Below are positions 1-55,668 of a stretch of DNA of 55,668 bases, piece after piece. A program made the translations under genes and the position numbers. How positions within the stretch are numbered: the stretch's first letter is position 1; every line of letters begins with the position of its first letter. Source of the stretch: Alphaproteobacteria bacterium (GTDB lineage Bacteria > Pseudomonadota > Alphaproteobacteria > Sphingomonadales > Sphingomonadaceae); contig JAUIIG010000015.1 in the NCBI GenBank assembly GCA_030431875.1, positions 1-55,668 of the forward strand, written 5' to 3'. The notes beneath the pieces were generated by a model. That model was not told the origin of the DNA. It did not search any database and saw only the letters and a program-made list of their open reading frames with translations.

Positions 1-1
1 C

Positions 2-3000
2 CCGACGACGGCTAGAGCGGCCGCAGCTTCGTGCGAGACCCGCCGGCGCTCTCCAGCCCATGCGCGAGACCCCGCCCTGGTAGCCATAACCGCGCAGGAA
101 ATCGGTTTCGGTGGCGGACAGCGGTTCTCCACCGTTACGCCGGACGGCTCCACCTTCTCCAGCGCACCGCCGCAGGCCTTTGGTTTCCTCGGCGGCAGTG
201 CAGCCATAAGTCTTTCCGGTTTGGTCAATTCGTCCAGTGACATGACCCTGGTTGGCGCTGACGTTACGGTCGACGGGACCTTGATTACCTTTGGCACGAG
301 GTTCGAAGCCGTCGCGGTTGGTGACGGAGCCGAGACGATCTCGCTTTCAAACCCGGCTCCAGTCAGCGGCAACGGACAGATCAGCTTTCTTCCCGGCGCT
401 GGCTTCGGAGGAAGCGATGTTCTCCTGACGGCAGAGAATATCCTGCTCGACAACGCCAGTCTCAATATCATCGGTGCCGAAGGCATCCGCTTGAACGGCG
501 GCCGTATTTTGATCGACAATGGATCGCAGATAGCAATCCGTGACCTGCAGATTGCCACTGATGGCATTCAAATCACTGCGGACAGCCTGGAGATCGATAA
601 TTTCAGCCTCCTGGCCACATCATCGAACAGCACGACGACGCAAGATGCGGGCAGCATTACCATCGATGTCGGCGATTTGTTGATCACAAGCAGCGAGATC
701 GAAACCCGGACATCGGGGCTCGGCCTCGCTGGGGACATTTCAATAATCGCAGACAATGCGACCTTTACAAACAGCACGCCAGAGAACCTCGACAACAGGT
801 CTGAAATCGGGAGTATCGCGTCAACTGGGGGGAGCAGTTCCGGTAACATCACAATCGACGTGACCGAGCGCCTGATCGTAGATTCCAGCCTGATCTCGAA
901 CACCACGTTCGGATCTGGTGACGGCGGTGTCATTTCGATCCGCGCGCAAGATTTGGATATGATAAACGCTGGGTCGATCTTTGCCGGCACAGACTTCGGG
1001 ACAGGAAACAGCGGTTCGATCATCATTGATGTCGACAATCTTGTTTTTGGCCCGCGCACATCTGACAACACCACTCCATCAATTGCAGCGGCCACATTCG
1101 GATCGGGTGATGCTGGCACGATCACGATCACCGCCAACAACCTGGCGATGGGTACTGACGGGCAGATTTCCACATCCACCCTGCATGAGGCCACCGGCAA
1201 TGCCGGTGCAATCCAGATAACTGCAGACGTGATGACAATGGAAGGCGGCGGAATCGTATCGGCTGCACGTGCTGGCCAATCCGCGAACCCGGGCGATGCC
1301 GGAACGGTATCGATCAACGTCGGTACGTTCGAGATGGACGGCGGTTCGATCGACTCAAATACACTAAATTCCGGCAATGCTGGCGATGTGATCGTCGTGG
1401 CGGACAATCTTTCGATGTCTGGCTTATCGCGCATCAGCGCGGCGACTGTCAGTGATGGCGACGCGGGTACGGTGAACGTTTCTGCCGAAAACATGTTGCT
1501 TGTGGACGGCTCCGCACAGATTACCGCCAACACCTCTGGGACAGGAAATGCGGGCTCCGTCAACGTCAGCGCCCCCGCCATCGCAATGTACGGCGACAGC
1601 CGCATTGCCTCGACCACCGGGGGATCAGGCAATGGCGGCACGATCAACGTCCAGACCGACAATCTCTTCATGACTGGCGCAGCGAGAATCGATTCCACTG
1701 CGCGGGTGAGCGGATCGGGCAATGCCGGCGCGGTCAATGTTGTCGTCGATGGCGACCTGACGATGACGCAGTTCGCAGAGATTTCCTCGAACACTGAAGG
1801 AGTAGGAAACGGCGGCAGCGTGTCAGTCTCGGCCCGAGACGTCGTCATGCGAGATATCGCTCGCCTTTCGTCTTCCACTTTCGGTAACGGGAATGCCGGC
1901 AGCCTGACGCTGACCGCGCGCAATCTCGATATTGGCGACAACGCCGACATCGTATCTGAGGCCGCCCAGATCAATCAGATATATGGCACTGGTAACGCCG
2001 GCTCCGTGACGGTCGACATCGACGAGACGATCTTGATGAGCGGGATTGGCCTGATCGGTGCCAGCACGTTTACCGCCGGCGATGCCGGAGCCATTACGGT
2101 CACGGCCGGACAATCGATCACCATGATCGACCAGGCAGTGATCGAATCCAAGACCGCAGATACCTTTCCCGAACTGCCGCGCACGAACGGAAATTCAGGC
2201 AGCATCCAAATCGCGACGGCGCTGCTGGACATGACAGATGCTGCAGCGATTTCGGCGCGCGCTGAAGGCGAAGGCGCGGCGGGCAACGTCGCCGTGGTTG
2301 TCGACGAGCTGGCGATGGACCGCTTCAGCCGGATCAATGCCTCCACGTTCGGCGAAGGCGATGCAGGGTCTGTGAGGGTCAACGTCGCAGGCGCGCTAAC
2401 TCTGACCGACCAGGCCTCGATTGATGCAATTACCTTTGGCTCCGGCAATGCCGGATCAGTCATTGTTGACGCTGACACAGTCTCGCTCGCCGTTGGTGCG
2501 GTGCCCTCTGACTTCAGCCGCATTTCCTCGAATTCCGAAGGCAGCGGCGATGCCGGGTCGGTCGCGGTCAGCGCGCGGCTGCTGACAGTCGACGATGGCG
2601 TGATCAATTCGATCACCACCGGCACCGGCGACGCGGGCACGGTGACGATCAATGCCGTAGATTTCAGCATGAGCCAGGGCTTCGTTTCCTCAACGACGCA
2701 AGGCGACGGCAATGCCGGACTGGTCGAGGTCTTCGCGGACACCGTCACCATTACCGGGGGCGCCATCAACTCGACTTCGCAAGGCTCCGGAGATGCTGGC
2801 GAAGTCAATGTCGAGACCGGCCAGCTGACCATGACGGGAGGCTTCATCTCCTCCTCGGTGCTGTTTGGCAGCTCGGGACAGGGCGGCAACGTCTTCGTCA
2901 TGGCCGATACCGCCGACCTCTCGGGCACGGCGGTGATCAATTCCGAAGCCATCGCAGGCTCGGCAGGCGATGCCGGCAACGTGCGGATCACCGTCGAAGA

Positions 3001-5839
3001 GCAGTTGGCGATGGCCGATGACGCCCGCATTTCTGCCTCCACGCAAGCGGCAGGTGCCGCCGGTTTCGTCGATGTGGTGGCAAGCGACCTGGTGATGACC
3101 GGGGGCAGCATCCAGAGTTCCACGACCACTGCCGCAAATGCAGGCAACGTGGCCGTCAACGTGACCAATGCCATCCTCAGCGGCGATGCCCGGATAAGTT
3201 CCAACGCCCTCACCGGATCGACCGGGCTGGCTGGCAAAGTGCTGATCAACGCCAGTGGCTTCCTTGATGTTCATGACGATGCCGGGATCATTGCGGGCAC
3301 GCGGGGCGCGGGAAATGCCGGGCTGGTGTCGGTCCAGGTCGGCGAACTGTTTATGGATGGCGGCGCGATCGCCTCCTCCACCGAAGCTGCCGGCGCCGCA
3401 GGCGACGTGCTGATCAGTGGCAACCAGGTTGCGATCACCGGCGATGCCAAGGTCAACTCGGGTGCCTTGCAGGGATCGACCGGCGACGCCGGGTTTGTCC
3501 AGATTACCACGCCATTCCTGCTGGTTGCCGAAGATGCAGTCGTTTCCGCTTCCACGGCCGGACCGGGAGCCGCCGGTGCAGTGCTGGTAACGGCCGGCGA
3601 ATTGGTACTGGACCACGGGGAAATCGCCTCTTTCACACGCGGAACGGGCGATGCGGGGACCGTCATCATCGACGCCGGCAACGCGCTGTTGAACAACGGT
3701 GCGACGATCAACTCGCTGGCTGACGGACCGGATACGGGCGAGGCGGGCGACGTATTCATCAAGGTGACGGAACAGCTGGTTGTTGCCAACGGTAGCACCG
3801 TGGCTGCATCGACCCTGGGCACGGGCCACGCCGGAGAGGTCAATGTTGCTGCCGGAAGCCTGATCATCGACGGCGGCCTGATCAGCTCTTCGACCATCGC
3901 CTCCGGAGATGCCGGAGACGTCGATATCGACGCCGACGAACTGGTACTGCTGCCCGGAAGCTCCATCTCTTCACGGTCCGAAGCCGGGGCCAGCGGCGAT
4001 GCCGGTGACGTTGTTGTAACCGTCGCGAACACCCTGCGCCTCGAAATCAGCAGCGACATTTCCGCCTCTTCCATCGGCAGCGGCAATGCCGGGCTGGTGG
4101 AAGTCCACGCGGGCGTGCTCGACATTGTCGGTGGTGCGATCAATTCGTTCACTTCGGGCAGCGGCAACGCCGGACTGGTCGGCGTCTTCGTCGGTGAACT
4201 CATCATGTCGGGCGGGCGGATCGATTCCGCATCGGATTCGCCGCTGGCCGACGCTGGCAACGCGGGATCGGTGTTCATTGACGCCCGCAGTGCGTCGCTC
4301 AGCGGCAATGCCCAGATCGACTCCCGCGCCTCGACCGGCAACGCGGGTGACGTGACGCTGCAGGTGTTCGGACGCCTCGACATCGCCGACGGGGCGCAGG
4401 TGTCGGCGGCCACCACCGGTTCGGGGCAAGCCGGGCTGGTGCAGGTGTCGGCTGACGAGCTGGTCATGACCGGCGGCCAGATCAATTCCTTCACCAACGG
4501 CAGCGGCAATGCCGGCCTGGTCGACGTGATCGCGCGGGTGATCGACATGTCGGGAGGCCGGATCGACTCCTCGTCCGATAGCGATGCACCCGATGCGGGC
4601 GATGCCGGGGGCGTGCTGGTTCGGGGTAACGAGGTGCGCCTGAGTGGCAATGCCCTGATCGATTCGCGCGGCATCACCGGCAATGCGGGTGACGTGCAGG
4701 TCGAGGTCCTTGGCGATCTGTCCATGGCCGACGAAGCGCAGATTTCCGCCGCCACCGATGGTTCGGGTGATGCCGGTTCGGTGTTCGTCATGGCGGACCT
4801 GCTCACGATGACCGGGGGCGAGATCAATTCGATCACCACCGGTTCCGGAGACGCCGGACTGGTTGCCGTGGAAGTGGACGAGCTGGTGATGACCGGCGGG
4901 CGGATCACCTCCGCCGCGCAGAACCCGCCGCCCGTGGGCAACCTGTCTGCCTCGATCGATCCCCTCGCCATGACCCCGCCGCCTCCGTCCGGCGACGCCG
5001 GGGACGTGTTCCTGCGCGCGGGCAGCGCCCTGCTGGACGGACCGGCCTCCATCGACTCCACCAGCGAAGGCAGTACGGCCGGCATCGTGGAGGTGTTGGT
5101 TGACACCGACCTGCTGCTGTTCAACGGCGCACAGATTTCCACCACGGCCTTTGGCGCGGGCAATGCCGGTGACATCACGATTGCGGCGGATAACCTGGTG
5201 CTCGACAATTTCAGCCAGATTTCCAGCACCGCTGCGCGTGATTTCTCGGCCGGGACAATCGAGATCGCCGCCCGCGAAATCCGTATCCTCAACGGCAGCG
5301 AGATCTCCACCAATTCGGAAAACGGCCCGGCCGGGGACATCGGGCTGTTCCTGCCACAAGACGGCTTCCTGTACCTGGCGGGCCGAGAGCCGGGCGTGAT
5401 CACCACCAGTTCGGGTGCGAACACGGGCGGACAGATCATCATCTCCGACCCGTTCCTGATCCTGTCCGAAGGCGGCACCATCCTGGCGCTGGGCCAGCAG
5501 GGCGGCGCCAATGTGCAGATCCAGTCGGCCTTCTTCATCCGCTCCAGCGACCGCCTCAACCTCGTTTCGGTGGATGGCTCGCTGCTGATCGAAAGCAATG
5601 TGGGTGAACAGATCACCGGCACCGAAGTGGCGGACATTCCCTTCCTCGATGCTTCGGGCATCCTCAGCGGCCAGTGCACCGGCGTGCGGCAAGGCGGCGA
5701 GGTGAGCCAGTTCTCCAGCCGGGTGACCGGGCCATACGCACCGCCGGACGCCCGCGAGGACGCAGAAGACGAAATGGACAGCAGCTCGCCCGACCTAATT
5801 GCCCACGTCGAACAGGGGGCGCTCGCTCCATGCGGCTGA
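2..5839 (+). CDS. Two-partner secretion exoprotein (filamentous haemagglutinin-like beta-helix), 5' end missing
   Basis: This frame is open from base 2, so the gene starts before the window and its secretion signal and most of its TPS domain are not visible. The segment around 95-330 (GGGQRFSTVTPDG, PQAFGFLG, then a DMTLVGADVTVDG-like stretch) is typical of the end of a TPS domain in large exoproteins. From about 600 to 5300 the protein is one long run of roughly fifty imperfect repeats of about 28 residues with the core G-[ND]-A-G-x-V-x-V and GGxIxS, expected to fold as a right-handed beta-helix. The C-terminus has two cysteines (GQCTG and the final APCG). The product should be secreted by the transporter encoded by the next gene, which overlaps it by 10 bp. 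Adhesion is the usual role in the family; here that is inference. The first 80 bases read as unusually Arg-rich, so a frameshift near the window edge is possible. Confidence 0.88.
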   Translation, partial: PTTARAAAASCETRRRSPAHARDPALVAITAQEIGFGGGQRFSTVTPDGSTFSSAPPQAFGFLGGSAAISLSGLVNSSSDMTLVGADVTVDGTLITFGTRFEAVAVGDGAETISLSNPAPVSGNGQISFLPGAGFGGSDVLLTAENILLDNASLNIIGAEGIRLNGGRILIDNGSQIAIRDLQIATDGIQITADSLEIDNFSLLATSSNSTTTQDAGSITIDVGDLLITSSEIETRTSGLGLAGDISIIADNATFTNSTPENLDNRSEIGSIASTGGSSSGNITIDVTERLIVDSSLISNTTFGSGDGGVISIRAQDLDMINAGSIFAGTDFGTGNSGSIIIDVDNLVFGPRTSDNTTPSIAAATFGSGDAGTITITANNLAMGTDGQISTSTLHEATGNAGAIQITADVMTMEGGGIVSAARAGQSANPGDAGTVSINVGTFEMDGGSIDSNTLNSGNAGDVIVVADNLSMSGLSRISAATVSDGDAGTVNVSAENMLLVDGSAQITANTSGTGNAGSVNVSAPAIAMYGDSRIASTTGGSGNGGTINVQTDNLFMTGAARIDSTARVSGSGNAGAVNVVVDGDLTMTQFAEISSNTEGVGNGGSVSVSARDVVMRDIARLSSSTFGNGNAGSLTLTARNLDIGDNADIVSEAAQINQIYGTGNAGSVTVDIDETILMSGIGLIGASTFTAGDAGAITVTAGQSITMIDQAVIESKTADTFPELPRTNGNSGSIQIATALLDMTDAAAISARAEGEGAAGNVAVVVDELAMDRFSRINASTFGEGDAGSVRVNVAGALTLTDQASIDAITFGSGNAGSVIVDADTVSLAVGAVPSDFSRISSNSEGSGDAGSVAVSARLLTVDDGVINSITTGTGDAGTVTINAVDFSMSQGFVSSTTQGDGNAGLVEVFADTVTITGGAINSTSQGSGDAGEVNVETGQLTMTGGFISSSVLFGSSGQGGNVFVMADTADLSGTAVINSEAIAGSAGDAGNVRITVEEQLAMADDARISASTQAAGAAGFVDVVASDLVMTGGSIQSSTTTAANAGNVAVNVTNAILSGDARISSNALTGSTGLAGKVLINASGFLDVHDDAGIIAGTRGAGNAGLVSVQVGELFMDGGAIASSTEAAGAAGDVLISGNQVAITGDAKVNSGALQGSTGDAGFVQITTPFLLVAEDAVVSASTAGPGAAGAVLVTAGELVLDHGEIASFTRGTGDAGTVIIDAGNALLNNGATINSLADGPDTGEAGDVFIKVTEQLVVANGSTVAASTLGTGHAGEVNVAAGSLIIDGGLISSSTIASGDAGDVDIDADELVLLPGSSISSRSEAGASGDAGDVVVTVANTLRLEISSDISASSIGSGNAGLVEVHAGVLDIVGGAINSFTSGSGNAGLVGVFVGELIMSGGRIDSASDSPLADAGNAGSVFIDARSASLSGNAQIDSRASTGNAGDVTLQVFGRLDIADGAQVSAATTGSGQAGLVQVSADELVMTGGQINSFTNGSGNAGLVDVIARVIDMSGGRIDSSSDSDAPDAGDAGGVLVRGNEVRLSGNALIDSRGITGNAGDVQVEVLGDLSMADEAQISAATDGSGDAGSVFVMADLLTMTGGEINSITTGSGDAGLVAVEVDELVMTGGRITSAAQNPPPVGNLSASIDPLAMTPPPPSGDAGDVFLRAGSALLDGPASIDSTSEGSTAGIVEVLVDTDLLLFNGAQISTTAFGAGNAGDITIAADNLVLDNFSQISSTAARDFSAGTIEIAAREIRILNGSEISTNSENGPAGDIGLFLPQDGFLYLAGREPGVITTSSGANTGGQIIISDPFLILSEGGTILALGQQGGANVQIQSAFFIRSSDRLNLVSVDGSLLIESNVGEQITGTEVADIPFLDASGILSGQCTGVRQGGEVSQFSSRVTGPYAPPDAREDAEDEMDSSSPDLIAHVEQGALAPCG
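900..5300 (+). repeat. About fifty degenerate ~84-bp (28-residue) coding repeats
   Basis: The coding sequence consists of degenerate repeats spaced about 80-95 bp apart. Each encodes a Gly-[Asn/Asp]-Ala-Gly turn followed by alternating hydrophobic residues and then a GGxIxS or xARISS turn. The repeats are conserved in protein pattern rather than in exact DNA, as expected for stacked beta-helix coils. The repeat biases base use and leaves long open frames on the opposite strand, which are not genes. Confidence 0.85.
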
Positions 5840-7689
5840 TTACCACGGCGACAATCGCACTGGCTTGCGGCTGGACCGCTGCCGCGCAGGCACAGACTCT
5901 CGGCCAGACCGGCCCCGCTGCCGAACGCACCGGCCCGCAGGCGCAGACGACGACGCCGGAGTTCCAGGAACCGGCCGAATTCCCTGACCTCACCCCGCAG
6001 GAGGCGCCGCCGATCCCGCGCCTGTCCGGCACGGCGAGCATCGCCGATATTGCCGTCGCGGTAGATGGCGAAACCGCAGGCGTGGCCCGCTCCGATTTCA
6101 ATGGGCTTGCCGCCTCCGGACTGACGGTTCGCGCCGCACCCGGCACCGCGCTCGACGCGTCATGGGTCGAAGAGCAGTTCCGCGCCAACGGCATGATCGG
6201 CAGCGAGGTCGGGCTGGACCAGCTCGCGGCCATGGTCCAGCTGATCAACCGCGCCTTTGTCGCCAACGGCTACATCAATTCCGGCTTGCTGGTCGAAGGC
6301 CCACCCCCGACGACGCCCGGCACCTTGCAGACGCGGCTGGTACAAGGTCGTCTCGTGGGCGAGAACGACGGCATCGTGCTGGCCTGGGGCGATGAAGGCA
6401 ATCGCGGCCTGTCCGAAGCCTTCGTCACCGCGCGCATGCCCTCTGCCCGCAAGGTGCCGCTCGACGTGATCGCCATCGAGCGCGATTTCCGCCTGCTGGC
6501 GGAGAACCCGGCCATCGGCTCGGTCTCGGCAGACCTGCAACCGGGCGACGTGGCAGGCGAAGCGCGTCTGGCCATGGTGGTGCGCCCGGCCGAGCAGTTC
6601 GACCTTTACATGGGCTACGCCAACAACCGCTCGCCCTCGATCGGGGCGGAACGGTTCGCACTGGGCGGTTCGATCCGCAGCATGCTGATCGGCGGAGACC
6701 AGTTCAGCTTCGAGGGCGGCCTGACCTCGGGCGAGCCCGACGCCAATTTCGGTTACTCGCTGCCAGTCAGCGCAAATACGACGCTGTTCGCACGCGGCGG
6801 GTTCAATGAAGCGGCCGTGATCGACCCCGAATTGCGTCCGCTGGATATTTCGGCATCGGACTGGAACGTCGAAGGCGGCTTCACCCACCGGCTGTTCGCC
6901 CGCCCGCTGACGCCAAGCCGCAGCGGCGTGGGCTGGCAATCGGCTCGCTCGCTGACGCTGGGTGCCAGTGTAGCACACCGCGTTTCCAAGACCCGCCTGC
7001 TGGGCCGCCCCTTCTCCTTCAGCCCCGGTGCCGTCAATGGCCGCGCCGAATATACCGCCGCCCGCCTCACCGCCGACTTCGTGGAGCGCGGGATCGAGAC
7101 CGTCTTCGTCGTTTCGCTGACGGCGACGCAGGGGCTGGATGGATCGCGCGGCGACATTCCCGGCCTCGTCACGCCTGACCGCGATTTCCGCTCCATCCGC
7201 GGACAGGTCAGCTATGCCCGTCTGCTGACCGACAGCGGCACCGAACTGCGCCTGCGGCTGTCCGGACAATATGCCGACGGCATCCTCTATTCGGGCGAGC
7301 GTTTTGCCGCGGGCGGCAGCCAGACGGTGCGCGGCTATCGCGAGACGCTGGTGCTATCGGACAGCGGCGTGATCGGCTCGGTCGAACTGGCCCAACCGTT
7401 CTCGCTGTCAGGCCGCGCCGGGAGCACGCGCGATTTCGACTGGGGCGCATTCACCATTTCCGGCTTCATCGATGCTGCCAAGCTCGAAAACCGCGAGATT
7501 GCCGACCCCGTGTCGGACGAGTTGTGGAGCATCGGCGCCGGCCTGCAATGGCGTCCCTCGCCGGCGGTGCAGGCTTCGATCGCCTATGCCCATGCGCTGG
7601 AAGATGCGGTGGTCCCGGGCCTGCGCGACATGCAGGATCGCGGCTTTCACTTCGCTATCACCGTGCGACCGCTGGAATTTTTCCGCTAG
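5830..7689 (+). CDS. TpsB outer-membrane transporter (ShlB/FhaC/HecB family)
   Basis: This 619-residue protein should be the Omp85-superfamily pore that secretes the upstream exoprotein. The start chosen is the ATG that overlaps the exoprotein stop by 10 bp, because it gives a clear signal peptide (MRLITTATIALACGWTAAAQAQ-type, Ala-rich end). A proline-rich linker follows, then a region of about residues 60-210 that fits POTRA domains (TVRAAPGT, NRAFVANGYINSGLL), then a C-terminal barrel with the family signature GGSQTVRGY near residue 500. The barrel ends in an aromatic-rich strand. Exoprotein-then-transporter order and translational overlap are usual for two-partner secretion. A longer in-frame start at 5674 exists but would precede the signal peptide with Arg-rich sequence and is rejected. 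Confidence 0.9.
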   Translation: MRLITTATIALACGWTAAAQAQTLGQTGPAAERTGPQAQTTTPEFQEPAEFPDLTPQEAPPIPRLSGTASIADIAVAVDGETAGVARSDFNGLAASGLTVRAAPGTALDASWVEEQFRANGMIGSEVGLDQLAAMVQLINRAFVANGYINSGLLVEGPPPTTPGTLQTRLVQGRLVGENDGIVLAWGDEGNRGLSEAFVTARMPSARKVPLDVIAIERDFRLLAENPAIGSVSADLQPGDVAGEARLAMVVRPAEQFDLYMGYANNRSPSIGAERFALGGSIRSMLIGGDQFSFEGGLTSGEPDANFGYSLPVSANTTLFARGGFNEAAVIDPELRPLDISASDWNVEGGFTHRLFARPLTPSRSGVGWQSARSLTLGASVAHRVSKTRLLGRPFSFSPGAVNGRAEYTAARLTADFVERGIETVFVVSLTATQGLDGSRGDIPGLVTPDRDFRSIRGQVSYARLLTDSGTELRLRLSGQYADGILYSGERFAAGGSQTVRGYRETLVLSDSGVIGSVELAQPFSLSGRAGSTRDFDWGAFTISGFIDAAKLENREIADPVSDELWSIGAGLQWRPSPAVQASIAYAHALEDAVVPGLRDMQDRGFHFAITVRPLEFFR

Positions 7690-7788
7690 GAAACATCGCC
7701 TTCCCTTCACCGACAAGCTTGCACGATCCTGTTGCCTGTGCCTAATGCCCTGCCGGTTGATCCACCGTGCGCGTGCAGGAGAGACGTT

Positions 7789-8091
7789 TTGGAAATTCCG
7801 CTCGAAAAAATGCACAAGCACGTGAACGGTGCCACGCGGCTGCTGAAATCGATGGCGAACGAATCCCGGTTGATGATCCTGTGCCAGCTGGCGCAGGAGG
7901 AATTGTCTGTTACCGATCTTGGCAAGCGGCTGCCGCTGTCGCAATCGGCACTTTCACAGCACCTTGGCATCCTGCGCCGCGAGGGACTGGTGAAGACCCG
8001 CCGCGAAGCCCAGTACATCTGGTATTCGCTCGACAGTGACGACGTTGTCGCCCTGATCCAGACGCTGTGCGAGCTGTTCGAAGAAAAGTAG
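7789..8091 (+). CDS. ArsR-family repressor of the SqrR/BigR persulfide-sensing type
   Basis: A 100-residue winged-helix protein. I chose a TTG start at 7789 because AGGAGAG lies five bases upstream (7777-7783); ATG 7810 is the alternative. The helix-turn-helix is around residues 40-65 (SVTDLGKRLPLSQSALSQHLGILRREGLV pattern). Two cysteines, Cys32 in LMILCQL and Cys94 in QTLCELF, sit where SqrR and BigR have the pair that forms a tetrasulfide bridge with sulfane sulfur and releases DNA. The convergent minus-strand operon encodes persulfide dioxygenase, SQR, sulfurtransferase and YeeE/YedE, exactly the set such repressors control. Family-level function is well supported; direct control of this operon is inferred. 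Confidence 0.85.
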   Translation: MEIPLEKMHKHVNGATRLLKSMANESRLMILCQLAQEELSVTDLGKRLPLSQSALSQHLGILRREGLVKTRREAQYIWYSLDSDDVVALIQTLCELFEEK

Positions 8092-8113
8092 CGGCCGGAA
8101 AAGTAATGTCGGC

Positions 8114-9931
8114 CTAGTCGCCTTCTCGCTCGCTTGCGGACGAAGGTGATCCTCCGGTCACGATATCCGGCGACGAAAGCAACCCGCCCTGTTCGGCGTG
8201 AGGTGCCAGCTTGGCAAAAGCTTCGTGCTGCGAGAGGAAGACCTCACCGCTCAGTTCGCCCAACAGGTGCGATTTCGCCAGCCGGTCCATCACCGGGCCC
8301 TTTACCTCGGACAGGTGCAGGCGCACCCCGGCATCGGCGAGGCGACGGTTGAGCGCCTCGATCACTTCCAGCCCCGACGCGTCGATGGTGTTGACCGCCG
8401 AGCACAGCAGCACGAGGTCGCGAACGTCGGGACAGCGGGCAATCTCCTGCAGCACGAAACCTTCCAGCCAGCGCGAATTGAGGTAGGTCAGCGATTCATC
8501 GACGCGGATGGTCAGCAGGCCGGGATCAACGAGCACCTTGTGGCGACGCACGTTGCGGAAATGCTGGGTGCCCGGCACCAGTCCGACCACGGCAGCGTGG
8601 GGGCGGGAGGCGTGCCAGACGAACAGCGCAAGGCTGGCGGCGACGCCCACGACAACGCCGGTCTCCACGCCCTGCACCAAGGTCACGATGATGGTCAGCA
8701 TGATGGCGATGAAATCGCGCTTGGAATAGTGCCACAGCTCGACCGGCTTCTGCAGGTCCACCAGCGAGAGCACGGCGACGATGATCGTTGCCGAAAGCGT
8801 GGCCAGCGGCAGGTAGAACAGGAAGGGCGTGAGGAAGATCGATGCGAGCGCGATACCGACTGCGGTGAAGGCACCGGCGGCAGGCGTCTGCGCCCCGGCG
8901 TCATAGTTCACCACCGAGCGGGAGAAGCCGCCCGTCACCGGGAAAGCGCCTGACAGCGAGGAGGCGATATTGGATGCGCCGAGCGCCACCAGTTCCTGGT
9001 CCGGGTCGATCCGCTGGCGGCGCTTGGCGGCCAGGGTCTGCCCGACCGAAACCGATTCCACGAAACCGATCACCGAAATGAACAGCGCGCCGACGGCCAG
9101 CTGTCCCCAAAGCGCAGGATCGAAGGCAGGCAGGGCGACGCCGGGCAATCCGATGGGGATTTCGCCTACCGTCTTCACCCCCTCGCCCATCAGGCCGAAC
9201 ACGGCCACGGCCAGCGTGGTGAAGACGATGGCCAGCACCGGTCCGGCCTTGGCGACAAAATCGGCAGCCGTCGGTTTCAGCCCCATGCGCAGCAGCAGCG
9301 GCTTGAAGCCCTTGCGCACCCAGACGAGGAAGACGAGCGCGAACAGGCCCACTCCCAGAGTGTACGGATTGGTGTCGCGCAGGTTCTCCGCCAGCGTCAG
9401 GACGATCTCCCACAGCGTCTCGCCGTGGGCCTGGATACCGAGCAGGTGCTTGAGCTGGCTGGCGGCGATAATCACGCCGCTGGCAGTGATGAAGCCGCTC
9501 ACCACCGGGTGCGACAGGAGGTTGGCGAGGAAGCCCAGCCGGAACAGTCCCATGGCCAGCAGCATCAGGCCGGACAGCATGGCGAGCACGATGGTCGCTC
9601 CGAGGTATTCGGGCGAACCGCCCACGGCCACCTTGCTGGCGGCGGCTGCCGTCATCAACGAGACCACCGCCACGGGACCGACCGACAGTGCGCGGCTGGT
9701 GCCGAACAGGGTGTAGGCCACCAGCGGCAGCAAAGAGGCATAGAGCCCCACTACCGGCGGCAGTCCCGCGAGCAGCGCATAGGCAAGGCTCTGCGGGATG
9801 AGCATGACCGTAACGATGGCGGCGGCCACCAGGTCGCTGGAGAAAGTGGCCCCGTTGTAGCTGCGCCCCCAATCGAGGATCGGCAGGTAGCGCGCCAGCC
9901 GCGACAAGGTAGGGGACGCCGCCTTGCCCAT
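8114..9931 (-). CDS. SulP family anion transporter with C-terminal STAS domain
   Basis: A 605-residue inner-membrane protein. The N-terminal two thirds holds about a dozen hydrophobic segments with SulP landmarks (LPPVVGLYASLLPLVAYTLFG, SRALSVGPVAVVSLM, PVTGGFSRSVVN). The last roughly 130 residues form a STAS domain (VLLCSAVNTIDASGLEVIEALNRRL). The start ATG at 9931 shares one base with the stop of the SQR gene (TGATG), so they are translationally coupled. A start 33 bases further upstream is less likely. As last gene of a sulfide oxidation operon it may move sulfate, sulfite or thiosulfate, but substrate and direction cannot be read from sequence. Confidence 0.9.
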   Translation of the reverse strand: MGKAASPTLSRLARYLPILDWGRSYNGATFSSDLVAAAIVTVMLIPQSLAYALLAGLPPVVGLYASLLPLVAYTLFGTSRALSVGPVAVVSLMTAAAASKVAVGGSPEYLGATIVLAMLSGLMLLAMGLFRLGFLANLLSHPVVSGFITASGVIIAASQLKHLLGIQAHGETLWEIVLTLAENLRDTNPYTLGVGLFALVFLVWVRKGFKPLLLRMGLKPTAADFVAKAGPVLAIVFTTLAVAVFGLMGEGVKTVGEIPIGLPGVALPAFDPALWGQLAVGALFISVIGFVESVSVGQTLAAKRRQRIDPDQELVALGASNIASSLSGAFPVTGGFSRSVVNYDAGAQTPAAGAFTAVGIALASIFLTPFLFYLPLATLSATIIVAVLSLVDLQKPVELWHYSKRDFIAIMLTIIVTLVQGVETGVVVGVAASLALFVWHASRPHAAVVGLVPGTQHFRNVRRHKVLVDPGLLTIRVDESLTYLNSRWLEGFVLQEIARCPDVRDLVLLCSAVNTIDASGLEVIEALNRRLADAGVRLHLSEVKGPVMDRLAKSHLLGELSGEVFLSQHEAFAKLAPHAEQGGLLSSPDIVTGGSPSSASEREGD

Positions 9932-11157
9932 CAGGCGCTCTTCTTCTCCGGCTTGGCCAGCCATTCATGCCCCTTGAGCATGCCGTGCCAGTAGATCCAA
10001 GGCAGGGCTTCGGACTTGAGCAGCCATGAGAAGCGGCGCGCCTTGGTGCCATCGACAATCCACTTGGGGAAACTGGGCAGCAGCTTGCCGCCATAGCCGA
10101 ACTCGGCCAGCACGATCTTGCCGCGCTCCACCGTCAGCGGGCAGGAACCATAACCGTCGTAGGCGACCGAAGGTTCGCGGCCCTGCAGGATGTCGATGCC
10201 GTTGACGGCGGCGACCGGCGCCTGCTTGCGCGCGGCAGCGGCGGTCTTGGCATTGGGCATGGATCCGGCATCGCCCAGCCCGATCACGTTGGGATAGCGG
10301 GTGTGCTGCAGGGTGAACTGGTCGACAGCGACCCAGCCAGCTTCGGATGCCAGCGGGCTGTTCGCGATGAAGTCGGGCGCGGCCTGCGGCGGCACCACGT
10401 GCATCATGTCGAACTCGCGGGTGACCTCGCCGTCTTCGGTCTTGAACACGGCCTGCTGCGCGGGACCATCGACGGCCACGAGCGTGGAGCCGAGGTTCAG
10501 CCCGATGCCGTAGCGTTCGACATATTCCATCAGCGCGGGGACATAGGCTTCCACGCCGAACAGCACGCCGCCGGCATTGTGGAATTCGACCTCGATATCG
10601 CCAAGCACACCGGCATCGCGCCAGGCATCGCACGACAGGTACATGGCCTTCTGCGGCGCGCCCGCGCACTTGATCGGCATGGGCGGCTGGGTGAAGATCG
10701 CGCGGCCCGAGCGGGTCTGGTTCACCAGCTCCCAGGTGTAGGGCGCCAGGTCATAGCGATAGTTAGACGTAACGCCGTTCTTGCCCAGCGTCTCGGTCAG
10801 GCCGGGGATCTTGCTCCAGCACAGCTTGATGCCGGGCGCGACCACCAGCAGCTTGTAGGTGATGGTGGACCCGTCCTCAAGCGTGACCTGGTTGTTCTCC
10901 GGCTGGAAAGTCGCGGCGCTTTGCAGGACCCATTTGACCCCCTTGGGCATGACATCGGCCATGCGGTGACGCGTTACCGGGGCATCGAAGACGCCGCCGC
11001 CCACCATGGTCCAGCCGGGCTGGTAGAAGTGTTCGGTCTTCGGTTCGATGATCGCGATGTCGAGCCTTGGCTGCCGCTTCAGCATCGACGATGCCGTGGC
11101 AATGCCTGCCGAACCGCCGCCAACAATGACGACTTCGTGCGAGAGGTTCTGGACCAT
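9931..11157 (-). CDS. sqr: Sulfide:quinone oxidoreductase, type II
   Basis: This 408-residue flavoprotein should oxidise sulfide to sulfane sulfur and pass electrons to quinone at the inner membrane. It begins with an FAD-binding GGGSAG motif (residues 13-18) and has the type II (SQOR-like) sequence PIKCAGAPQK with Cys164 and YDGYGSCPL with Cys339, the two redox cysteines of the family. A second nucleotide site is marked by NVIGLGDAGSMPNAK. The ATG at 11157 is preferred over a TTG five codons upstream because GGGAAGAA precedes it as ribosome-binding site. Its neighbours (persulfide dioxygenase, DUF442 protein, YeeE/YedE) form a complete sulfide-detoxification set. Confidence 0.93.
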   Translation of the reverse strand: MVQNLSHEVVIVGGGSAGIATASSMLKRQPRLDIAIIEPKTEHFYQPGWTMVGGGVFDAPVTRHRMADVMPKGVKWVLQSAATFQPENNQVTLEDGSTITYKLLVVAPGIKLCWSKIPGLTETLGKNGVTSNYRYDLAPYTWELVNQTRSGRAIFTQPPMPIKCAGAPQKAMYLSCDAWRDAGVLGDIEVEFHNAGGVLFGVEAYVPALMEYVERYGIGLNLGSTLVAVDGPAQQAVFKTEDGEVTREFDMMHVVPPQAAPDFIANSPLASEAGWVAVDQFTLQHTRYPNVIGLGDAGSMPNAKTAAAARKQAPVAAVNGIDILQGREPSVAYDGYGSCPLTVERGKIVLAEFGYGGKLLPSFPKWIVDGTKARRFSWLLKSEALPWIYWHGMLKGHEWLAKPEKKSA

Positions 11158-11195
11158 GTGTGTTCTTCCCAAGTCTTCTTATCGTTGTGTCGAGA

Positions 11196-11603
11196 TCATA
11201 ACTGCGAGCGCAGCGCCTCCAGGTCGTAGCCCGCTGCCTCGGCCCGGCTGAGCCGCTCGTCGGCACCGAACCCTTCCGGATTGGCGAGTGTCCAAAGGAT
11301 TGTGGAGCGCGTACCGGAAGCGCAGTAAGCGAAAACCGGTGCCTCGGCGGCGGCGCAGATTTCGCGCTGCCGCGCCACGGCTTCGGGCGTCGGCGCGCCG
11401 GATTCGATCGGGTTATGGACGAAGACTAGACCGGCGGCCTCTGCGGCCGCGGCGATGTCGGCCACGGGCGTCTGGCCTTCCGCTTCGCCGTCAGGGCGGT
11501 TGCAGATCACGGTGCCGAAACCCGCCTCTTTGAGGGCTGCAATATCGGCAGGCAGGATCTGCCCAGCGACACTGTAGTTGTCGCTTACCTTGTTGACTTG
11601 CAT
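11196..11603 (-). CDS. DUF442 / TIGR01244-type sulfurtransferase or phosphatase-like protein
   Basis: A 135-residue cytosolic protein beginning MQVNKVSDNYSVAGQI, the characteristic start of the DUF442 family, with the active-site loop YCASGTRS near residue 100 (a Cys-x-x-Gly-x-Arg loop). In other bacteria this domain is found fused to persulfide dioxygenase (the Blh protein) and acts on persulfides. Here it is a separate gene in the same operon. The start at 11603 has a strong AGGAAAGG ribosome-binding site; the frame remains open upstream but runs antisense to nothing recognisable and through the previous gene. It lies 13 bases after the YeeE/YedE gene and 38 before sqr. Confidence 0.85.
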   Translation of the reverse strand: MQVNKVSDNYSVAGQILPADIAALKEAGFGTVICNRPDGEAEGQTPVADIAAAAEAAGLVFVHNPIESGAPTPEAVARQREICAAAEAPVFAYCASGTRSTILWTLANPEGFGADERLSRAEAAGYDLEALRSQL

Positions 11604-11616
11604 GGCCTTTCCTTTC

Positions 11617-12048
11617 CTAACCGCGCTCGAACACCAGCCGGTGCAGCAGCATGCCGCCCAGCAGGCTGGCACAGAAGACCAGCGCTTCCTTGGGAGCGAT
11701 GCCCAGCACGGCAAAGCCCGGTCCCGGACAGAGGCCAGCAATGCCCCAGCCGATCCCGAACAGCACGGCACCGCCAAGCAACTGCGGGGTCAGGTCGTTG
11801 CGATCGGGCAAGGCGAACTTCTCGCTGAACAGCGGATGGTCCATGCGCGGGACGAAGCGCCAGGCAATCGCCATGACCACCACCGCGCCGCCCATGACGA
11901 AGGCCAGGGTCGGGTCCCAGTCCCCGAAGAAATCGAGGAAACCGCGCACCCGCTGCGGATCGGTCATGCCGCCCAGCGCCAGTCCCGCGCCAAACAACAG
12001 GCCCGATGCCAGCGGCGGCAGGTGGGTCTTGATCAGTCCTTCGGACAC
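11617..12048 (-). CDS. YeeE/YedE family membrane protein, second half-size copy
   Basis: A 143-residue protein with about four membrane segments and family motifs GLLFGAGLALGGMTDPQRV near the start and GIGWGIAGLCPGPG near residue 110; the Cys in GLCPGP is conserved in the family. Half-size YeeE/YedE pairs (PmpA/PmpB-like) are thought to carry sulfur species such as thiosulfate across the inner membrane. The GTG at 12048 is chosen: it follows a GGGGA site and overlaps the end of the DUF2892 gene by 16 bases. A longer frame to 12264 is out of phase with the real upstream genes. Confidence 0.82.
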   Translation of the reverse strand: MSEGLIKTHLPPLASGLLFGAGLALGGMTDPQRVRGFLDFFGDWDPTLAFVMGGAVVVMAIAWRFVPRMDHPLFSEKFALPDRNDLTPQLLGGAVLFGIGWGIAGLCPGPGFAVLGIAPKEALVFCASLLGGMLLHRLVFERG

Positions 12049-12236
12049 GTATTCATCCCCAGGGGCAGGTAAGCCGGGCAGAAACCCACCAGGCTGGTGA
12101 GAATGAAGACCGCGGCAACCACCCCGGCCACCACGGCCCAAGTGCCGGAAATCTGGCCCATGAAGACCAGCACCGCGAGCACCACGGCAACGATCACGCG
12201 CAGGGTCTTGTCGAGCGAACCCATGTTTTTTGGCAT
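12033..12236 (-). CDS. DUF2892 (YgaP-like) small membrane protein
   Basis: A 67-residue protein that begins MPKNMGSLDKTLRV and contains two membrane helices, followed by LVGFCPAYLPLGMNTC. The two cysteines near the C-terminus are typical of DUF2892 proteins, which also occur as the membrane tail of the rhodanese YgaP. It starts at 12236 behind an AGGAGA site, 17 bases after the upstream YeeE/YedE gene. In this operon it probably helps present sulfane sulfur at the membrane, which is inference. Confidence 0.82.
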   Translation of the reverse strand: MPKNMGSLDKTLRVIVAVVLAVLVFMGQISGTWAVVAGVVAAVFILTSLVGFCPAYLPLGMNTCPKD

Positions 12237-12253
12237 TTCCAGTCTCCTCTTCC

Positions 12254-12691
12254 TTATCCGGCAAGCATGTTCATCACCGCCACGGTCGCGATACCGGCGA
12301 GCATGAAGGTTACGGTGGCAACGATGGAACGCTGTGACAGGCGGCTGATGCCGCAGACGCCGTGGCCGCTGGTGCAACCGCTACCAAGGCGCGTCCCGAA
12401 GCCCACCAGCAGTCCGGCAACAACGATCACCGGCAGCGGGGCGAAGGTCGGCGACTGGCCGCCCTGCAAGGTGGCGACGATGAAGGCGCCCACCGGCAGG
12501 CCGATGACGAAGGTCCAGGCGCTGGACCACGACATGCCCGAATTGGAGATGCCGAAAGCGCGTGCGGAGATGCCGGAAACACCGGCGATCCGCCCTGCCC
12601 CCAGCAGCATCAGTGCCGCGGCAAGACCGATCAGCACACCGCCGCCGAGCCCTTCGAGCGGGGCCGCGTCAGGAAAGCCGGGGATCATCAT
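12254..12691 (-). CDS. YeeE/YedE family membrane protein, first half-size copy
   Basis: A 145-residue, highly hydrophobic protein. It carries the family signatures GLAAALMLLGAGRIAGVSGI near residue 22 and GSGCTSGHGVCGISRLS near residue 103; the paired cysteines of the latter are the sulfur-handling residues in this family. The start overlaps the end of the persulfide dioxygenase gene by four bases (ATGA). With the second copy downstream it makes a PmpA/PmpB-like pair, which probably moves a reduced sulfur compound across the inner membrane. Confidence 0.88.
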   Translation of the reverse strand: MMIPGFPDAAPLEGLGGGVLIGLAAALMLLGAGRIAGVSGISARAFGISNSGMSWSSAWTFVIGLPVGAFIVATLQGGQSPTFAPLPVIVVAGLLVGFGTRLGSGCTSGHGVCGISRLSQRSIVATVTFMLAGIATVAVMNMLAG

Positions 12692-13620
12692 ACCGCGTTC
12701 ACCGGGATCTTGATGTAGCTGACGCCGTTCGCCTCGGGCGTCGGCAGGCGGCCACCACGGATGTTCACCTGCACGCTGGGCATGATCAGGTTCGGCATGT
12801 CGAGTGTCTTGTCACGCGTCGTGCGCATTTCGACGAATTCGTCCTCGGTCACGCCGTCCTTCACATGGATGTTCTCGCGCCGCTGCTGGCCGACCGTGGT
12901 CTCCCAGGCGTAAACGTCGCGGCCCGGCGCCTTGTAGTCATGGCACAGGAACAACCGGGTATCGTCAGGCAACGACAGCAGGCGGCGGATCGACTGGAAC
13001 AGCTGGCGGGCATCACCACCGGGAAAGTCCGCGCGGGCGGTGCCGAAGTCTGGCATGAAGATGGTGTCACCGACGAAGGCCGCGTCACCGATCACGAATG
13101 CCATGTCGGCCGGCGTGTGGCCGGGAACGTGGAGGGCGATGCCTTCCAGCGTGCCGACCCTGAAGCGCTCGCCATCGGTGAACAGGTGATCGAACTGCGA
13201 CCCGTCGCGCTCGAAATCGGAACCGGCATTGAACAGCTTGCCGAAGACTTCCTGCACTCGGATGATTTCGGACCCGATGGCCAGCTTGCCGCCCAGCTTT
13301 TCCTGCAGGTAGGGCGCGGCGGACAGGTGATCGGCATGGGCATGGGTCTCGATCAGCCAGGTCACCGTCAGGCCATTCGTCTTCACATATTCGATAATTG
13401 CGTCTGCTGAACCATAGGAGGTACGACCCGAAGCAGCTTCGTAGTCGAGCACCGAGTCGATGATCGCAGCCTCACTGGTAGCCGGATCGCTGACCACATA
13501 GCTTACCGTGAAGGTCGCTTCGTCGAAGAACCCTGCAATGGTCGGGCGCTTGGCTTTTTCGGCGAGAGCCTGCTCGATCTGCGTGGTCGCAAGTGCGACT
13601 GCATTAGCGTTATCGCTCAT
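12688..13620 (-). CDS. Persulfide dioxygenase, metallo-beta-lactamase fold (ETHE1/Blh family)
   Basis: A 310-residue protein with the metal motif ETHAHADH (His93, His95, Asp97, His98), VPGHTP for the next histidine, GDTIF for the bridging aspartate and LCHDY near the C-terminus. These are the landmarks of ETHE1/Blh-type non-haem iron persulfide dioxygenases, which oxidise glutathione persulfide to sulfite. It is the first gene of the minus-strand operon; an AT-rich palindrome lies just upstream at 13639-13649. The family is clear; the substrate follows from operon context. Confidence 0.9.
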   Translation of the reverse strand: MSDNANAVALATTQIEQALAEKAKRPTIAGFFDEATFTVSYVVSDPATSEAAIIDSVLDYEAASGRTSYGSADAIIEYVKTNGLTVTWLIETHAHADHLSAAPYLQEKLGGKLAIGSEIIRVQEVFGKLFNAGSDFERDGSQFDHLFTDGERFRVGTLEGIALHVPGHTPADMAFVIGDAAFVGDTIFMPDFGTARADFPGGDARQLFQSIRRLLSLPDDTRLFLCHDYKAPGRDVYAWETTVGQQRRENIHVKDGVTEDEFVEMRTTRDKTLDMPNLIMPSVQVNIRGGRLPTPEANGVSYIKIPVNAV

Positions 13621-13638
13621 AAGACTTTCCTAATAAAT

Positions 13639-13649
13639 TACATAATGTA
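13639..13649. promoter_or_regulatory. Palindrome TACAT-A-ATGTA in the divergent promoter, candidate SqrR/BigR operator
   Basis: A perfect 11-bp palindrome lies in an AT-rich stretch (13630-13660) that stands out from the GC-rich surroundings. It is between the start of the persulfide dioxygenase operon (13620, minus) and the peroxiredoxin gene (plus). ArsR-type repressors bind such AT-rich inverted repeats, so it may be the operator for the repressor at 7789 or the one at 14348. Confidence 0.45.
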
Positions 13650-13694
13650 TGTATATGTCTTGCTATGCAGGAGTCAAGGGGCTATGACGCCCCC

Positions 13695-14351
13695 ATGAAC
13701 CTGCAAGGCCAACTGCCAAACCCGCCCGCCGGCGTACGCCTGGGCGACGCTGCGCCGGATTTCGCCGCGCGCAGCACCATGGGCGATCTTTCGCTGTCCG
13801 ACTATCGCGGGCGCTGGCTCATCCTGTTCTCGCATCCGGCCGATTTCACCCCGGTCTGCACCAGCGAATTCGTCGCGCTCGCGCAGGCGGCAGACGACTT
13901 CGAACGCCGGGATTGCGCCCTGCTCGGCCTGTCGGTGGACAGCCTGTTCTCGCATTTCGCCTGGCTCCGCATGATCCGCGACCGCTTCGATATCGAAGTA
14001 CGCTTCCCGATCGTGGAAGATCCCACCATGGTGATCGGCAAGGCTTACGGTATGACCTCTGCCGAGGACAGCGACAGCGCCACCGTGCGATCGACCTACT
14101 TCATCGATCCGCAGGGCGTGGTCCGCGCCATCACCTGCTATCCCTTCGACGTCGGGCGCTCGATCCCCGAGATGCTGCGCCTGCTCGATGCCTTGCAGGC
14201 GGTGAGCGGCAAGAGCGGCCTCGCCCCCGCCAACTGGCAGAAGGGCGACGCCCTGCTGGGCGATCCGACTAACAGCCTGGACCAGGTCTACAAGGCCAAG
14301 GGCCAGACCGACTGGTTCTACAGGCAGGCCAAGCGCAAGGGCGGCAAATGA
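13695..14351 (+). CDS. Peroxiredoxin (1-Cys/Prx6-like)
   Basis: A 218-residue thiol peroxidase. The sequence LGDAAPDF precedes a thioredoxin fold, and the peroxidatic cysteine lies in the signature PADFTPVCTSEF near residue 50. Length and the C-terminal extension (about 60 residues, WFYRQAKRKGG end) fit the Prx6/AhpC-like group. The ATG at 13695 gives the usual N-terminus; an in-frame ATG at 13665 adds ten residues and neither has a well-spaced ribosome-binding site. It is divergent from the sulfur operon and overlaps the following ArsR gene by four bases, suggesting co-regulation with sulfide or oxidative stress. Confidence 0.88.
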   Translation: MNLQGQLPNPPAGVRLGDAAPDFAARSTMGDLSLSDYRGRWLILFSHPADFTPVCTSEFVALAQAADDFERRDCALLGLSVDSLFSHFAWLRMIRDRFDIEVRFPIVEDPTMVIGKAYGMTSAEDSDSATVRSTYFIDPQGVVRAITCYPFDVGRSIPEMLRLLDALQAVSGKSGLAPANWQKGDALLGDPTNSLDQVYKAKGQTDWFYRQAKRKGGK

Positions 14352-14686
14352 GCGCCGAACCTCCCCTCGACCAGCTCAAGGCACTCGCCCACCCGCTGCG
14401 TTACCGCATTCTCGAATGCCTCGCGGGCGGAGAGATGAACGTTGGCGAGATCGAAACCGCGGCTGACATCGGCCAGCCAACCCTGTCACAGCAGCTTGCC
14501 GTGCTGCGCAAGGCCGGGCTGGTGGACACGCGCAAGGAAGCCAAGCTGGTGTTCTACCGCATCGAGCCGGACCTGTTTGCGGAGCTGATGACCGCCCTCG
14601 GCCAATTCGTCTCGCCGGATGCCCTCGCCGCTCTCGTGGCCGCCAAGCCAGTGCCCAACGCGGCGAATTTCGCCCGCCTCAAGTAG
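14348..14686 (+). CDS. ArsR-family transcriptional regulator
   Basis: A 112-residue winged-helix regulator. The N-terminal LKALAHPLRYRILECLAGGEMNVGEI and the recognition helix region QPTLSQQLAVLRKAGLV are standard for ArsR. It has a single cysteine (ILECL), so it lacks the two-cysteine sensor of the paralogue at 7789. It overlaps the peroxiredoxin stop (ATGA), so the two are co-expressed and it may regulate this promoter. The effector is unknown. Confidence 0.87.
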   Translation: MSAEPPLDQLKALAHPLRYRILECLAGGEMNVGEIETAADIGQPTLSQQLAVLRKAGLVDTRKEAKLVFYRIEPDLFAELMTALGQFVSPDALAALVAAKPVPNAANFARLK

Positions 14687-14773
14687 CACCGCACCGACGC
14701 GTTTGGCGAAGCCGTGACTTTGGGCTAGCGTCCTTCGCGGGTCCATCGATTACGCGGCAAGGGCGGGGGAAGC

Positions 14774-15355
14774 GTGACACTAATCGAAGTGCTGGCCGTT
14801 GCGCTTGGCCTTGCCAATGTTTTCCTGATCGTCCGGCGCAGCGTTTGGAACTTCCCGTTCGGCATCGCCATGGTGTCGATCTACGCGTGGATCTTCTTCA
14901 CCTCGAAGCTCTATGGCGAAGCAGGCCTGCAGGTCTTTTTCTTCGTCATCCAGTTCTACGGCTGGTGGAAATGGACCCGCGCGATCGGCGACGAGGGCAC
15001 GCTGAACGTGCGCTGGAGTCCGCCCTCCACCATGCTTGTCTGGCTGGCAATCACCGTCATGCTGGCCCTGGCACTGGGCACGGCACTCGATCGCTGGACC
15101 GATGCGGTTGCGCCCTACCCTGACGCCACCGTAGCCGCTGCCAGCATTGTGGCGCAGATCCTGCTGTCGATCCGCCGGATCGAGAACTGGATCTACTGGA
15201 TCGCGGTCGACATCCTTTCCGTCTGGCTGTTCATCACCCGTGACCTGCTGCTGACGGCGGGGCTCTATGCCGTCTTCCTCGTGCTGGCGAGCGCCGGCCT
15301 CTACGCCTGGTGGAAGGCGGGCCAGGCGCGGCAGAGGGAGGAGCTGCGGGCGTGA
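14774..15355 (+). CDS. pnuC: Nicotinamide riboside transporter PnuC
   Basis: A 193-residue inner-membrane protein with six to seven hydrophobic segments. It has PnuC hallmarks: NVFLIVRRSVWNFPFGI near the start, FFFVIQFYGWWKW near residue 60 and IENWIYWIAVDILSVWLF near residue 140, the WxxW-rich segments that line the substrate path. The GTG start follows GGGGGAA. PnuC facilitates diffusion of nicotinamide riboside, which is trapped inside by phosphorylation. The nadR gene begins inside its stop codon (GTGA), so the two are translationally coupled. Confidence 0.93.
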   Translation: MTLIEVLAVALGLANVFLIVRRSVWNFPFGIAMVSIYAWIFFTSKLYGEAGLQVFFFVIQFYGWWKWTRAIGDEGTLNVRWSPPSTMLVWLAITVMLALALGTALDRWTDAVAPYPDATVAAASIVAQILLSIRRIENWIYWIAVDILSVWLFITRDLLLTAGLYAVFLVLASAGLYAWWKAGQARQREELRA

Positions 15356-16329
15356 CCTCGCGCGGTTTCGTGCTTGGCAAGTTCCTGCCGCCACACGGCG
15401 GACACGTGGCCCTGTGCCGCGCGGCGGAAGCCATGTGCGACCAACTGACAATCCTCGTCTGCTGGCTGCCTGACGATCCCATCCCCGGCGAACAACGCCT
15501 GCAATGGATGCGCGAGCTGTTCCCCAATTCGCGCGTCATCGGGCACGACCGGGTGGTGCCGCAGTACCCGCACGAAAGCGTCGACTTCTGGCCGATCTGG
15601 CGCGGCATCGTGAAGGAAGCGCATCCCGAACCCATCGACATGCTCTTCGCCGGGGAAGACTACGGCGCGGAGCTGGCCGCGCAGGTGGGCGGCCAGTTCG
15701 TTCCGCTGGGAGGACGTATCATCCAGGAGGACATGGCGGGCCTTGGCGGGCTGGCCGGATCGGATATCCTCATGGACCCGGCCAGGCACTGGCAGCACCT
15801 GCCCGTTCCTGTGCGGCGGGACATAGGCAAGACCGTGGTGCTCCACGGCATCGAAAGCACCGGCAAATCCACCCTTGCCGCCGCGCTGGCGGAGAGGCTC
15901 GGCACCTGTTGGGTGCCCGAATACGGCCGTTCGCACTGCGTGGTCCACGGCACCGAGCTGGTGCCCGCAGACCTCACCCTCATCGCTTCCGCCCAACAGG
16001 CCATGATAGGCGCGGCGAAGGAATGGAGCGGGCCGATCCTGCCCTGCGACACCGACTGGCTGATGACCGCTGCCTGGAACCGCATGCTGTTCGGCGAACC
16101 ACTGGCAGGCGAAAGCTATCCTCTCGCCGACCTCTACCTGCACCTCGCACCGGATACCGCCTTCGTCGACGACGGTCTGCGCATGTTCGGCGCGCCGGAA
16201 GAACGCCGGAAATTCGACGCCTTGTGCCGCGAAGAACTGGAAGCAGCAGGTGCCAATTGGGAGGAGATCAGCGGGCCGTGGGAAGCCCGGATGGAACAGG
16301 CCATCGCCGCCATCGAAAGGCTGGGATGA
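15352..16329 (+). CDS. nadR: NadR-type NMN adenylyltransferase / nicotinamide riboside kinase
   Basis: A 325-residue protein without the N-terminal helix-turn-helix of enteric NadR. The nucleotidyltransferase domain begins GKFLPPHGGH, with the HxGH motif at residues 15-18. The kinase domain has a Walker A, GIESTGKST, at residues 166-174 and PEYGRSH shortly after, typical of the ribosylnicotinamide kinase part. The usual second adenylyltransferase signature (S-x-T-x-I-R) appears as AGSDILMDP near residues 135-143, lacking the arginine, so that activity may be altered. The GTG start at 15352 is inside the pnuC stop. Its role is to convert imported nicotinamide riboside to NMN and possibly NAD. 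Confidence 0.88.
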   Translation: MTSRGFVLGKFLPPHGGHVALCRAAEAMCDQLTILVCWLPDDPIPGEQRLQWMRELFPNSRVIGHDRVVPQYPHESVDFWPIWRGIVKEAHPEPIDMLFAGEDYGAELAAQVGGQFVPLGGRIIQEDMAGLGGLAGSDILMDPARHWQHLPVPVRRDIGKTVVLHGIESTGKSTLAAALAERLGTCWVPEYGRSHCVVHGTELVPADLTLIASAQQAMIGAAKEWSGPILPCDTDWLMTAAWNRMLFGEPLAGESYPLADLYLHLAPDTAFVDDGLRMFGAPEERRKFDALCREELEAAGANWEEISGPWEARMEQAIAAIERLG

Positions 16330-16880
16330 CACCGGACGGCAAGCCGCTCGCCCTGTTTACTGCTGGCCCGATCGGTGCCGGCAAGTCGCTGCTGGGGGAC
16401 CATGTTGCTACCCGGCTTGGGCTGGTTTCGCTGGATGCCGACACGCTGACCGCGCAGGTCGCGGCCATCCGACCCACGCGCCCTTTCTGGGATAACCGGC
16501 CGACGGCGCTACGCTTGCTGCACTGCTGGCAGGACCGGATCATCGCCGAAGGATCGCCCGTCCTCGTGCAAACCACCGGGAGTGATGGCCCATACACGCT
16601 GGCGCTGGAGCGGTGTTATCGGGATGCAGGTTTCGCCACGGCCATGATGTTCATCGACGCGCCCGACGCGCTGTGCCGCCAGCGCAACGCCAAACGCCCC
16701 CACCCGCGCCCCGCCGCTGCGTTGGAAGATTCGCTCGTCCAGGCGCGAGCGCATCTGCCCGCCTACCGCGAGGCCTTTACCCGCTTCGCCTGCTTCACCA
16801 ATGCCAGCACCGCCGAGGACCTTTTGGGGCAGGCTGACCCCTGGATCACATCGCTAGAACACGAGGACCAAACCCGATGA
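16326..16880 (+). CDS. P-loop kinase-like protein (zeta-toxin/AAA-type NTPase) in the NAD-precursor operon
   Basis: A 184-residue protein with a Walker A motif, GPIGAGKS, at residues 14-21, and LDADTL near residue 37 in the place of the substrate-binding acid of small kinases. A basic CRQRNAKR segment near residue 118 may be a lid. Overall it resembles zeta-toxin-like or shikimate/gluconate-kinase-like P-loop enzymes, but no exact family is recognised. It overlaps nadR by four bases and the following receptor gene by four bases. There is no antitoxin-like partner, which argues against a toxin and for a small-molecule kinase; this is inference. Confidence 0.7.
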   Translation: MTPDGKPLALFTAGPIGAGKSLLGDHVATRLGLVSLDADTLTAQVAAIRPTRPFWDNRPTALRLLHCWQDRIIAEGSPVLVQTTGSDGPYTLALERCYRDAGFATAMMFIDAPDALCRQRNAKRPHPRPAAALEDSLVQARAHLPAYREAFTRFACFTNASTAEDLLGQADPWITSLEHEDQTR

Positions 16881-19168
16881 CCATGCTTCGCCTGACCTTG
16901 CTTGCCACTGCCAGCCTCGCGACCGGCGGCTTGGGCAAGGCAGCGCAAGCGCAATCGGCGGACGAGCGGGCCGAGAATCCGCCCATCGTCGTCACCGCGC
17001 AACGCCGGGAGCAGGAGCTGGGCGAGGTCGGCATCTCGATCACCGCCTTCCAGTCTGACGATGTGGAAGGCCTCGGCTGGCGCGACAGCGAAGACATCGC
17101 CGCGCAGGTGCCGGGGCTCGTCGCGCGCTCCTTCTCGGGCAGCGGTTCGATCGGCCTGTTCTCGCTGCGCGGCGTGGCGCAGAACGACTTCAACGATCAC
17201 CAGGAAGCCCCCGTCGCCATCTATGTCGACCAGGCCTACCGCCCCTTCACCGGCTCGGCCACGGCGGCCCTGTTCGACGTGGAGCGGATCGAGGTTCTGC
17301 GTGGACCACAAGGTACGCTGTTCGGCCGCAACGCTACCGGCGGACTCATCAATGTGGTCAACCGCAAGCCCTCACAGGAGCTGGAAGGCTACCTAGCGGG
17401 CGGCATGGGCACATATGGCAGCTGGCGGGCTGAGGGTGCAGTGTCCGTGCCGCTGTCCGACACGCTGAGCACGCGGCTGTCAGTCCGTGCGCTGGGATCG
17501 GACGGCTACTTCCGGGTACCCGACCGTCCGCGCGCCAATCCTGCTGACCTCGTGTTCGGCGATTTCCCGGTGATCTCTGATGCCGACAGCGCGGGCAACC
17601 TGCGCAATCTCGCCAACCGCGACCTGCGCTTCCAGCTCGCTTTCGAGCCGAACGATGGCCTGTCTTTCGCCTACCGGCTTGAGATCGGCGAGGTCGACCA
17701 TGTCCGCAACGGCTATGACACGCTGGCCGCGCCGACCGGCGTAATCGACCCTGACGGCACCGACTTCTACGGCACGCCGATAGACCCGCGTCCGTGGCGC
17801 GAAGACCCGGACCTGCTGGGCTTTGTCGACAAGCGCTATTCCAACCATACCTTCGATGCCGAGGTCGATTTCGGCAGCTGGCAGGTCAATGCGCAGGCGG
17901 CCTTCGGCGCGCTCGACAAGACCTACCTCGAAGACGACGACGGCGGCCCCTTCGCCATCGGCCTGTTCGGGACGGACCAGGACGGCGAACATCACAACCT
18001 GGAGCTGCGCGCCTCGGGCCAGTTTCCGGGTGGCAACTGGCAGGTTGGTGCCAACCACCTGCGTATTGAGGGCGACTACTTCGCCATCTTCCAGTTCCCC
18101 GCCATAACCGGCGCCAGCGGCCCCGGCGTCTTCGATGGCTTCGGGCTTGGCTATGACACCAGCTACAGCCTCGAAACCCGCGCGACGGCGGTGTTCGGGC
18201 AGCTGGAGCTGGACCTGACCGACACGGTCCGCCTGATCGGCGGTCTGCGCTGGACGGGCGAGGAGCAGGACTTCGCCATCTCGGTGCGCTGCGTCGACGA
18301 TCCCGCCGTACCACCCGGCACCTGTGCGGCCTTCGGGGTCGAGCCCGGCTCGGTCGCTTCGCTTCCCGCACCCGCCATGCTGGAACAGGACAACGACCTG
18401 TTCAGCGGCCGCCTGCAGCTGGAATATGCGCCGGACGACGAACACCTGTTCTGGCTCGGATACAATCGCGGGGTGAAAGGCGGCGGCTATGCCATCCCGC
18501 TAGACGGTATCCAGGTGGCCAGCCGCCTGCCCTACGATCCCGAAACGCTGCATGCTTTCGAGGCCGGTGCCCGCCTGACGAGCGGCGACCTGACGGCCAG
18601 CGCTTCCGCATTCGCCTATGTCTACGAGGACTACCAGGGCTTCGTGATCGAGGGCCTGACCACGGTGATCGGCAACTTCCCTGCCCGCATCTATGGCGGC
18701 GAGGCGGAGCTGCGCTATCGCGATGCGGCGGGCTGGGACATCGCGGCGGGTCTCTCACTACTTCACGCGCGGGTGCACGATGTCGAGGTCAGTCCCGGCA
18801 CTTTCGCCACCCAGCACATGACGCTGGCCCCGTCCACCAGCGCCAACCTGGCCATCAGCCGCACGGTCAACCTCGGCCCGCGACACCAGCTCGTACTGGG
18901 GGTAGACGGCAACTATTCCTCGTCGATCTATTTCAACACGCTCAATGGACCGCTGGTGCAGGCGGACGACTATGCCATGGCCAACGCCCGCGCGGCCGTG
19001 CGTTTGCCCGTGGGAGCCAGCGACGGCGAGATCGCGGTGCAGGTGACCAATCTCTTCAACAGCCGCGCGGTAGACTACAGCTTCGACCTGTCGCTGTTCT
19101 TCGGCAACGTGCTGCGCACCTATGCCCCGCCCCGGCAAGCCGAAGTCAGTTTACGCCTCGCCTTCTGA
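16877..19168 (+). CDS. TonB-dependent receptor, probably for an NAD precursor
   Basis: A 763-residue outer-membrane receptor. A signal peptide (residues 1 to about 25, ending AAQAQS) leads to a TonB-box-like PPIVVTAQRREQE, a plug domain with VERIEVLRGPQGTLFGRNATGG near residues 135-155, and a beta-barrel that ends in the Phe-terminal strand SLRLAF. It starts inside the stop of the kinase-like gene, completing an overlapping set with pnuC and nadR. That linkage suggests that it imports nicotinamide riboside or a larger NAD-derived molecule across the outer membrane; ligand specificity cannot be read from sequence. Confidence 0.92.
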   Translation: MTMLRLTLLATASLATGGLGKAAQAQSADERAENPPIVVTAQRREQELGEVGISITAFQSDDVEGLGWRDSEDIAAQVPGLVARSFSGSGSIGLFSLRGVAQNDFNDHQEAPVAIYVDQAYRPFTGSATAALFDVERIEVLRGPQGTLFGRNATGGLINVVNRKPSQELEGYLAGGMGTYGSWRAEGAVSVPLSDTLSTRLSVRALGSDGYFRVPDRPRANPADLVFGDFPVISDADSAGNLRNLANRDLRFQLAFEPNDGLSFAYRLEIGEVDHVRNGYDTLAAPTGVIDPDGTDFYGTPIDPRPWREDPDLLGFVDKRYSNHTFDAEVDFGSWQVNAQAAFGALDKTYLEDDDGGPFAIGLFGTDQDGEHHNLELRASGQFPGGNWQVGANHLRIEGDYFAIFQFPAITGASGPGVFDGFGLGYDTSYSLETRATAVFGQLELDLTDTVRLIGGLRWTGEEQDFAISVRCVDDPAVPPGTCAAFGVEPGSVASLPAPAMLEQDNDLFSGRLQLEYAPDDEHLFWLGYNRGVKGGGYAIPLDGIQVASRLPYDPETLHAFEAGARLTSGDLTASASAFAYVYEDYQGFVIEGLTTVIGNFPARIYGGEAELRYRDAAGWDIAAGLSLLHARVHDVEVSPGTFATQHMTLAPSTSANLAISRTVNLGPRHQLVLGVDGNYSSSIYFNTLNGPLVQADDYAMANARAAVRLPVGASDGEIAVQVTNLFNSRAVDYSFDLSLFFGNVLRTYAPPRQAEVSLRLAF

Positions 19169-19183
19169 GCTGGCGCCAAGCGC

Positions 19184-19969
19184 CTATTCGACGACGTCGA
19201 ACTCCGCCTCGGACAGGTCTTCGCCGCTGTCGACTTCGCTGTAGTCGACGGCGAAGGTCGGGTCGCAGGCGTAAGGCATGACGTAGCCTTCGTCGGCGGT
19301 CCACTGCATGAAGCGGGCGCCCGGCGTATCGAGGTTGTCCGGGTCTTCGAACCACTGGGTCGACATCAGAGTCTGCCCGTCGTCGCTCAGCCGGAAGCGC
19401 TCGACGAAGTGGACATTCTCCGAGTGGTCGAGGCCATTGTTGGTAATGGTGGAGGCGCTGATGTGTGTGGTGTCGACCACCAGCTCGTTGCCTTCCCACC
19501 AGCCGATCGAATGGCCAAGGTTGCTGTGCGCTGCCTCTGCCGGCGGATGCTCGCGCCCGTCCATGTAGACCACGCGGACCTGGTCGAAATATTCGACCTT
19601 GATGATGACCGTGTCAGACGTCTGGTGGATCTCGATCGGGAACGGACCCTGCATGGTGTAGATCACCGCCGGGGTGGCGCAGACGTTCTCCAGCCGGAAG
19701 GCATCGGTCGGGTCCCAGCTCTCGGCGGCTTCGAGCGCATGCGGCTTGATCTCCAGCCCGCCATATTCGCCAGCAGGAAATTCGACGTAGCTGGCATCGT
19801 CGAGCACCACGGTTCCGGGGGGCAACTGCTCCATCAGCCGCTCGTCCATCGGGTGCTGCTCTCGGGCCGGCGACCAGAAACCGGTGAAATCCCGCGGGGA
19901 GCGTTCTTCCTGCGCCTGCGCCGGAGAACAGGCGAGCGCGGCGGCGGCAAGGATGAGCAGTTTCTTCAT
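19184..19969 (-). CDS. Secreted protein of unknown function, linked to a DUF6152 gene
   Basis: A 261-residue protein with a clear signal peptide (MKKLLILAAAALACSPAQAQ) and no recognised enzyme motif. Conserved-looking features are FTGFWSPAREQHP after the signal, several Trp and acidic residues, and a very acidic C-terminus. It resembles periplasmic proteins often found beside DUF6152 genes in sphingomonads, which is recalled context rather than a motif match. ATG 19969 is preferred over 19975, because GGGAA is directly adjacent to the latter. It ends 15 bases from the convergent receptor gene and follows the DUF6152 gene by 51 bases. Confidence 0.75.
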   Translation of the reverse strand: MKKLLILAAAALACSPAQAQEERSPRDFTGFWSPAREQHPMDERLMEQLPPGTVVLDDASYVEFPAGEYGGLEIKPHALEAAESWDPTDAFRLENVCATPAVIYTMQGPFPIEIHQTSDTVIIKVEYFDQVRVVYMDGREHPPAEAAHSNLGHSIGWWEGNELVVDTTHISASTITNNGLDHSENVHFVERFRLSDDGQTLMSTQWFEDPDNLDTPGARFMQWTADEGYVMPYACDPTFAVDYSEVDSGEDLSEAEFDVVE

Positions 19970-20020
19970 GGGCATTTCCCGGTTCTTGGCTGGGCTTGTT
20001 TCGCTACGGAGAGGTTCGCG

Positions 20021-20431
20021 TCAGTCTTCGCTGGTGGAGAAGGCACCGGAACCGACAGGATTGCCATCGGCATCGGTCACCTGGCGCAGGCGCAGGTAAC
20101 GGCTGCCATCGCGGGCCAGCCAGCCTTCCACGGTAACCCGGTCACCGGGACGCAGCGAGCGCGGCGTCCAGCCGCGGCGGGCGAGGATCGACGGCGAATT
20201 GGTCTCAATCCGCCAGTCATGTTCCTGCCCCGAAGACCCGGTAACGGTCACCACGATGCTGCCATGCGGGTTAGCGAAGCGGAACCGCTTCACCACGCCT
20301 TCGATCCGGACCAGCCGGGTGTCGTCGAAGAAGACGGCAAACGAATGGTGCGCCTGGCTGGCGATCGGAACCGATAACGCTACAAGCGCTCCAAGACCCA
20401 CGACCAGCGGCAATTTGGCCCAGCTACGCAT
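20021..20431 (-). CDS. DUF6152 family periplasmic protein
   Basis: A 136-residue protein with a signal peptide (residues 1-27, ending ASQA) followed immediately by HHSFAVFFDDTR, the family hallmark. The rest is a small beta-rich domain (VRIEGVVKRFRFANPHGSI, then PGDRVTVEGWLARDGSRY) that resembles an OB-fold. Function is unknown; the paired histidines right after the cleavage site suggest metal or ligand binding. It is the first gene of a two-gene operon and faces the TPP-enzyme gene across a region holding a TTGACATGTCAA palindrome. Confidence 0.8.
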   Translation of the reverse strand: MRSWAKLPLVVGLGALVALSVPIASQAHHSFAVFFDDTRLVRIEGVVKRFRFANPHGSIVVTVTGSSGQEHDWRIETNSPSILARRGWTPRSLRPGDRVTVEGWLARDGSRYLRLRQVTDADGNPVGSGAFSTSED

Positions 20432-20488
20432 TCTCTATCCCCGCAAATGTGCTCTATTTGGATTGCCCGCCTGCATCGTAGCCATGTG

Positions 20489-20500
20489 TTGACATGTCAA
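20489..20500. promoter_or_regulatory. Palindrome TTGACATGTCAA, candidate MarR operator (site 1)
   Basis: A perfect 12-bp palindrome lies in the 138-bp region between the DUF6152 gene (minus) and the TPP-enzyme gene (plus). It contains TTGACA, the -35 consensus, on both strands, so a bound repressor would block polymerase either way. The same TTGA-N4-TCAA pattern occurs at 22734, 25929 and 33313. Confidence 0.6.
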
Positions 20501-20569
20501 TACCTTTTCCCCAACGAAACCCGACGCTAAGCGGGTAAGAGCCCGCAAGGCTCAGGAGAGGAATTACCG

Positions 20570-22210
20570 ATGAAAGTTGCCGAAGCGATCGCGCATATCC
20601 TGCAGGCCGAAGAGATCGAGGCCGTGTTCGGCTATCCGCGCAACCGCGTGCTGGAGACGGCATCGGAACTGGGCATCCGGCCGATCATCGTCCGGCAGGA
20701 GCGCACCGGGCTGCACATGGCCGACGCCCTGTCCCGCCTGTCGCGCGGAAAGCGGATCGGCGTTTTCGCCATGCAGCACGGGCCGGGTACAGAAAACGCC
20801 TATGGCGGCGTTGCCCAGGCCTATTCGGAATCGGTGCCGCTGCTGGTTCTGCCCATGGGTTACGACCAGACGATTTCTTACGTCCCGGACAATTACAACG
20901 CCACGCTGTCCATGCGTGACATCACCAAGCACGCAGAGCCGATCACCCTGCCGGGCGAGGTCGCCAACATCTTCCGCCGCGCCTTCACCCAGCTGCGCAA
21001 TGGTCGCCTGCGGCCGGTGCTGGTGGAAATGCCGCATGACGTGCTGGGGGCGGAAACGGACTTCGATCCGCAGGACTACCAGCCGGTCTACAGCACCCGC
21101 ACCGCGCCGGACCCGGCGGCCGTGCAGGCGGCGGCAGAGATGCTCTGCGCAGCCAAACGTCCGGTGATCTATGCCGGCCAAGGCATTCACTGGTCCGCCG
21201 CCTACAAGGAACTGGCGGAGCTGGCCGAGCTGCTGGCCATACCCGTCTGCACCAGTCTGGAAGGCAAGAGCTGCTTCGACGAGACCCATCCGCTCGCGCT
21301 CGGCTCGGGCGGGGCAGCGGTGCCGGGACAGGTGAAGCACTTCCTCGAACAGGCCGACCTGATCCTCGGCGTCGGCTGCAGCTTCTCCAAGACCGCCTTC
21401 GGCGTGTCCATGCCTGCGGGCAAGACGGTGATCCATGCCACGCTCGACCCGGCAGACCTCAACAAGGGCGTTGCCTCGAAGCTCGGCCTTGTCGGCGATG
21501 CACAGCTGACGCTGGCCGCGCTGGTGCAGGCCTGTCGCGCGATCAATCCCGACCAGCGCGACACCGCGCCGGTTGCCGAAGAGATTGCCGCGGTCGAGGC
21601 GGAATGGATGGAAGAGTGGCTGCCGCTGCTCACCAGCGAGGATGCCCCGCTCTCCCCCTACCGCGTATTGTGGGAGCTGCAGCAGGTGGTGGACGTGGCC
21701 AATACCATCATCACCCACGATGCCGGCAGCCCGCGCGACCAGCTGTCACCGTTCTGGAAGACCACGCAGCCGCTCACCTACCTAGGCTGGGGCAAGAGCA
21801 CCCAGCTCGGCTACGGCCTCGGCCTGGCCATGGGGGCCAAATATGCCTGCCCGGACAAGTTGTGCATCAATGTCTGGGGCGATGCCGCCATCGGCTTTAC
21901 CGGCATGGATTTCGAAACCGCCGTGCGCGAGCGGCTGCCGATCCTGTCCATCCTGCTGAACAATTCGGCCATGGCGATCGAGCTGCCGGTCATGCCGGTC
22001 GCTACCGAGCGGTTCCGCGCTACGGACATCTCCGGCAACTATGCCGACTTCGCCAAGGCGCTGGGCGGATATGGCGAGCGGGTGACCGATCCTGCCGACA
22101 TTGCCGCCGCCATCCGGCGCGGCATTGCCGCAACCGAGGCAGGGCAGCCGGCCTTGCTGGAATTCATGACGACGAAGGAAACGCGCGCCTCACGCGCGCA
22201 GCCGCAGTAA
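20570..22210 (+). CDS. Thiamine-pyrophosphate-dependent enzyme (acetolactate synthase / decarboxylase superfamily)
   Basis: A 546-residue enzyme of the ThDP family. The N-terminal domain has the catalytic-cycle glutamate in VRQERTGLHMADA (Glu44). The central domain is cofactor-fold like. The C-terminal domain has the ThDP/Mg motif beginning GDAAIGF at residue 437 and ending LLNNSA near 464. The usual FGxPG turn reads FGYPRNRV, a departure from standard acetolactate synthase, so a carboligase, lyase or 2-oxo-acid decarboxylase of the catabolic pathway is more likely than amino acid synthesis. A good AGGAGAGGAA site precedes the ATG. It is monocistronic and faces palindrome site 1. Confidence 0.85.
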   Translation: MKVAEAIAHILQAEEIEAVFGYPRNRVLETASELGIRPIIVRQERTGLHMADALSRLSRGKRIGVFAMQHGPGTENAYGGVAQAYSESVPLLVLPMGYDQTISYVPDNYNATLSMRDITKHAEPITLPGEVANIFRRAFTQLRNGRLRPVLVEMPHDVLGAETDFDPQDYQPVYSTRTAPDPAAVQAAAEMLCAAKRPVIYAGQGIHWSAAYKELAELAELLAIPVCTSLEGKSCFDETHPLALGSGGAAVPGQVKHFLEQADLILGVGCSFSKTAFGVSMPAGKTVIHATLDPADLNKGVASKLGLVGDAQLTLAALVQACRAINPDQRDTAPVAEEIAAVEAEWMEEWLPLLTSEDAPLSPYRVLWELQQVVDVANTIITHDAGSPRDQLSPFWKTTQPLTYLGWGKSTQLGYGLGLAMGAKYACPDKLCINVWGDAAIGFTGMDFETAVRERLPILSILLNNSAMAIELPVMPVATERFRATDISGNYADFAKALGGYGERVTDPADIAAAIRRGIAATEAGQPALLEFMTTKETRASRAQPQ

Positions 22211-22231
22211 CCGCGCCAGCCCGCAGCCGGG

Positions 22232-22693
22232 TCAGCCCTCTTCCGAAACGCTTTCCGCCATGGCCAGCAACTGCTGGTCCAGCTGGCGGCGTTCTTCCGG
22301 CGAGAGGCGGCCCATGATCCGCTCGAAAAAGCGGCGGCGGTCGGTCTTGACCCCTTCGGCCAGTTTCAACCCTTCGGGCGTAGCGGTGATGATCAGCCGC
22401 TTGCCGTGATGCGGATCGGGCTTGCGGGTCAACAGGCCCGCCGGCTCCAGCTTGCGCAGCGCGCGGCTGATCTCGGCGCGGTCGATCTCTCCCGCGATAC
22501 CAATCTCGCTGGCGGTGCACGGCCCGATACTGGTGGCAATGGCGAGCAGCCGCCACTCGGCCAGCGACAGGCCGAACTTCTCGTCCAGCAGCTTCTGCGA
22601 TTCACGGTCTATCATGCGGGCGAGCAGCAGCAGCCGGTAGGGCAGGTGGTCGCTTCCGAACAGGTTCCAGACCTTGGGGATCGTCATGGCCAT
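22232..22693 (-). CDS. MarR-family transcriptional regulator (copy 1)
   Basis: A 153-residue winged-helix repressor. It has a MarR dimerisation helix at the N-terminus (YRLLLLARMIDRESQKLL), the recognition-helix segment EIDRAEISRALRKLEPAGLL near residues 74-92, and the wing (DPHHGKRLIITATPEG). The start is uncertain: ATG 22693, ATG 22687 and GTG 22708 are all in frame and none has a strong ribosome-binding site. It ends 21 bases from the TPP-enzyme stop (convergent) and is divergent from the DUF3237 gene, with palindrome site 2 between them, so autoregulation is likely. Its DRAExSRA helix matches that of the MarR at 32719. Confidence 0.88.
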   Translation of the reverse strand: MAMTIPKVWNLFGSDHLPYRLLLLARMIDRESQKLLDEKFGLSLAEWRLLAIATSIGPCTASEIGIAGEIDRAEISRALRKLEPAGLLTRKPDPHHGKRLIITATPEGLKLAEGVKTDRRRFFERIMGRLSPEERRQLDQQLLAMAESVSEEG

Positions 22694-22733
22694 GAGGTGC
22701 CAAGCCACCGGTGCAATTGCAATGCCAATTTTG

Positions 22734-22745
22734 TTGACGTGTCAA
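22734..22745. promoter_or_regulatory. Palindrome TTGACGTGTCAA, candidate MarR operator (site 2)
   Basis: The arms TTGAC and GTCAA are perfect, separated by GT. It lies between the divergent marR copy 1 and the DUF3237 gene. On the plus strand TTGACG is followed after 17 bases by CATGAT (22757-22762), a possible -10 element whose transcript would begin close to the ATG at 22769. Confidence 0.6.
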
Positions 22746-22768
22746 TACATCGCCCGCATGATGCGGTC

Positions 22769-23251
22769 ATGGAAGAGGGACACAGTTTCGCTCCGCAACT
22801 GGAGCATGCATTCACCATCTCGATCGACCTGTCGGCACCCTACTGGGTAGAACCGACGGCGCGAGGGGAAACACGGGCGGCAATCTATGCCAGGGCGGGC
22901 ACGGTCGAAGGGCCGCGCCTCAACGGCAGCGTCGTTCCCATGTCAGGCGGCGATTTCCCGCTCCAGCGGGATAACGGGGTGATCGACTTCGATGCACGCT
23001 ACCTGCTGGAAGCATCGGACGGGGCGATCATCTACATGGAAAACCGCGGCTATCGCTGGGCCAAGGACGATGCCGTGGCGGCGCGCATGCGCAACAACGA
23101 GCCGGTCCCCTTCGATGACTACTATATGCGCGTGACGCCCAAGTTCGATGCCCCTGCCGGCCCGCACGAATGGATGAGCAAGCACGTCTTCGTCGGCGTG
23201 GCGGAGAAGGTGCCCGGCGCCAACCGCATCCACTATTTCGTCGTCCTGTGA
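22769..23251 (+). CDS. DUF3237 family protein (cytosolic copy)
   Basis: A 160-residue protein without a signal peptide. Family-type features are the opening LEHAFTISIDLSAP, GPRLNGSVVPMSGGDFPL, GVIDFDARYLLEASDGAIIYMENRGY, and the end HVFVGVAEKVPGANRIHYFVV. DUF3237 is a lipocalin-like barrel of unknown function frequent in catabolic clusters. No ribosome-binding site is visible before the ATG, and the possible promoter would start the message at or near it, so it may be leaderless. The hydrolase gene starts one base inside its stop (TGATG). Two more DUF3237 genes occur at 29597 and 30058. Confidence 0.85.
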   Translation: MEEGHSFAPQLEHAFTISIDLSAPYWVEPTARGETRAAIYARAGTVEGPRLNGSVVPMSGGDFPLQRDNGVIDFDARYLLEASDGAIIYMENRGYRWAKDDAVAARMRNNEPVPFDDYYMRVTPKFDAPAGPHEWMSKHVFVGVAEKVPGANRIHYFVVL

Positions 23252-24924
23252 TGACCGCGCCGCGGTTCAAGGGAATCTTCCGGCCCGGCGTCGATCCTTT
23301 CAGCGCCGCGCACAAGCCGCCCTTGCCGCCCGCGGACTATGACAAGCGGATCGAACAGGGCCTGCTGATCGAGCGCAATTGCGTGATCCCGCTGGCGGAC
23401 GGAACGGATATCTTTTGCGATCTCTATCGCCCTGAAGGTGCGGGCGGCGACTTGCCTATCCTGCTGGCATGGGGCCCCTACGGCAAACATGGCCTGACCA
23501 ACCAGGTGTTCTGGCCGCGTTCGGGTGTAGAGCCCGACTGGCTGTCGCCGCTGACGTCCTTCGAGGGGCCGGACCCGGTGTGGTGGGGGAACCATGGCTA
23601 CGGCGTCGCCGTGGTCGATCCGCGCGGGGCGTGGCTTTCGGGCGGCGATTTCCATCACAACGGGGCGCAGGAAGCCGAAGACTGCGCCGAGGCGGTCGAA
23701 TGGCTGGGCCGCCTGCCGTGGTGCAACGGCCGCGTGGGCATGACCGGCGTGTCCTACCTTGCCGCTATCCAGTATCTTGTCGCCCCGCTCAAGCCGGGGC
23801 CGCTCGCCGCGCTCAACCCGTGGGAGGGGTTTTCCGACTGGTACCGCGAATTCGCCTACCACGGGGGCATCCTGGAGACGGGCTTCCTGCCGCGCGCGTC
23901 GGACAATATCCAGTGGTCGCTCGGCCAGACCGAGAACACCTGGGAGAACGTCAAGGCGCACCCGCTGATCGACGCTTTCTGGGAATCCAAGGCGCTCGAC
24001 CTCGAAGCCATCGGCCAGCCCGCCTATGTCGTCGCCAGCTGGTCCGACCAGGGCCTGCACTTGCGCGGCACGATCGAGGCGTGGCGACGCATGAGCAGCA
24101 CGGAAAAATGGCTGGAAGTGCACGGGCAGAAGAAGTGGGCGCACTATTACCGCCCCGAAAGCCGCGCTCGGCAGTTGGCCTTCTTCGACCATTTCCTGCG
24201 CGACCGGTCCACCAGCATTGCCGCCTGGCCGCCGGTGCGCATCGAGGTGCGCGAGAAGCACGGCGTTGCCACTGAGCGGGAAGAGCTGGAATTCCCGCTG
24301 GCGCGCACCGCATACAAGGCGCTTTACTTCGACGCCGGACAGCAAGTTCTGGGCGAGGACATGCCCGCCGAAGCCGCGCAGTTGCGGCAGCATGCCGCGG
24401 AGGGTTCAACCAGCTTCGACTTCACCTTCGCCGAAGATACCGAACTGACCGGCTACGCCGCGCTCAAGCTGTGGGTCGAAGCCGAAGGGGCTGAGGACAT
24501 GGACCTGTTCGTCGCCCTGCAAAAACTGGACGCGAACGGCGAAGAGGTCGGCTTCACCTTTTACGCCTTCTACGAGAACGGTCCCGTCGCGCTGGGCTGG
24601 CAGCGGGTCAGCCACCGCGCGCTCGATCCGGACCGTTCGATGCCCGAGCGCCCCGTCCACCTGCACAGGGCTGAAGAGCTGTTGTCGCCGGGCGAGATCG
24701 TGCCGGTCGAGATCGAGTTCTGGCCCTCTTCAACCCTGTTCCGTGCCGGTGAAACCCTGCGCCTCGTGATCGCCGGCAGCGATATCTACCGGCGCGAGGA
24801 AGGCGTCATGCTGCCCTTCCCCCTGCACGAGCAGACCCGCAATAGCGGAACGCACGTGTTCCATGCGGGCGGGACATATGACAGCCGCTTGCTGGTGCCG
24901 GTGGTTCCGGCGAAAGCAGGCTGA
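23251..24924 (+). CDS. CocE/NonD family hydrolase (S15-type alpha/beta hydrolase)
   Basis: A 557-residue serine hydrolase. The catalytic serine is in GMTGVSYLA (Ser168), the G-x-S-Y elbow of the X-Pro dipeptidyl-peptidase/CocE group. The N-terminus has VIPLADGTDIFCDLYRP, the usual family opening. The C-terminal part is the jelly-roll domain (ELTGYAALKLWVEAEGAEDMDLFV). Substrates of the family are esters or amides. It is coupled to the DUF3237 gene by a one-base overlap, and its stop lies one base from the convergent AraC stop. A role in releasing an ester-linked pathway substrate is inference. Confidence 0.88.
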   Translation: MTAPRFKGIFRPGVDPFSAAHKPPLPPADYDKRIEQGLLIERNCVIPLADGTDIFCDLYRPEGAGGDLPILLAWGPYGKHGLTNQVFWPRSGVEPDWLSPLTSFEGPDPVWWGNHGYGVAVVDPRGAWLSGGDFHHNGAQEAEDCAEAVEWLGRLPWCNGRVGMTGVSYLAAIQYLVAPLKPGPLAALNPWEGFSDWYREFAYHGGILETGFLPRASDNIQWSLGQTENTWENVKAHPLIDAFWESKALDLEAIGQPAYVVASWSDQGLHLRGTIEAWRRMSSTEKWLEVHGQKKWAHYYRPESRARQLAFFDHFLRDRSTSIAAWPPVRIEVREKHGVATEREELEFPLARTAYKALYFDAGQQVLGEDMPAEAAQLRQHAAEGSTSFDFTFAEDTELTGYAALKLWVEAEGAEDMDLFVALQKLDANGEEVGFTFYAFYENGPVALGWQRVSHRALDPDRSMPERPVHLHRAEELLSPGEIVPVEIEFWPSSTLFRAGETLRLVIAGSDIYRREEGVMLPFPLHEQTRNSGTHVFHAGGTYDSRLLVPVVPAKAG

Positions 24925-24931
24925 ATCAGCC
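24919..24931. other. 13-bp palindrome spanning two convergent stop codons
   Basis: GGCTGA-A-TCAGCC is perfect, and both convergent stops (hydrolase TGA and AraC TGA on the other strand) lie within it. A GCAGG...CCTGC pair outside could extend the stem. There is no strong T-run, so it is at best a weak bidirectional terminator. Confidence 0.3.
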
Positions 24932-25897
24932 TTTGACCTGCTGCATTTGCGCGAGGAAAGTGCTCGGGCTGGTGCCGAAGCGTTCGCGGAACGAGCGGCT
25001 GAAATGCGAGGAACTGTTGAAGCCGTAATCGAAGGCGAGCGCGGTCAGCGTGGTCGATTGTTCGGGCTGCTTTTCCAGCCGGCTGCGGCACAGGTCCAGC
25101 CGCCGGTTCCAGATATAGCGCGACACCGTTTCCGGACCGTCGAAAGTCTTGTGGACGTAGCGCCGGGTACAGCCCAGCGCACGAGCTATCCGGTCGAGCG
25201 ACAAGTCCGGGTCGTGCAGGTTGCGGTCGATATAGTCGCGGGCACGGCGCGCCATCTCGACGCGCGAGGTCTGCGGCTCCGGCACGTGCGGCAGGTCCAG
25301 CAAGGCCCGCTGGAACATCCCGGTGATCTGCCGCGCGAGGTCGCTGGCCTCTCCGGCTGACATCTCGCCCGGCGCAGAAACCGCGTGCATCATGTATTCG
25401 CGCAGGTCGCCGCCAGCCGCACGGCTGAGAGGCAGCGGAGTCTCCAGAATGCGCGCCATATCGACCTGTTCCAGATCAAGGCTGCTGCGGGGCAATTCGA
25501 GCCACAGATGCGACACGTCGCCGTGGTTGATCGCCGATTGCTGCTGATGCGGATCGATGACCATCCAGTCCCCCGGTCGCAGCTGGAACGTCCGGTTGCC
25601 GTGGAACAACAGGGTCTTGCCGGTATGCTGGTAGCGTAGGCGCAGCTTGGCATCACCGCGGGATGTCAGGGAGTTCATCATGACCCGGTGCGGCGTGGAA
25701 GACAGGCGAAAAACGGCAAGCTCGTCGAGCCGTCGGTGAGTAACCTCGGCATCGAATACATCGCTTATGGCTTCGGCCCGGACGCCGCCGATCCGGCTGG
25801 AACCGGCGTTCCAGAAGGCGATCCGCTCCGCGGGATCAATCGCGCTTGTCGAGGCGGAAAACGCCCTTCCCATCCGGCTCCACTCCCTTGGCCGCAT
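24926..25897 (-). CDS. AraC-family transcriptional regulator
   Basis: A 323-residue regulator. The N-terminal half is a cupin-like sensor of the AraC-binding-like type (FHGNRTFQLRPGDWMVIDP). The C-terminal roughly 100 residues hold the two helix-turn-helix motifs of AraC (LSLDRIARALGCTRRYVHKTF and LTALAFDYGFNSSSHFSRSFRERFG). Members with this sensor often activate catabolic genes in response to aromatic or related inducers. ATG 25897 is used; ATG 25873 is also possible. Palindrome site 3 overlaps a TTGACA that sits 18 bases from TACTTT, a plausible promoter for this gene. Confidence 0.9.
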   Translation of the reverse strand: MRPREWSRMGRAFSASTSAIDPAERIAFWNAGSSRIGGVRAEAISDVFDAEVTHRRLDELAVFRLSSTPHRVMMNSLTSRGDAKLRLRYQHTGKTLLFHGNRTFQLRPGDWMVIDPHQQQSAINHGDVSHLWLELPRSSLDLEQVDMARILETPLPLSRAAGGDLREYMMHAVSAPGEMSAGEASDLARQITGMFQRALLDLPHVPEPQTSRVEMARRARDYIDRNLHDPDLSLDRIARALGCTRRYVHKTFDGPETVSRYIWNRRLDLCRSRLEKQPEQSTTLTALAFDYGFNSSSHFSRSFRERFGTSPSTFLAQMQQVKG

Positions 25898-25928
25898 TTC
25901 TTATGCGCCAAAAGTAGGCCGGTATTTG

Positions 25929-25940
25929 TTGAGATGTCAA
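25929..25940. promoter_or_regulatory. Near-palindrome TTGAGATGTCAA, candidate MarR operator (site 3)
   Basis: One mismatch from the perfect form. It lies upstream of the AraC gene. On the minus strand it reads TTGACA, with TACTTT 18 bases further on, so it would overlap the -35 of the AraC promoter. It follows the same TTGA-N4-TCAA pattern as the other three sites. Confidence 0.5.
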
Positions 25941-26004
25941 CTTAATTGGAAAATGAGGGGGCGGCCCTTCCAGTGACCGCCCCACTCCATCTACGGTACC
26001 AGGA

Positions 26005-28545
26005 TCAGAAATCCTTCCGCAGGGTGATCGCCCATTCACGCGGGCGAGCCGGCGTCGCGATGCGGCCGCCGTTGTTGTTGCGCTGGTCGAACGACGAGTA
26101 GAAGTAATACTCGTCGGTCAGGTTGGTGACCTCCAGTGCGATCGAAAGGTCTTCCTCCTCGTTGCGCCAGGTCACGCGGGCGTTGGCCGTGGTGAAGCTG
26201 GGCAGGTAGGTTTCGATACGGCCAAGGGCGCCGTTGTTGAAACCGGAGAAGGTTTCGTCCTGGTAGTACACGTCGACGCGCGGGGTGAGCGACCCGGCAT
26301 CGCCGAGGTCGATCCGGTACTGCGCACCGAGCGACCACTTCCATTCCGGCATGCCGGTACCCGGATCGGTCAGCAGCGCGCCCGATGCCGGATTGACGAA
26401 GGTGTACTCGAAATCGAGCCAGCTGAGCGAGCCGACGATTTGCAGGTCGTCAACCGGTTCGGCAAACAGTTCGAGTTCGATACCGCGGATGTCCGCGCTG
26501 CCCGAGTTCACGCGGCAGGCGCTGGGCGTTTCCGTACCCGGAACCCCGGTCGGGCACGGGCTCGCGGTCGACTGGATGTCGCTGTACTTGTTCAGGAACG
26601 ACGACAGGTTCAGTCGCAGACGGCGGTCGAACAGGTCCGACTTGAAGCCTACTTCGTATGCCGTCAGCGTTTCCGGACCGAACGGGAGCAGCTGGAAGGC
26701 GTTGAACGGACGCGGGTTGGAACCGCCGCCCTTGAAGCCCGTGGCAATCGACGCATAGACGAGGAACTCGTCGCTGAAGCGATAGTCCAGAGCCACACGG
26801 TAGTCGACCTGGTCACCGGTGTAACTGGCGGTGTTGCCCGTCAGTGCGCGCAGTTCTTCGGTGGTGTTGCCATTGCCGTTGCAATCGTTGGTATCGACGC
26901 CCGAGAACCCTTCGCCGCAAATCGCGCCCACGGGATCGAGGAAGGCGTTGACCGTTCCGTCCAGGTTATAACGGAAATAGGCCTGGTCCTTGCTTTCCTC
27001 GGTGTAGCGAATGCCAGCATTCAGGTTCAGGTCCGGAACGATCTCCCACGACAGGTTGGCGAAGACTGCCTGTGCATCAGCGTCCACCGTATCCGGCTGG
27101 CGGAACTGCAGCGGATAGACCGGAACATAGCGCAGATCCTGCGTCGAATCGTAAATCGAGGACTGTTCGAAGTAGTATCCACCCAGCGTCACGAAGACCG
27201 TGTCGGTGGCTTCGATATTCAGGCGCAGTTCCTGGCTGAAGCTCCAGTTTTCAAGGTCGTTGACACCATAACCTGTGCGCGCCGGGGAAATGTCACCGTC
27301 GGCGGCGAAGTAGGACTCGAATTCACGGTAGCCAGTGATCGAGACCAGTTGCAGACGCTCGGTGATATCCCAGTTGGCCTGGCCGGAAACGCCCCAGCCG
27401 CGATAGGTGGTACGATTCGAACCGCGCGTTTCCAGCAGCGGTGTGCCATTGGCACCGAACGGGTCAGGCGGAATCGGCGAAATGAACGGATTGCCGGCCG
27501 CATTGCCATCAACCTGGAAGTTACAGAACGGACCACAGATGAAGCGGTCGTCGATGGGAAGGCCGCCCGGCGACAGGATGTTTGTATTGGCGTTGCGGCG
27601 CGTGGCCTGCAGCACCTGCCCGGCGACGGTCTGATCCTGGTCGGTAAAATCGCCGATAATGGTGAAGTCGAAATCAGGGCTCGGTTCCCAGCGCAGGATT
27701 GCGCGCGCAGCCTGATAGTTCGTGCCGCCCAGCTCCGCGACCAGACAGTCGTCGGTGGTGACAAAGCGCGCTTCGCCGCCTGCCGGGTTGACGGGTTCCG
27801 CCACACCAGTGCCGCCATCGTTGACCGATTGCGTGAACATGGCGGGGCCACCAGCCGGGTAGACGCAGCCGAAATCGAGCTGGTCGACGTAGCCGTCCTG
27901 GGTTTTCGAGACGCCCGAGACACGGGCGAACAGCGTATCTGTAAGCGCGAACTCCGCCGCTGCGCGCAGCGTAACGCGGTCGCGGCTGCCGTAGCCAGCT
28001 TCGACGAAGCCGCCGGTGTCGCCGCTGGGCATGCGCGAATACATCTTCACCGCGCCACCGATCGAGTTACGACCCGACAGCGTACCCTGCGGACCGCGCA
28101 GGATTTCCACGCGATCGAGGTCAAGCGTATCGAAGATCGCGCCGGTCAGCGACGGATAGTAGATATCATCGATGTAGATACCCACGCCCGGCTCGTAAGC
28201 GGGGTTGAAGTCGTTCTGGCCGATACCGCGGATCGAGGCGGTAACCGAGGGACCGAAGGCAGCCGTCTGCGGACGGATCTGCACGTTCGGTGCACTGTCG
28301 GCGATGGTCGCCAGGTCGGTCTGGCTACGGGCCTGCAGTTCCTCGGCGGTGACAGCGGTGATCGCCAGCGGCGTATCCTGCAGTTCCTGCTCGCGGAACT
28401 GTGCTGTCACGATGATGACGTTGCGGGGCTGTTCCTCAGCTCCGGACTCGTCCTGCGCCATGGCAGGATTGCTTGCCAGGGCGAGGACGGACGCACTCAG
28501 CGCCAGTGCCGACCTCCTGAACAAGCTCTTGGAAACAGTACTCAT
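26005..28545 (-). CDS. TonB-dependent receptor of the carotenoid-oxygenase operon
   Basis: An 846-residue outer-membrane receptor. The signal peptide runs to about residue 30 (ending NPAMAQ), then a TonB-box-like NVIIVTAQFREQE, a plug with LDRVEILRGPQGTLSGRNSIGG near residue 150, and a barrel ending TLRKDF. It is the last gene of a minus-strand run with a lipoprotein, two DUF3237 genes and a carotenoid-oxygenase-family gene, 34 bases after the lipoprotein. It is therefore likely to import the hydrophobic substrate of that operon; the ligand is unknown. Confidence 0.92.
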   Translation of the reverse strand: MSTVSKSLFRRSALALSASVLALASNPAMAQDESGAEEQPRNVIIVTAQFREQELQDTPLAITAVTAEELQARSQTDLATIADSAPNVQIRPQTAAFGPSVTASIRGIGQNDFNPAYEPGVGIYIDDIYYPSLTGAIFDTLDLDRVEILRGPQGTLSGRNSIGGAVKMYSRMPSGDTGGFVEAGYGSRDRVTLRAAAEFALTDTLFARVSGVSKTQDGYVDQLDFGCVYPAGGPAMFTQSVNDGGTGVAEPVNPAGGEARFVTTDDCLVAELGGTNYQAARAILRWEPSPDFDFTIIGDFTDQDQTVAGQVLQATRRNANTNILSPGGLPIDDRFICGPFCNFQVDGNAAGNPFISPIPPDPFGANGTPLLETRGSNRTTYRGWGVSGQANWDITERLQLVSITGYREFESYFAADGDISPARTGYGVNDLENWSFSQELRLNIEATDTVFVTLGGYYFEQSSIYDSTQDLRYVPVYPLQFRQPDTVDADAQAVFANLSWEIVPDLNLNAGIRYTEESKDQAYFRYNLDGTVNAFLDPVGAICGEGFSGVDTNDCNGNGNTTEELRALTGNTASYTGDQVDYRVALDYRFSDEFLVYASIATGFKGGGSNPRPFNAFQLLPFGPETLTAYEVGFKSDLFDRRLRLNLSSFLNKYSDIQSTASPCPTGVPGTETPSACRVNSGSADIRGIELELFAEPVDDLQIVGSLSWLDFEYTFVNPASGALLTDPGTGMPEWKWSLGAQYRIDLGDAGSLTPRVDVYYQDETFSGFNNGALGRIETYLPSFTTANARVTWRNEEEDLSIALEVTNLTDEYYFYSSFDQRNNNGGRIATPARPREWAITLRKDF

Positions 28546-28579
28546 TATTCATTCTCCCTCTGGTTACTCAAATCATGGA

Positions 28580-29578
28580 TTATTCATCATCCGACCAGGC
28601 GACGACCGGCTCTCCCCACGGGGAAGAAGAGTAATACGGTGCCTGGTAGAACGTTGCGACGACGGCCGAAATGCAGCCGTCCTCAACCTTGAACATCTCC
28701 AGCAAGCCCCAGCTCTGCGGCTCCTGGAAGATGGAAGTGGCAGGTGTGCCGTCGGTCAACGTGTAGTCGTCGAGCACACCCTTATGATCGATAAACCCCC
28801 TCGCGAGCGCCACTTGGCGAACTTCATCGATCAATACAACATCGCGGCGAACGCGGTTGTTGAAGCGGTAGCGCCCGCTCTCGAAGGCGCCGAGAATGTC
28901 AGTGAACAGCAGCCCGTTTTCGCGCCGCGTCGCTTCGGGATGGAAGCAGGTGCCGCGGATCTCGCCGTCGTTCTGTTGCAGGGTATCGAAGTAGCCGTTG
29001 GCATGGGCGGCCAGTTCGTCACGCGTCAGCCGCTCGCCTTCGGGCACGACCTGGTCGATGTTCGGCTCATGCACATATTCGTCCACCTCGCCGATCGGCG
29101 TCGGCGGGCTGGAAAGGTTTCGGCTGGTCGAGATGATGTGTTCAGCCTCGGTGATCTCGCCGCCTTCCACCTTCAGGCGAATGGCCAGGAAGCCCGGGAT
29201 CTCGCGTTGCCGGATCGCGGTGAAGACGGCGACGGTGCCAAGCTCCGGATCGGACAAGGTCAGCGGCGGGCCGACCTCTTCGGTCACCGTGTCCCAGGTG
29301 CCGTCGGGAAAGGGCATGGCGACATTGTTCTCGGTGAAGCGCACGATCCCCGCGAAGGGAGCCCGCGAAGGATCGTGCGCCAGGTATGCCGCCCGGTACT
29401 GGTCGGCAATTCCTTCGAGGCACTGGGCGTCGCAGGCCCGCGCCTGCTCGCTCTCGGCAGTGTCCTGCTCGTTCGCATCGCCCACGCATCCGACAAGGCC
29501 TGCCGCCGCCAGCAGCGCCGCTGCCGGAGCCAGCTTGGCCAGCCAGTGCGGGGTCGTTGCAGAAATCATTCGTGCCAT
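28580..29578 (-). CDS. Predicted lipoprotein of unknown function
   Basis: A 332-residue protein with a lipoprotein signal: hydrophobic stretch and lipobox LVGC with Cys31. After it come an acidic linker and two similar halves that look like NTF2/SnoaL-type domains (GIADQYRAAYLAHDPSRAPF, then AHANGYFDTLQQNDGEI). This repeat is my reading and should be treated as tentative. The ATG at 29578 follows GGGGAGAG. It sits 18 bases after the DUF3237 gene and 34 before the receptor, so it probably works in the envelope with them. Confidence 0.72.
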   Translation of the reverse strand: MARMISATTPHWLAKLAPAAALLAAAGLVGCVGDANEQDTAESEQARACDAQCLEGIADQYRAAYLAHDPSRAPFAGIVRFTENNVAMPFPDGTWDTVTEEVGPPLTLSDPELGTVAVFTAIRQREIPGFLAIRLKVEGGEITEAEHIISTSRNLSSPPTPIGEVDEYVHEPNIDQVVPEGERLTRDELAAHANGYFDTLQQNDGEIRGTCFHPEATRRENGLLFTDILGAFESGRYRFNNRVRRDVVLIDEVRQVALARGFIDHKGVLDDYTLTDGTPATSIFQEPQSWGLLEMFKVEDGCISAVVATFYQAPYYSSSPWGEPVVAWSDDE

Positions 29579-29596
29579 GTCTCTCCCCAACCCCGC

Positions 29597-30058
29597 TCAG
29601 GTAACTTCGTAATAGGTGATGGTGATGCTGCGCCCGTCGGCAGCGGGACGGCCCACGCCGATGAAGAACAGGCCCTGCACCCAGTCGTGCTGCCCGCGCA
29701 CGTCGGCATCGACCCAGCTGGTGACCCGGTAATAGCCGTCGGGCCGCCGGTAACCGATGTTGCGCAGGTAAAGCCATTCGCCCTGTTCGCTGTCGTCACG
29801 CAGCAGCACGTGACCGTCGACGTCGATGACGCCATCTTCGCGTCCAAGCGAGTACTCGCCAGCGCCGTCAGGGTAGACGGTCCCGTTGATCCGCCCGGAA
29901 ATGGTGCCCCCGTCGATGCGCTTGAAAATGCGGTCCCCGCGCGGCGAATGGAACCGCTCTGCCGGGGCATATTCCAGCGTGACCGTGAAGGCCGGTTCGA
30001 AGCCGAGGTCGGCGACAAATTCCTCGCCGCGATCGGCCGCTATGGACATGCGTTCCAT
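29597..30058 (-). CDS. DUF3237 family protein (second copy of the operon)
   Basis: A 153-residue protein without signal peptide. It matches the family pattern: EPAFTVTLEYAPAERFHSPRGDRIFKRIDGGTISGRINGTVYP, GVIDVDGHVLLRDDSEQGEWLYLRNIGYR, and the end LFFIGVGRPAADGRSITITYYEV. The ATG at 30058 shares one base with the stop of the upstream DUF3237 gene (TGATG). A GTG one codon earlier is also in frame. Being coupled to an exported paralogue suggests that the two may act on the same compound in different compartments. Confidence 0.82.
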   Translation of the reverse strand: MERMSIAADRGEEFVADLGFEPAFTVTLEYAPAERFHSPRGDRIFKRIDGGTISGRINGTVYPDGAGEYSLGREDGVIDVDGHVLLRDDSEQGEWLYLRNIGYRRPDGYYRVTSWVDADVRGQHDWVQGLFFIGVGRPAADGRSITITYYEVT

Positions 30059-30681
30059 CACAGCACCTCGTAGTAGGTGAAGATGGTGCGGTCGGGATCG
30101 ACCATGCGCAGGCCGTGGCCGATGAACAGGGTGCTGTTCATCCAGGCGTGCGGGCTGTTCACCGGGGCATCGAAGAACGGCGAGGTGCGCATGCGCAGCG
30201 GCACCTCGTCGTTGGAGCCGGAGACGAATTCCTGGCTGAAGCTGCCATCGGCATTGACCGGACCGACGGCGCGCCGGACCTGGTCCGCCGGGTCAGCACC
30301 GATGCGGCGCATGTAGCCGCGATTGTTGATGTAGATATAGTGACCGTCCTCGGCCTGGAACATGTAGTGGGCGTCCAGCGGACCACCGCCACCGCCGAAG
30401 TCGGCCCCGCCATAGGGCACTACCCGGCCGGTCAGGCGCGGCCCCCAGATGTCCCCACCGATGGCCGGCACGAAGGCGCGGCGGAACGGGGAATCGATGG
30501 CAATGCGTTCGCGGAAGAAGACGCTGACGGAGAAGGCCCAGCGATACTGCAAGCCGTTCTTTTCGCGGATCGGCTCGGTGGTCGGCGTGTCCTGCGCGGC
30601 AACGCTGCCAGCATGGGCGGCAAGCGCCGTCGCACCGGCTGCCACGGCGGCTCCGCCAAGCAGGTTCCTGCGGTCGATCAT
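30058..30681 (-). CDS. Tat-exported DUF3237 family protein
   Basis: A 207-residue protein with a twin-arginine signal (DRRNLLGGAAVAAGATALA, arginines at residues 4-5), ending near AAQ. The mature part is a DUF3237 domain: RLTGRVVPYGGADFGGGGG, LDAHYMFQAEDGHYIYINNRGY, and STLFIGHGLRMVDPDRTIFTYYEV. It is exported folded, which is unusual for a protein of this type. It starts inside the carotenoid-oxygenase stop (ATGA) and ends one base into the next DUF3237 gene, so all three are coupled. Confidence 0.85.
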   Translation of the reverse strand: MIDRRNLLGGAAVAAGATALAAHAGSVAAQDTPTTEPIREKNGLQYRWAFSVSVFFRERIAIDSPFRRAFVPAIGGDIWGPRLTGRVVPYGGADFGGGGGPLDAHYMFQAEDGHYIYINNRGYMRRIGADPADQVRRAVGPVNADGSFSQEFVSGSNDEVPLRMRTSPFFDAPVNSPHAWMNSTLFIGHGLRMVDPDRTIFTYYEVL

Positions 30682-32240
30682 GCCTGCCCTCCCCCTGGAT
30701 TGGTGAACAGGCTGGCGTCGTATTGCGCTGCCCCGGCGTGGTCGGCCTGCCCGGCTCCCGCCCCGGCCTGCATGGGCATCAGCCCCGGCAGTTCCTCGGC
30801 ATCGTACCACGCCCCGTGGACCTGCGGCCCGCCGCGGAACGGCAGGATGACGCGGGCAATGTCCCCTTCGGACAGGCGCTGGGCATCGACGATCACAAGC
30901 TCGGTGCGCAGTTCGGCGAGGTTGGATGCGGTGCCGATCAGGTAGCCGTCGCCTTCCGCCTCGCTGCCCCGGCGCGGCACGAAGCTGCATTCCTGCAAGC
31001 TGTGGGTTTCACCGACGAAGTAGCTTTCCATCTGGCCGGTTGCGATGTCGAACCGGCCATAGCTGTTCGACACGCGCCCGCGCACATTGCCTGCCCGCGC
31101 CTCGTCGAACGGGCGTGTGGGGTCGGCAAAGCTGGTAAAGGCATAGCGTGCTGGCAGCGTCAGGTAACGATGGTCGATCTTGGCAAGGTCGCTCACCTGC
31201 GTCGGGAAGAGCACTTCCTCCTCCCAGCCATCGCTCGACGAGGACAGGTCGAAGGTCAGCTTGCGGATGAAGGCGCGCGCCTTCGACGGGTCCCACGGGC
31301 TGCCGTCGACATTGGGGAAGAAGGGGAAGAAATTGCCGTCGTAGAAAGGCGCGTAGAGCGTCACCCTGTCGCCTTCGCTCACCGCGTTGAGCGTGTGCAT
31401 CATGCAGCGTTCCGGACCGCGGAACCAGCGCAGGTCGCTGCCATCGCCGTCGCGCCGCATGATACCGACCATGCTGGGCAGGGTACGGTCCCACCCCCAG
31501 TGGATCTGTCCTTCGCGCAGCCGCTCCATGCTGGTGGTATAGCAGCCGAAAGTGAACAGCACGTGGTCCTGCGTCACCGCCCAGTCGTGCACGAGCGAAA
31601 CGTAAGGCACCTTGACGCGCGCCTCGTGGGTCACACTGCCGTGGCGGTCGATCACGTAGAAGAACAAGTCATCGCTGGCGAGGCCCGTCGCCTCGTAACC
31701 GAAGGTCAGCATTTCGCCTGAAACGGGGTCGATCTTGGGGTGCGCGGTAAAGGTCTGGCTGTTGTAGCCGCCGCCAAAATCGTGCGGTCCCATGGTGGCC
31801 AGCGTGGCCGGATCGATCCGGTATGGCAGCGCGTCCTCTTTCAGCGCGAAGAGCATGCCGGCATGGGCCAGCGGCGCGGTGTTGGCCACCGTGGCATCCA
31901 GCCCGCGCACCTTCTCGTCATTGGTGAAGGGATTGCGGTAATAGCCGAACTGCTGGCGCCCTTCGGCGAGGTTGGCGCGGAAGCGGGGTGTTTCGACGTA
32001 GCGGCCGCTGAACGAGCACTTGCCGTCCTTGATACGGAATGCGGTGATGTAGCCGTCGGAATGGAGCGGGGCATCGTCTTCGAACTTGGGCGGATAGTAC
32101 CACTCCCCGCCCACGCGCACGAAGACACCGTCCATGTCCGACGGGATCGTGCCCACGACTTCGCAATCGGCCAGCTGCGCATCGAAGCGCTGCGGCGCGA
32201 AGAAGCCTTGTGCTCCCGGCTCGTTGAATGCGTCGACGAT
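30678..32240 (-). CDS. Carotenoid oxygenase / lignostilbene dioxygenase family protein, probable ATC start
   Basis: About 520 residues of a seven-bladed propeller non-haem iron oxygenase that cleaves double bonds of carotenoids, apocarotenoids or stilbenes. Visible landmarks are GTIPSDMDGVFVRVGG, the iron histidines in FTAHPK, SLVHDW, MMHTLNA and GAWYD-adjacent VHGAWYD, and the conserved acidic residues between them. The first conventional start is GTG 32156, but the open frame continues upstream with family-like sequence (NEPGAQGFFAPQRFDAQLAD). That leads to an ATC at 32240 placed four bases after GGGAGAGG. No ATG, GTG or TTG lies between that and the TAG at 32268. The real start is therefore probably ATC (or there is a base error). 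It heads the DUF3237-lipoprotein-receptor operon. Confidence 0.82.
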   Translation of the reverse strand: MVDAFNEPGAQGFFAPQRFDAQLADCEVVGTIPSDMDGVFVRVGGEWYYPPKFEDDAPLHSDGYITAFRIKDGKCSFSGRYVETPRFRANLAEGRQQFGYYRNPFTNDEKVRGLDATVANTAPLAHAGMLFALKEDALPYRIDPATLATMGPHDFGGGYNSQTFTAHPKIDPVSGEMLTFGYEATGLASDDLFFYVIDRHGSVTHEARVKVPYVSLVHDWAVTQDHVLFTFGCYTTSMERLREGQIHWGWDRTLPSMVGIMRRDGDGSDLRWFRGPERCMMHTLNAVSEGDRVTLYAPFYDGNFFPFFPNVDGSPWDPSKARAFIRKLTFDLSSSSDGWEEEVLFPTQVSDLAKIDHRYLTLPARYAFTSFADPTRPFDEARAGNVRGRVSNSYGRFDIATGQMESYFVGETHSLQECSFVPRRGSEAEGDGYLIGTASNLAELRTELVIVDAQRLSEGDIARVILPFRGGPQVHGAWYDAEELPGLMPMQAGAGAGQADHAGAAQYDASLFTNPGGGQA

Positions 32241-32267
32241 GTTTCCTCTCCCGGTTTGTGTCGCTGG

Positions 32268-32570
32268 CTATGTCATGAAGGGCATGATGTAACGGAGCCG
32301 TTCCTCGGCCATGTCCGCAAGCGGGCTTGCGCCGTGAAAGCCGGCGGGCGGACGATAGGCCGGCATCTTGCCAGACCTGTCCAGCAGCGGCCGGTCATCG
32401 AAAAACGAGAGGTGTGCCTTGCGGGCGCGGCCTTCCCCAGCGGTACGCGCGGCTGCTGCAGGTGCAGCCAGCGCCAGGGCACCGCAGCACGACGCTGCGA
32501 GCACGGCTCGCCGGTCACACAGCAAGTGGCCAGCACCTTCTTCCCCAGATGATGATTCACACGGCACCAT
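32268..32570 (-). CDS. Hypothetical small Tat-signal protein
   Basis: An open frame of about 100 residues from ATG 32570 (a longer start at 32732 overlaps the marR stop). It contains a Tat-like signal DRRAVLAASCCGALALAAPAAAA and a short tail ending RLRYIMPFM. It ends in TAG in the same frame as the carotenoid oxygenase, 27 bases before that gene's likely start. No ribosome-binding site is obvious and the family is not recognised. It may be a real small exported protein, since its neighbour also has a Tat signal, or an unused frame. Confidence 0.4.
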   Translation of the reverse strand: MVPCESSSGEEGAGHLLCDRRAVLAASCCGALALAAPAAAARTAGEGRARKAHLSFFDDRPLLDRSGKMPAYRPPAGFHGASPLADMAEERLRYIMPFMT

Positions 32571-32718
32571 TGGCGGGGAGCTTAAGCCACGAGCAGGGGG
32601 CGCGTCTTGCACGAGAGGGAACGCCTCTGGCGCCGGATCCGCCTGGCCGGTGGCCTCCATGGCATGCCCGGGCCGGGTGATTGGGTTGCGACCCAGGCGC
32701 ACGGATTGCGGGATAACT

Positions 32719-33216
32719 CTAGCGCGGCTCATGTGATGCGTCCTCCGACGATGCGGCGGCCAGGGCCTGTCGCAATTTTTCGATCACCCGTTCGAACGCC
32801 TGCAATTCACCGGAATCAAGGTGCTCGATCAGCTTGCGATGGAAGTCGGCGCGATCCTTCACGACGCGGCGGTACAGCGCCCAGCCTTGCTCGCTGAGGG
32901 CAAGCAAGGGAGCGCGCTTGTCCTGGCCGTTTTCCTTCCGCTGCAGCAGCCCGCGCCCTTCCAGCGTGCTTGCTGCCCGGCTCACTTCGGCGCGGTCGAC
33001 CCATGCCTGCTCGGCCAGCTGGCCCACTGTAGCGCCATCGGGTGCCTCGCCAAGCCGGGCGACGACGCGCCACTGCGCGTAGGAAAGCCCGAAGCTCTCC
33101 GACAAATGGCGAATTGTCGCGCGATCCATCACCCTCGACAGTAGGCTCATCCGGAAAGTCGGAAAGTCGAGGCCGGAAATCTGCCAGCCTGGCGTCGCTC
33201 CAGATTCCTTGGTCAA
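32719..33216 (-). CDS. MarR-family transcriptional regulator (copy 2)
   Basis: A 165-residue winged-helix regulator. Its recognition-helix segment WVDRAEVSRAASTLEGRGLL closely matches that of the MarR at 22232, pointing to the same DNA sequence. The N-terminal helix (FRMSLLSRVMDRATIRHL) and the wing (NGQDKRAPLLALSEQG) are typical. The start is a TTG at 33216, preceded by GGGAGGCGAGGGA. It is divergent from the GMC oxidoreductase operon, with palindrome site 4 between, and upstream of the carotenoid-oxygenase operon, so it probably represses both and itself. Confidence 0.87.
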   Translation of the reverse strand: MTKESGATPGWQISGLDFPTFRMSLLSRVMDRATIRHLSESFGLSYAQWRVVARLGEAPDGATVGQLAEQAWVDRAEVSRAASTLEGRGLLQRKENGQDKRAPLLALSEQGWALYRRVVKDRADFHRKLIEHLDSGELQAFERVIEKLRQALAAASSEDASHEPR

Positions 33217-33312
33217 TCCCTCGCCTCCCCGTGTCGCAGTGTCGCCGCGGCGCAGGAGATCGTCTCCTGCGTTGCGCCGATAAGCCCATGGCGCTAGGAC
33301 AGGACGAATTCA

Positions 33313-33324
33313 TTGATTAGTCAA
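33313..33324. promoter_or_regulatory. Palindrome TTGATTAGTCAA, candidate MarR operator (site 4)
   Basis: Arms TTGA and TCAA around TTAG, in the 153-bp divergent region between marR copy 2 and the first GMC gene. On the minus strand it gives TTGACT, a good -35. It fits the TTGA-N4-TCAA pattern of the other three sites. Confidence 0.55.
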
Positions 33325-33369
33325 GGGTGCAGTGCGAGTCCCTGAAACTTGCCGCACAAGGGAGAGGAC

Positions 33370-35016
33370 ATGCGAACCGATTGCGGCGACTTCGATTACA
33401 TCATCGTGGGATCGGGTTCCGCCGGTGCTGTTGTCGCTTCCCGCCTGGCGGAAGATGGCAAGCGAAGCGTGCTCTTGCTGGAAGCGGGAAAGTCGGACCG
33501 GCGCGAAATCATCGACATGCCGGTTGCATGGTTCAAGGCCATGCGCACCCCGGATATCGGCTGGGGATACCTGAGCGAGCCCGAGCCTTTCGCCAACGAC
33601 CGGCGCATTCCGGCGCCGCGCGGCAAGGTCGTCGGCGGCTGTGCGGCGATCAACGGGATGATGTACTCGCGGGGCAACCCACGCGACTACGACGACTGGG
33701 CACAAGGTGGGTGTACCGGTTGGAGCTTTGCAGACGTCCTGCCCTACTTCCGCAAGTCCGAGACGAACTGGCGCGGTGGCTCGGAATACCACGGCGATGA
33801 CGGCCCGATAACGGTTGCCCGGCACCAGTCGGATGACACGGTTTTCCCCGCGATCATGGATGCCGCGCGCGCGCTGGGCGACAAGGCCATCGACGACTTC
33901 CACGGCGCGGATACCGAGGGGTGGAGCGTCCCCGATTTCACCATCCACGGCGGCAAGCGGGGCAGCCCGGCCGCGCGGATGTTGCGCCCCGCCCTCAAGC
34001 AGCAGAACCTGCGCCTGCTGACCGACGCGCTCGCGGAGCGCGTGGTGCTGGACCATGGCCGGGCAACCGCGCTCGAGTTCCGCCTTGGTGGAGAACCCGC
34101 CAGGGCAACCGCACGCCGCGAGATCATCGTCTGCGCCGGGGCCTTCAACACGCCCCACCTGCTGATGCATTCGGGCATCGGACCCGCCGAACACCTCCGC
34201 GACCACGGCATCGCGGTGCTGCATGACCTGCCCGGCGTGGGCGAGAACCTGCAGGATCATGCCAGCATCGGCATACTGTTCGAGGCCAGCGGCGGGTTCA
34301 CCTTCGACCGCGAACTGCGCGCGGACCGGTTCGCCCTCTCGCTGCTGCGCTGGAAGCTCCTGGGCAAGGGTCCGCTGGCCGGGTTGCCCGTGGGAGCGCA
34401 GGGCTTCCTGCGTACGCGCGAAGGCCTGGACCGACCCGACCTGCAATTGCTGGTCAGCCCCGTCGCAATGGACGCTCATATCTGGTTCCCCGGCCTGAAA
34501 AAGGCACGCGGCGATTACCTGACGATAGCCAACGTGCTGCTCAATCCGCAAAGCAAGGGGCGCATTCGCCTGAAGTCTGCTGACCCGCTGGACTTGCCGG
34601 CCGTCCACCTCAACCTGCTTCAGTCGCCGGCAGACAGGCAGAGCTTCCGCCGCTTCGTGCGGTTCACGCGCAAGCTGCTGGCGACCGAACCCGCTAGCGG
34701 CCTCGTCAAGCGCGAGGTCTCGCCCGGACCGGACGTGCAATCGGACGACGAGATTGACGCATTCGTCCGCGGCGCTGTGGGCACTGCCATGCATCCCACC
34801 AGCACCTGCGCCATGGGCACCGGTTCGATGGCCGTGGTTGACCCGCAATTGCGCGTCCATGGTACTGCGGGCCTGCGCGTGGTGGATTGCTCCGTCATGC
34901 CCAACATCGTCGGCGGCAATACCAATGCCCCGGCCATCATGATTGCCGAGAAAGCAGCGGATATGATTATTGCGGCGGAACGGGCCCAGGCCACCGGCAG
35001 CAAGGAAGCGGCATGA
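33370..35016 (+). CDS. GMC-family FAD oxidoreductase (copy 1)
   Basis: A 548-residue flavoenzyme of the glucose-methanol-choline family that oxidises primary alcohols to aldehydes. FAD-binding motif GSGSAGAVVASRL is near residue 17. The two GMC signatures are visible: GKVVGGCAAINGMMYSRG near residue 90 and CAGAFNTPHLLMHSGIGP near 260. The active-site pair is His475 (GTAMHPTSTC) and the Asn of GGNTNAPAIM. The ATG at 33370 follows GGAGAGG. It overlaps the next GMC gene by four bases and leads an operon with aldehyde dehydrogenase, as expected for stepwise alcohol oxidation. Confidence 0.93.
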   Translation: MRTDCGDFDYIIVGSGSAGAVVASRLAEDGKRSVLLLEAGKSDRREIIDMPVAWFKAMRTPDIGWGYLSEPEPFANDRRIPAPRGKVVGGCAAINGMMYSRGNPRDYDDWAQGGCTGWSFADVLPYFRKSETNWRGGSEYHGDDGPITVARHQSDDTVFPAIMDAARALGDKAIDDFHGADTEGWSVPDFTIHGGKRGSPAARMLRPALKQQNLRLLTDALAERVVLDHGRATALEFRLGGEPARATARREIIVCAGAFNTPHLLMHSGIGPAEHLRDHGIAVLHDLPGVGENLQDHASIGILFEASGGFTFDRELRADRFALSLLRWKLLGKGPLAGLPVGAQGFLRTREGLDRPDLQLLVSPVAMDAHIWFPGLKKARGDYLTIANVLLNPQSKGRIRLKSADPLDLPAVHLNLLQSPADRQSFRRFVRFTRKLLATEPASGLVKREVSPGPDVQSDDEIDAFVRGAVGTAMHPTSTCAMGTGSMAVVDPQLRVHGTAGLRVVDCSVMPNIVGGNTNAPAIMIAEKAADMIIAAERAQATGSKEAA

Positions 35017-36668
35017 CTTTCGATTACATCATCGTCGGTGCGGGATCGGCTGGCTGCGTGCTCGCCAACCGGCTGAGCGAGGACCCGAAGAACAGTGTCC
35101 TGCTGCTGGAAGCCGGCGGCGAGCACCGGCATTTCCTGATCGACATGCCGCTGGGCATGCTGCGCGCCATGTTCAAGCCGGAGTTCACCTGGCGTTACAT
35201 GTCGCAACCCGAGCCGAACCTCGACGGTCGGCGCATCATGATCCCGCGCGGTCGCATGCTCGGCGGCTCGTCCAGCATCAACGGCATGTTCTACATGCGC
35301 GGTCATTCCAGCGACTTCGACGAATGGCGGCAGATGGGCTGCTCCGGCTGGAGCTATGCCGAAGTGCTACCCTACTTCAAGCGCATGGAAAGCCACTGGA
35401 GCGACGACAGCCGCTGGCACGGACACGACGGCCCGCTGAGCGTGGTGCCTGTCCAGACCGAAGGCCGCCTGCACGAACCGCTGATGGAAACGGCAGCGGC
35501 GGCAGGCTTCAACACCTCCGACAATCTCAACGGCGAGGTGGAGGAAGGCTTCGCCCGCGGCGAGCTGACGATCGACCACAGGGGCCGCCGCGCCAGCACC
35601 GCGCGCGCTTATCTCGATCCGGTTCGCAACCGCCCTAACCTCACTGTCATGACCGGCGCCCTGACGCGCCGCGTGGTGCTGGACGGCAAGCGCGTGACCG
35701 GTGTGGAGTTTGACCACGAGGGCGAACGCAAGCTCGCCCATGCCAGCCGCGAAGTGGTCCTGAGCGGCGGGGCATACAATTCGCCGCAACTGCTGATGCT
35801 GTCGGGCATCGGCCCCGGCGCGCACCTGCACGATCGCGGCATCGCCGTGCAGCACGAATTGCCGGGCGTCGGTCGCAACCTGTCCGAGCATCCCCGCGTG
35901 CCGGTGCATTTCGGCCTGCAGAAGCCGGTCAGCTTCCTCAACGAATTGCGCGCCGACAAGGTGGCGCGATCGGTGCTGCGATGGAAGTTCACCGGCAAGG
36001 GCGCCTTCGCGAGCCAGCTCAACAGCTGCAATATCGTGATCCGCACGCGCCCGGAACTCGAACGGCCCGACATCCAGCTGTGGAGCAACCCGATCCGGCT
36101 GGACGCGCAGATATGGTTCCCCTTCTTCCGCCAGCGGCAGGAGGATCGCATCACCGCCGATGTCATCCTGTTGCACCAACAGAGCCGCGGCTGGCTGGAA
36201 CTCGCGTCGAGCGACCCTGCCGACTTCCCCGAGATCACCCTCAACCTGTTCGACAGCCCGGCAGATTTCCGCACCGCTCGCGATGGCATAAGGCTGGCGC
36301 GCAAGATCTACCGGACCGAGCCGCAGGCCAGCCTGACCGGCGAGGAAGTGCTACCGGGTGAGCAGGTGCAGAGCGACGAGGAGCTGGACGCCTATATCCG
36401 CGAGCGCGCCGAGGTCACCCAGCACCCCGTGGGCACCTGCTCGATGGGCACCGGGTCAATGAGCGTCGTCGACCCGGAACTGAAGGTTCACGGCATCGCC
36501 GGGCTGCGCGTGGTCGATGCCTCCGTCATGCCGACCGTACCCGGCGGCAATACCAATGCGCCCACCATCATGGTGGCAGAAAAGGCCGCGGACATGATCC
36601 TCGGCAAGACCCCACTTCCAGCCGAGGAGGTGCGCTCCCGCGCCCCGGCTATTGCAGGAGCAGACTGA
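35013..36668 (+). CDS. GMC-family FAD oxidoreductase (copy 2)
   Basis: A 551-residue paralogue of the previous gene. It has FAD motif GAGSAGCVLANRLSED at the N-terminus, GRMLGGSSSINGMFYMRG and SGGAYNSPQLLMLSGIGP signatures, and the catalytic His471 (TQHPVGTC) with the Asn of GGNTNAPTIM. It starts in the stop of copy 1 (ATGA), and the aldehyde dehydrogenase starts one base into its stop. Two GMC enzymes in tandem may oxidise different alcohols, or one substrate at two positions; sequence cannot tell which. Confidence 0.93.
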   Translation: MTFDYIIVGAGSAGCVLANRLSEDPKNSVLLLEAGGEHRHFLIDMPLGMLRAMFKPEFTWRYMSQPEPNLDGRRIMIPRGRMLGGSSSINGMFYMRGHSSDFDEWRQMGCSGWSYAEVLPYFKRMESHWSDDSRWHGHDGPLSVVPVQTEGRLHEPLMETAAAAGFNTSDNLNGEVEEGFARGELTIDHRGRRASTARAYLDPVRNRPNLTVMTGALTRRVVLDGKRVTGVEFDHEGERKLAHASREVVLSGGAYNSPQLLMLSGIGPGAHLHDRGIAVQHELPGVGRNLSEHPRVPVHFGLQKPVSFLNELRADKVARSVLRWKFTGKGAFASQLNSCNIVIRTRPELERPDIQLWSNPIRLDAQIWFPFFRQRQEDRITADVILLHQQSRGWLELASSDPADFPEITLNLFDSPADFRTARDGIRLARKIYRTEPQASLTGEEVLPGEQVQSDEELDAYIRERAEVTQHPVGTCSMGTGSMSVVDPELKVHGIAGLRVVDASVMPTVPGGNTNAPTIMVAEKAADMILGKTPLPAEEVRSRAPAIAGAD

Positions 36669-38182
36669 TGAACATGCCCGTCGACATTTCCATCCTTGAC
36701 GACTTGCGCGCCGATCTTGCGGCGAAACCTCGCCAGCTGTTTATCGGCGGCAAGTTCCAGTCGGCGCAGTCGGGGGAGACCTTCGGCGTTATCGACCCCG
36801 CGACCGGCGATGAATTCGCCTCGGTCGCCTCTGGCGATGCGACCGATATCGACCTTGCTGTCAAAGCCGCTCGCAGCTGCTTTGACAGCGGCGCCTGGAG
36901 CAACCAGACCCCGGCCCAGCGCGCGCGCATGCTGACGAAGCTCGCGGACCTGATCGAAGCCAACGGCAGCCGCATCGCGCTGACCGAAACGCTCGACAAC
37001 GGCATGCCGATGATGATGGCCTTCTTCGGCGGCGTTTCGGCGGCGTCGGAGCAGCTGCGCTACAATGCCGGCTGGGCGACAAAGCTCAACGGCGAGACCT
37101 TCACCCCGTCGAACCCGGGCGAATGGCACGCCTTCACCACGCGCGAACCCGTGGGCGTGGTGGGCGCGATCGTGCCGTGGAATTTCCCCTTCGTGATGGC
37201 CGTGGCCAAGATCGCCCCCGCGCTGGCGGCTGGCTGCACAGTGGTGCTGAAGCCCGCAGAACAGACACCGCTTTCCGCCGTGATCCTGGCCGAGCTGATT
37301 GCCGAAGCGGGCTTCCCCGAAGGCGCAGTGAATATCGTCAACGGCTTTGGCAAGACCGCAGGCGCGGCGCTGGTCGAACACCCGCTGGTCGACAAGATCA
37401 GCTTCACGGGCTCCACCGCCACCGGCAAGGGCATCGTCCATGCCTGCACCGGCAGCCTGAAGCGAGTGACGCTGGAACTGGGCGGGAAGAGCCCGGTGGT
37501 GATCTTCGCCGATGCCGACCTTGAAAAGGCTATTCCCGGCACCGCCATGGGCATCTTCGGCAATGCCGGACAGGTCTGCGCGGCGGGCAGCCGCCTGTTC
37601 GTGCACGAGAAGGTGCGAGACCAGGTGCTGGAAGGTCTGGCAGGATTTGCGAAGTCGCTGAAGCTGGGCAGTGGCCTGTCGCCCGAAACACAGATGGGCC
37701 CGCTGGTCAGCCAGGTGCAGTTCGACCGGGTCAGCAGCTATATCGAAAGCGCAGCCAGCGAAGGTGCAACCACTGTGGTCGGCGGGCAGGCCGCCGAGGT
37801 GGAAGGATGCTCGGGCGGCTACTTCATGCAACCGACCGTGCTTAGCGACACCGCGCCGGGCATGAAGGCGGTGGAAGAGGAAATCTTCGGCCCGGTGCTG
37901 TGCACGCAGACCTTTGGCGATGATGACCTGGAGGCCGTGGCCGCCGCCGCCAACAACACCACCTTCGGCCTGTCCTCCTCGATCTGGACGCGCGACATGT
38001 CGAACGGCCTCAAGCTGGCCAAGCGCATCCGCGCCGGCATGGTGCGGATCAACGGCGGAATGGGCGGGCCGGACCCGGCCATGCCGCTGGGCGGATTCAA
38101 GCAATCCGGCTGGGGACGCGAGAATGGTCGCAACGGGGTGGAGGCCTACACCGAGATCAAGTCGGTCACGGTCAACCTGTAA
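36668..38182 (+). CDS. Aldehyde dehydrogenase (NAD(P)-dependent)
   Basis: A 504-residue member of the ALDH superfamily. Active-site residues are Cys304 in GQVCAAGSR and Glu270 in LELGGKSPV; the nucleotide-binding VVGAIVPWNFPFVM region is near residue 160. Length and motifs fit the betaine/phenylacetaldehyde-type class. It would oxidise the aldehyde made by the GMC enzymes to the acid. The stop of GMC copy 2 overlaps its ATG (TGATG). Confidence 0.94.
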   Translation: MNMPVDISILDDLRADLAAKPRQLFIGGKFQSAQSGETFGVIDPATGDEFASVASGDATDIDLAVKAARSCFDSGAWSNQTPAQRARMLTKLADLIEANGSRIALTETLDNGMPMMMAFFGGVSAASEQLRYNAGWATKLNGETFTPSNPGEWHAFTTREPVGVVGAIVPWNFPFVMAVAKIAPALAAGCTVVLKPAEQTPLSAVILAELIAEAGFPEGAVNIVNGFGKTAGAALVEHPLVDKISFTGSTATGKGIVHACTGSLKRVTLELGGKSPVVIFADADLEKAIPGTAMGIFGNAGQVCAAGSRLFVHEKVRDQVLEGLAGFAKSLKLGSGLSPETQMGPLVSQVQFDRVSSYIESAASEGATTVVGGQAAEVEGCSGGYFMQPTVLSDTAPGMKAVEEEIFGPVLCTQTFGDDDLEAVAAAANNTTFGLSSSIWTRDMSNGLKLAKRIRAGMVRINGGMGGPDPAMPLGGFKQSGWGRENGRNGVEAYTEIKSVTVNL

Positions 38183-38263
38183 GGACGTGGCTAGTGCGGT
38201 GGCGGTCCGTCCGGGCCGTCGCCGCGATTGGTCCGCCAGCAAGCGAAAGGACTGTTCCGCACG

Positions 38264-39910
38264 ATGCAAGACCAGGTCGTTATCGTTGGCGCCGGACCAG
38301 TCGGGCTTTGTCTTGCGATAGACCTGGCGCAACGCGGCATCCGGGTGACGATCCTCGACGAGCGTGAAGCCCGTTCCGTTCCCACTGTCCGCTGCAATCA
38401 CATTTCCTCGCGCACCATGGAGGCGTTCCGGCGGATGGGCATTGCCGGGAAGGTTCGCGACTGCGGCCTGCCAGCCGATCACCCGGCAGACGTCGTCTTC
38501 CGACCGGTTGCCTCGCGTGAGGATTTCGCCCGGATTCACATTCCCTCCCGGCAGAATCGCTATTCCGACACGTCGGGCGCGGACGGCTGGTGGCCGACCC
38601 CGGAACCGCCGCACCGCTGCAACCAGATGTTCTTTGAACCGCTGCTGTTCGATCACGCGGCCTCTCACCCCCGCATCTCGATCAGGAGCCGGACAAGGGT
38701 CACGACGTTCAGCCAGGATGCCGACCGCGTGACTGTGGAGGCGAGCAACCTCGCAACCGGTGTCACCGAGAGCTTCAAGGCCGACTATCTGGTCGGCTGC
38801 GACGGTGCGCGGTCGATGGTCCGCAAGGGCATTGGCGCGCAGTTCGAAGGCGATGCCGAGATACAGAAGGTCCAGTCGACCTACTTCCGGGCTCCCGAAC
38901 TGGCGAAGCTGATACCGGGAAAGCCGGGCTGGATGACCTATCTCTACCACCCTCAGCGGGCCGGAAACCTGATCGCCATCGACGGCCAGGAGACCTGGCT
39001 GCTGCACAACTACCTGATCAAGGGCGAACAGGACTTTGGCGACGTCGATCGCGATGCCTGCCTGCGGATGGTGTTGGGAGTGGACGACAGCTTCGCATAC
39101 GAGGTGCTCGGGAACGAGGACTGGATCGGCCGGCGGCTGGTCGCCGATCGCTTTCGCCAGGGCCGGGCGTTCATTGCGGGTGATGCCGCCCATGTCTGGG
39201 TGCCTTACGCCGGCTACGGCATGAATGCCGGCATTGCCGATGCGCTTGACCTCTCGTGGATGCTGGCCGCGCGCCTGCAAGGCTGGGGCGGACCCCACCT
39301 GCTCGACGCCTACGAAGCGGAACGCCTGCCCATCACCGACCAGGTCTCCCGCTTTGCCATGGACCACGCGGGCCGCGCCATTTCCGAACGGACGCAGGTC
39401 CCCGCTGCCATCATGGACGATACGCCAGAAGGCGATCAGGTGCGCGGCGAGCTTGGTCGGCATGCCGAGAAGTTGCACGTGAGGCAGTTCGCCTGTGCCG
39501 GGCTGAACTTCGGCTATTTCTACGATTCCTCCCCCATCATCGTGCCGGACGGGGAAGCGGCGCCGGCCTATTCGATGAGCGAATATACGCCGTCCACCGT
39601 GCCGGGCTGCCGCGTCCCGCACTTCTGGCTGGCGGACGGTACATCGCTCTACGACGCGATGGACGAAGGCTTCGTCCTGCTGCGCTTTGACCCGGATGTT
39701 GCAGTCGACGCGATCATGCAGGCCGCGAGGGAGCGAGCAATGCCGCTGCAATTGCTGGATCTTGGCGCCGAGATGGCTCCCGCTGCATACACCACCGCGC
39801 TGGTCCTGGCCCGGCCCGACCGGCACGTCGCCTGGCGCGGCGACGGACCTCCGGCGGATCCGGCGGGCTTGCTGGCGGCGGTGAGCGGGTGGCTCGATTG
39901 CCCTGCCTAA
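38264..39910 (+). CDS. FAD-dependent monooxygenase (PheA/TfdB-like aromatic hydroxylase)
   Basis: A 548-residue class A flavoprotein hydroxylase. FAD/NADH motifs in order: VGAGPVGLCLAIDLA (residues 7-22), CDGARSMVRKGIG near residue 185 (the DG motif), and FIAGDAAHVWVPYAGYGMNAGI near residue 305 (the GD motif). The C-terminal thioredoxin-like domain ends the protein, as in phenol hydroxylases. ATG 38264 was chosen because the glycine-rich motif follows directly. It is 81 bases after the aldehyde dehydrogenase and may be in the same operon. Confidence 0.9.
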   Translation: MQDQVVIVGAGPVGLCLAIDLAQRGIRVTILDEREARSVPTVRCNHISSRTMEAFRRMGIAGKVRDCGLPADHPADVVFRPVASREDFARIHIPSRQNRYSDTSGADGWWPTPEPPHRCNQMFFEPLLFDHAASHPRISIRSRTRVTTFSQDADRVTVEASNLATGVTESFKADYLVGCDGARSMVRKGIGAQFEGDAEIQKVQSTYFRAPELAKLIPGKPGWMTYLYHPQRAGNLIAIDGQETWLLHNYLIKGEQDFGDVDRDACLRMVLGVDDSFAYEVLGNEDWIGRRLVADRFRQGRAFIAGDAAHVWVPYAGYGMNAGIADALDLSWMLAARLQGWGGPHLLDAYEAERLPITDQVSRFAMDHAGRAISERTQVPAAIMDDTPEGDQVRGELGRHAEKLHVRQFACAGLNFGYFYDSSPIIVPDGEAAPAYSMSEYTPSTVPGCRVPHFWLADGTSLYDAMDEGFVLLRFDPDVAVDAIMQAARERAMPLQLLDLGAEMAPAAYTTALVLARPDRHVAWRGDGPPADPAGLLAAVSGWLDCPA

Positions 39911-39952
39911 TCCGCAACCACTGCACCTAGAGAATCATGAGGGGAGACTAGC

Positions 39953-40474
39953 ATGTCACAAGACCAGGCCACGCCAACCTATGCCGAAGACCGGGCCGCC
40001 ATCGAAGACCTGATGGGACGCTATCTCTTCGCGCTCGACTGGAACGATTTCGAGACCTTCGGCCAGACTTTCACCGACGACGCCGAGTTCGAGTATGCGC
40101 GCGGCACGGCCCATGGCCGCGATGCCATCGTCGAGACGATCAGGGGCTTCAAGGAACGGATCGGCTCGATCTACACCGACGAACAGGGCAATCCGGCGAT
40201 CCTTCGCCACGTCCTCGCCCAGACCGTGATCCGGGTCGAAGGAGACCGCGCATGGGCCACGGCCCTCTGGTGGGAGATGGCCAACAATGGTCCGGGCAAC
40301 GCCCCGCTGGTTGGCACCTTCGGCACATACGAGGACGAGCTGCGCCGCGAAGGCGGCAGGTGGAAGTTCTCGCGCCGGCGGGTGCTCAACGAATTCCTCG
40401 AAGGGCGCGGGACCGGGCCGGACAATCCCGTCCTGGCCATGGATGCCAGGGCCGAGGCAGCCGCGGCGGCATGA
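39953..40474 (+). CDS. SnoaL-like / NTF2-fold protein
   Basis: A 173-residue protein with the typical start of bacterial NTF2-like proteins (AAIEDLMGRYLFALDWNDFETFGQTFTDDAEFEY), followed by GRDAIVETIRGF and a beta-rich half. Members include ketosteroid-isomerase-like and ring-hydroxylase beta-subunit-like proteins, often acting on small aromatic or polyketide molecules. It follows the monooxygenase by 42 bases behind a GAGGGGAG site. No catalytic pair is clear, so the precise role is open. Confidence 0.85.
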   Translation: MSQDQATPTYAEDRAAIEDLMGRYLFALDWNDFETFGQTFTDDAEFEYARGTAHGRDAIVETIRGFKERIGSIYTDEQGNPAILRHVLAQTVIRVEGDRAWATALWWEMANNGPGNAPLVGTFGTYEDELRREGGRWKFSRRRVLNEFLEGRGTGPDNPVLAMDARAEAAAAA

Positions 40475-40638
40475 ACCGAGGGCCGACGGTTCCGCAACCA
40501 ACTGGCCAGCCGGAATCTTGGTATCGACTCTCGACGTGGACTATCCAACGGAGCAGCAGACCCCGGCAAGCGTCGACGCGGACGCCATCGGCTGACCGCC
40601 GATAACCTGACAAGACTGCAAGCGGAGAGAGAACAAAG

Positions 40639-42129
40639 ATGGCCAAGGCACCCTATATCCTCGCAATCGACCAGGGCACCTCCTCGACCCGCTGCATCAT
40701 TTTCGATGCGCAGGCCAATGCCGTTGCCACGGCCCAGCGCGAGTTCGAACAGCACTATCCCGCGCGCGGGTGGGTCGAACACGATCCGGAAGATATCTGG
40801 CGCGATACCGTCGCGACGATGCGCGAAGTGGTCGAAACGGCGGGGATCGACAGTGCCGACATTGCCGGCATCGGCATCACCAACCAGCGCGAGACTATAG
40901 TCGTATGGGACCGCGAGAGCGGCAAGCCGGTGCACAAGGCCATCGTCTGGCAGGATCGCCGCACGGCGGATCGCTGTGCGGAGCTCAAGGCGGCCGGCAA
41001 GGAGGAAATGGTCACCAGCAAGACGGGGCTGCTGATCGATCCCTATTTCTCGGGCACGAAGCTCGCCTGGATCCTCGACAACGTGGCAGGAGCAAGGGAG
41101 GCCGCCGAAGCGGGCAAGCTCGCCTTTGGTACGATCGACTGCTTCCTGCTCTGGCGCCTCACCAATGGCGAAGTCCATGCGACCGATCCCACCAATGCGG
41201 GCCGCACCCTGCTGTTCAACATCTTCGAGCAGGAGTGGGACCCCGAACTGCTCGACCTGCTCGGCGTGCCTGCCTCGATGCTGCCGCAGGTAGAGGACAA
41301 TTCACACATTTTCGGCCACTGCGATGCGGGGATCCTCGGTCGCTCGATCCCGATTGCAGGCATGGCGGGCGACCAGCAGGCGGCCTTGTTCGGCCAGGGC
41401 TGCTTCCACAAGGGCATGGCCAAGTCGACTTACGGCACCGGCTGCTTCGTGCTGCTCAATGTCGGCGAAGAGCACGTGCTGTCCAAGCAGCGCATGCTGA
41501 CCACCCCGGCCTATCGCCTGGCGGGCAAGACGACCTATGCGCTCGAGGGTTCGATCTTCGTCGCCGGTGCGGCAATTAAGTGGCTGCGCGACGGGCTGAA
41601 GATCATCACCCATGCCTCGGAAACCGATGGCCTCGCCATGCAGGTCGCCGACAGCCACGGGGTCTACATGGTGCCGGCCTTCGTCGGCCTGGGCGCGCCG
41701 CACTGGGACCCGGACGCCCGCGGCCTGATCTGCGGGCTGACGCTCGACGCCACCGACGCGCACCTCGCGCGGGCGGCACTGGAATCGGTGGCATACCAGA
41801 CCAAGGACCTGATCGACGCGATGGTCGCCGATGCCGGGGGCAGCGAAACCGCCTTGCGGGTGGACGGCGGCATGGCCGTGAACGACTGGCTCTGCCAGTT
41901 CATTTCCAACATCCTGGTGGCACCGGTCGAGCGCCCGCGCTGCGTCGAGACCACCGCCCTCGGGGCGGCCTTCCTGGCCGGTCTGGCGACGGGCGTGTGG
42001 GACAGTCTCGAAACGATCGAGCAGACCTGGGCCTGCGAGCGCCGCTTCGATCCGGACATGGATGAAGGCCTGCGGGAGCAACTGGTCGGCGGCTGGCAGA
42101 AGGCCGTGGAGCGAACCCTGCTGGCCTGA
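40639..42129 (+). CDS. glpK: Glycerol kinase
   Basis: A 496-residue FGGY kinase that phosphorylates glycerol. Diagnostic sequences are [15 protein letters not shown] at the start, [15 protein letters not shown] near residue 75, [17 protein letters not shown] near residue 240, [11 protein letters not shown] near residue 265 and the C-terminal [15 protein letters not shown]. These make it glycerol kinase rather than another FGGY sugar kinase. No glpF or glpD is nearby. A glycerol-like by-product released by the CocE-type hydrolase or other enzymes of the island is one possible reason for its position. Confidence 0.92.
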
Positions 42130-42289
42130 CCGGGCCGTTGCACTTCGCGAAAAGGTGCCGTCACCAACAGCAGCGCATCGGCGTGGCTGACGAAGGCAGG
42201 CTTATGCCCTTGGCAAACCGACCTCCTCTCGGCAAACTCCGATCCGGAAAGAACTGCAGGACTTTGTACCTGTCGGGGAGGGAATAGCC

Positions 42290-44941
42290 ATGCATTTGCG
42301 GTCGCGTTTGCCCAGGTTTGGGCTGCTCTTGCCAATCGCTGCCCTGTTGGGAGCAGGGTCGGCCGCCCATGCCCAGTCGGCATGGTCCGACGCGTCCACC
42401 TGGCCAAGCGGCCAAGTCCCGGGAGCAGGCGATGCAGTAGAGATTACCCGCGACATGGACGTTGTGCTGGACGTTGATGCCCCGGGCCTGCGCAGCCTGA
42501 CGATCCGCGGAAGCCTAACCTTCTCCGACGAGCGCGACATCAGCCTGGAGAGCGAGTGGATCTACGTCCCGGGCGGGTCGCTGACCATCGGCACCGCAGA
42601 CCAGCCCTACCAGCACGACGCCACCATTACCCTTACCGACGAGGTGACTGGCGAGGACATCAACACCATGGGCGACCGCGGCATCATGTTGATGGGCGGA
42701 ACGCTCAACCTGCATGGCAACCGCGACCATACCTGGACCCAGCTGGCCGCCACGGCCGAGGCTGGCGCGAGCCAGATTGAAGTGCTCGATGCTGGCGACT
42801 GGCGCCTGGGCGACGAGATCGTGCTGGCCTCCACCGACTACAATCCGCGCCAGGCAGAGCGCCGCACGATCACCGCCATCGATGGCAACCTGGTCACCTT
42901 GGATGCACCGCTGGACTACATGCATTTCGGCGAGATCACCTTCGGCGTCGACGAGCGCGGCGAGGTGGCCAACCTGACCCGCAACATTCGCATCCAGGCT
43001 TCCGAAGATGCGGCGGAGAGCTATTTCGGCGGCCATATCATGGCGATGGCGGGATCGCGGTTACATGTCGACAGCGTCGAGCTTTCGCGCATGGGCCAGC
43101 ACCTCACCCTCGCCCGCTACCCGATCCACTGGCACGTCATCGGCGAGGGCCAGGGCCAGTACGTGCGCAACGCCTCGATCCACAACACCTTCAACCGCTG
43201 CGTGACGGTGCACGGCACCAACAACCTGCATGTCGAGAACAACGTCACCTACAATACCGTCGGCCACTGCTTCTTCATGGAAGACGGCATCGAAACCGGC
43301 AACGCGTTCATCGGGAACCTGGCAATCCAGACCAAGTGCCACCCGACCCTTGACTGCCTGCCCACCAACCTCGCCGCCAACGGCGAGCGGGACACCAGCT
43401 ACGCCGATCCTGCAGCCTACAGGGAAGCCAGCTTCCACGGCGGCAACACGCTGCTGCCGTCGGACAATACCGTGGCCTCCTTCTGGATCACCAATCCGGA
43501 CAATAGCTACATCGACAATGTCGCGGCCGGCTCCGACCAGGTCGGGTTCTGGCTGTCCATTCCGCAACACCCCAATGGTGCTTTCCTCGGTACGGAAGTA
43601 TCCGCCAACACCTGGCCGCGCCGCACGCCGCTGCGCGAATTCCGGGGCAACGTGGCGCACTCCAACTTCGACGGGTTCCTGATCGACCGGCACATCGACG
43701 AAGACAACACCTTCGGGTTGGCCTCGATTCCCCTGCTGCCCCTGACGGATCCTACCGACCTTGAGAGCGAAGCCCTGGAGACGCATTTCGAGGACCTGAC
43801 CGCCTACAAGAACCGCAATGGCGGTCTCTGGGGCCGGGGCGATCTCTACGTCTACAGCAATCTGACCCTTGCAGATAACGCCATTGGCATGACCCAGGCC
43901 GCCGGGGATATCGGCAGCCTGCCGTTCTCTTCGCGCCTCATCGATTCACTGGTCGTAGGCGAGACTGACAATGTCGGCAATCCCGCGACGCCGGAAGAGC
44001 TGGCCTATGGCCGCAGCCTGCCCAAGCCCGCGATTCCGGATTTCCCGATCCGCGGATACGAGTACTACGACTACCGCGATGACGTGGTGAACACGACCTT
44101 CGTGAACTTCCAGGACAACGACCAGAGAAGGACAGGCGCGCTGTCCTTCCTCCTCTACACGAGCGCGGGTCTGAGCACCGGAAGCACCATCAGCGGGGCC
44201 GAGTTCGTCAACGCCAAGCCGGTCTATTTCCCGACCTACGATGCCCGGTTCGACAACGATAACCGCGGCGGCAACCAGTACCGGACACTGTCGTTTCGCG
44301 ACCTTGACGGATCGGTGACCGGCGTGCCCGATTCCCAGGTCATCCTGCATGACGGCGAGAACGACAGCGTCGCAACCGACGACACCTGCGAGGTGCACCC
44401 CGACTGGAACGCTGCAGTGTGCACCGGCGATATCGGCCGCCTGAACCTGTCCGACAGCAGGGGCGAACTTCCCGCCGCCGTCGACCTGGAATCCCGTACC
44501 GCGCGTTTCGCCCTGCTAGCCTCGCTCAGTCCCAGTGCGCCGGACACGCCCCTGGTGCGCTCTCAGCGCGCCGCGTTGTTCTCCCGGCGTCCTCCGCAGG
44601 CGCCCATCACGCTTGTCCGCAATGGCAGGGAATTCAGGATCAGCGGCGACCAGAGCACCGTGCGCGCCGGGACCGAGATCGAAGTGCGCACCGAACGACA
44701 GGAAGTCACGCTCAGCCTCGCCGAAATGGACGAAGGTTCATGGGTGGTGTTTGCGCTGCCGGGCTTCGCTGATGCTGCCTCAGGTACCCAGCAGGACAGC
44801 ATGGAGGCACTCCGCGAGGCGGAAGAGACCTCGTGGTTCAGCGACGGGGATGGCCTCTGGGTCAAGCTGGTGGCCGCTGCCCCGATCATGCCGGTCATTC
44901 GTCCTACGGACCTTCAGGCCAGCATCACGGTGAGCAGGTAA
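42290..44941 (+). CDS. Secreted G8-domain / beta-helix protein resembling CEMIP
   Basis: An 883-residue secreted protein with a signal peptide ending near AHAQS. The first 150 residues are a G8 domain (WSDASTWPSGQVPGAGDAVEI, then repeated hydrophobic beta strands). Next is a right-handed beta-helix region with ARYPIHWHVIG, SIHNTFNRCVTVHGTNNL and YNTVGHCFFMEDGIETGN. This reads very like the hyaluronan-processing animal proteins CEMIP and TMEM2, which share the G8/PbH1 layout. A glycan-binding or depolymerising role is therefore suggested, not shown. A GGGGAGGGAA site precedes the ATG. It is 160 bases from glycerol kinase and may be its own unit. Confidence 0.85.
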   Translation: MHLRSRLPRFGLLLPIAALLGAGSAAHAQSAWSDASTWPSGQVPGAGDAVEITRDMDVVLDVDAPGLRSLTIRGSLTFSDERDISLESEWIYVPGGSLTIGTADQPYQHDATITLTDEVTGEDINTMGDRGIMLMGGTLNLHGNRDHTWTQLAATAEAGASQIEVLDAGDWRLGDEIVLASTDYNPRQAERRTITAIDGNLVTLDAPLDYMHFGEITFGVDERGEVANLTRNIRIQASEDAAESYFGGHIMAMAGSRLHVDSVELSRMGQHLTLARYPIHWHVIGEGQGQYVRNASIHNTFNRCVTVHGTNNLHVENNVTYNTVGHCFFMEDGIETGNAFIGNLAIQTKCHPTLDCLPTNLAANGERDTSYADPAAYREASFHGGNTLLPSDNTVASFWITNPDNSYIDNVAAGSDQVGFWLSIPQHPNGAFLGTEVSANTWPRRTPLREFRGNVAHSNFDGFLIDRHIDEDNTFGLASIPLLPLTDPTDLESEALETHFEDLTAYKNRNGGLWGRGDLYVYSNLTLADNAIGMTQAAGDIGSLPFSSRLIDSLVVGETDNVGNPATPEELAYGRSLPKPAIPDFPIRGYEYYDYRDDVVNTTFVNFQDNDQRRTGALSFLLYTSAGLSTGSTISGAEFVNAKPVYFPTYDARFDNDNRGGNQYRTLSFRDLDGSVTGVPDSQVILHDGENDSVATDDTCEVHPDWNAAVCTGDIGRLNLSDSRGELPAAVDLESRTARFALLASLSPSAPDTPLVRSQRAALFSRRPPQAPITLVRNGREFRISGDQSTVRAGTEIEVRTERQEVTLSLAEMDEGSWVVFALPGFADAASGTQQDSMEALREAEETSWFSDGDGLWVKLVAAAPIMPVIRPTDLQASITVSR

Positions 44942-45143
44942 TTCCTGACTCGCGAACGAGGACGGCGGATGCTTGCCTGCCGCCTGAGCAGCGGTCCCCG
45001 CCTTTGCGAGATGGAGTTCGTACGGCAAGGGCGCAGGCGAGCGCCTAGACTGCGTGGCGGTGCCATCAGTCTACCGGCAACTCGTCTCTGCATCGTTGTC
45101 GCCGGAAGTCAGCTTCTGAGGCAAAAACGGAATCGAAACTGCC

Positions 45144-46283
45144 TTAGAATGGCGCCGCCAATCGATGCAGCGCCCCGCCGATCATTCCGCCGATCTGTTC
45201 TGGCGGCGCGCCCTCCAGCTGCGCCGCACCGATGGCGATGCTGCTCTCGACAATGTCGCGACAGCGGTCATGACGGCGTGCTTCGTAGGCGCTGAGCGCC
45301 GTTTCGGCATCCTTGGCTTCCGCAAGTTCCTCGGCCAGCACGATAGCGCTTTCCACCGCCATGCCTGCACCCGATGCGAGGTGGGGCGTTGTTGCATGGA
45401 CGGCATCGCCGAGCAGGACGATCCGCCCGTTCGACCAAGGTCCCGGCTGCAACTTTGCGGCCAGCGGGCGATAGTTGATCCAGTGATCGCGCGTCATGTT
45501 GTCGCGGATCCAGCCAGCGGAATTGCCGAACCCTTCTAGGTTGGCCTTCATATGGGTATAAAGTTCTTCATCGTCGAAGTGCTTTTCGCGGCGTTCGTGC
45601 GGCGTGAGCAGCCACAGGTAAACCATGTCTTCGCCGCACCGAGTGATGCCGCAGGTGAACTTGTGACCGAAGTACATTTCGCCCTTCTCCAGCATGGGCG
45701 GCTTCTCGATCGAAATGCGCCAGCAGCCCTGCCCTGTGCGTTCGGGCTCGGACATGTGCGGAAAGGCCAGCTTGCGCACTCCGGAGTCGACGCTGTCCGA
45801 CCCGATAACCAGGTCGAAGCGCCCCTCGCTGCCGTCGGAAAAAGTCACGTCGACACCGCCATCGCGGTTGGTCAGGCTGCTAACCGTGAGACCCAGACGC
45901 ACCGGGATATTGAGCGCGCGGACGTGTTCTTGCATGAGGTGATGCAGCACGGGCCGCATGATGCCTCCGGTGGCAGGCTTTTCTCCATCTACCGGTGGCT
46001 CGTCCAGTTCGCGCAAGTGCTGGCCATTGAACAGGAACACACTGGAACCATCCGTGATTGCCCCGTGCTCGGCAATCTCGTCCCACATGTCGAGATGCCG
46101 GTATGCTCGCAATGTAACACCCGTAATGGTGATACCCGCACCATAGACGCGCCAATCGGGATCGAGGTCGATCAGTTCGACTTCCACACCCCGCTTCGCG
46201 AGGCTGATGGCTGCCGCCATCCCGCCAATGCCCCCGCCAACCACCAGTGCGGTCGCAATGCTCTCGATATGATCCTCTGCCAT
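45144..46283 (-). CDS. FAD-dependent monooxygenase (UbiH/salicylate-hydroxylase-like), copy 1
   Basis: A 379-residue class A flavoprotein monooxygenase. GxGxxG motif VVGGGIGGMAAAISLA starts near residue 14, the DG segment is around VIGSDSVDSGVRK, and the GD motif is VLLGDAVHATTPHLASGAG near residue 290. The LDPDWRVYGAGI segment is strikingly like the matching segment of the enzyme at 50051, so these are paralogues. It probably hydroxylates a ring substrate of the adjacent cluster. It is on the minus strand, 128 bases downstream of the quinol-monooxygenase-like gene. Confidence 0.9.
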   Translation of the reverse strand: MAEDHIESIATALVVGGGIGGMAAAISLAKRGVEVELIDLDPDWRVYGAGITITGVTLRAYRHLDMWDEIAEHGAITDGSSVFLFNGQHLRELDEPPVDGEKPATGGIMRPVLHHLMQEHVRALNIPVRLGLTVSSLTNRDGGVDVTFSDGSEGRFDLVIGSDSVDSGVRKLAFPHMSEPERTGQGCWRISIEKPPMLEKGEMYFGHKFTCGITRCGEDMVYLWLLTPHERREKHFDDEELYTHMKANLEGFGNSAGWIRDNMTRDHWINYRPLAAKLQPGPWSNGRIVLLGDAVHATTPHLASGAGMAVESAIVLAEELAEAKDAETALSAYEARRHDRCRDIVESSIAIGAAQLEGAPPEQIGGMIGGALHRLAAPF

Positions 46284-46411
46284 GCCAACGAACTAGCGCT
46301 TCGCCAAAATGAGGCAAACCGGAAGCATTGATGGATAGCCATCGATGAAATGCGTGCGTTCCCGCTGACCACATCAGCTAACCGGCCAGGATGTGTGCCA
46401 TCGCGTACAAC

Positions 46412-46723
46412 CTATCTGGGAGTCGAGAAGTGCTCTCCAATACGGCGCCAGTGCTCAACCCGCGGGGGCTCAACGAAGAACGGTCCGGCAAGCGCACGCC
46501 ATTGCTGGAAGCCTTCCGATTCGCGGAAAGTGACCATGTGATGATCGACACTCTCCCAATCGACGCTAAGGCGATATTGCGCGGGGTCTTCGTGAACCCG
46601 TTCCAGCCGCATCCCGTGGCAGCCCTCGGCAGCAGCGAAATGGGGAGCGGCCTGCTGGACCGCAGCCTCGAATTCCTTGGCCTTGGCCGGGTCGATGGTG
46701 ATGTATGCGATTTCGATTACCAT
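46412..46723 (-). CDS. Antibiotic-biosynthesis-monooxygenase-like (ABM) protein
   Basis: A 103-residue alpha/beta-barrel protein. MVIEIAYITIDPAKAKEFEAAVQ, HGMRLERVHEDPAQYRLSVDWESVDHHMVTF and the closing WRRIGEHFS fit the ABM/YgiN family of small monooxygenases and quinol oxidases, such as those that oxidise hydroquinones. It is divergent from the epimerase gene (38-bp gap) and on the same strand as the flavin monooxygenase, whose product it might process. Confidence 0.85.
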   Translation of the reverse strand: MVIEIAYITIDPAKAKEFEAAVQQAAPHFAAAEGCHGMRLERVHEDPAQYRLSVDWESVDHHMVTFRESEGFQQWRALAGPFFVEPPRVEHWRRIGEHFSTPR

Positions 46724-46761
46724 GCGGCTGGAATGGCCGCTGTAAGGGGAAGAGGCAAGCT

Positions 46762-47685
46762 ATGAAAGTTGTTGTTACCGGCGCGGGCGGCTTCGTCGGA
46801 CGGCACCTCGTAGAACTGTTGCTGGCACGCGGAGACGAAGTCGTCGGGGTCGATGCCGTTACCGCAGGAATTCCTGCAGGCGCGATGGCGCTGGCAGGTG
46901 ACATAGCGGACCGCGATCTGCAGGACCGCGCTCTCGCAAGCGGCTTTGACGCATTGGTACATCTTGCCACCGTGCCGGGCGGCGCGGCCGAGGCAGATCC
47001 TGCCGCATCCCGCCGCGTCAACATCGACGGGATGTACGACCTGCTCGAACGCGCTGCTATCGCCGGTGATTGCCCGCGCGTGGTTTACGCAAGTTCGATT
47101 GCCGTATTTGGTCATCCCCTGCCTCCCGAGGGTGTAGATGACACTACTCCTCTTTCGCCCGAACTTGTATACGGCGGCCACAAGGCGATGATGGAAATCG
47201 CGGTGGCCATGCTGTCGAACCGCAACGCCATCGATGGCGTGACAATTCGCCTGCCCGGCATCCTGGCTCGGCCCAAGGGCCCGTCGGGCCTGAAGTCTTC
47301 CTTCATGAGCGACCTCTTCCACGCGCTGAAAGCCGGCGAGGACTTCACCTGTCCCACGCGCCCACAGGCAATGATCTGGGCGCAGTCAGTATCACAGTGT
47401 GCGCGCAACTTCGTTCATGCCATCGACTGCGATTCTTCAAGGATGCCGCCGACGCGCGCTGTCACGCTACCATCGCAGCATGTTTCCATGGGCGATCTGG
47501 CGAGTGAAATTGCGCGCCAATGCGGCACTACTGCAGACCGGGTCAACTGGCGGCCTGATCGCTTGTTGGAGGCCGCTTTCGGTGCTTACCCACCGCTCAC
47601 TACGCCTGCGGCACGCAAAGCAGGTTTTGCAGATGACGGAACTTTGGCTAATCTGGTCACGAGCGCGCTCAAGACGCTCGAATGA
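46762..47685 (+). CDS. NAD-dependent epimerase/dehydratase (extended SDR)
   Basis: A 307-residue extended short-chain dehydrogenase. It has GAGGFVGRHLVE (NAD site, residues 7-18), D-x-D-like GVDAVTAG, the catalytic serine region VVYASSIAVFG and YGGHK with the active-site Tyr and Lys. The overall layout resembles DenD-like D-erythronate dehydrogenases, but the substrate is not certain. GGGGAAGAGG precedes the ATG. It is 15 bases from the LysR gene, probably co-transcribed. Confidence 0.85.
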   Translation: MKVVVTGAGGFVGRHLVELLLARGDEVVGVDAVTAGIPAGAMALAGDIADRDLQDRALASGFDALVHLATVPGGAAEADPAASRRVNIDGMYDLLERAAIAGDCPRVVYASSIAVFGHPLPPEGVDDTTPLSPELVYGGHKAMMEIAVAMLSNRNAIDGVTIRLPGILARPKGPSGLKSSFMSDLFHALKAGEDFTCPTRPQAMIWAQSVSQCARNFVHAIDCDSSRMPPTRAVTLPSQHVSMGDLASEIARQCGTTADRVNWRPDRLLEAAFGAYPPLTTPAARKAGFADDGTLANLVTSALKTLE

Positions 47686-47700
47686 CCCCTGTGGAGAGCC

Positions 47701-48690
47701 ATGCGTTTCCAGCGCCTTGATCTTAACCTGCTCGTCGCACTGGACGCGCTGCTTACCGAGCAGAGCGTTTCGCTTGCTGCCGACCGGCTTTGCTTGTCAC
47801 AATCGGCAACCTCCAGCGCGCTTGGACGCCTGCGCGAATATTTCGACGATGACCTGCTGGTTCTCAAAGGCCGCCAGATGGTACTCACCGCCCGGGCAGA
47901 AGAACTTATCGAGCCAACCCGCGCAGTGCTCGAGCAGATTCGTACCACCATTGCGGTATCTCCCGAATTTGATCCTGCCACCAGCGACCGCACCATCCGC
48001 TTCATGGCGTCCGACTATACCACCGAAGTGCTGCTGGCGCCGGCGCTTGAACGTTTCGCCACGCTGGCACCGGAAATGCGTTTCGAAATCCAGCATATGA
48101 GCAGCGCTCCCGTGGAATCGCTGGAGCGTGGCTTCGTTGATTTGCTGGTGACCGTGGACTTTGCCACCTCTGCCGATCATCCCAGCGAACTGATGTTCGT
48201 CGACGATTACTTGGTCGTCGGCGACCAGGCCAATCCGGCATTTGCGCAGGAGATGACCAGCAAACTTTACCTGTCGCTACCGCATGTTACTGTCCGCTTT
48301 GGCAAGCAGCGCATTCCGGCATTCGACGACTGGTACATGCGCCGCAAAAAGCAGCAACGCCGGGTGGAAGTGGTCACCGCCAGCTTTGTGACAATGCCTT
48401 CGCTGATCATTGGGACCAATCGTATCGGCACCATGCATCGCCGCCTCGCCGAAAAAATGGGCAAGCGCTACCCGCTGGCCTTTGCCGAGGTTCCCTTCGA
48501 CATTCCCCCGGTTCGTGAATTGGCCCAATGGGACATTGCCAACAACAACGACGCGGCGCTCCGCTGGGTGGTCGGCGAGATGAAGAAAGTCGCAGAGGCT
48601 GAGGTCCCGGAAAAGTTCGCCAATGAGCCGATTGACGACACGATTTCTTTCCAGTTCCGCGATGAGCGTGGCGGTGCATCCGGGGTCTGA
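47701..48690 (+). CDS. LysR-family transcriptional regulator
   Basis: A 329-residue regulator. The N-terminal helix-turn-helix has DLNLLVALDALLTEQSVSLAADRLCLSQSATSSALGRLREYF, typical of the NodD/NahR side of LysR. The rest is the periplasmic-binding-like effector domain. A GGAGAGCC site precedes the ATG. Downstream, before the dioxygenase operon, lies a palindrome with ATTC-N8-GAAT (48894-48915), a good LysR target, so this gene is the likely activator of that operon. Confidence 0.9.
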   Translation: MRFQRLDLNLLVALDALLTEQSVSLAADRLCLSQSATSSALGRLREYFDDDLLVLKGRQMVLTARAEELIEPTRAVLEQIRTTIAVSPEFDPATSDRTIRFMASDYTTEVLLAPALERFATLAPEMRFEIQHMSSAPVESLERGFVDLLVTVDFATSADHPSELMFVDDYLVVGDQANPAFAQEMTSKLYLSLPHVTVRFGKQRIPAFDDWYMRRKKQQRRVEVVTASFVTMPSLIIGTNRIGTMHRRLAEKMGKRYPLAFAEVPFDIPPVRELAQWDIANNNDAALRWVVGEMKKVAEAEVPEKFANEPIDDTISFQFRDERGGASGV

Positions 48691-49012
48691 CCACTACCTG
48701 AAACCTGCAGCCGCTCGAATAGCTGCCAGTAGCTTGAGCCGGTCTGCTTGATGCGAGGTAGATGCGCTGCTCAGGACAGCGATCAGGCAAAGTCACTACG
48801 GCGGCCAACGCCAGCCATCTCCCGCGAAGGAATAGAGAACCGGCCGTGACGGCGAGGGTGCCAGAGCACTTTCTGACAGTCACTTGTTTCCCGACTATTC
48901 GACAACACGAATAGTTTCCGGTCCAATCAATCAATATTCCGATTGCGCAAGATCAAACACGCAAGGACCAGCCAAGGCGATGATCGTGTCACGTTTTTAC
49001 GGAGACACGATC
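48691..49012. other. 322-bp intergenic region upstream of the ring-cleavage operon
   Basis: No gene is visible here. It holds the LysR-type palindrome at 48894-48915 and a second imperfect pair CAATC...GATTG at 48924-48945. An upstream in-frame extension of the next gene passes through it, but the conserved domain starts at 49013. Confidence 0.6.
48894..48915. promoter_or_regulatory. Perfect inverted repeat, arms ACTATTCG / CGAATAGT with 6-bp spacer, candidate LysR site
   Basis: The eight-base arms are exact reverse complements and contain the T-N11-A / ATTC-N8-GAAT layout of LysR boxes. It is about 100 bases upstream of the VOC gene and 200 downstream of the lysR gene. An AT-rich stretch follows, where a promoter could lie. 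Confidence 0.65.
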
Positions 49013-50035
49013 ATGGCAATTACCGGTATCCGGCGGCTGACCTACCTCGTCGAGGACGTGGCCGAGTGCACGCGCTTCTTTTCGGACTTCGGCCTACCGC
49101 TGGTCAGGCAAGCGGACGATGCCGCACGCTTCGCCCTGCCCGATGGCAGCGAAGTCCGGCTGCTGCTGCGCGGCCATGCGGACCTTCCGCAAAACACTGC
49201 CCAGACCGGCAAGGGCGTATTCGAATGCTGCTGGGCGGTCGACAGCGAGGTGGCGCTTGAGCGCCTTCTGTCCTCGCTGGAGCCTGATCACGAGATCGAG
49301 CACCGGCCCGACGGCACGGTCCGCTTCGTTACCCCCTTCGGGCAAGCGATTGCGCTGGAGGCATGGCAGCCGCGACCGGTCTATGGCGCGCCGACTCCGC
49401 TCAACACGGTGGGGCGGATTGAGCGCCTTAACCAACCGCGCAAGTGGATCGCCCGCGCGCTGCCGAAGCGGACGCACCACGTCGTGTGGACCTTTCCGGA
49501 TGTGCAGGAGGCAGTCGATTACTACCGCGACCGCCTCGGCTTCCGTATCACCGACATGCAGAAGGGCTTCGGCGTCTACATGCGGGCCGACGGAGCCTAC
49601 GAGCACCACTCGATCTTCCTCGCCGACGCCCATGCACCGATGCCGGGCTTCAACGGCACGCTGAAGTTTCACCACGCCAACTGGGAAGTCGAAGACATCG
49701 ACGAGATGATGGTGGCGAAGAACTACCTAGACCGCCGCGGCTACGAATTCGGCGAATGGAACTGGGGCATGGGCCGCCACCGGCTGACCAGCGCCGCCTT
49801 CCTCTATGTCCCCTGCCCTGCAGGCGGCGATGCCGAATACGGCGCCGACTGCGACTGCGTGGACGACAGCTGGAAACCGCGCATCTGGGACGGCGCCTTC
49901 GGCACGGCGATCTTCATGACCAACCTGCCCGATTTCATGAAGGAAGAGCCGAATTGGGACGTGACTTACGCCCGCGAAGACCAGCTCCACTACCACCCTG
50001 CGGACCACGATCCGCTGGCCGAAGCGGCCGAGTAA
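49013..50035 (+). CDS. VOC-superfamily protein, probable extradiol-type ring-cleaving dioxygenase (copy 1)
   Basis: A 340-residue protein made of two VOC modules. The second module keeps the residues expected of type I extradiol dioxygenases: His155 or His156 (THHVVW), His220 or His221 (KFHHANW) and Glu275 in AEYGAD. The spacing is about 65 and 54, close to His146, His210 and Glu260 of BphC. It would bind Fe(II) and open a dihydroxylated ring. The N-terminal start MAITGIRRLTYLV at 49013 follows GGAG at eight bases. It is first in an operon with a flavin monooxygenase and a second VOC protein. Confidence 0.82.
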   Translation: MAITGIRRLTYLVEDVAECTRFFSDFGLPLVRQADDAARFALPDGSEVRLLLRGHADLPQNTAQTGKGVFECCWAVDSEVALERLLSSLEPDHEIEHRPDGTVRFVTPFGQAIALEAWQPRPVYGAPTPLNTVGRIERLNQPRKWIARALPKRTHHVVWTFPDVQEAVDYYRDRLGFRITDMQKGFGVYMRADGAYEHHSIFLADAHAPMPGFNGTLKFHHANWEVEDIDEMMVAKNYLDRRGYEFGEWNWGMGRHRLTSAAFLYVPCPAGGDAEYGADCDCVDDSWKPRIWDGAFGTAIFMTNLPDFMKEEPNWDVTYAREDQLHYHPADHDPLAEAAE

Positions 50036-50050
50036 GAGAGGACCACGAAA

Positions 50051-51175
50051 ATGAGCAAGAAAGTCTGTGTCATCGGCGGGGGCGTCGCTGGCCTCGCGGT
50101 TGCAATCGGCCTCCACCAGCAGGGCATCGACGTCGAAGTGGTCGAACGCGACAAGGACTGGAAGGTCTACCACGTCGGCATCATCGTGCAGGCGAACTTC
50201 ATCCGCGCGCTCGAGCAGCTGGGCCTCGGCAAGGCAGCGGTCGAAGCTGGATATCCCTACAAGGGGGCGCGCTTCATGACGCCCGCGGGCGAAGTGCTGG
50301 CGGAGCTGCCGGGGGAAAGCCAGGTCGACGGGCTGCCGGGTGACCTCGGGCTGACCCGCCCCGCGCTTCACGAGGTGCTCACCAGCAAGGTGAAGGAACT
50401 CGGCATCCCGGTGAAGCTGGGCGTCACCTTCGAAAATTTCGAGGATCGCGGCGACCGCGTCGACGTCACCTTCACCGATGGCACCAGCGGTTCCTACGAC
50501 CTGCTGATCGCGGCAGACGGCAACTACTCGGCGGTGCGCAAGGTGCTGTGGCCCGATACCAAACCTGCCTTCACGGGACAGGGCGTGTGGCGCTACAACG
50601 TGCCGCGTCCGGCGGGCCTCGAATGGAGCGATCTCTATATCGGCGTCCAGAATGGCTACAAGGGCAAGGCCGGCTATTGCCCGCTGTCACCGGAAGAGAT
50701 GTACATCTTCGTCGTGACCGAAGAGCCGGGGAACCCGCGCTTCGAGCCCGCAGCACTGGCAGAGGAGATGACCAAGCGTCTGGCAGGCTATGGCGGCATT
50801 CTGGGCGAGGCGGCCAAGGCCATTTCCGATCCGTCGCTGGTGGTCTACCGCCCGCTGGAAGCCTGCATCATGCCTGATCCTTGGTACCAGGGACGCGTGG
50901 TGCTCATCGGAGATGCCGCTCACTCTGCCACGCCGCACCTTGGCCAGGGTGCCGCAATGGCGGTGGAAGACGCCGTGGTGCTGGCCGAGGAGCTGGGTGA
51001 CGCGCAATCGATTGACGATGCCCTGCGCGCCTTCATGGACCGCCGCTTCGAGCGCGCCAAGCTGGTCGGCACCAGCTCGATCATGCTCGGCGAATGGGAA
51101 ATGCACCCGGAAACAGCGGGCGACCCGGTGGAGGTTACCGACCGCATTCGCAAGGCACTGGCAGCGCCAGTCTGA
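50051..51175 (+). CDS. FAD-dependent monooxygenase (salicylate-hydroxylase-like), copy 2
   Basis: A 374-residue flavoprotein with VIGGGVAGLAVAIGL (FAD) near the start, ADGNYSAVRK (DG motif) near residue 157 and VVLIGDAAHSATPHLGQGAAMAVEDA (GD motif) near residue 283. It is a paralogue of the enzyme at 45144, with the same KDWKVYHVGI-type segment. Located between two VOC dioxygenase genes, it may hydroxylate a ring that these then cleave. It follows copy 1 of the VOC gene by 15 bases with GAGAGGA upstream. Confidence 0.9.
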   Translation: MSKKVCVIGGGVAGLAVAIGLHQQGIDVEVVERDKDWKVYHVGIIVQANFIRALEQLGLGKAAVEAGYPYKGARFMTPAGEVLAELPGESQVDGLPGDLGLTRPALHEVLTSKVKELGIPVKLGVTFENFEDRGDRVDVTFTDGTSGSYDLLIAADGNYSAVRKVLWPDTKPAFTGQGVWRYNVPRPAGLEWSDLYIGVQNGYKGKAGYCPLSPEEMYIFVVTEEPGNPRFEPAALAEEMTKRLAGYGGILGEAAKAISDPSLVVYRPLEACIMPDPWYQGRVVLIGDAAHSATPHLGQGAAMAVEDAVVLAEELGDAQSIDDALRAFMDRRFERAKLVGTSSIMLGEWEMHPETAGDPVEVTDRIRKALAAPV

Positions 51176-51273
51176 CATTCATCCACTAGTTTCGATAGCC
51201 AGCCTGCGGAACTATCCATTTCCGCAGGTTGGCCGCGCGCGGCATATGTCCGGCGAGATCGTGGGAGCCAACA

Positions 51274-52344
51274 GTGAGCATTCTGGGCATCGAATCCGTT
51301 GTTTTCGGGGTTGAGGACCTCGTCGAACATACCCGGTTCTGGATCGATTTCGGCCTACCATTGGAGCATGCCAGCGAGACCGAAGCAGTGTTCCGCCTCG
51401 CAACGGGCAGCCGTGTGGTCGTCTACAAGCACGGCGATGCGCGCCTGCCCTCGCCCGATCCCTTCCCCGGTGACGGTATCAAGGAAACCGTCTGGGGCGT
51501 GGACGAACAGGCCGCGCTCGATCGCTACGCCGCCAGCCTCGCCACAGAAGTCGAGGTCACCACCAGTGACGACGGCACCGTGCGCTGCACCTGCCCCGAT
51601 GGCCAGCCCATCGCCTTGCGGTTATGGGCCAAGAAGCGCGTCGTCAGCGAAATCAGCCCGGTCAACTCGCTCAGCAGCTATCCACGCTTCAACCAGCACC
51701 GCATTTGGCGCCACAAATGCATCCCCAAGACGATCAACCACGTGGTATTCTTCAGCCCTGACTACGTCGCCAGCTTCGAGTTCTACGAGCGGCACATGGG
51801 CTTTCGCTACACCGACCATTCCAAGGGCACCGGTATCTTCGCCCGCGCTGACGGTACTTACGAACACCACTCAATCTTCTGGGTGAACTGCGACCTGCCG
51901 ATCGCGCCCGACCATTTCAAGTTCATGCACGTAGCCTTCGGCTGCGACGATATTGATGAGGTGATGCTTGGCGCCAACATCATGGAAGACCGGGGCTGGA
52001 AGAACACCAGCATGAATTCCAGCGGCGGGATTTCGCGCCATCGGGCGACCAGCGCGATCTACTACTACTGCGACATCCCCGGGAAGGCTGGCGAAGCAGA
52101 ATATCACGCTGATACTGACTACCTCGACGATAACTGGGTGCCGCGTGCATGGGACTTCCGCTTCGGATCGCTATTGTGGAGCAACAATGCGCCGCCGATC
52201 TTCCGTGGCGACGACATCCCGTGGGACATGGCCTTCGATCTCGATCGAAAGAGCTTCGATCCTTATCGCAAGGATCAGCCCGGCAAGCAGCTGATTGCCG
52301 GGAAGCTGGCCGAACTCACCGATGACGACGAACACGCGATTTGA
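51274..52344 (+). CDS. VOC-superfamily protein, probable extradiol-type ring-cleaving dioxygenase (copy 2)
   Basis: A 356-residue two-module VOC protein, paralogue of the one at 49013. Candidate metal ligands are His156 (INHVVFF), His219 (KFMHVAF) and Glu276 (GEAEYH), spaced 63 and 57, again matching type I extradiol enzymes. The GTG start is preceded by GGGAG at seven bases; an ATG-like start earlier in frame was rejected because the domain begins at SILGIESVVF. The C-terminus has an extra acidic tail. Whether the two copies cut different substrates or act together is not visible. Confidence 0.8.
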   Translation: MSILGIESVVFGVEDLVEHTRFWIDFGLPLEHASETEAVFRLATGSRVVVYKHGDARLPSPDPFPGDGIKETVWGVDEQAALDRYAASLATEVEVTTSDDGTVRCTCPDGQPIALRLWAKKRVVSEISPVNSLSSYPRFNQHRIWRHKCIPKTINHVVFFSPDYVASFEFYERHMGFRYTDHSKGTGIFARADGTYEHHSIFWVNCDLPIAPDHFKFMHVAFGCDDIDEVMLGANIMEDRGWKNTSMNSSGGISRHRATSAIYYYCDIPGKAGEAEYHADTDYLDDNWVPRAWDFRFGSLLWSNNAPPIFRGDDIPWDMAFDLDRKSFDPYRKDQPGKQLIAGKLAELTDDDEHAI

Positions 52345-52368
52345 TTCTTACCGAGAAAAGGACGAGCA

Positions 52369-52914
52369 ATGTTCCGAAGACTGCATCGGTGGACCAGCCT
52401 GCCGTTAATTCTGTTCTTGTTGATCGTACTTGCGACTGGCGTAATGCTCCAGTTCGAGGAAATCGGGAAGTTGTCGAATGACGAACAGCCAGCATCGACA
52501 AATACCGGTGCGCCTGCAATCGCTGCATTGTCCGACCAAGCTATCCAAGCGCAACTTGCCGAGGCGCTAGCGTCATCGCGTGATGTTGCACCTGACTTCG
52601 AGCCTCACCGGATCGAACTTGATATCGCGCCAGGTCGTCAATCGACGCGCCTTGCCCTGCAGCCTCGCGGCGGTCCGTTCGTTTTGGTCGACCATGAACG
52701 TGGAACTGTCACTGCGGAAATGGCTCCGGAACTGCCCATGCACGTCGTTCTGATCCGCCTGCATACAGGCGCGCTCCTGGGAGCACCGGGAGTTTGGCTC
52801 ATGCTGGCTGCCAGTTTGATCCTCCTCTTCCTGGCCGTCTCTGACGGGTGGCTATACTGGCAGATGTGGAAAAATCGTGCCAAGCGCGGACGCAAGGCAC
52901 TGTTCTGGAAATAG
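52369..52914 (+). CDS. PepSY-domain membrane protein
   Basis: A 181-residue protein beginning MFRRLHRWTSLPLILFLLIVLATGVML, the first membrane helix of PepSY-associated proteins. It has a periplasmic PepSY-like segment (HRIELDIAPGRQSTRLALQPRGG) and a second helix near residues 143-160, ending in a basic tail. Such proteins are linked to redox or metal metabolism at the inner membrane. It follows the second VOC gene by 24 bases behind an AAAAGGACGAG site. Its function in this operon is unknown. Confidence 0.8.
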   Translation: MFRRLHRWTSLPLILFLLIVLATGVMLQFEEIGKLSNDEQPASTNTGAPAIAALSDQAIQAQLAEALASSRDVAPDFEPHRIELDIAPGRQSTRLALQPRGGPFVLVDHERGTVTAEMAPELPMHVVLIRLHTGALLGAPGVWLMLAASLILLFLAVSDGWLYWQMWKNRAKRGRKALFWK

Positions 52915-52962
52915 GACAGACGTCACCGGAATAGGTGGCGTGCAGAACAATTGCTCTCGCAT

Positions 52963-53607
52963 CTAGAGCTTTGGGTTTTCCCCGCTCCATTTCACGCTCA
53001 GCTCGATGCCCTGCCCAACCGGCAACAAGGCGGTGTGCATGTCGCCCTTGGCCTTGATCGCGGCGCGCAGGTCGCGGGCGTTGGGCCGCGCGATCTCGGG
53101 GCTGATCATGTTGTCGGAGCAGACCACGGCTTCCTCCGACAACTTGGGATAGAGCGCCTCGAAACCGGGGACGTAGAGGTCCTTCCAGATGTCCAGCAGG
53201 GCGAAATCCCAGGGGCCGGGATCATCGGCCAGTAGTTGGATAGCGTCGCCGCAGCGGAACTCGACATGGTCGGCGAGGCCGGCTGCCTGCAACTGCTTGG
53301 CGGCATAGGCCTGCTTGTAGTCGGCCACGTCCATGGTCACGACTTTCGCACCTACCTCACGCGCTGCATGGGCGAGGAAAAGGGTGGAATAGCCGTAGCT
53401 GGTGCCCAGTTCGCAAATACGCTTCGGCTTGCGCGCGACGATCAGCGAGTGGAGCAGCCAGGCGGCTTCCTCGCCCACCGGCAGCAGGAATTCGTCGCGG
53501 CGGGCGAAACCTTCCGGGCCCAGCTCACGCATCCGGCCGTCATCTTCCTCCAACCGCTGGCGATAGCCGTCGAGAACGGCCTGCACTTTGGGATCGTCGA
53601 AGTTCAT
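52963..53607 (-). CDS. Class I SAM-dependent O-methyltransferase
   Basis: A 214-residue protein of the O-methyltransferase family that includes catechol-type enzymes. The SAM loop is ELGTSYGYSTLFLA near residue 70, with VVTMDVADYK and WDFALLDIWKD (acidic, metal-binding side) further on. It would methylate a catechol-like hydroxyl, or be part of an O-demethylation/methyl-cycling route. ATG 53607 overlaps the GST stop (ATGA). A longer reading upstream is out of register with the family. Confidence 0.88.
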   Translation of the reverse strand: MNFDDPKVQAVLDGYRQRLEEDDGRMRELGPEGFARRDEFLLPVGEEAAWLLHSLIVARKPKRICELGTSYGYSTLFLAHAAREVGAKVVTMDVADYKQAYAAKQLQAAGLADHVEFRCGDAIQLLADDPGPWDFALLDIWKDLYVPGFEALYPKLSEEAVVCSDNMISPEIARPNARDLRAAIKAKGDMHTALLPVGQGIELSVKWSGENPKL

Positions 53608-54260
53608 GCTTGGCGCGCCTTCATCGCTGTAAAGTCGGCTTCCTCGCGCGCCAGCGCCCGCTGCAATTGCGGCAGCGCCTCGTTGTCGGCGCGGTGGCGG
53701 GCGACGTTCTTCCACGACGACAAGTCGAAACCGCCGAACTCGGAATTGATATAGGCCCACCAGAAATAGGTGTCGACGATCGACCACTCGTCGCCGAACC
53801 ACCAGCGGCGCTGCGCCAGTTCGCCGTCGAGCTGGTTCAGGAGGTCACTGAACAGCTGGCCGCCGCGTTCCCTCACCGGCTCTACGTCGCCGGTGGACCA
53901 CATCATCGGCACCTTGATCGCGCGCACGGTGGGATGCCAGACCGAGCTGATCCAGCCGAGCACGGCAAGCTGCCTTGCTTCAGCCATCGCGTCAGCGGCT
54001 GCCGGGAACAGCCTTGCTTCAGGATATTCGGCATGCAGCCAGCGCTGGATGGCCAGGTTTTCGGACAGCGGCTGACCGTCGACCAGCAGGCACGGGACCT
54101 TCCCCTGCGGGTTCAGCGCGAGGTATTCGGGCTTGCGGTTCTCGCCCGAGTAGAAATCAATCATGTGCGTTTCATAGGGCGCGCCGGTCGCTTCGAGCGC
54201 GGTCATCGTCACCCGCGTACAGGCCGTGCGGACGGTGAACAGTTTCAGGTCATGCGGCAT
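53604..54260 (-). CDS. Glutathione S-transferase (copy 1)
   Basis: A 218-residue GST with the N-terminal thioredoxin-like domain (LKLFTVRTACTRVTMTALEATG, NPQGKVPCLLVDGQPLSENLAI) and the helical C-terminal domain. The residues after TACT correspond to the catalytic Ser/Cys position of the family. ATG 54260 follows AAAGGATGG. It is coupled by overlap to GST copy 2 on one side and the O-methyltransferase on the other. GSTs in such aromatic clusters of sphingomonads may cleave ether bonds or isomerise ring-fission products; here that is inference. Confidence 0.9.
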   Translation of the reverse strand: MPHDLKLFTVRTACTRVTMTALEATGAPYETHMIDFYSGENRKPEYLALNPQGKVPCLLVDGQPLSENLAIQRWLHAEYPEARLFPAAADAMAEARQLAVLGWISSVWHPTVRAIKVPMMWSTGDVEPVRERGGQLFSDLLNQLDGELAQRRWWFGDEWSIVDTYFWWAYINSEFGGFDLSSWKNVARHRADNEALPQLQRALAREEADFTAMKARQA

Positions 54261-54900
54261 TGGCCATCCTTTCGCGTGCGGCGTTCTCGCGCTCCAGGGC
54301 GCGCTGGAAGGCCGGCCAAGCCTCCACCCGTGCACGGTGCGCGGCGAGGTTGTCGAGGCCCGACAGGTCGTACTGGCCTTCCTCCGCCGTGGTGTAGTTC
54401 CAGTAGAAGTAGACGTCGACGATCGACCAGTCGTCGCCGTACCACCAAGGGCGGTCTGCCAGACGGGCATCAAAGGCCTCGACCAAAGGCTTGACCAGTT
54501 CCTTGCCGCGCTCGCGCACCGGGGCGGGATCGCCGGTGGTCCAGCGGATCGGCATCATGTTGGCACGTACGCTGGGATGCCAACCCGAGGCTATCCAGAA
54601 CAGGTCGGACAATACCTGTGCCGCTTCCCAGTCACTGTCCGCCTTGGGCAGCAGGCCAGCTTCCGGATAGGCCCGGTCGAGCCACCACTGGATTGCCGCG
54701 TTCTCGCCGATCAGTTCGCCATCGACCAGCAGCGCGGGAATCTTGCCGCGTGGATTGACCGCACGGAACCCGGGGCTGTGCTGTTCGCCCTTCATCAGGT
54801 TCACCGGGTGATCGGCATAGTCGACCGCGCACTGCTCAAGCGCGGTCATGACCACACGCGAACAGGCCCCGGGCAGGTGGTAGAGTTTGATATCAGGAAT
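54250..54900 (-). CDS. Glutathione S-transferase (copy 2), probable ATT start
   Basis: A 216-residue GST similar to copy 1 (PGACSRVVMTALEQC, NPRGKIPALLVDGELIGENAAI). The conventional start would be GTG 54855, which would cut off the first beta strand (IKLYHLPGACSR). The frame upstream encodes that strand and begins at ATT 54900, six bases after GGAGG. It overlaps the Rieske stop by eight bases. The alignment with copy 1 (M-P-x-D-[LI]-K-L) supports this start, so a non-AUG initiation is likely. Confidence 0.88.
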   Translation of the reverse strand: MPDIKLYHLPGACSRVVMTALEQCAVDYADHPVNLMKGEQHSPGFRAVNPRGKIPALLVDGELIGENAAIQWWLDRAYPEAGLLPKADSDWEAAQVLSDLFWIASGWHPSVRANMMPIRWTTGDPAPVRERGKELVKPLVEAFDARLADRPWWYGDDWSIVDVYFYWNYTTAEEGQYDLSGLDNLAAHRARVEAWPAFQRALERENAARERMANAA

Positions 54901-55668
54901 ATGCCGCCTCCGCCTTGATCATCGCCTCGATCTTGCGCCGCGCCCGGGTACCGCCCTGGTCGATGCCGAGGAAAGCCGGTTTCAGGTCCCAAAAATCCTC
55001 ACCATCCATGTTGGCATAGGTTGCCTCGATGATTGGCTTGTCCTCCTCGATAAAAGCCTGCTCCATCAGACCACGCAGCATGGCATCCCCCTCCGGATTG
55101 GGCGGAAAACCGCGCGTCGTCGCCCAGAAGTAGTGGGTATTGGTCTTATCCTCGGGCGTGAGGATATGCGCCTGGTGGGCGATGATCGGATTGGTCCCGC
55201 GATCCTCCCCCGCCATCACCGCGCCAACTTGCAGGTACATGCTTGCAGGTGCGTTCCAGCGCATGTCGAGCCAGTGGTCCATCTTCGTCCCGGGTTCGAC
55301 CATACCCATCGTGTGCGGCGGGGCATCAACGCCGGGCATCCACCAGTTGGAATGGAGGGTATCGCCGTCTTCCACTACCTCATGCTGGCCGGCAAAAATC
55401 ACACCCCGCCCGGCAAAACTGCCCTTGTGCACGAATTCGATATGGCTGAGGTCGAGCAGGTTGTCGGTGCCGAGCTGGTAAGGTGCCTTCATCGGCATCA
55501 GGCCGTTTAGCGGCGCGCCATGCCCGTCGATCCAAAGGGCCGAGAAATCGGGAATGGCCGACGCGTCCGCCAGCCCCGGATCGCCGGGCCAGAACCAGAT
55601 GATGCCGTGCCGCTCCTGCGCGGGAAAACTGCGGATGGACGTGCCGGCGGGGATCTTGTCCGCAAAAG
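54893..55668 (-). CDS. Rieske-type aromatic ring-hydroxylating oxygenase alpha subunit (VanA-like), N-terminal part outside window
   Basis: The frame is open to the window end, so the start and the Rieske [2Fe-2S] part are not visible. The visible segment begins with PAGTSIRSFPAQERHGIIWFWPGDPG, the typical join to the catalytic domain in VanA-like enzymes, and contains the mononuclear iron motif DLSHIEFVHKGSF (Asp-x2-His-x4-His). About 258 residues are present. VanA relatives O-demethylate or hydroxylate methoxylated aromatics. It is first of an overlapping run with two GSTs and an O-methyltransferase. Confidence 0.9.
   Translation of the reverse strand, partial: FADKIPAGTSIRSFPAQERHGIIWFWPGDPGLADASAIPDFSALWIDGHGAPLNGLMPMKAPYQLGTDNLLDLSHIEFVHKGSFAGRGVIFAGQHEVVEDGDTLHSNWWMPGVDAPPHTMGMVEPGTKMDHWLDMRWNAPASMYLQVGAVMAGEDRGTNPIIAHQAHILTPEDKTNTHYFWATTRGFPPNPEGDAMLRGLMEQAFIEEDKPIIEATYANMDGEDFWDLKPAFLGIDQGGTRARRKIEAMIKAEAAYS

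Follow-up and report, generated by a model that had tools for sequence, protein, structure and literature searches.

Several MarR-type regulators invite comparison with the locus described here. CouR from Rhodococcus jostii RHA1 represses p-hydroxycinnamate catabolism and controls its own gene together with aromatic catabolic genes, as we propose for the present case; its operators are inverted repeats (cATTGA--TCAATg) over the -35 box, of which one sits between divergently oriented promoters while further copies occur in the regulon (PMC4737184). The CouR spacer is 5 bp compared with 4 bp here, and the two systems are likened by operator and role. The MarR fold and inverted GTTGA half-sites are also found in MexR from Pseudomonas aeruginosa, as here, but with 5 bp between the half-sites and for control of an efflux pump, not of catabolism (PMC9892617). 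BhbR2 from Pigmentiphaga kullae belongs to the MarR family, acts in aromatic catabolism and has TTGATT/AATCAA half-sites over a -35 box; it differs in being an activator and in its spacing, as TTGATT-N5-AATCAA equals TTGA-N9-TCAA (PMC12016517). Among sphingomonads, Novosphingobium aromaticivorans has the MarR-like Saro_0803, which regulates the stilbene-degrading gene nov1 and is released by resveratrol, but its operator is GCAATA-N6-TATTGC at the -10 box (PMC10046596). DesR of Sphingobium sp. SYK-6, a MarR repressor concerned with lignin-derived aromatics, also uses inverted-repeat operators, which are GTTTGTGTCACATAC-like and thus differ in sequence from the sites of the present locus (PMC6888825). 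PinX, a DUF3237 protein from pinoresinol catabolism, shares 42% identity with PhcG and 38% with PhcF, both decarboxylases in the phenylcoumaran pathway (PMC12607616). Among the matches listed from the open-licence literature, in the parts of the sources retrieved, no MarR regulator is described for such a gene set, and five exact operator strings gave no match in that literature.

The window, i.e. the whole stretch of 55,668 nucleotides that was analysed, contains four exact TTGA-N4-TCAA palindromes, and a pattern scan of the whole window found no others. Site 1 (TTGACATGTCAA, 20489..20500) is located between a DUF6152 gene on the minus strand and a thiamine-pyrophosphate enzyme gene on the plus strand. 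Site 2 (TTGACGTGTCAA, 22734..22745) is found between marR1 (minus) and the gene for DUF3237a (plus), site 3 (TTGAGATGTCAA, 25929..25940) after a TonB-receptor gene, at a distance of 32 bp from the araC start called at 25897 (or of 56 bp with the alternative start at 25873), and site 4 (TTGATTAGTCAA, 33313..33324) between marR2 (minus) and GMC1 (plus). The initial annotation had given these four positions correctly, and it also placed all sites between genes, which agrees with our gene calls from a simple codon scorer of our own; about 93% of the window is coding. Its description of the sites as lying in divergent promoters does not apply to site 3, where the TonB-receptor stop and the araC start are both on the minus strand.

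Both regulators are MarR-type winged-helix proteins according to Pfam matches above the cut-offs, with the support from fold coming from the model of MarR1. The marR1 gene (22232..22696, minus strand; start uncertain, 22693-22708) matches Pfam MarR, and marR2 (32719..33216, minus strand) matches MarR_2 and MarR; the two proteins are 31% identical. The AlphaFold model of MarR1 has a mean pLDDT of 91 and a helix at residues 73-83, and the best PDB matches in a fold search were MarR structures, MexR structures among them. For HpaR (TIGR02337) the scores were 38.1 bits for MarR1 and 44.3 bits for MarR2 against a cut-off of 121.2, and for the Saro_0803 family (NF053777) MarR2 scored 30.6 bits against a cut-off of 200, while MarR1 had no match at E up to 0.001; MarR2 was accordingly dropped as a Saro_0803 orthologue. 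The CouR/FerC-type box ATTGA-N5-TCAAT was likewise rejected, as TTGA-N5-TCAA is absent from the window and occurs near marR in one of 80 loci. Both proteins carry a D-x-A-E-[VI]-S-R-A recognition helix, and both genes have an exact palindrome beside them (sites 2 and 4), two traits of the TTGA-N4-TCAA MarR clade that we define here. A recognition-helix glutamate (Glu75 in the numbering of window positions 22235-22696, within the model helix) was found in 49 of 49 sequences from the MarR1 and MarR2 clades and was absent in all 14 sequences outside the clade.

The following genes next to sites 1-3 are predicted MarR1 targets. On the minus strand (19184..20431) a DUF6152 protein gene (20021-20431; Pfam) is followed by one for a 263-aa protein without Pfam match (19184-19975), and on the plus strand lies the thiamine-pyrophosphate enzyme gene (20570..22210; Pfam, and NCBIfam NF004807 above cut-off). 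DUF3237a (22769-23251) and a CocE/NonD S15-type hydrolase (23251-24924) are encoded together at 22769..24924 on the plus strand (Pfam, NCBIfam TIGR00976), and the AraC-family regulator at 24926..25897 on the minus strand (Pfam). On its own strand, marR2 is followed by a gene run (26005..32732, minus; Pfam and NCBIfam) with close or overlapping ends, from which we infer an operon read together with marR2. Its members encode a 154-aa protein, a lignostilbene-dioxygenase-like oxygenase (30678-32156), two DUF3237 proteins, a 336-aa protein and the TonB receptor. GMC1, GMC2 and an aldehyde dehydrogenase (33370..38182, plus strand; Pfam) are predicted MarR2 targets. The role of the island is probably catabolism of lignin-type aromatics. 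A terminator-like hairpin at 25983-25958 separates the TonB-receptor gene from site 3; the hairpin scan showed no excess (10 found, 10.1 by chance).

The four palindromes exceed chance expectation: dinucleotide shuffles of the window gave a mean of 0.31 and a maximum of 2, with 0 of 100 reaching four. The 2.96 Mb genome contains 11, compared with five matches to the backwards-read control pattern, and the probability of at least four of the 11 falling on this contig is 3.7e-5. The spacing is specific, because the twelve other values of k (0 to 12) in TTGA-Nk-TCAA give a summed total of one match in the window. In a look-elsewhere control over 256 tetramers and 13 spacings, TTGA with k=4 was 6th by Poisson p (1.7e-4), and the window taken alone is therefore no more than suggestive. 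With the same kind of test, TTGA with k=4 ranked 1st in 18 stretches around MarR1 relatives (36 seen, 2.97 expected) and 4th in six stretches around MarR2 relatives (8 seen, 0.93 expected). A chance origin was dropped given the first rank around MarR1 relatives, despite the sixth in the window. An extended form, TGTTGA-N4-TCAACA, occurs with at most one mismatch at three places in the genome, which are sites 1-3; at two mismatches it is not commoner than the control in this genome (15 versus 18).

Conservation beside marR was evaluated in other genomes. In a first search, restricted to the best loci, a palindrome was found within about 150 bp of marR in 13 of the 16 MarR1 relatives (L013-L028) and in none of 13 more distant MarRs (L029-L041); L015, L026 and L027 had no palindrome, and in L028 the site is downstream of marR, not upstream. 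All six MarR2 relatives (L043-L048) carry a TTGATTAATCAA-like palindrome near marR, compared with 0 of 21 more distant loci (L049-L071, with L056 and L058 omitted as repeats of L014 and L028). In a named set of 80 MarR1-like loci, 50 have TTGA-N4-TCAA beside marR and 30 have no near exact site, whereas each of the other spacings between 0 and 12 occurs in 0-2 loci. Because the recognition-helix pattern was one of the criteria for choosing this set, the link between helix and site is partly circular within it. The two sets are not independent, as 15 of the 80 named loci are on contigs equal in length to contigs of the first set. Sites with k=4 were intergenic in 157 of 160 cases compared with 42 of 112 at other spacings (p = 2.9e-31), so the pattern is not equally common in coding sequence.

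In a tree of 94 rows, a single clade of 80 (SH-aLRT 99) contains all 57 site-bearing rows, and none of the 14 rows outside has a site. Of the 28 rows in MarR1's own clade, 27 have a palindrome near marR, the row of the window among them. The clade of 80 also has 23 rows without an exact palindrome near marR. Inspection of 19 site-less clade loci revealed a one-mismatch form at the operon start in 11 and none in seven, with one unjudgeable; one-mismatch forms near marR are also seen in L142, L150, L156 and L163, and likewise in L155, outside the clade. Whole-genome counts of TTGA-N4-TCAA in 18 relatives were above the backwards-read control in 13, equal in one and below in four. At least one relative of the window's DUF3237, S15, RPE65, GMC or ALDH genes is present in 64 of the 80 named loci, and among 27 named MarR1-clade loci, relatives of DUF3237a and of the S15 hydrolase are found in 24 and 22, respectively. 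The SYK-6 locus (L132) presumably holds phcC and phcD. At the level of sequence, the other genomes argue strongly for the palindromes being MarR operators.

Weight matrices trained on other genomes only, with the MarR2 matrix built from six sites, divide the four sites. Sites 1, 2 and 3 score 22.6, 26.3 and 27.3 bits with the MarR1 matrix and -3.9, 5.5 and 5.2 bits with the MarR2 matrix, while site 4 scores 26.2 bits with the MarR2 matrix and 13.8 with that of MarR1. By these scores, sites 1-3 match the presumed operator type of MarR1 relatives and site 4 the type adjoining MarR2 relatives. After site 4, the MarR1 matrix drops to 11.2 within a gene and then to 1.8 or less in the window, and we therefore claim no fifth site. 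The initial annotation had tied all four sites into one MarR circuit, which is only partly right: MarR-type operators appear to link several catabolic genes to MarR control, but a single regulon, governed by one MarR or by both interchangeably, is improbable in our view. It would agree with the core common to all four sites, with the recognition-helix motif shared by MarR1 and MarR2 and with their position in one operator-sharing clade. In Croceibacterium salegens (L072/L097), moreover, one palindrome is located between a MarR1 relative and a relative of the TonB-receptor gene found behind marR2 in the window, to which oxygenase and DUF3237 relatives adjoin, and the two island halves therefore look functionally linked. 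Both this species and Altererythrobacter sp. KTW20L, of which cultured strains exist, carry the palindrome next to a marR1 relative, and in neither was the complete three-place set of the window seen. The difference in operator type speaks against it, as do the position of site 4 within marR2's own promoter region and the closest relative found, G298, which has palindromes at the same three places as sites 1-3 and in which searches revealed neither a MarR2 orthologue nor site 4. In G298 there is no exact palindrome ahead of the oxygenase operon, and a form with one mismatch is situated close to where the 336-aa gene ends, ahead of the TonB-receptor gene. Cross-binding of MarR1 and MarR2, which belong to one clade with a shared operator core, is possible, since six sites underlie the MarR2 matrix and one flanking base that contributes to telling the two types apart has changed several times across the tree, flank type not being clade-pure.

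The sites had also been described as overlapping -35 elements. Sites 1-3 do read TTGACA on the minus strand, and site 4 reads TTGACT, but this is only a resemblance: a promoter scan of the window gave three matches compared with 2.1 in shuffles, i.e. no excess, with one of the three on the plus strand of site 2, and no convincing -10 boxes. That the palindromes are nothing but -35 boxes, symmetric by accident and read by no regulator, is very hard to credit, as such a box accounts for one half only, while conservation beside a regulator extends to the second half and to the exact spacing of four, tandem copies 19-24 bp apart occur in named loci, and no -10 boxes stand out. Activation instead of repression has a precedent in BhbR2, which activates from its TTGATT-N5-AATCAA site over a -35 box (PMC12016517). 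We consider it unlikely here, as sites beside marR and over -35-like sequence are arranged as in CouR and similar repressors (PMC4737184).

In the preferred reading, two related switch proteins very probably dock at the four palindromes, one at three of them and the other at the fourth, which would be an ordinary kind of local gene regulation. We regard it as likely that the island has a pair of paralogous MarR repressors, each controlling its own gene and the two having almost identical operators. MarR1 and MarR2 would form one subfamily with the common operator core TTGA-N4-TCAA. A MarR1 dimer would bind sites 1-3, the recognition helix of each subunit reading one TTGA half-site, and block the promoters of DUF6152, the thiamine-pyrophosphate enzyme, marR1 itself, DUF3237a-S15 and araC. 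A MarR2 dimer on site 4 would block marR2 and the downstream lignostilbene-type oxygenase, DUF3237 and TonB-receptor genes as well as the divergent GMC-GMC-ALDH operon. Release of each repressor from the DNA would follow its binding of an aromatic intermediate.

More tentatively, a mainly alphaproteobacterial MarR subfamily may keep TTGA-N4-TCAA through the recognition-helix glutamate and be wired mainly to DUF3237, S15-hydrolase, GMC, ALDH and lignostilbene-oxygenase genes. Cross-binding of the two paralogues at common cores could then gate two pathway halves in order, after an older MarR1 island acquired a MarR2-GMC module (or relatives lost that module). The operators are a direct entry point to the way in which sphingomonads may turn on the breakdown of seemingly lignin-type aromatics. 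Given a ligand, the palindrome and its MarR could serve as a sensor part, and in combination with a DxAE[VI]SRA MarR the palindrome allows regulon members to be predicted in dozens of genomes.

The exact pattern TTGANNNNTCAA was matched four times in the window, against 0.31 expected from shuffles, at 20489, 22734, 25929 and 33313 (sites 1 to 4), precisely where the initial annotation had placed the palindromes. Across the 91 contigs of the genome (2.96 Mb in all) it occurs 11 times, four of them on the window's contig (p = 3.7e-5). Placement was judged from our own rough codon-based gene calls, by which all four sites are intergenic, as are 5 of the 7 copies off this contig, the other 2 being intragenic. 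Sites 1, 2 and 4 lie in divergent promoter regions as proposed: between DUF6152 (-) and the TPP-enzyme gene (+), between marR1 (22232..22696, -) and DUF3237a (+), and between marR2 (32719..33216, -) and the GMC oxidoreductase gene GMC1 (+), respectively. The proposal does not extend to site 3: here a TonB-receptor gene and araC run in the same direction, and the site lies behind the former and in front of the latter. Between the TonB-receptor gene and site 3/araC there is also a terminator-like hairpin; when scanned for, such hairpins were not above chance.

One result counts against the finding: when the window is taken by itself, five of the 256 x 13 tetramer-spacing pairs are more unusual than TTGA with spacing 4, which ranks only 6th. 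The longer pattern TGTTGA-N4-TCAACA, allowing at most one mismatch, has three places in the genome, namely sites 1 to 3; only this closer level is informative, because with two mismatches the count of 15 falls below the 18 of the backwards-read control.

The search for relatives covered 298 genomes taken from the family; at E up to 1e-10, MarR1 had a match in 150 of them and MarR2 in 220, and the best 30 loci of each search were fetched. A palindrome was found within about 150 bp of marR in 13 of 16 non-self MarR1 loci (L013-L028) and in all 6 loci of MarR2 relatives (L043-L048), and in none of the 13 more distant MarR1-search loci (L029-L041) or the 21 remaining MarR2-search loci (repeats L056 and L058 left out). 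Eighteen stretches around MarR1 relatives (346 kb) held 36 spacing-4 palindromes against 2.97 expected, each other spacing giving 0-5; six stretches around MarR2 relatives held 8 against 0.93, ranking 4th of all pairs there. The enrichment is local rather than genome-wide, since in 18 whole genomes the count was above the backwards-read control in 13, equal in 1 and below in 4.

A second set consisted of the best 80 of 96 relatives from an alignment-based scan of named genomes. Between -400 and +60 of marR, 62 spacing-4 sites were present in 50 of the 80 loci, while any other spacing occurred in at most 2. The suggested comparison of intergenic with coding frequency came out in favour of the pattern: in loci from other genomes 157 of 160 spacing-4 sites were intergenic, compared with 42 of 112 at other spacings. 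In 20 cases TTGA-N4-TCAA stood in tandem pairs, with 19-24 bp, about two helical turns, from one copy to the next (loci L101, L134, L135, L138, L143, L152-L154, L158 and L159 among them), which suggests that two dimers may bind on one face. Nineteen loci without an exact near site were examined, and in 11 of them the operon start carried a version with one mismatch. Sphingobium sp. SYK-6 (L132) is one of these 11, and its one-mismatch ATGATGATTCAA stands at position 6381 between the relatives of GMC2 and of the aldehyde dehydrogenase (ALDH); similar forms were also seen in L121, L131, L136 and L139.

In a tree of 94 proteins, built with a quick method that left 36 of 90 inner branches weak, all 57 site-bearing rows fall inside one clade of 80 (SH-aLRT 99), and the 14 rows outside it have no exact site. 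MarR1 and MarR2 are 31% identical; the MarR1 clade has 28 members, 27 with sites, and MarR2 is placed in a separate clade of 21. Helix 73-83 (MarR1 model numbering) reads D-x-A/S-E-V/I-S-R-A in both clades, with Glu75 present in 49 of 49 members and absent from 14 of 14 proteins outside. The helix pattern is matched by 56 of 57 site-bearing and 23 of 37 site-less rows, an association that is partly selection because this recognition helix supplied one of the two patterns in the scan that fetched the named loci.

Two matrices were built with the window's genome left out, one from 29 sites beside MarR1 relatives (identity at least 40%) and one from 6 sites beside MarR2 relatives. Sites 1, 2 and 3 score 22.6, 26.3 and 27.3 with the MarR1 matrix against -3.9, 5.5 and 5.2 with the MarR2 matrix; site 4 scores 26.2 with the six-site MarR2 matrix against 13.8. 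What mainly sets the two operators apart are the flanking base (mostly G for MarR1, A or C for MarR2) and the centre. An AT-rich, palindrome-like TAAATTACATAATGTATGTA at 13638, intergenic between 12688-13620 (-) and 13665-14351 (+, AhpC/TSA family), ranked 2nd, with 13.5 bits, when the window was scanned with the MarR2 matrix.

The closest relative found, the metagenome-assembled G298 (contig JAUHWC010000006.1, locus L176; MarR1 79% identical), has the window's gene order of TonB receptor, araC, the CocE/NonD hydrolase gene S15, DUF3237a, marR1, TPP and DUF6152, with one palindrome at each of the places of sites 1-3. Behind the 154-aa gene the window carries, at 32.7-42.3 kb, marR2, GMC1, GMC2, ALDH, FAD monooxygenase, SnoaL and FGGY kinase genes. 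Since in G298 that place is taken by a CEMIP-type gene, which shares 57% identity with its counterpart in the window and has the opposite orientation relative to its neighbours, and no MarR2 orthologue was found in the G298 genome, the best match being its own MarR1 (32%), the MarR2 module would have been gained in the window lineage, lost in G298, or moved. Weaker relatives of GMC1 (48%) and ALDH (43%) lie elsewhere on the G298 contig. Altererythrobacter sp. KTW20L (L098) retains marR1, DUF3237a and S15 with a palindrome, and Aurantiacibacter suaedae (L099) has an additional site upstream of an MFS-transporter gene.

The TPP enzyme matches NCBIfam NF004807 above its cut-off, and the lignostilbene-dioxygenase-like oxygenase (RPE65) reaches 463.7 bits, below the cut-off of 800. 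The CocE/NonD hydrolase, three DUF3237 proteins, two GMC oxidoreductases, the aldehyde dehydrogenase and TonB receptors were assigned by Pfam/NCBIfam. Relatives among the 80 named loci number 42 for DUF3237, 39 for S15, 20 each for RPE65 and ALDH, and 13 for GMC; at least one of these five families occurs in 64, and all 7 named loci that fall outside the clade lack every one of them. Among DUF3237 proteins, PinX is a relative of the decarboxylases PhcF and PhcG (PMC12607616), and PhcC and PhcD, which the title of their own paper calls GMC enzymes, catalyse the oxidation of a phenylcoumaran alcohol (PMC11323797). The likeliest use of the island is therefore a pathway for lignin-type dimers, the presumed substrates. 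Upstream of the first start listed for it (GTG at 32156) the oxygenase-like frame (30678-32270, -) stays open as far as a stop near 32270, with no ATG, GTG or TTG on the way, and has an ATC preceded by a ribosome-site-like stretch; an unusual start or a sequencing difference may lie behind this.

The comparisons establish the spacing, the conservation of the helix and the association of sites with regulators throughout the clade. We infer repression through binding at the palindromes: a MarR dimer would sit on the inverted repeat over the -35 region and be released by its ligand, a pathway intermediate. The layout matches local MarR repressors such as CouR, but the sites of named regulators are unlike those of the window: ATTGA-N5-TCAAT for CouR (PMC4737184), TTGATT-N5-AATCAA for BhbR2 (PMC12016517), GTTGA pairs 5 bp apart for MexR (PMC9892617), GCAATA-N6-TATTGC for Saro_0803 (PMC10046596) and GTTTGTGTCACATAC for DesR (PMC6888825). 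Local MarR regulators are of a kind already known; new are an operator common to a whole subfamily and the presence, in a single island, of two paralogues that have it in common.
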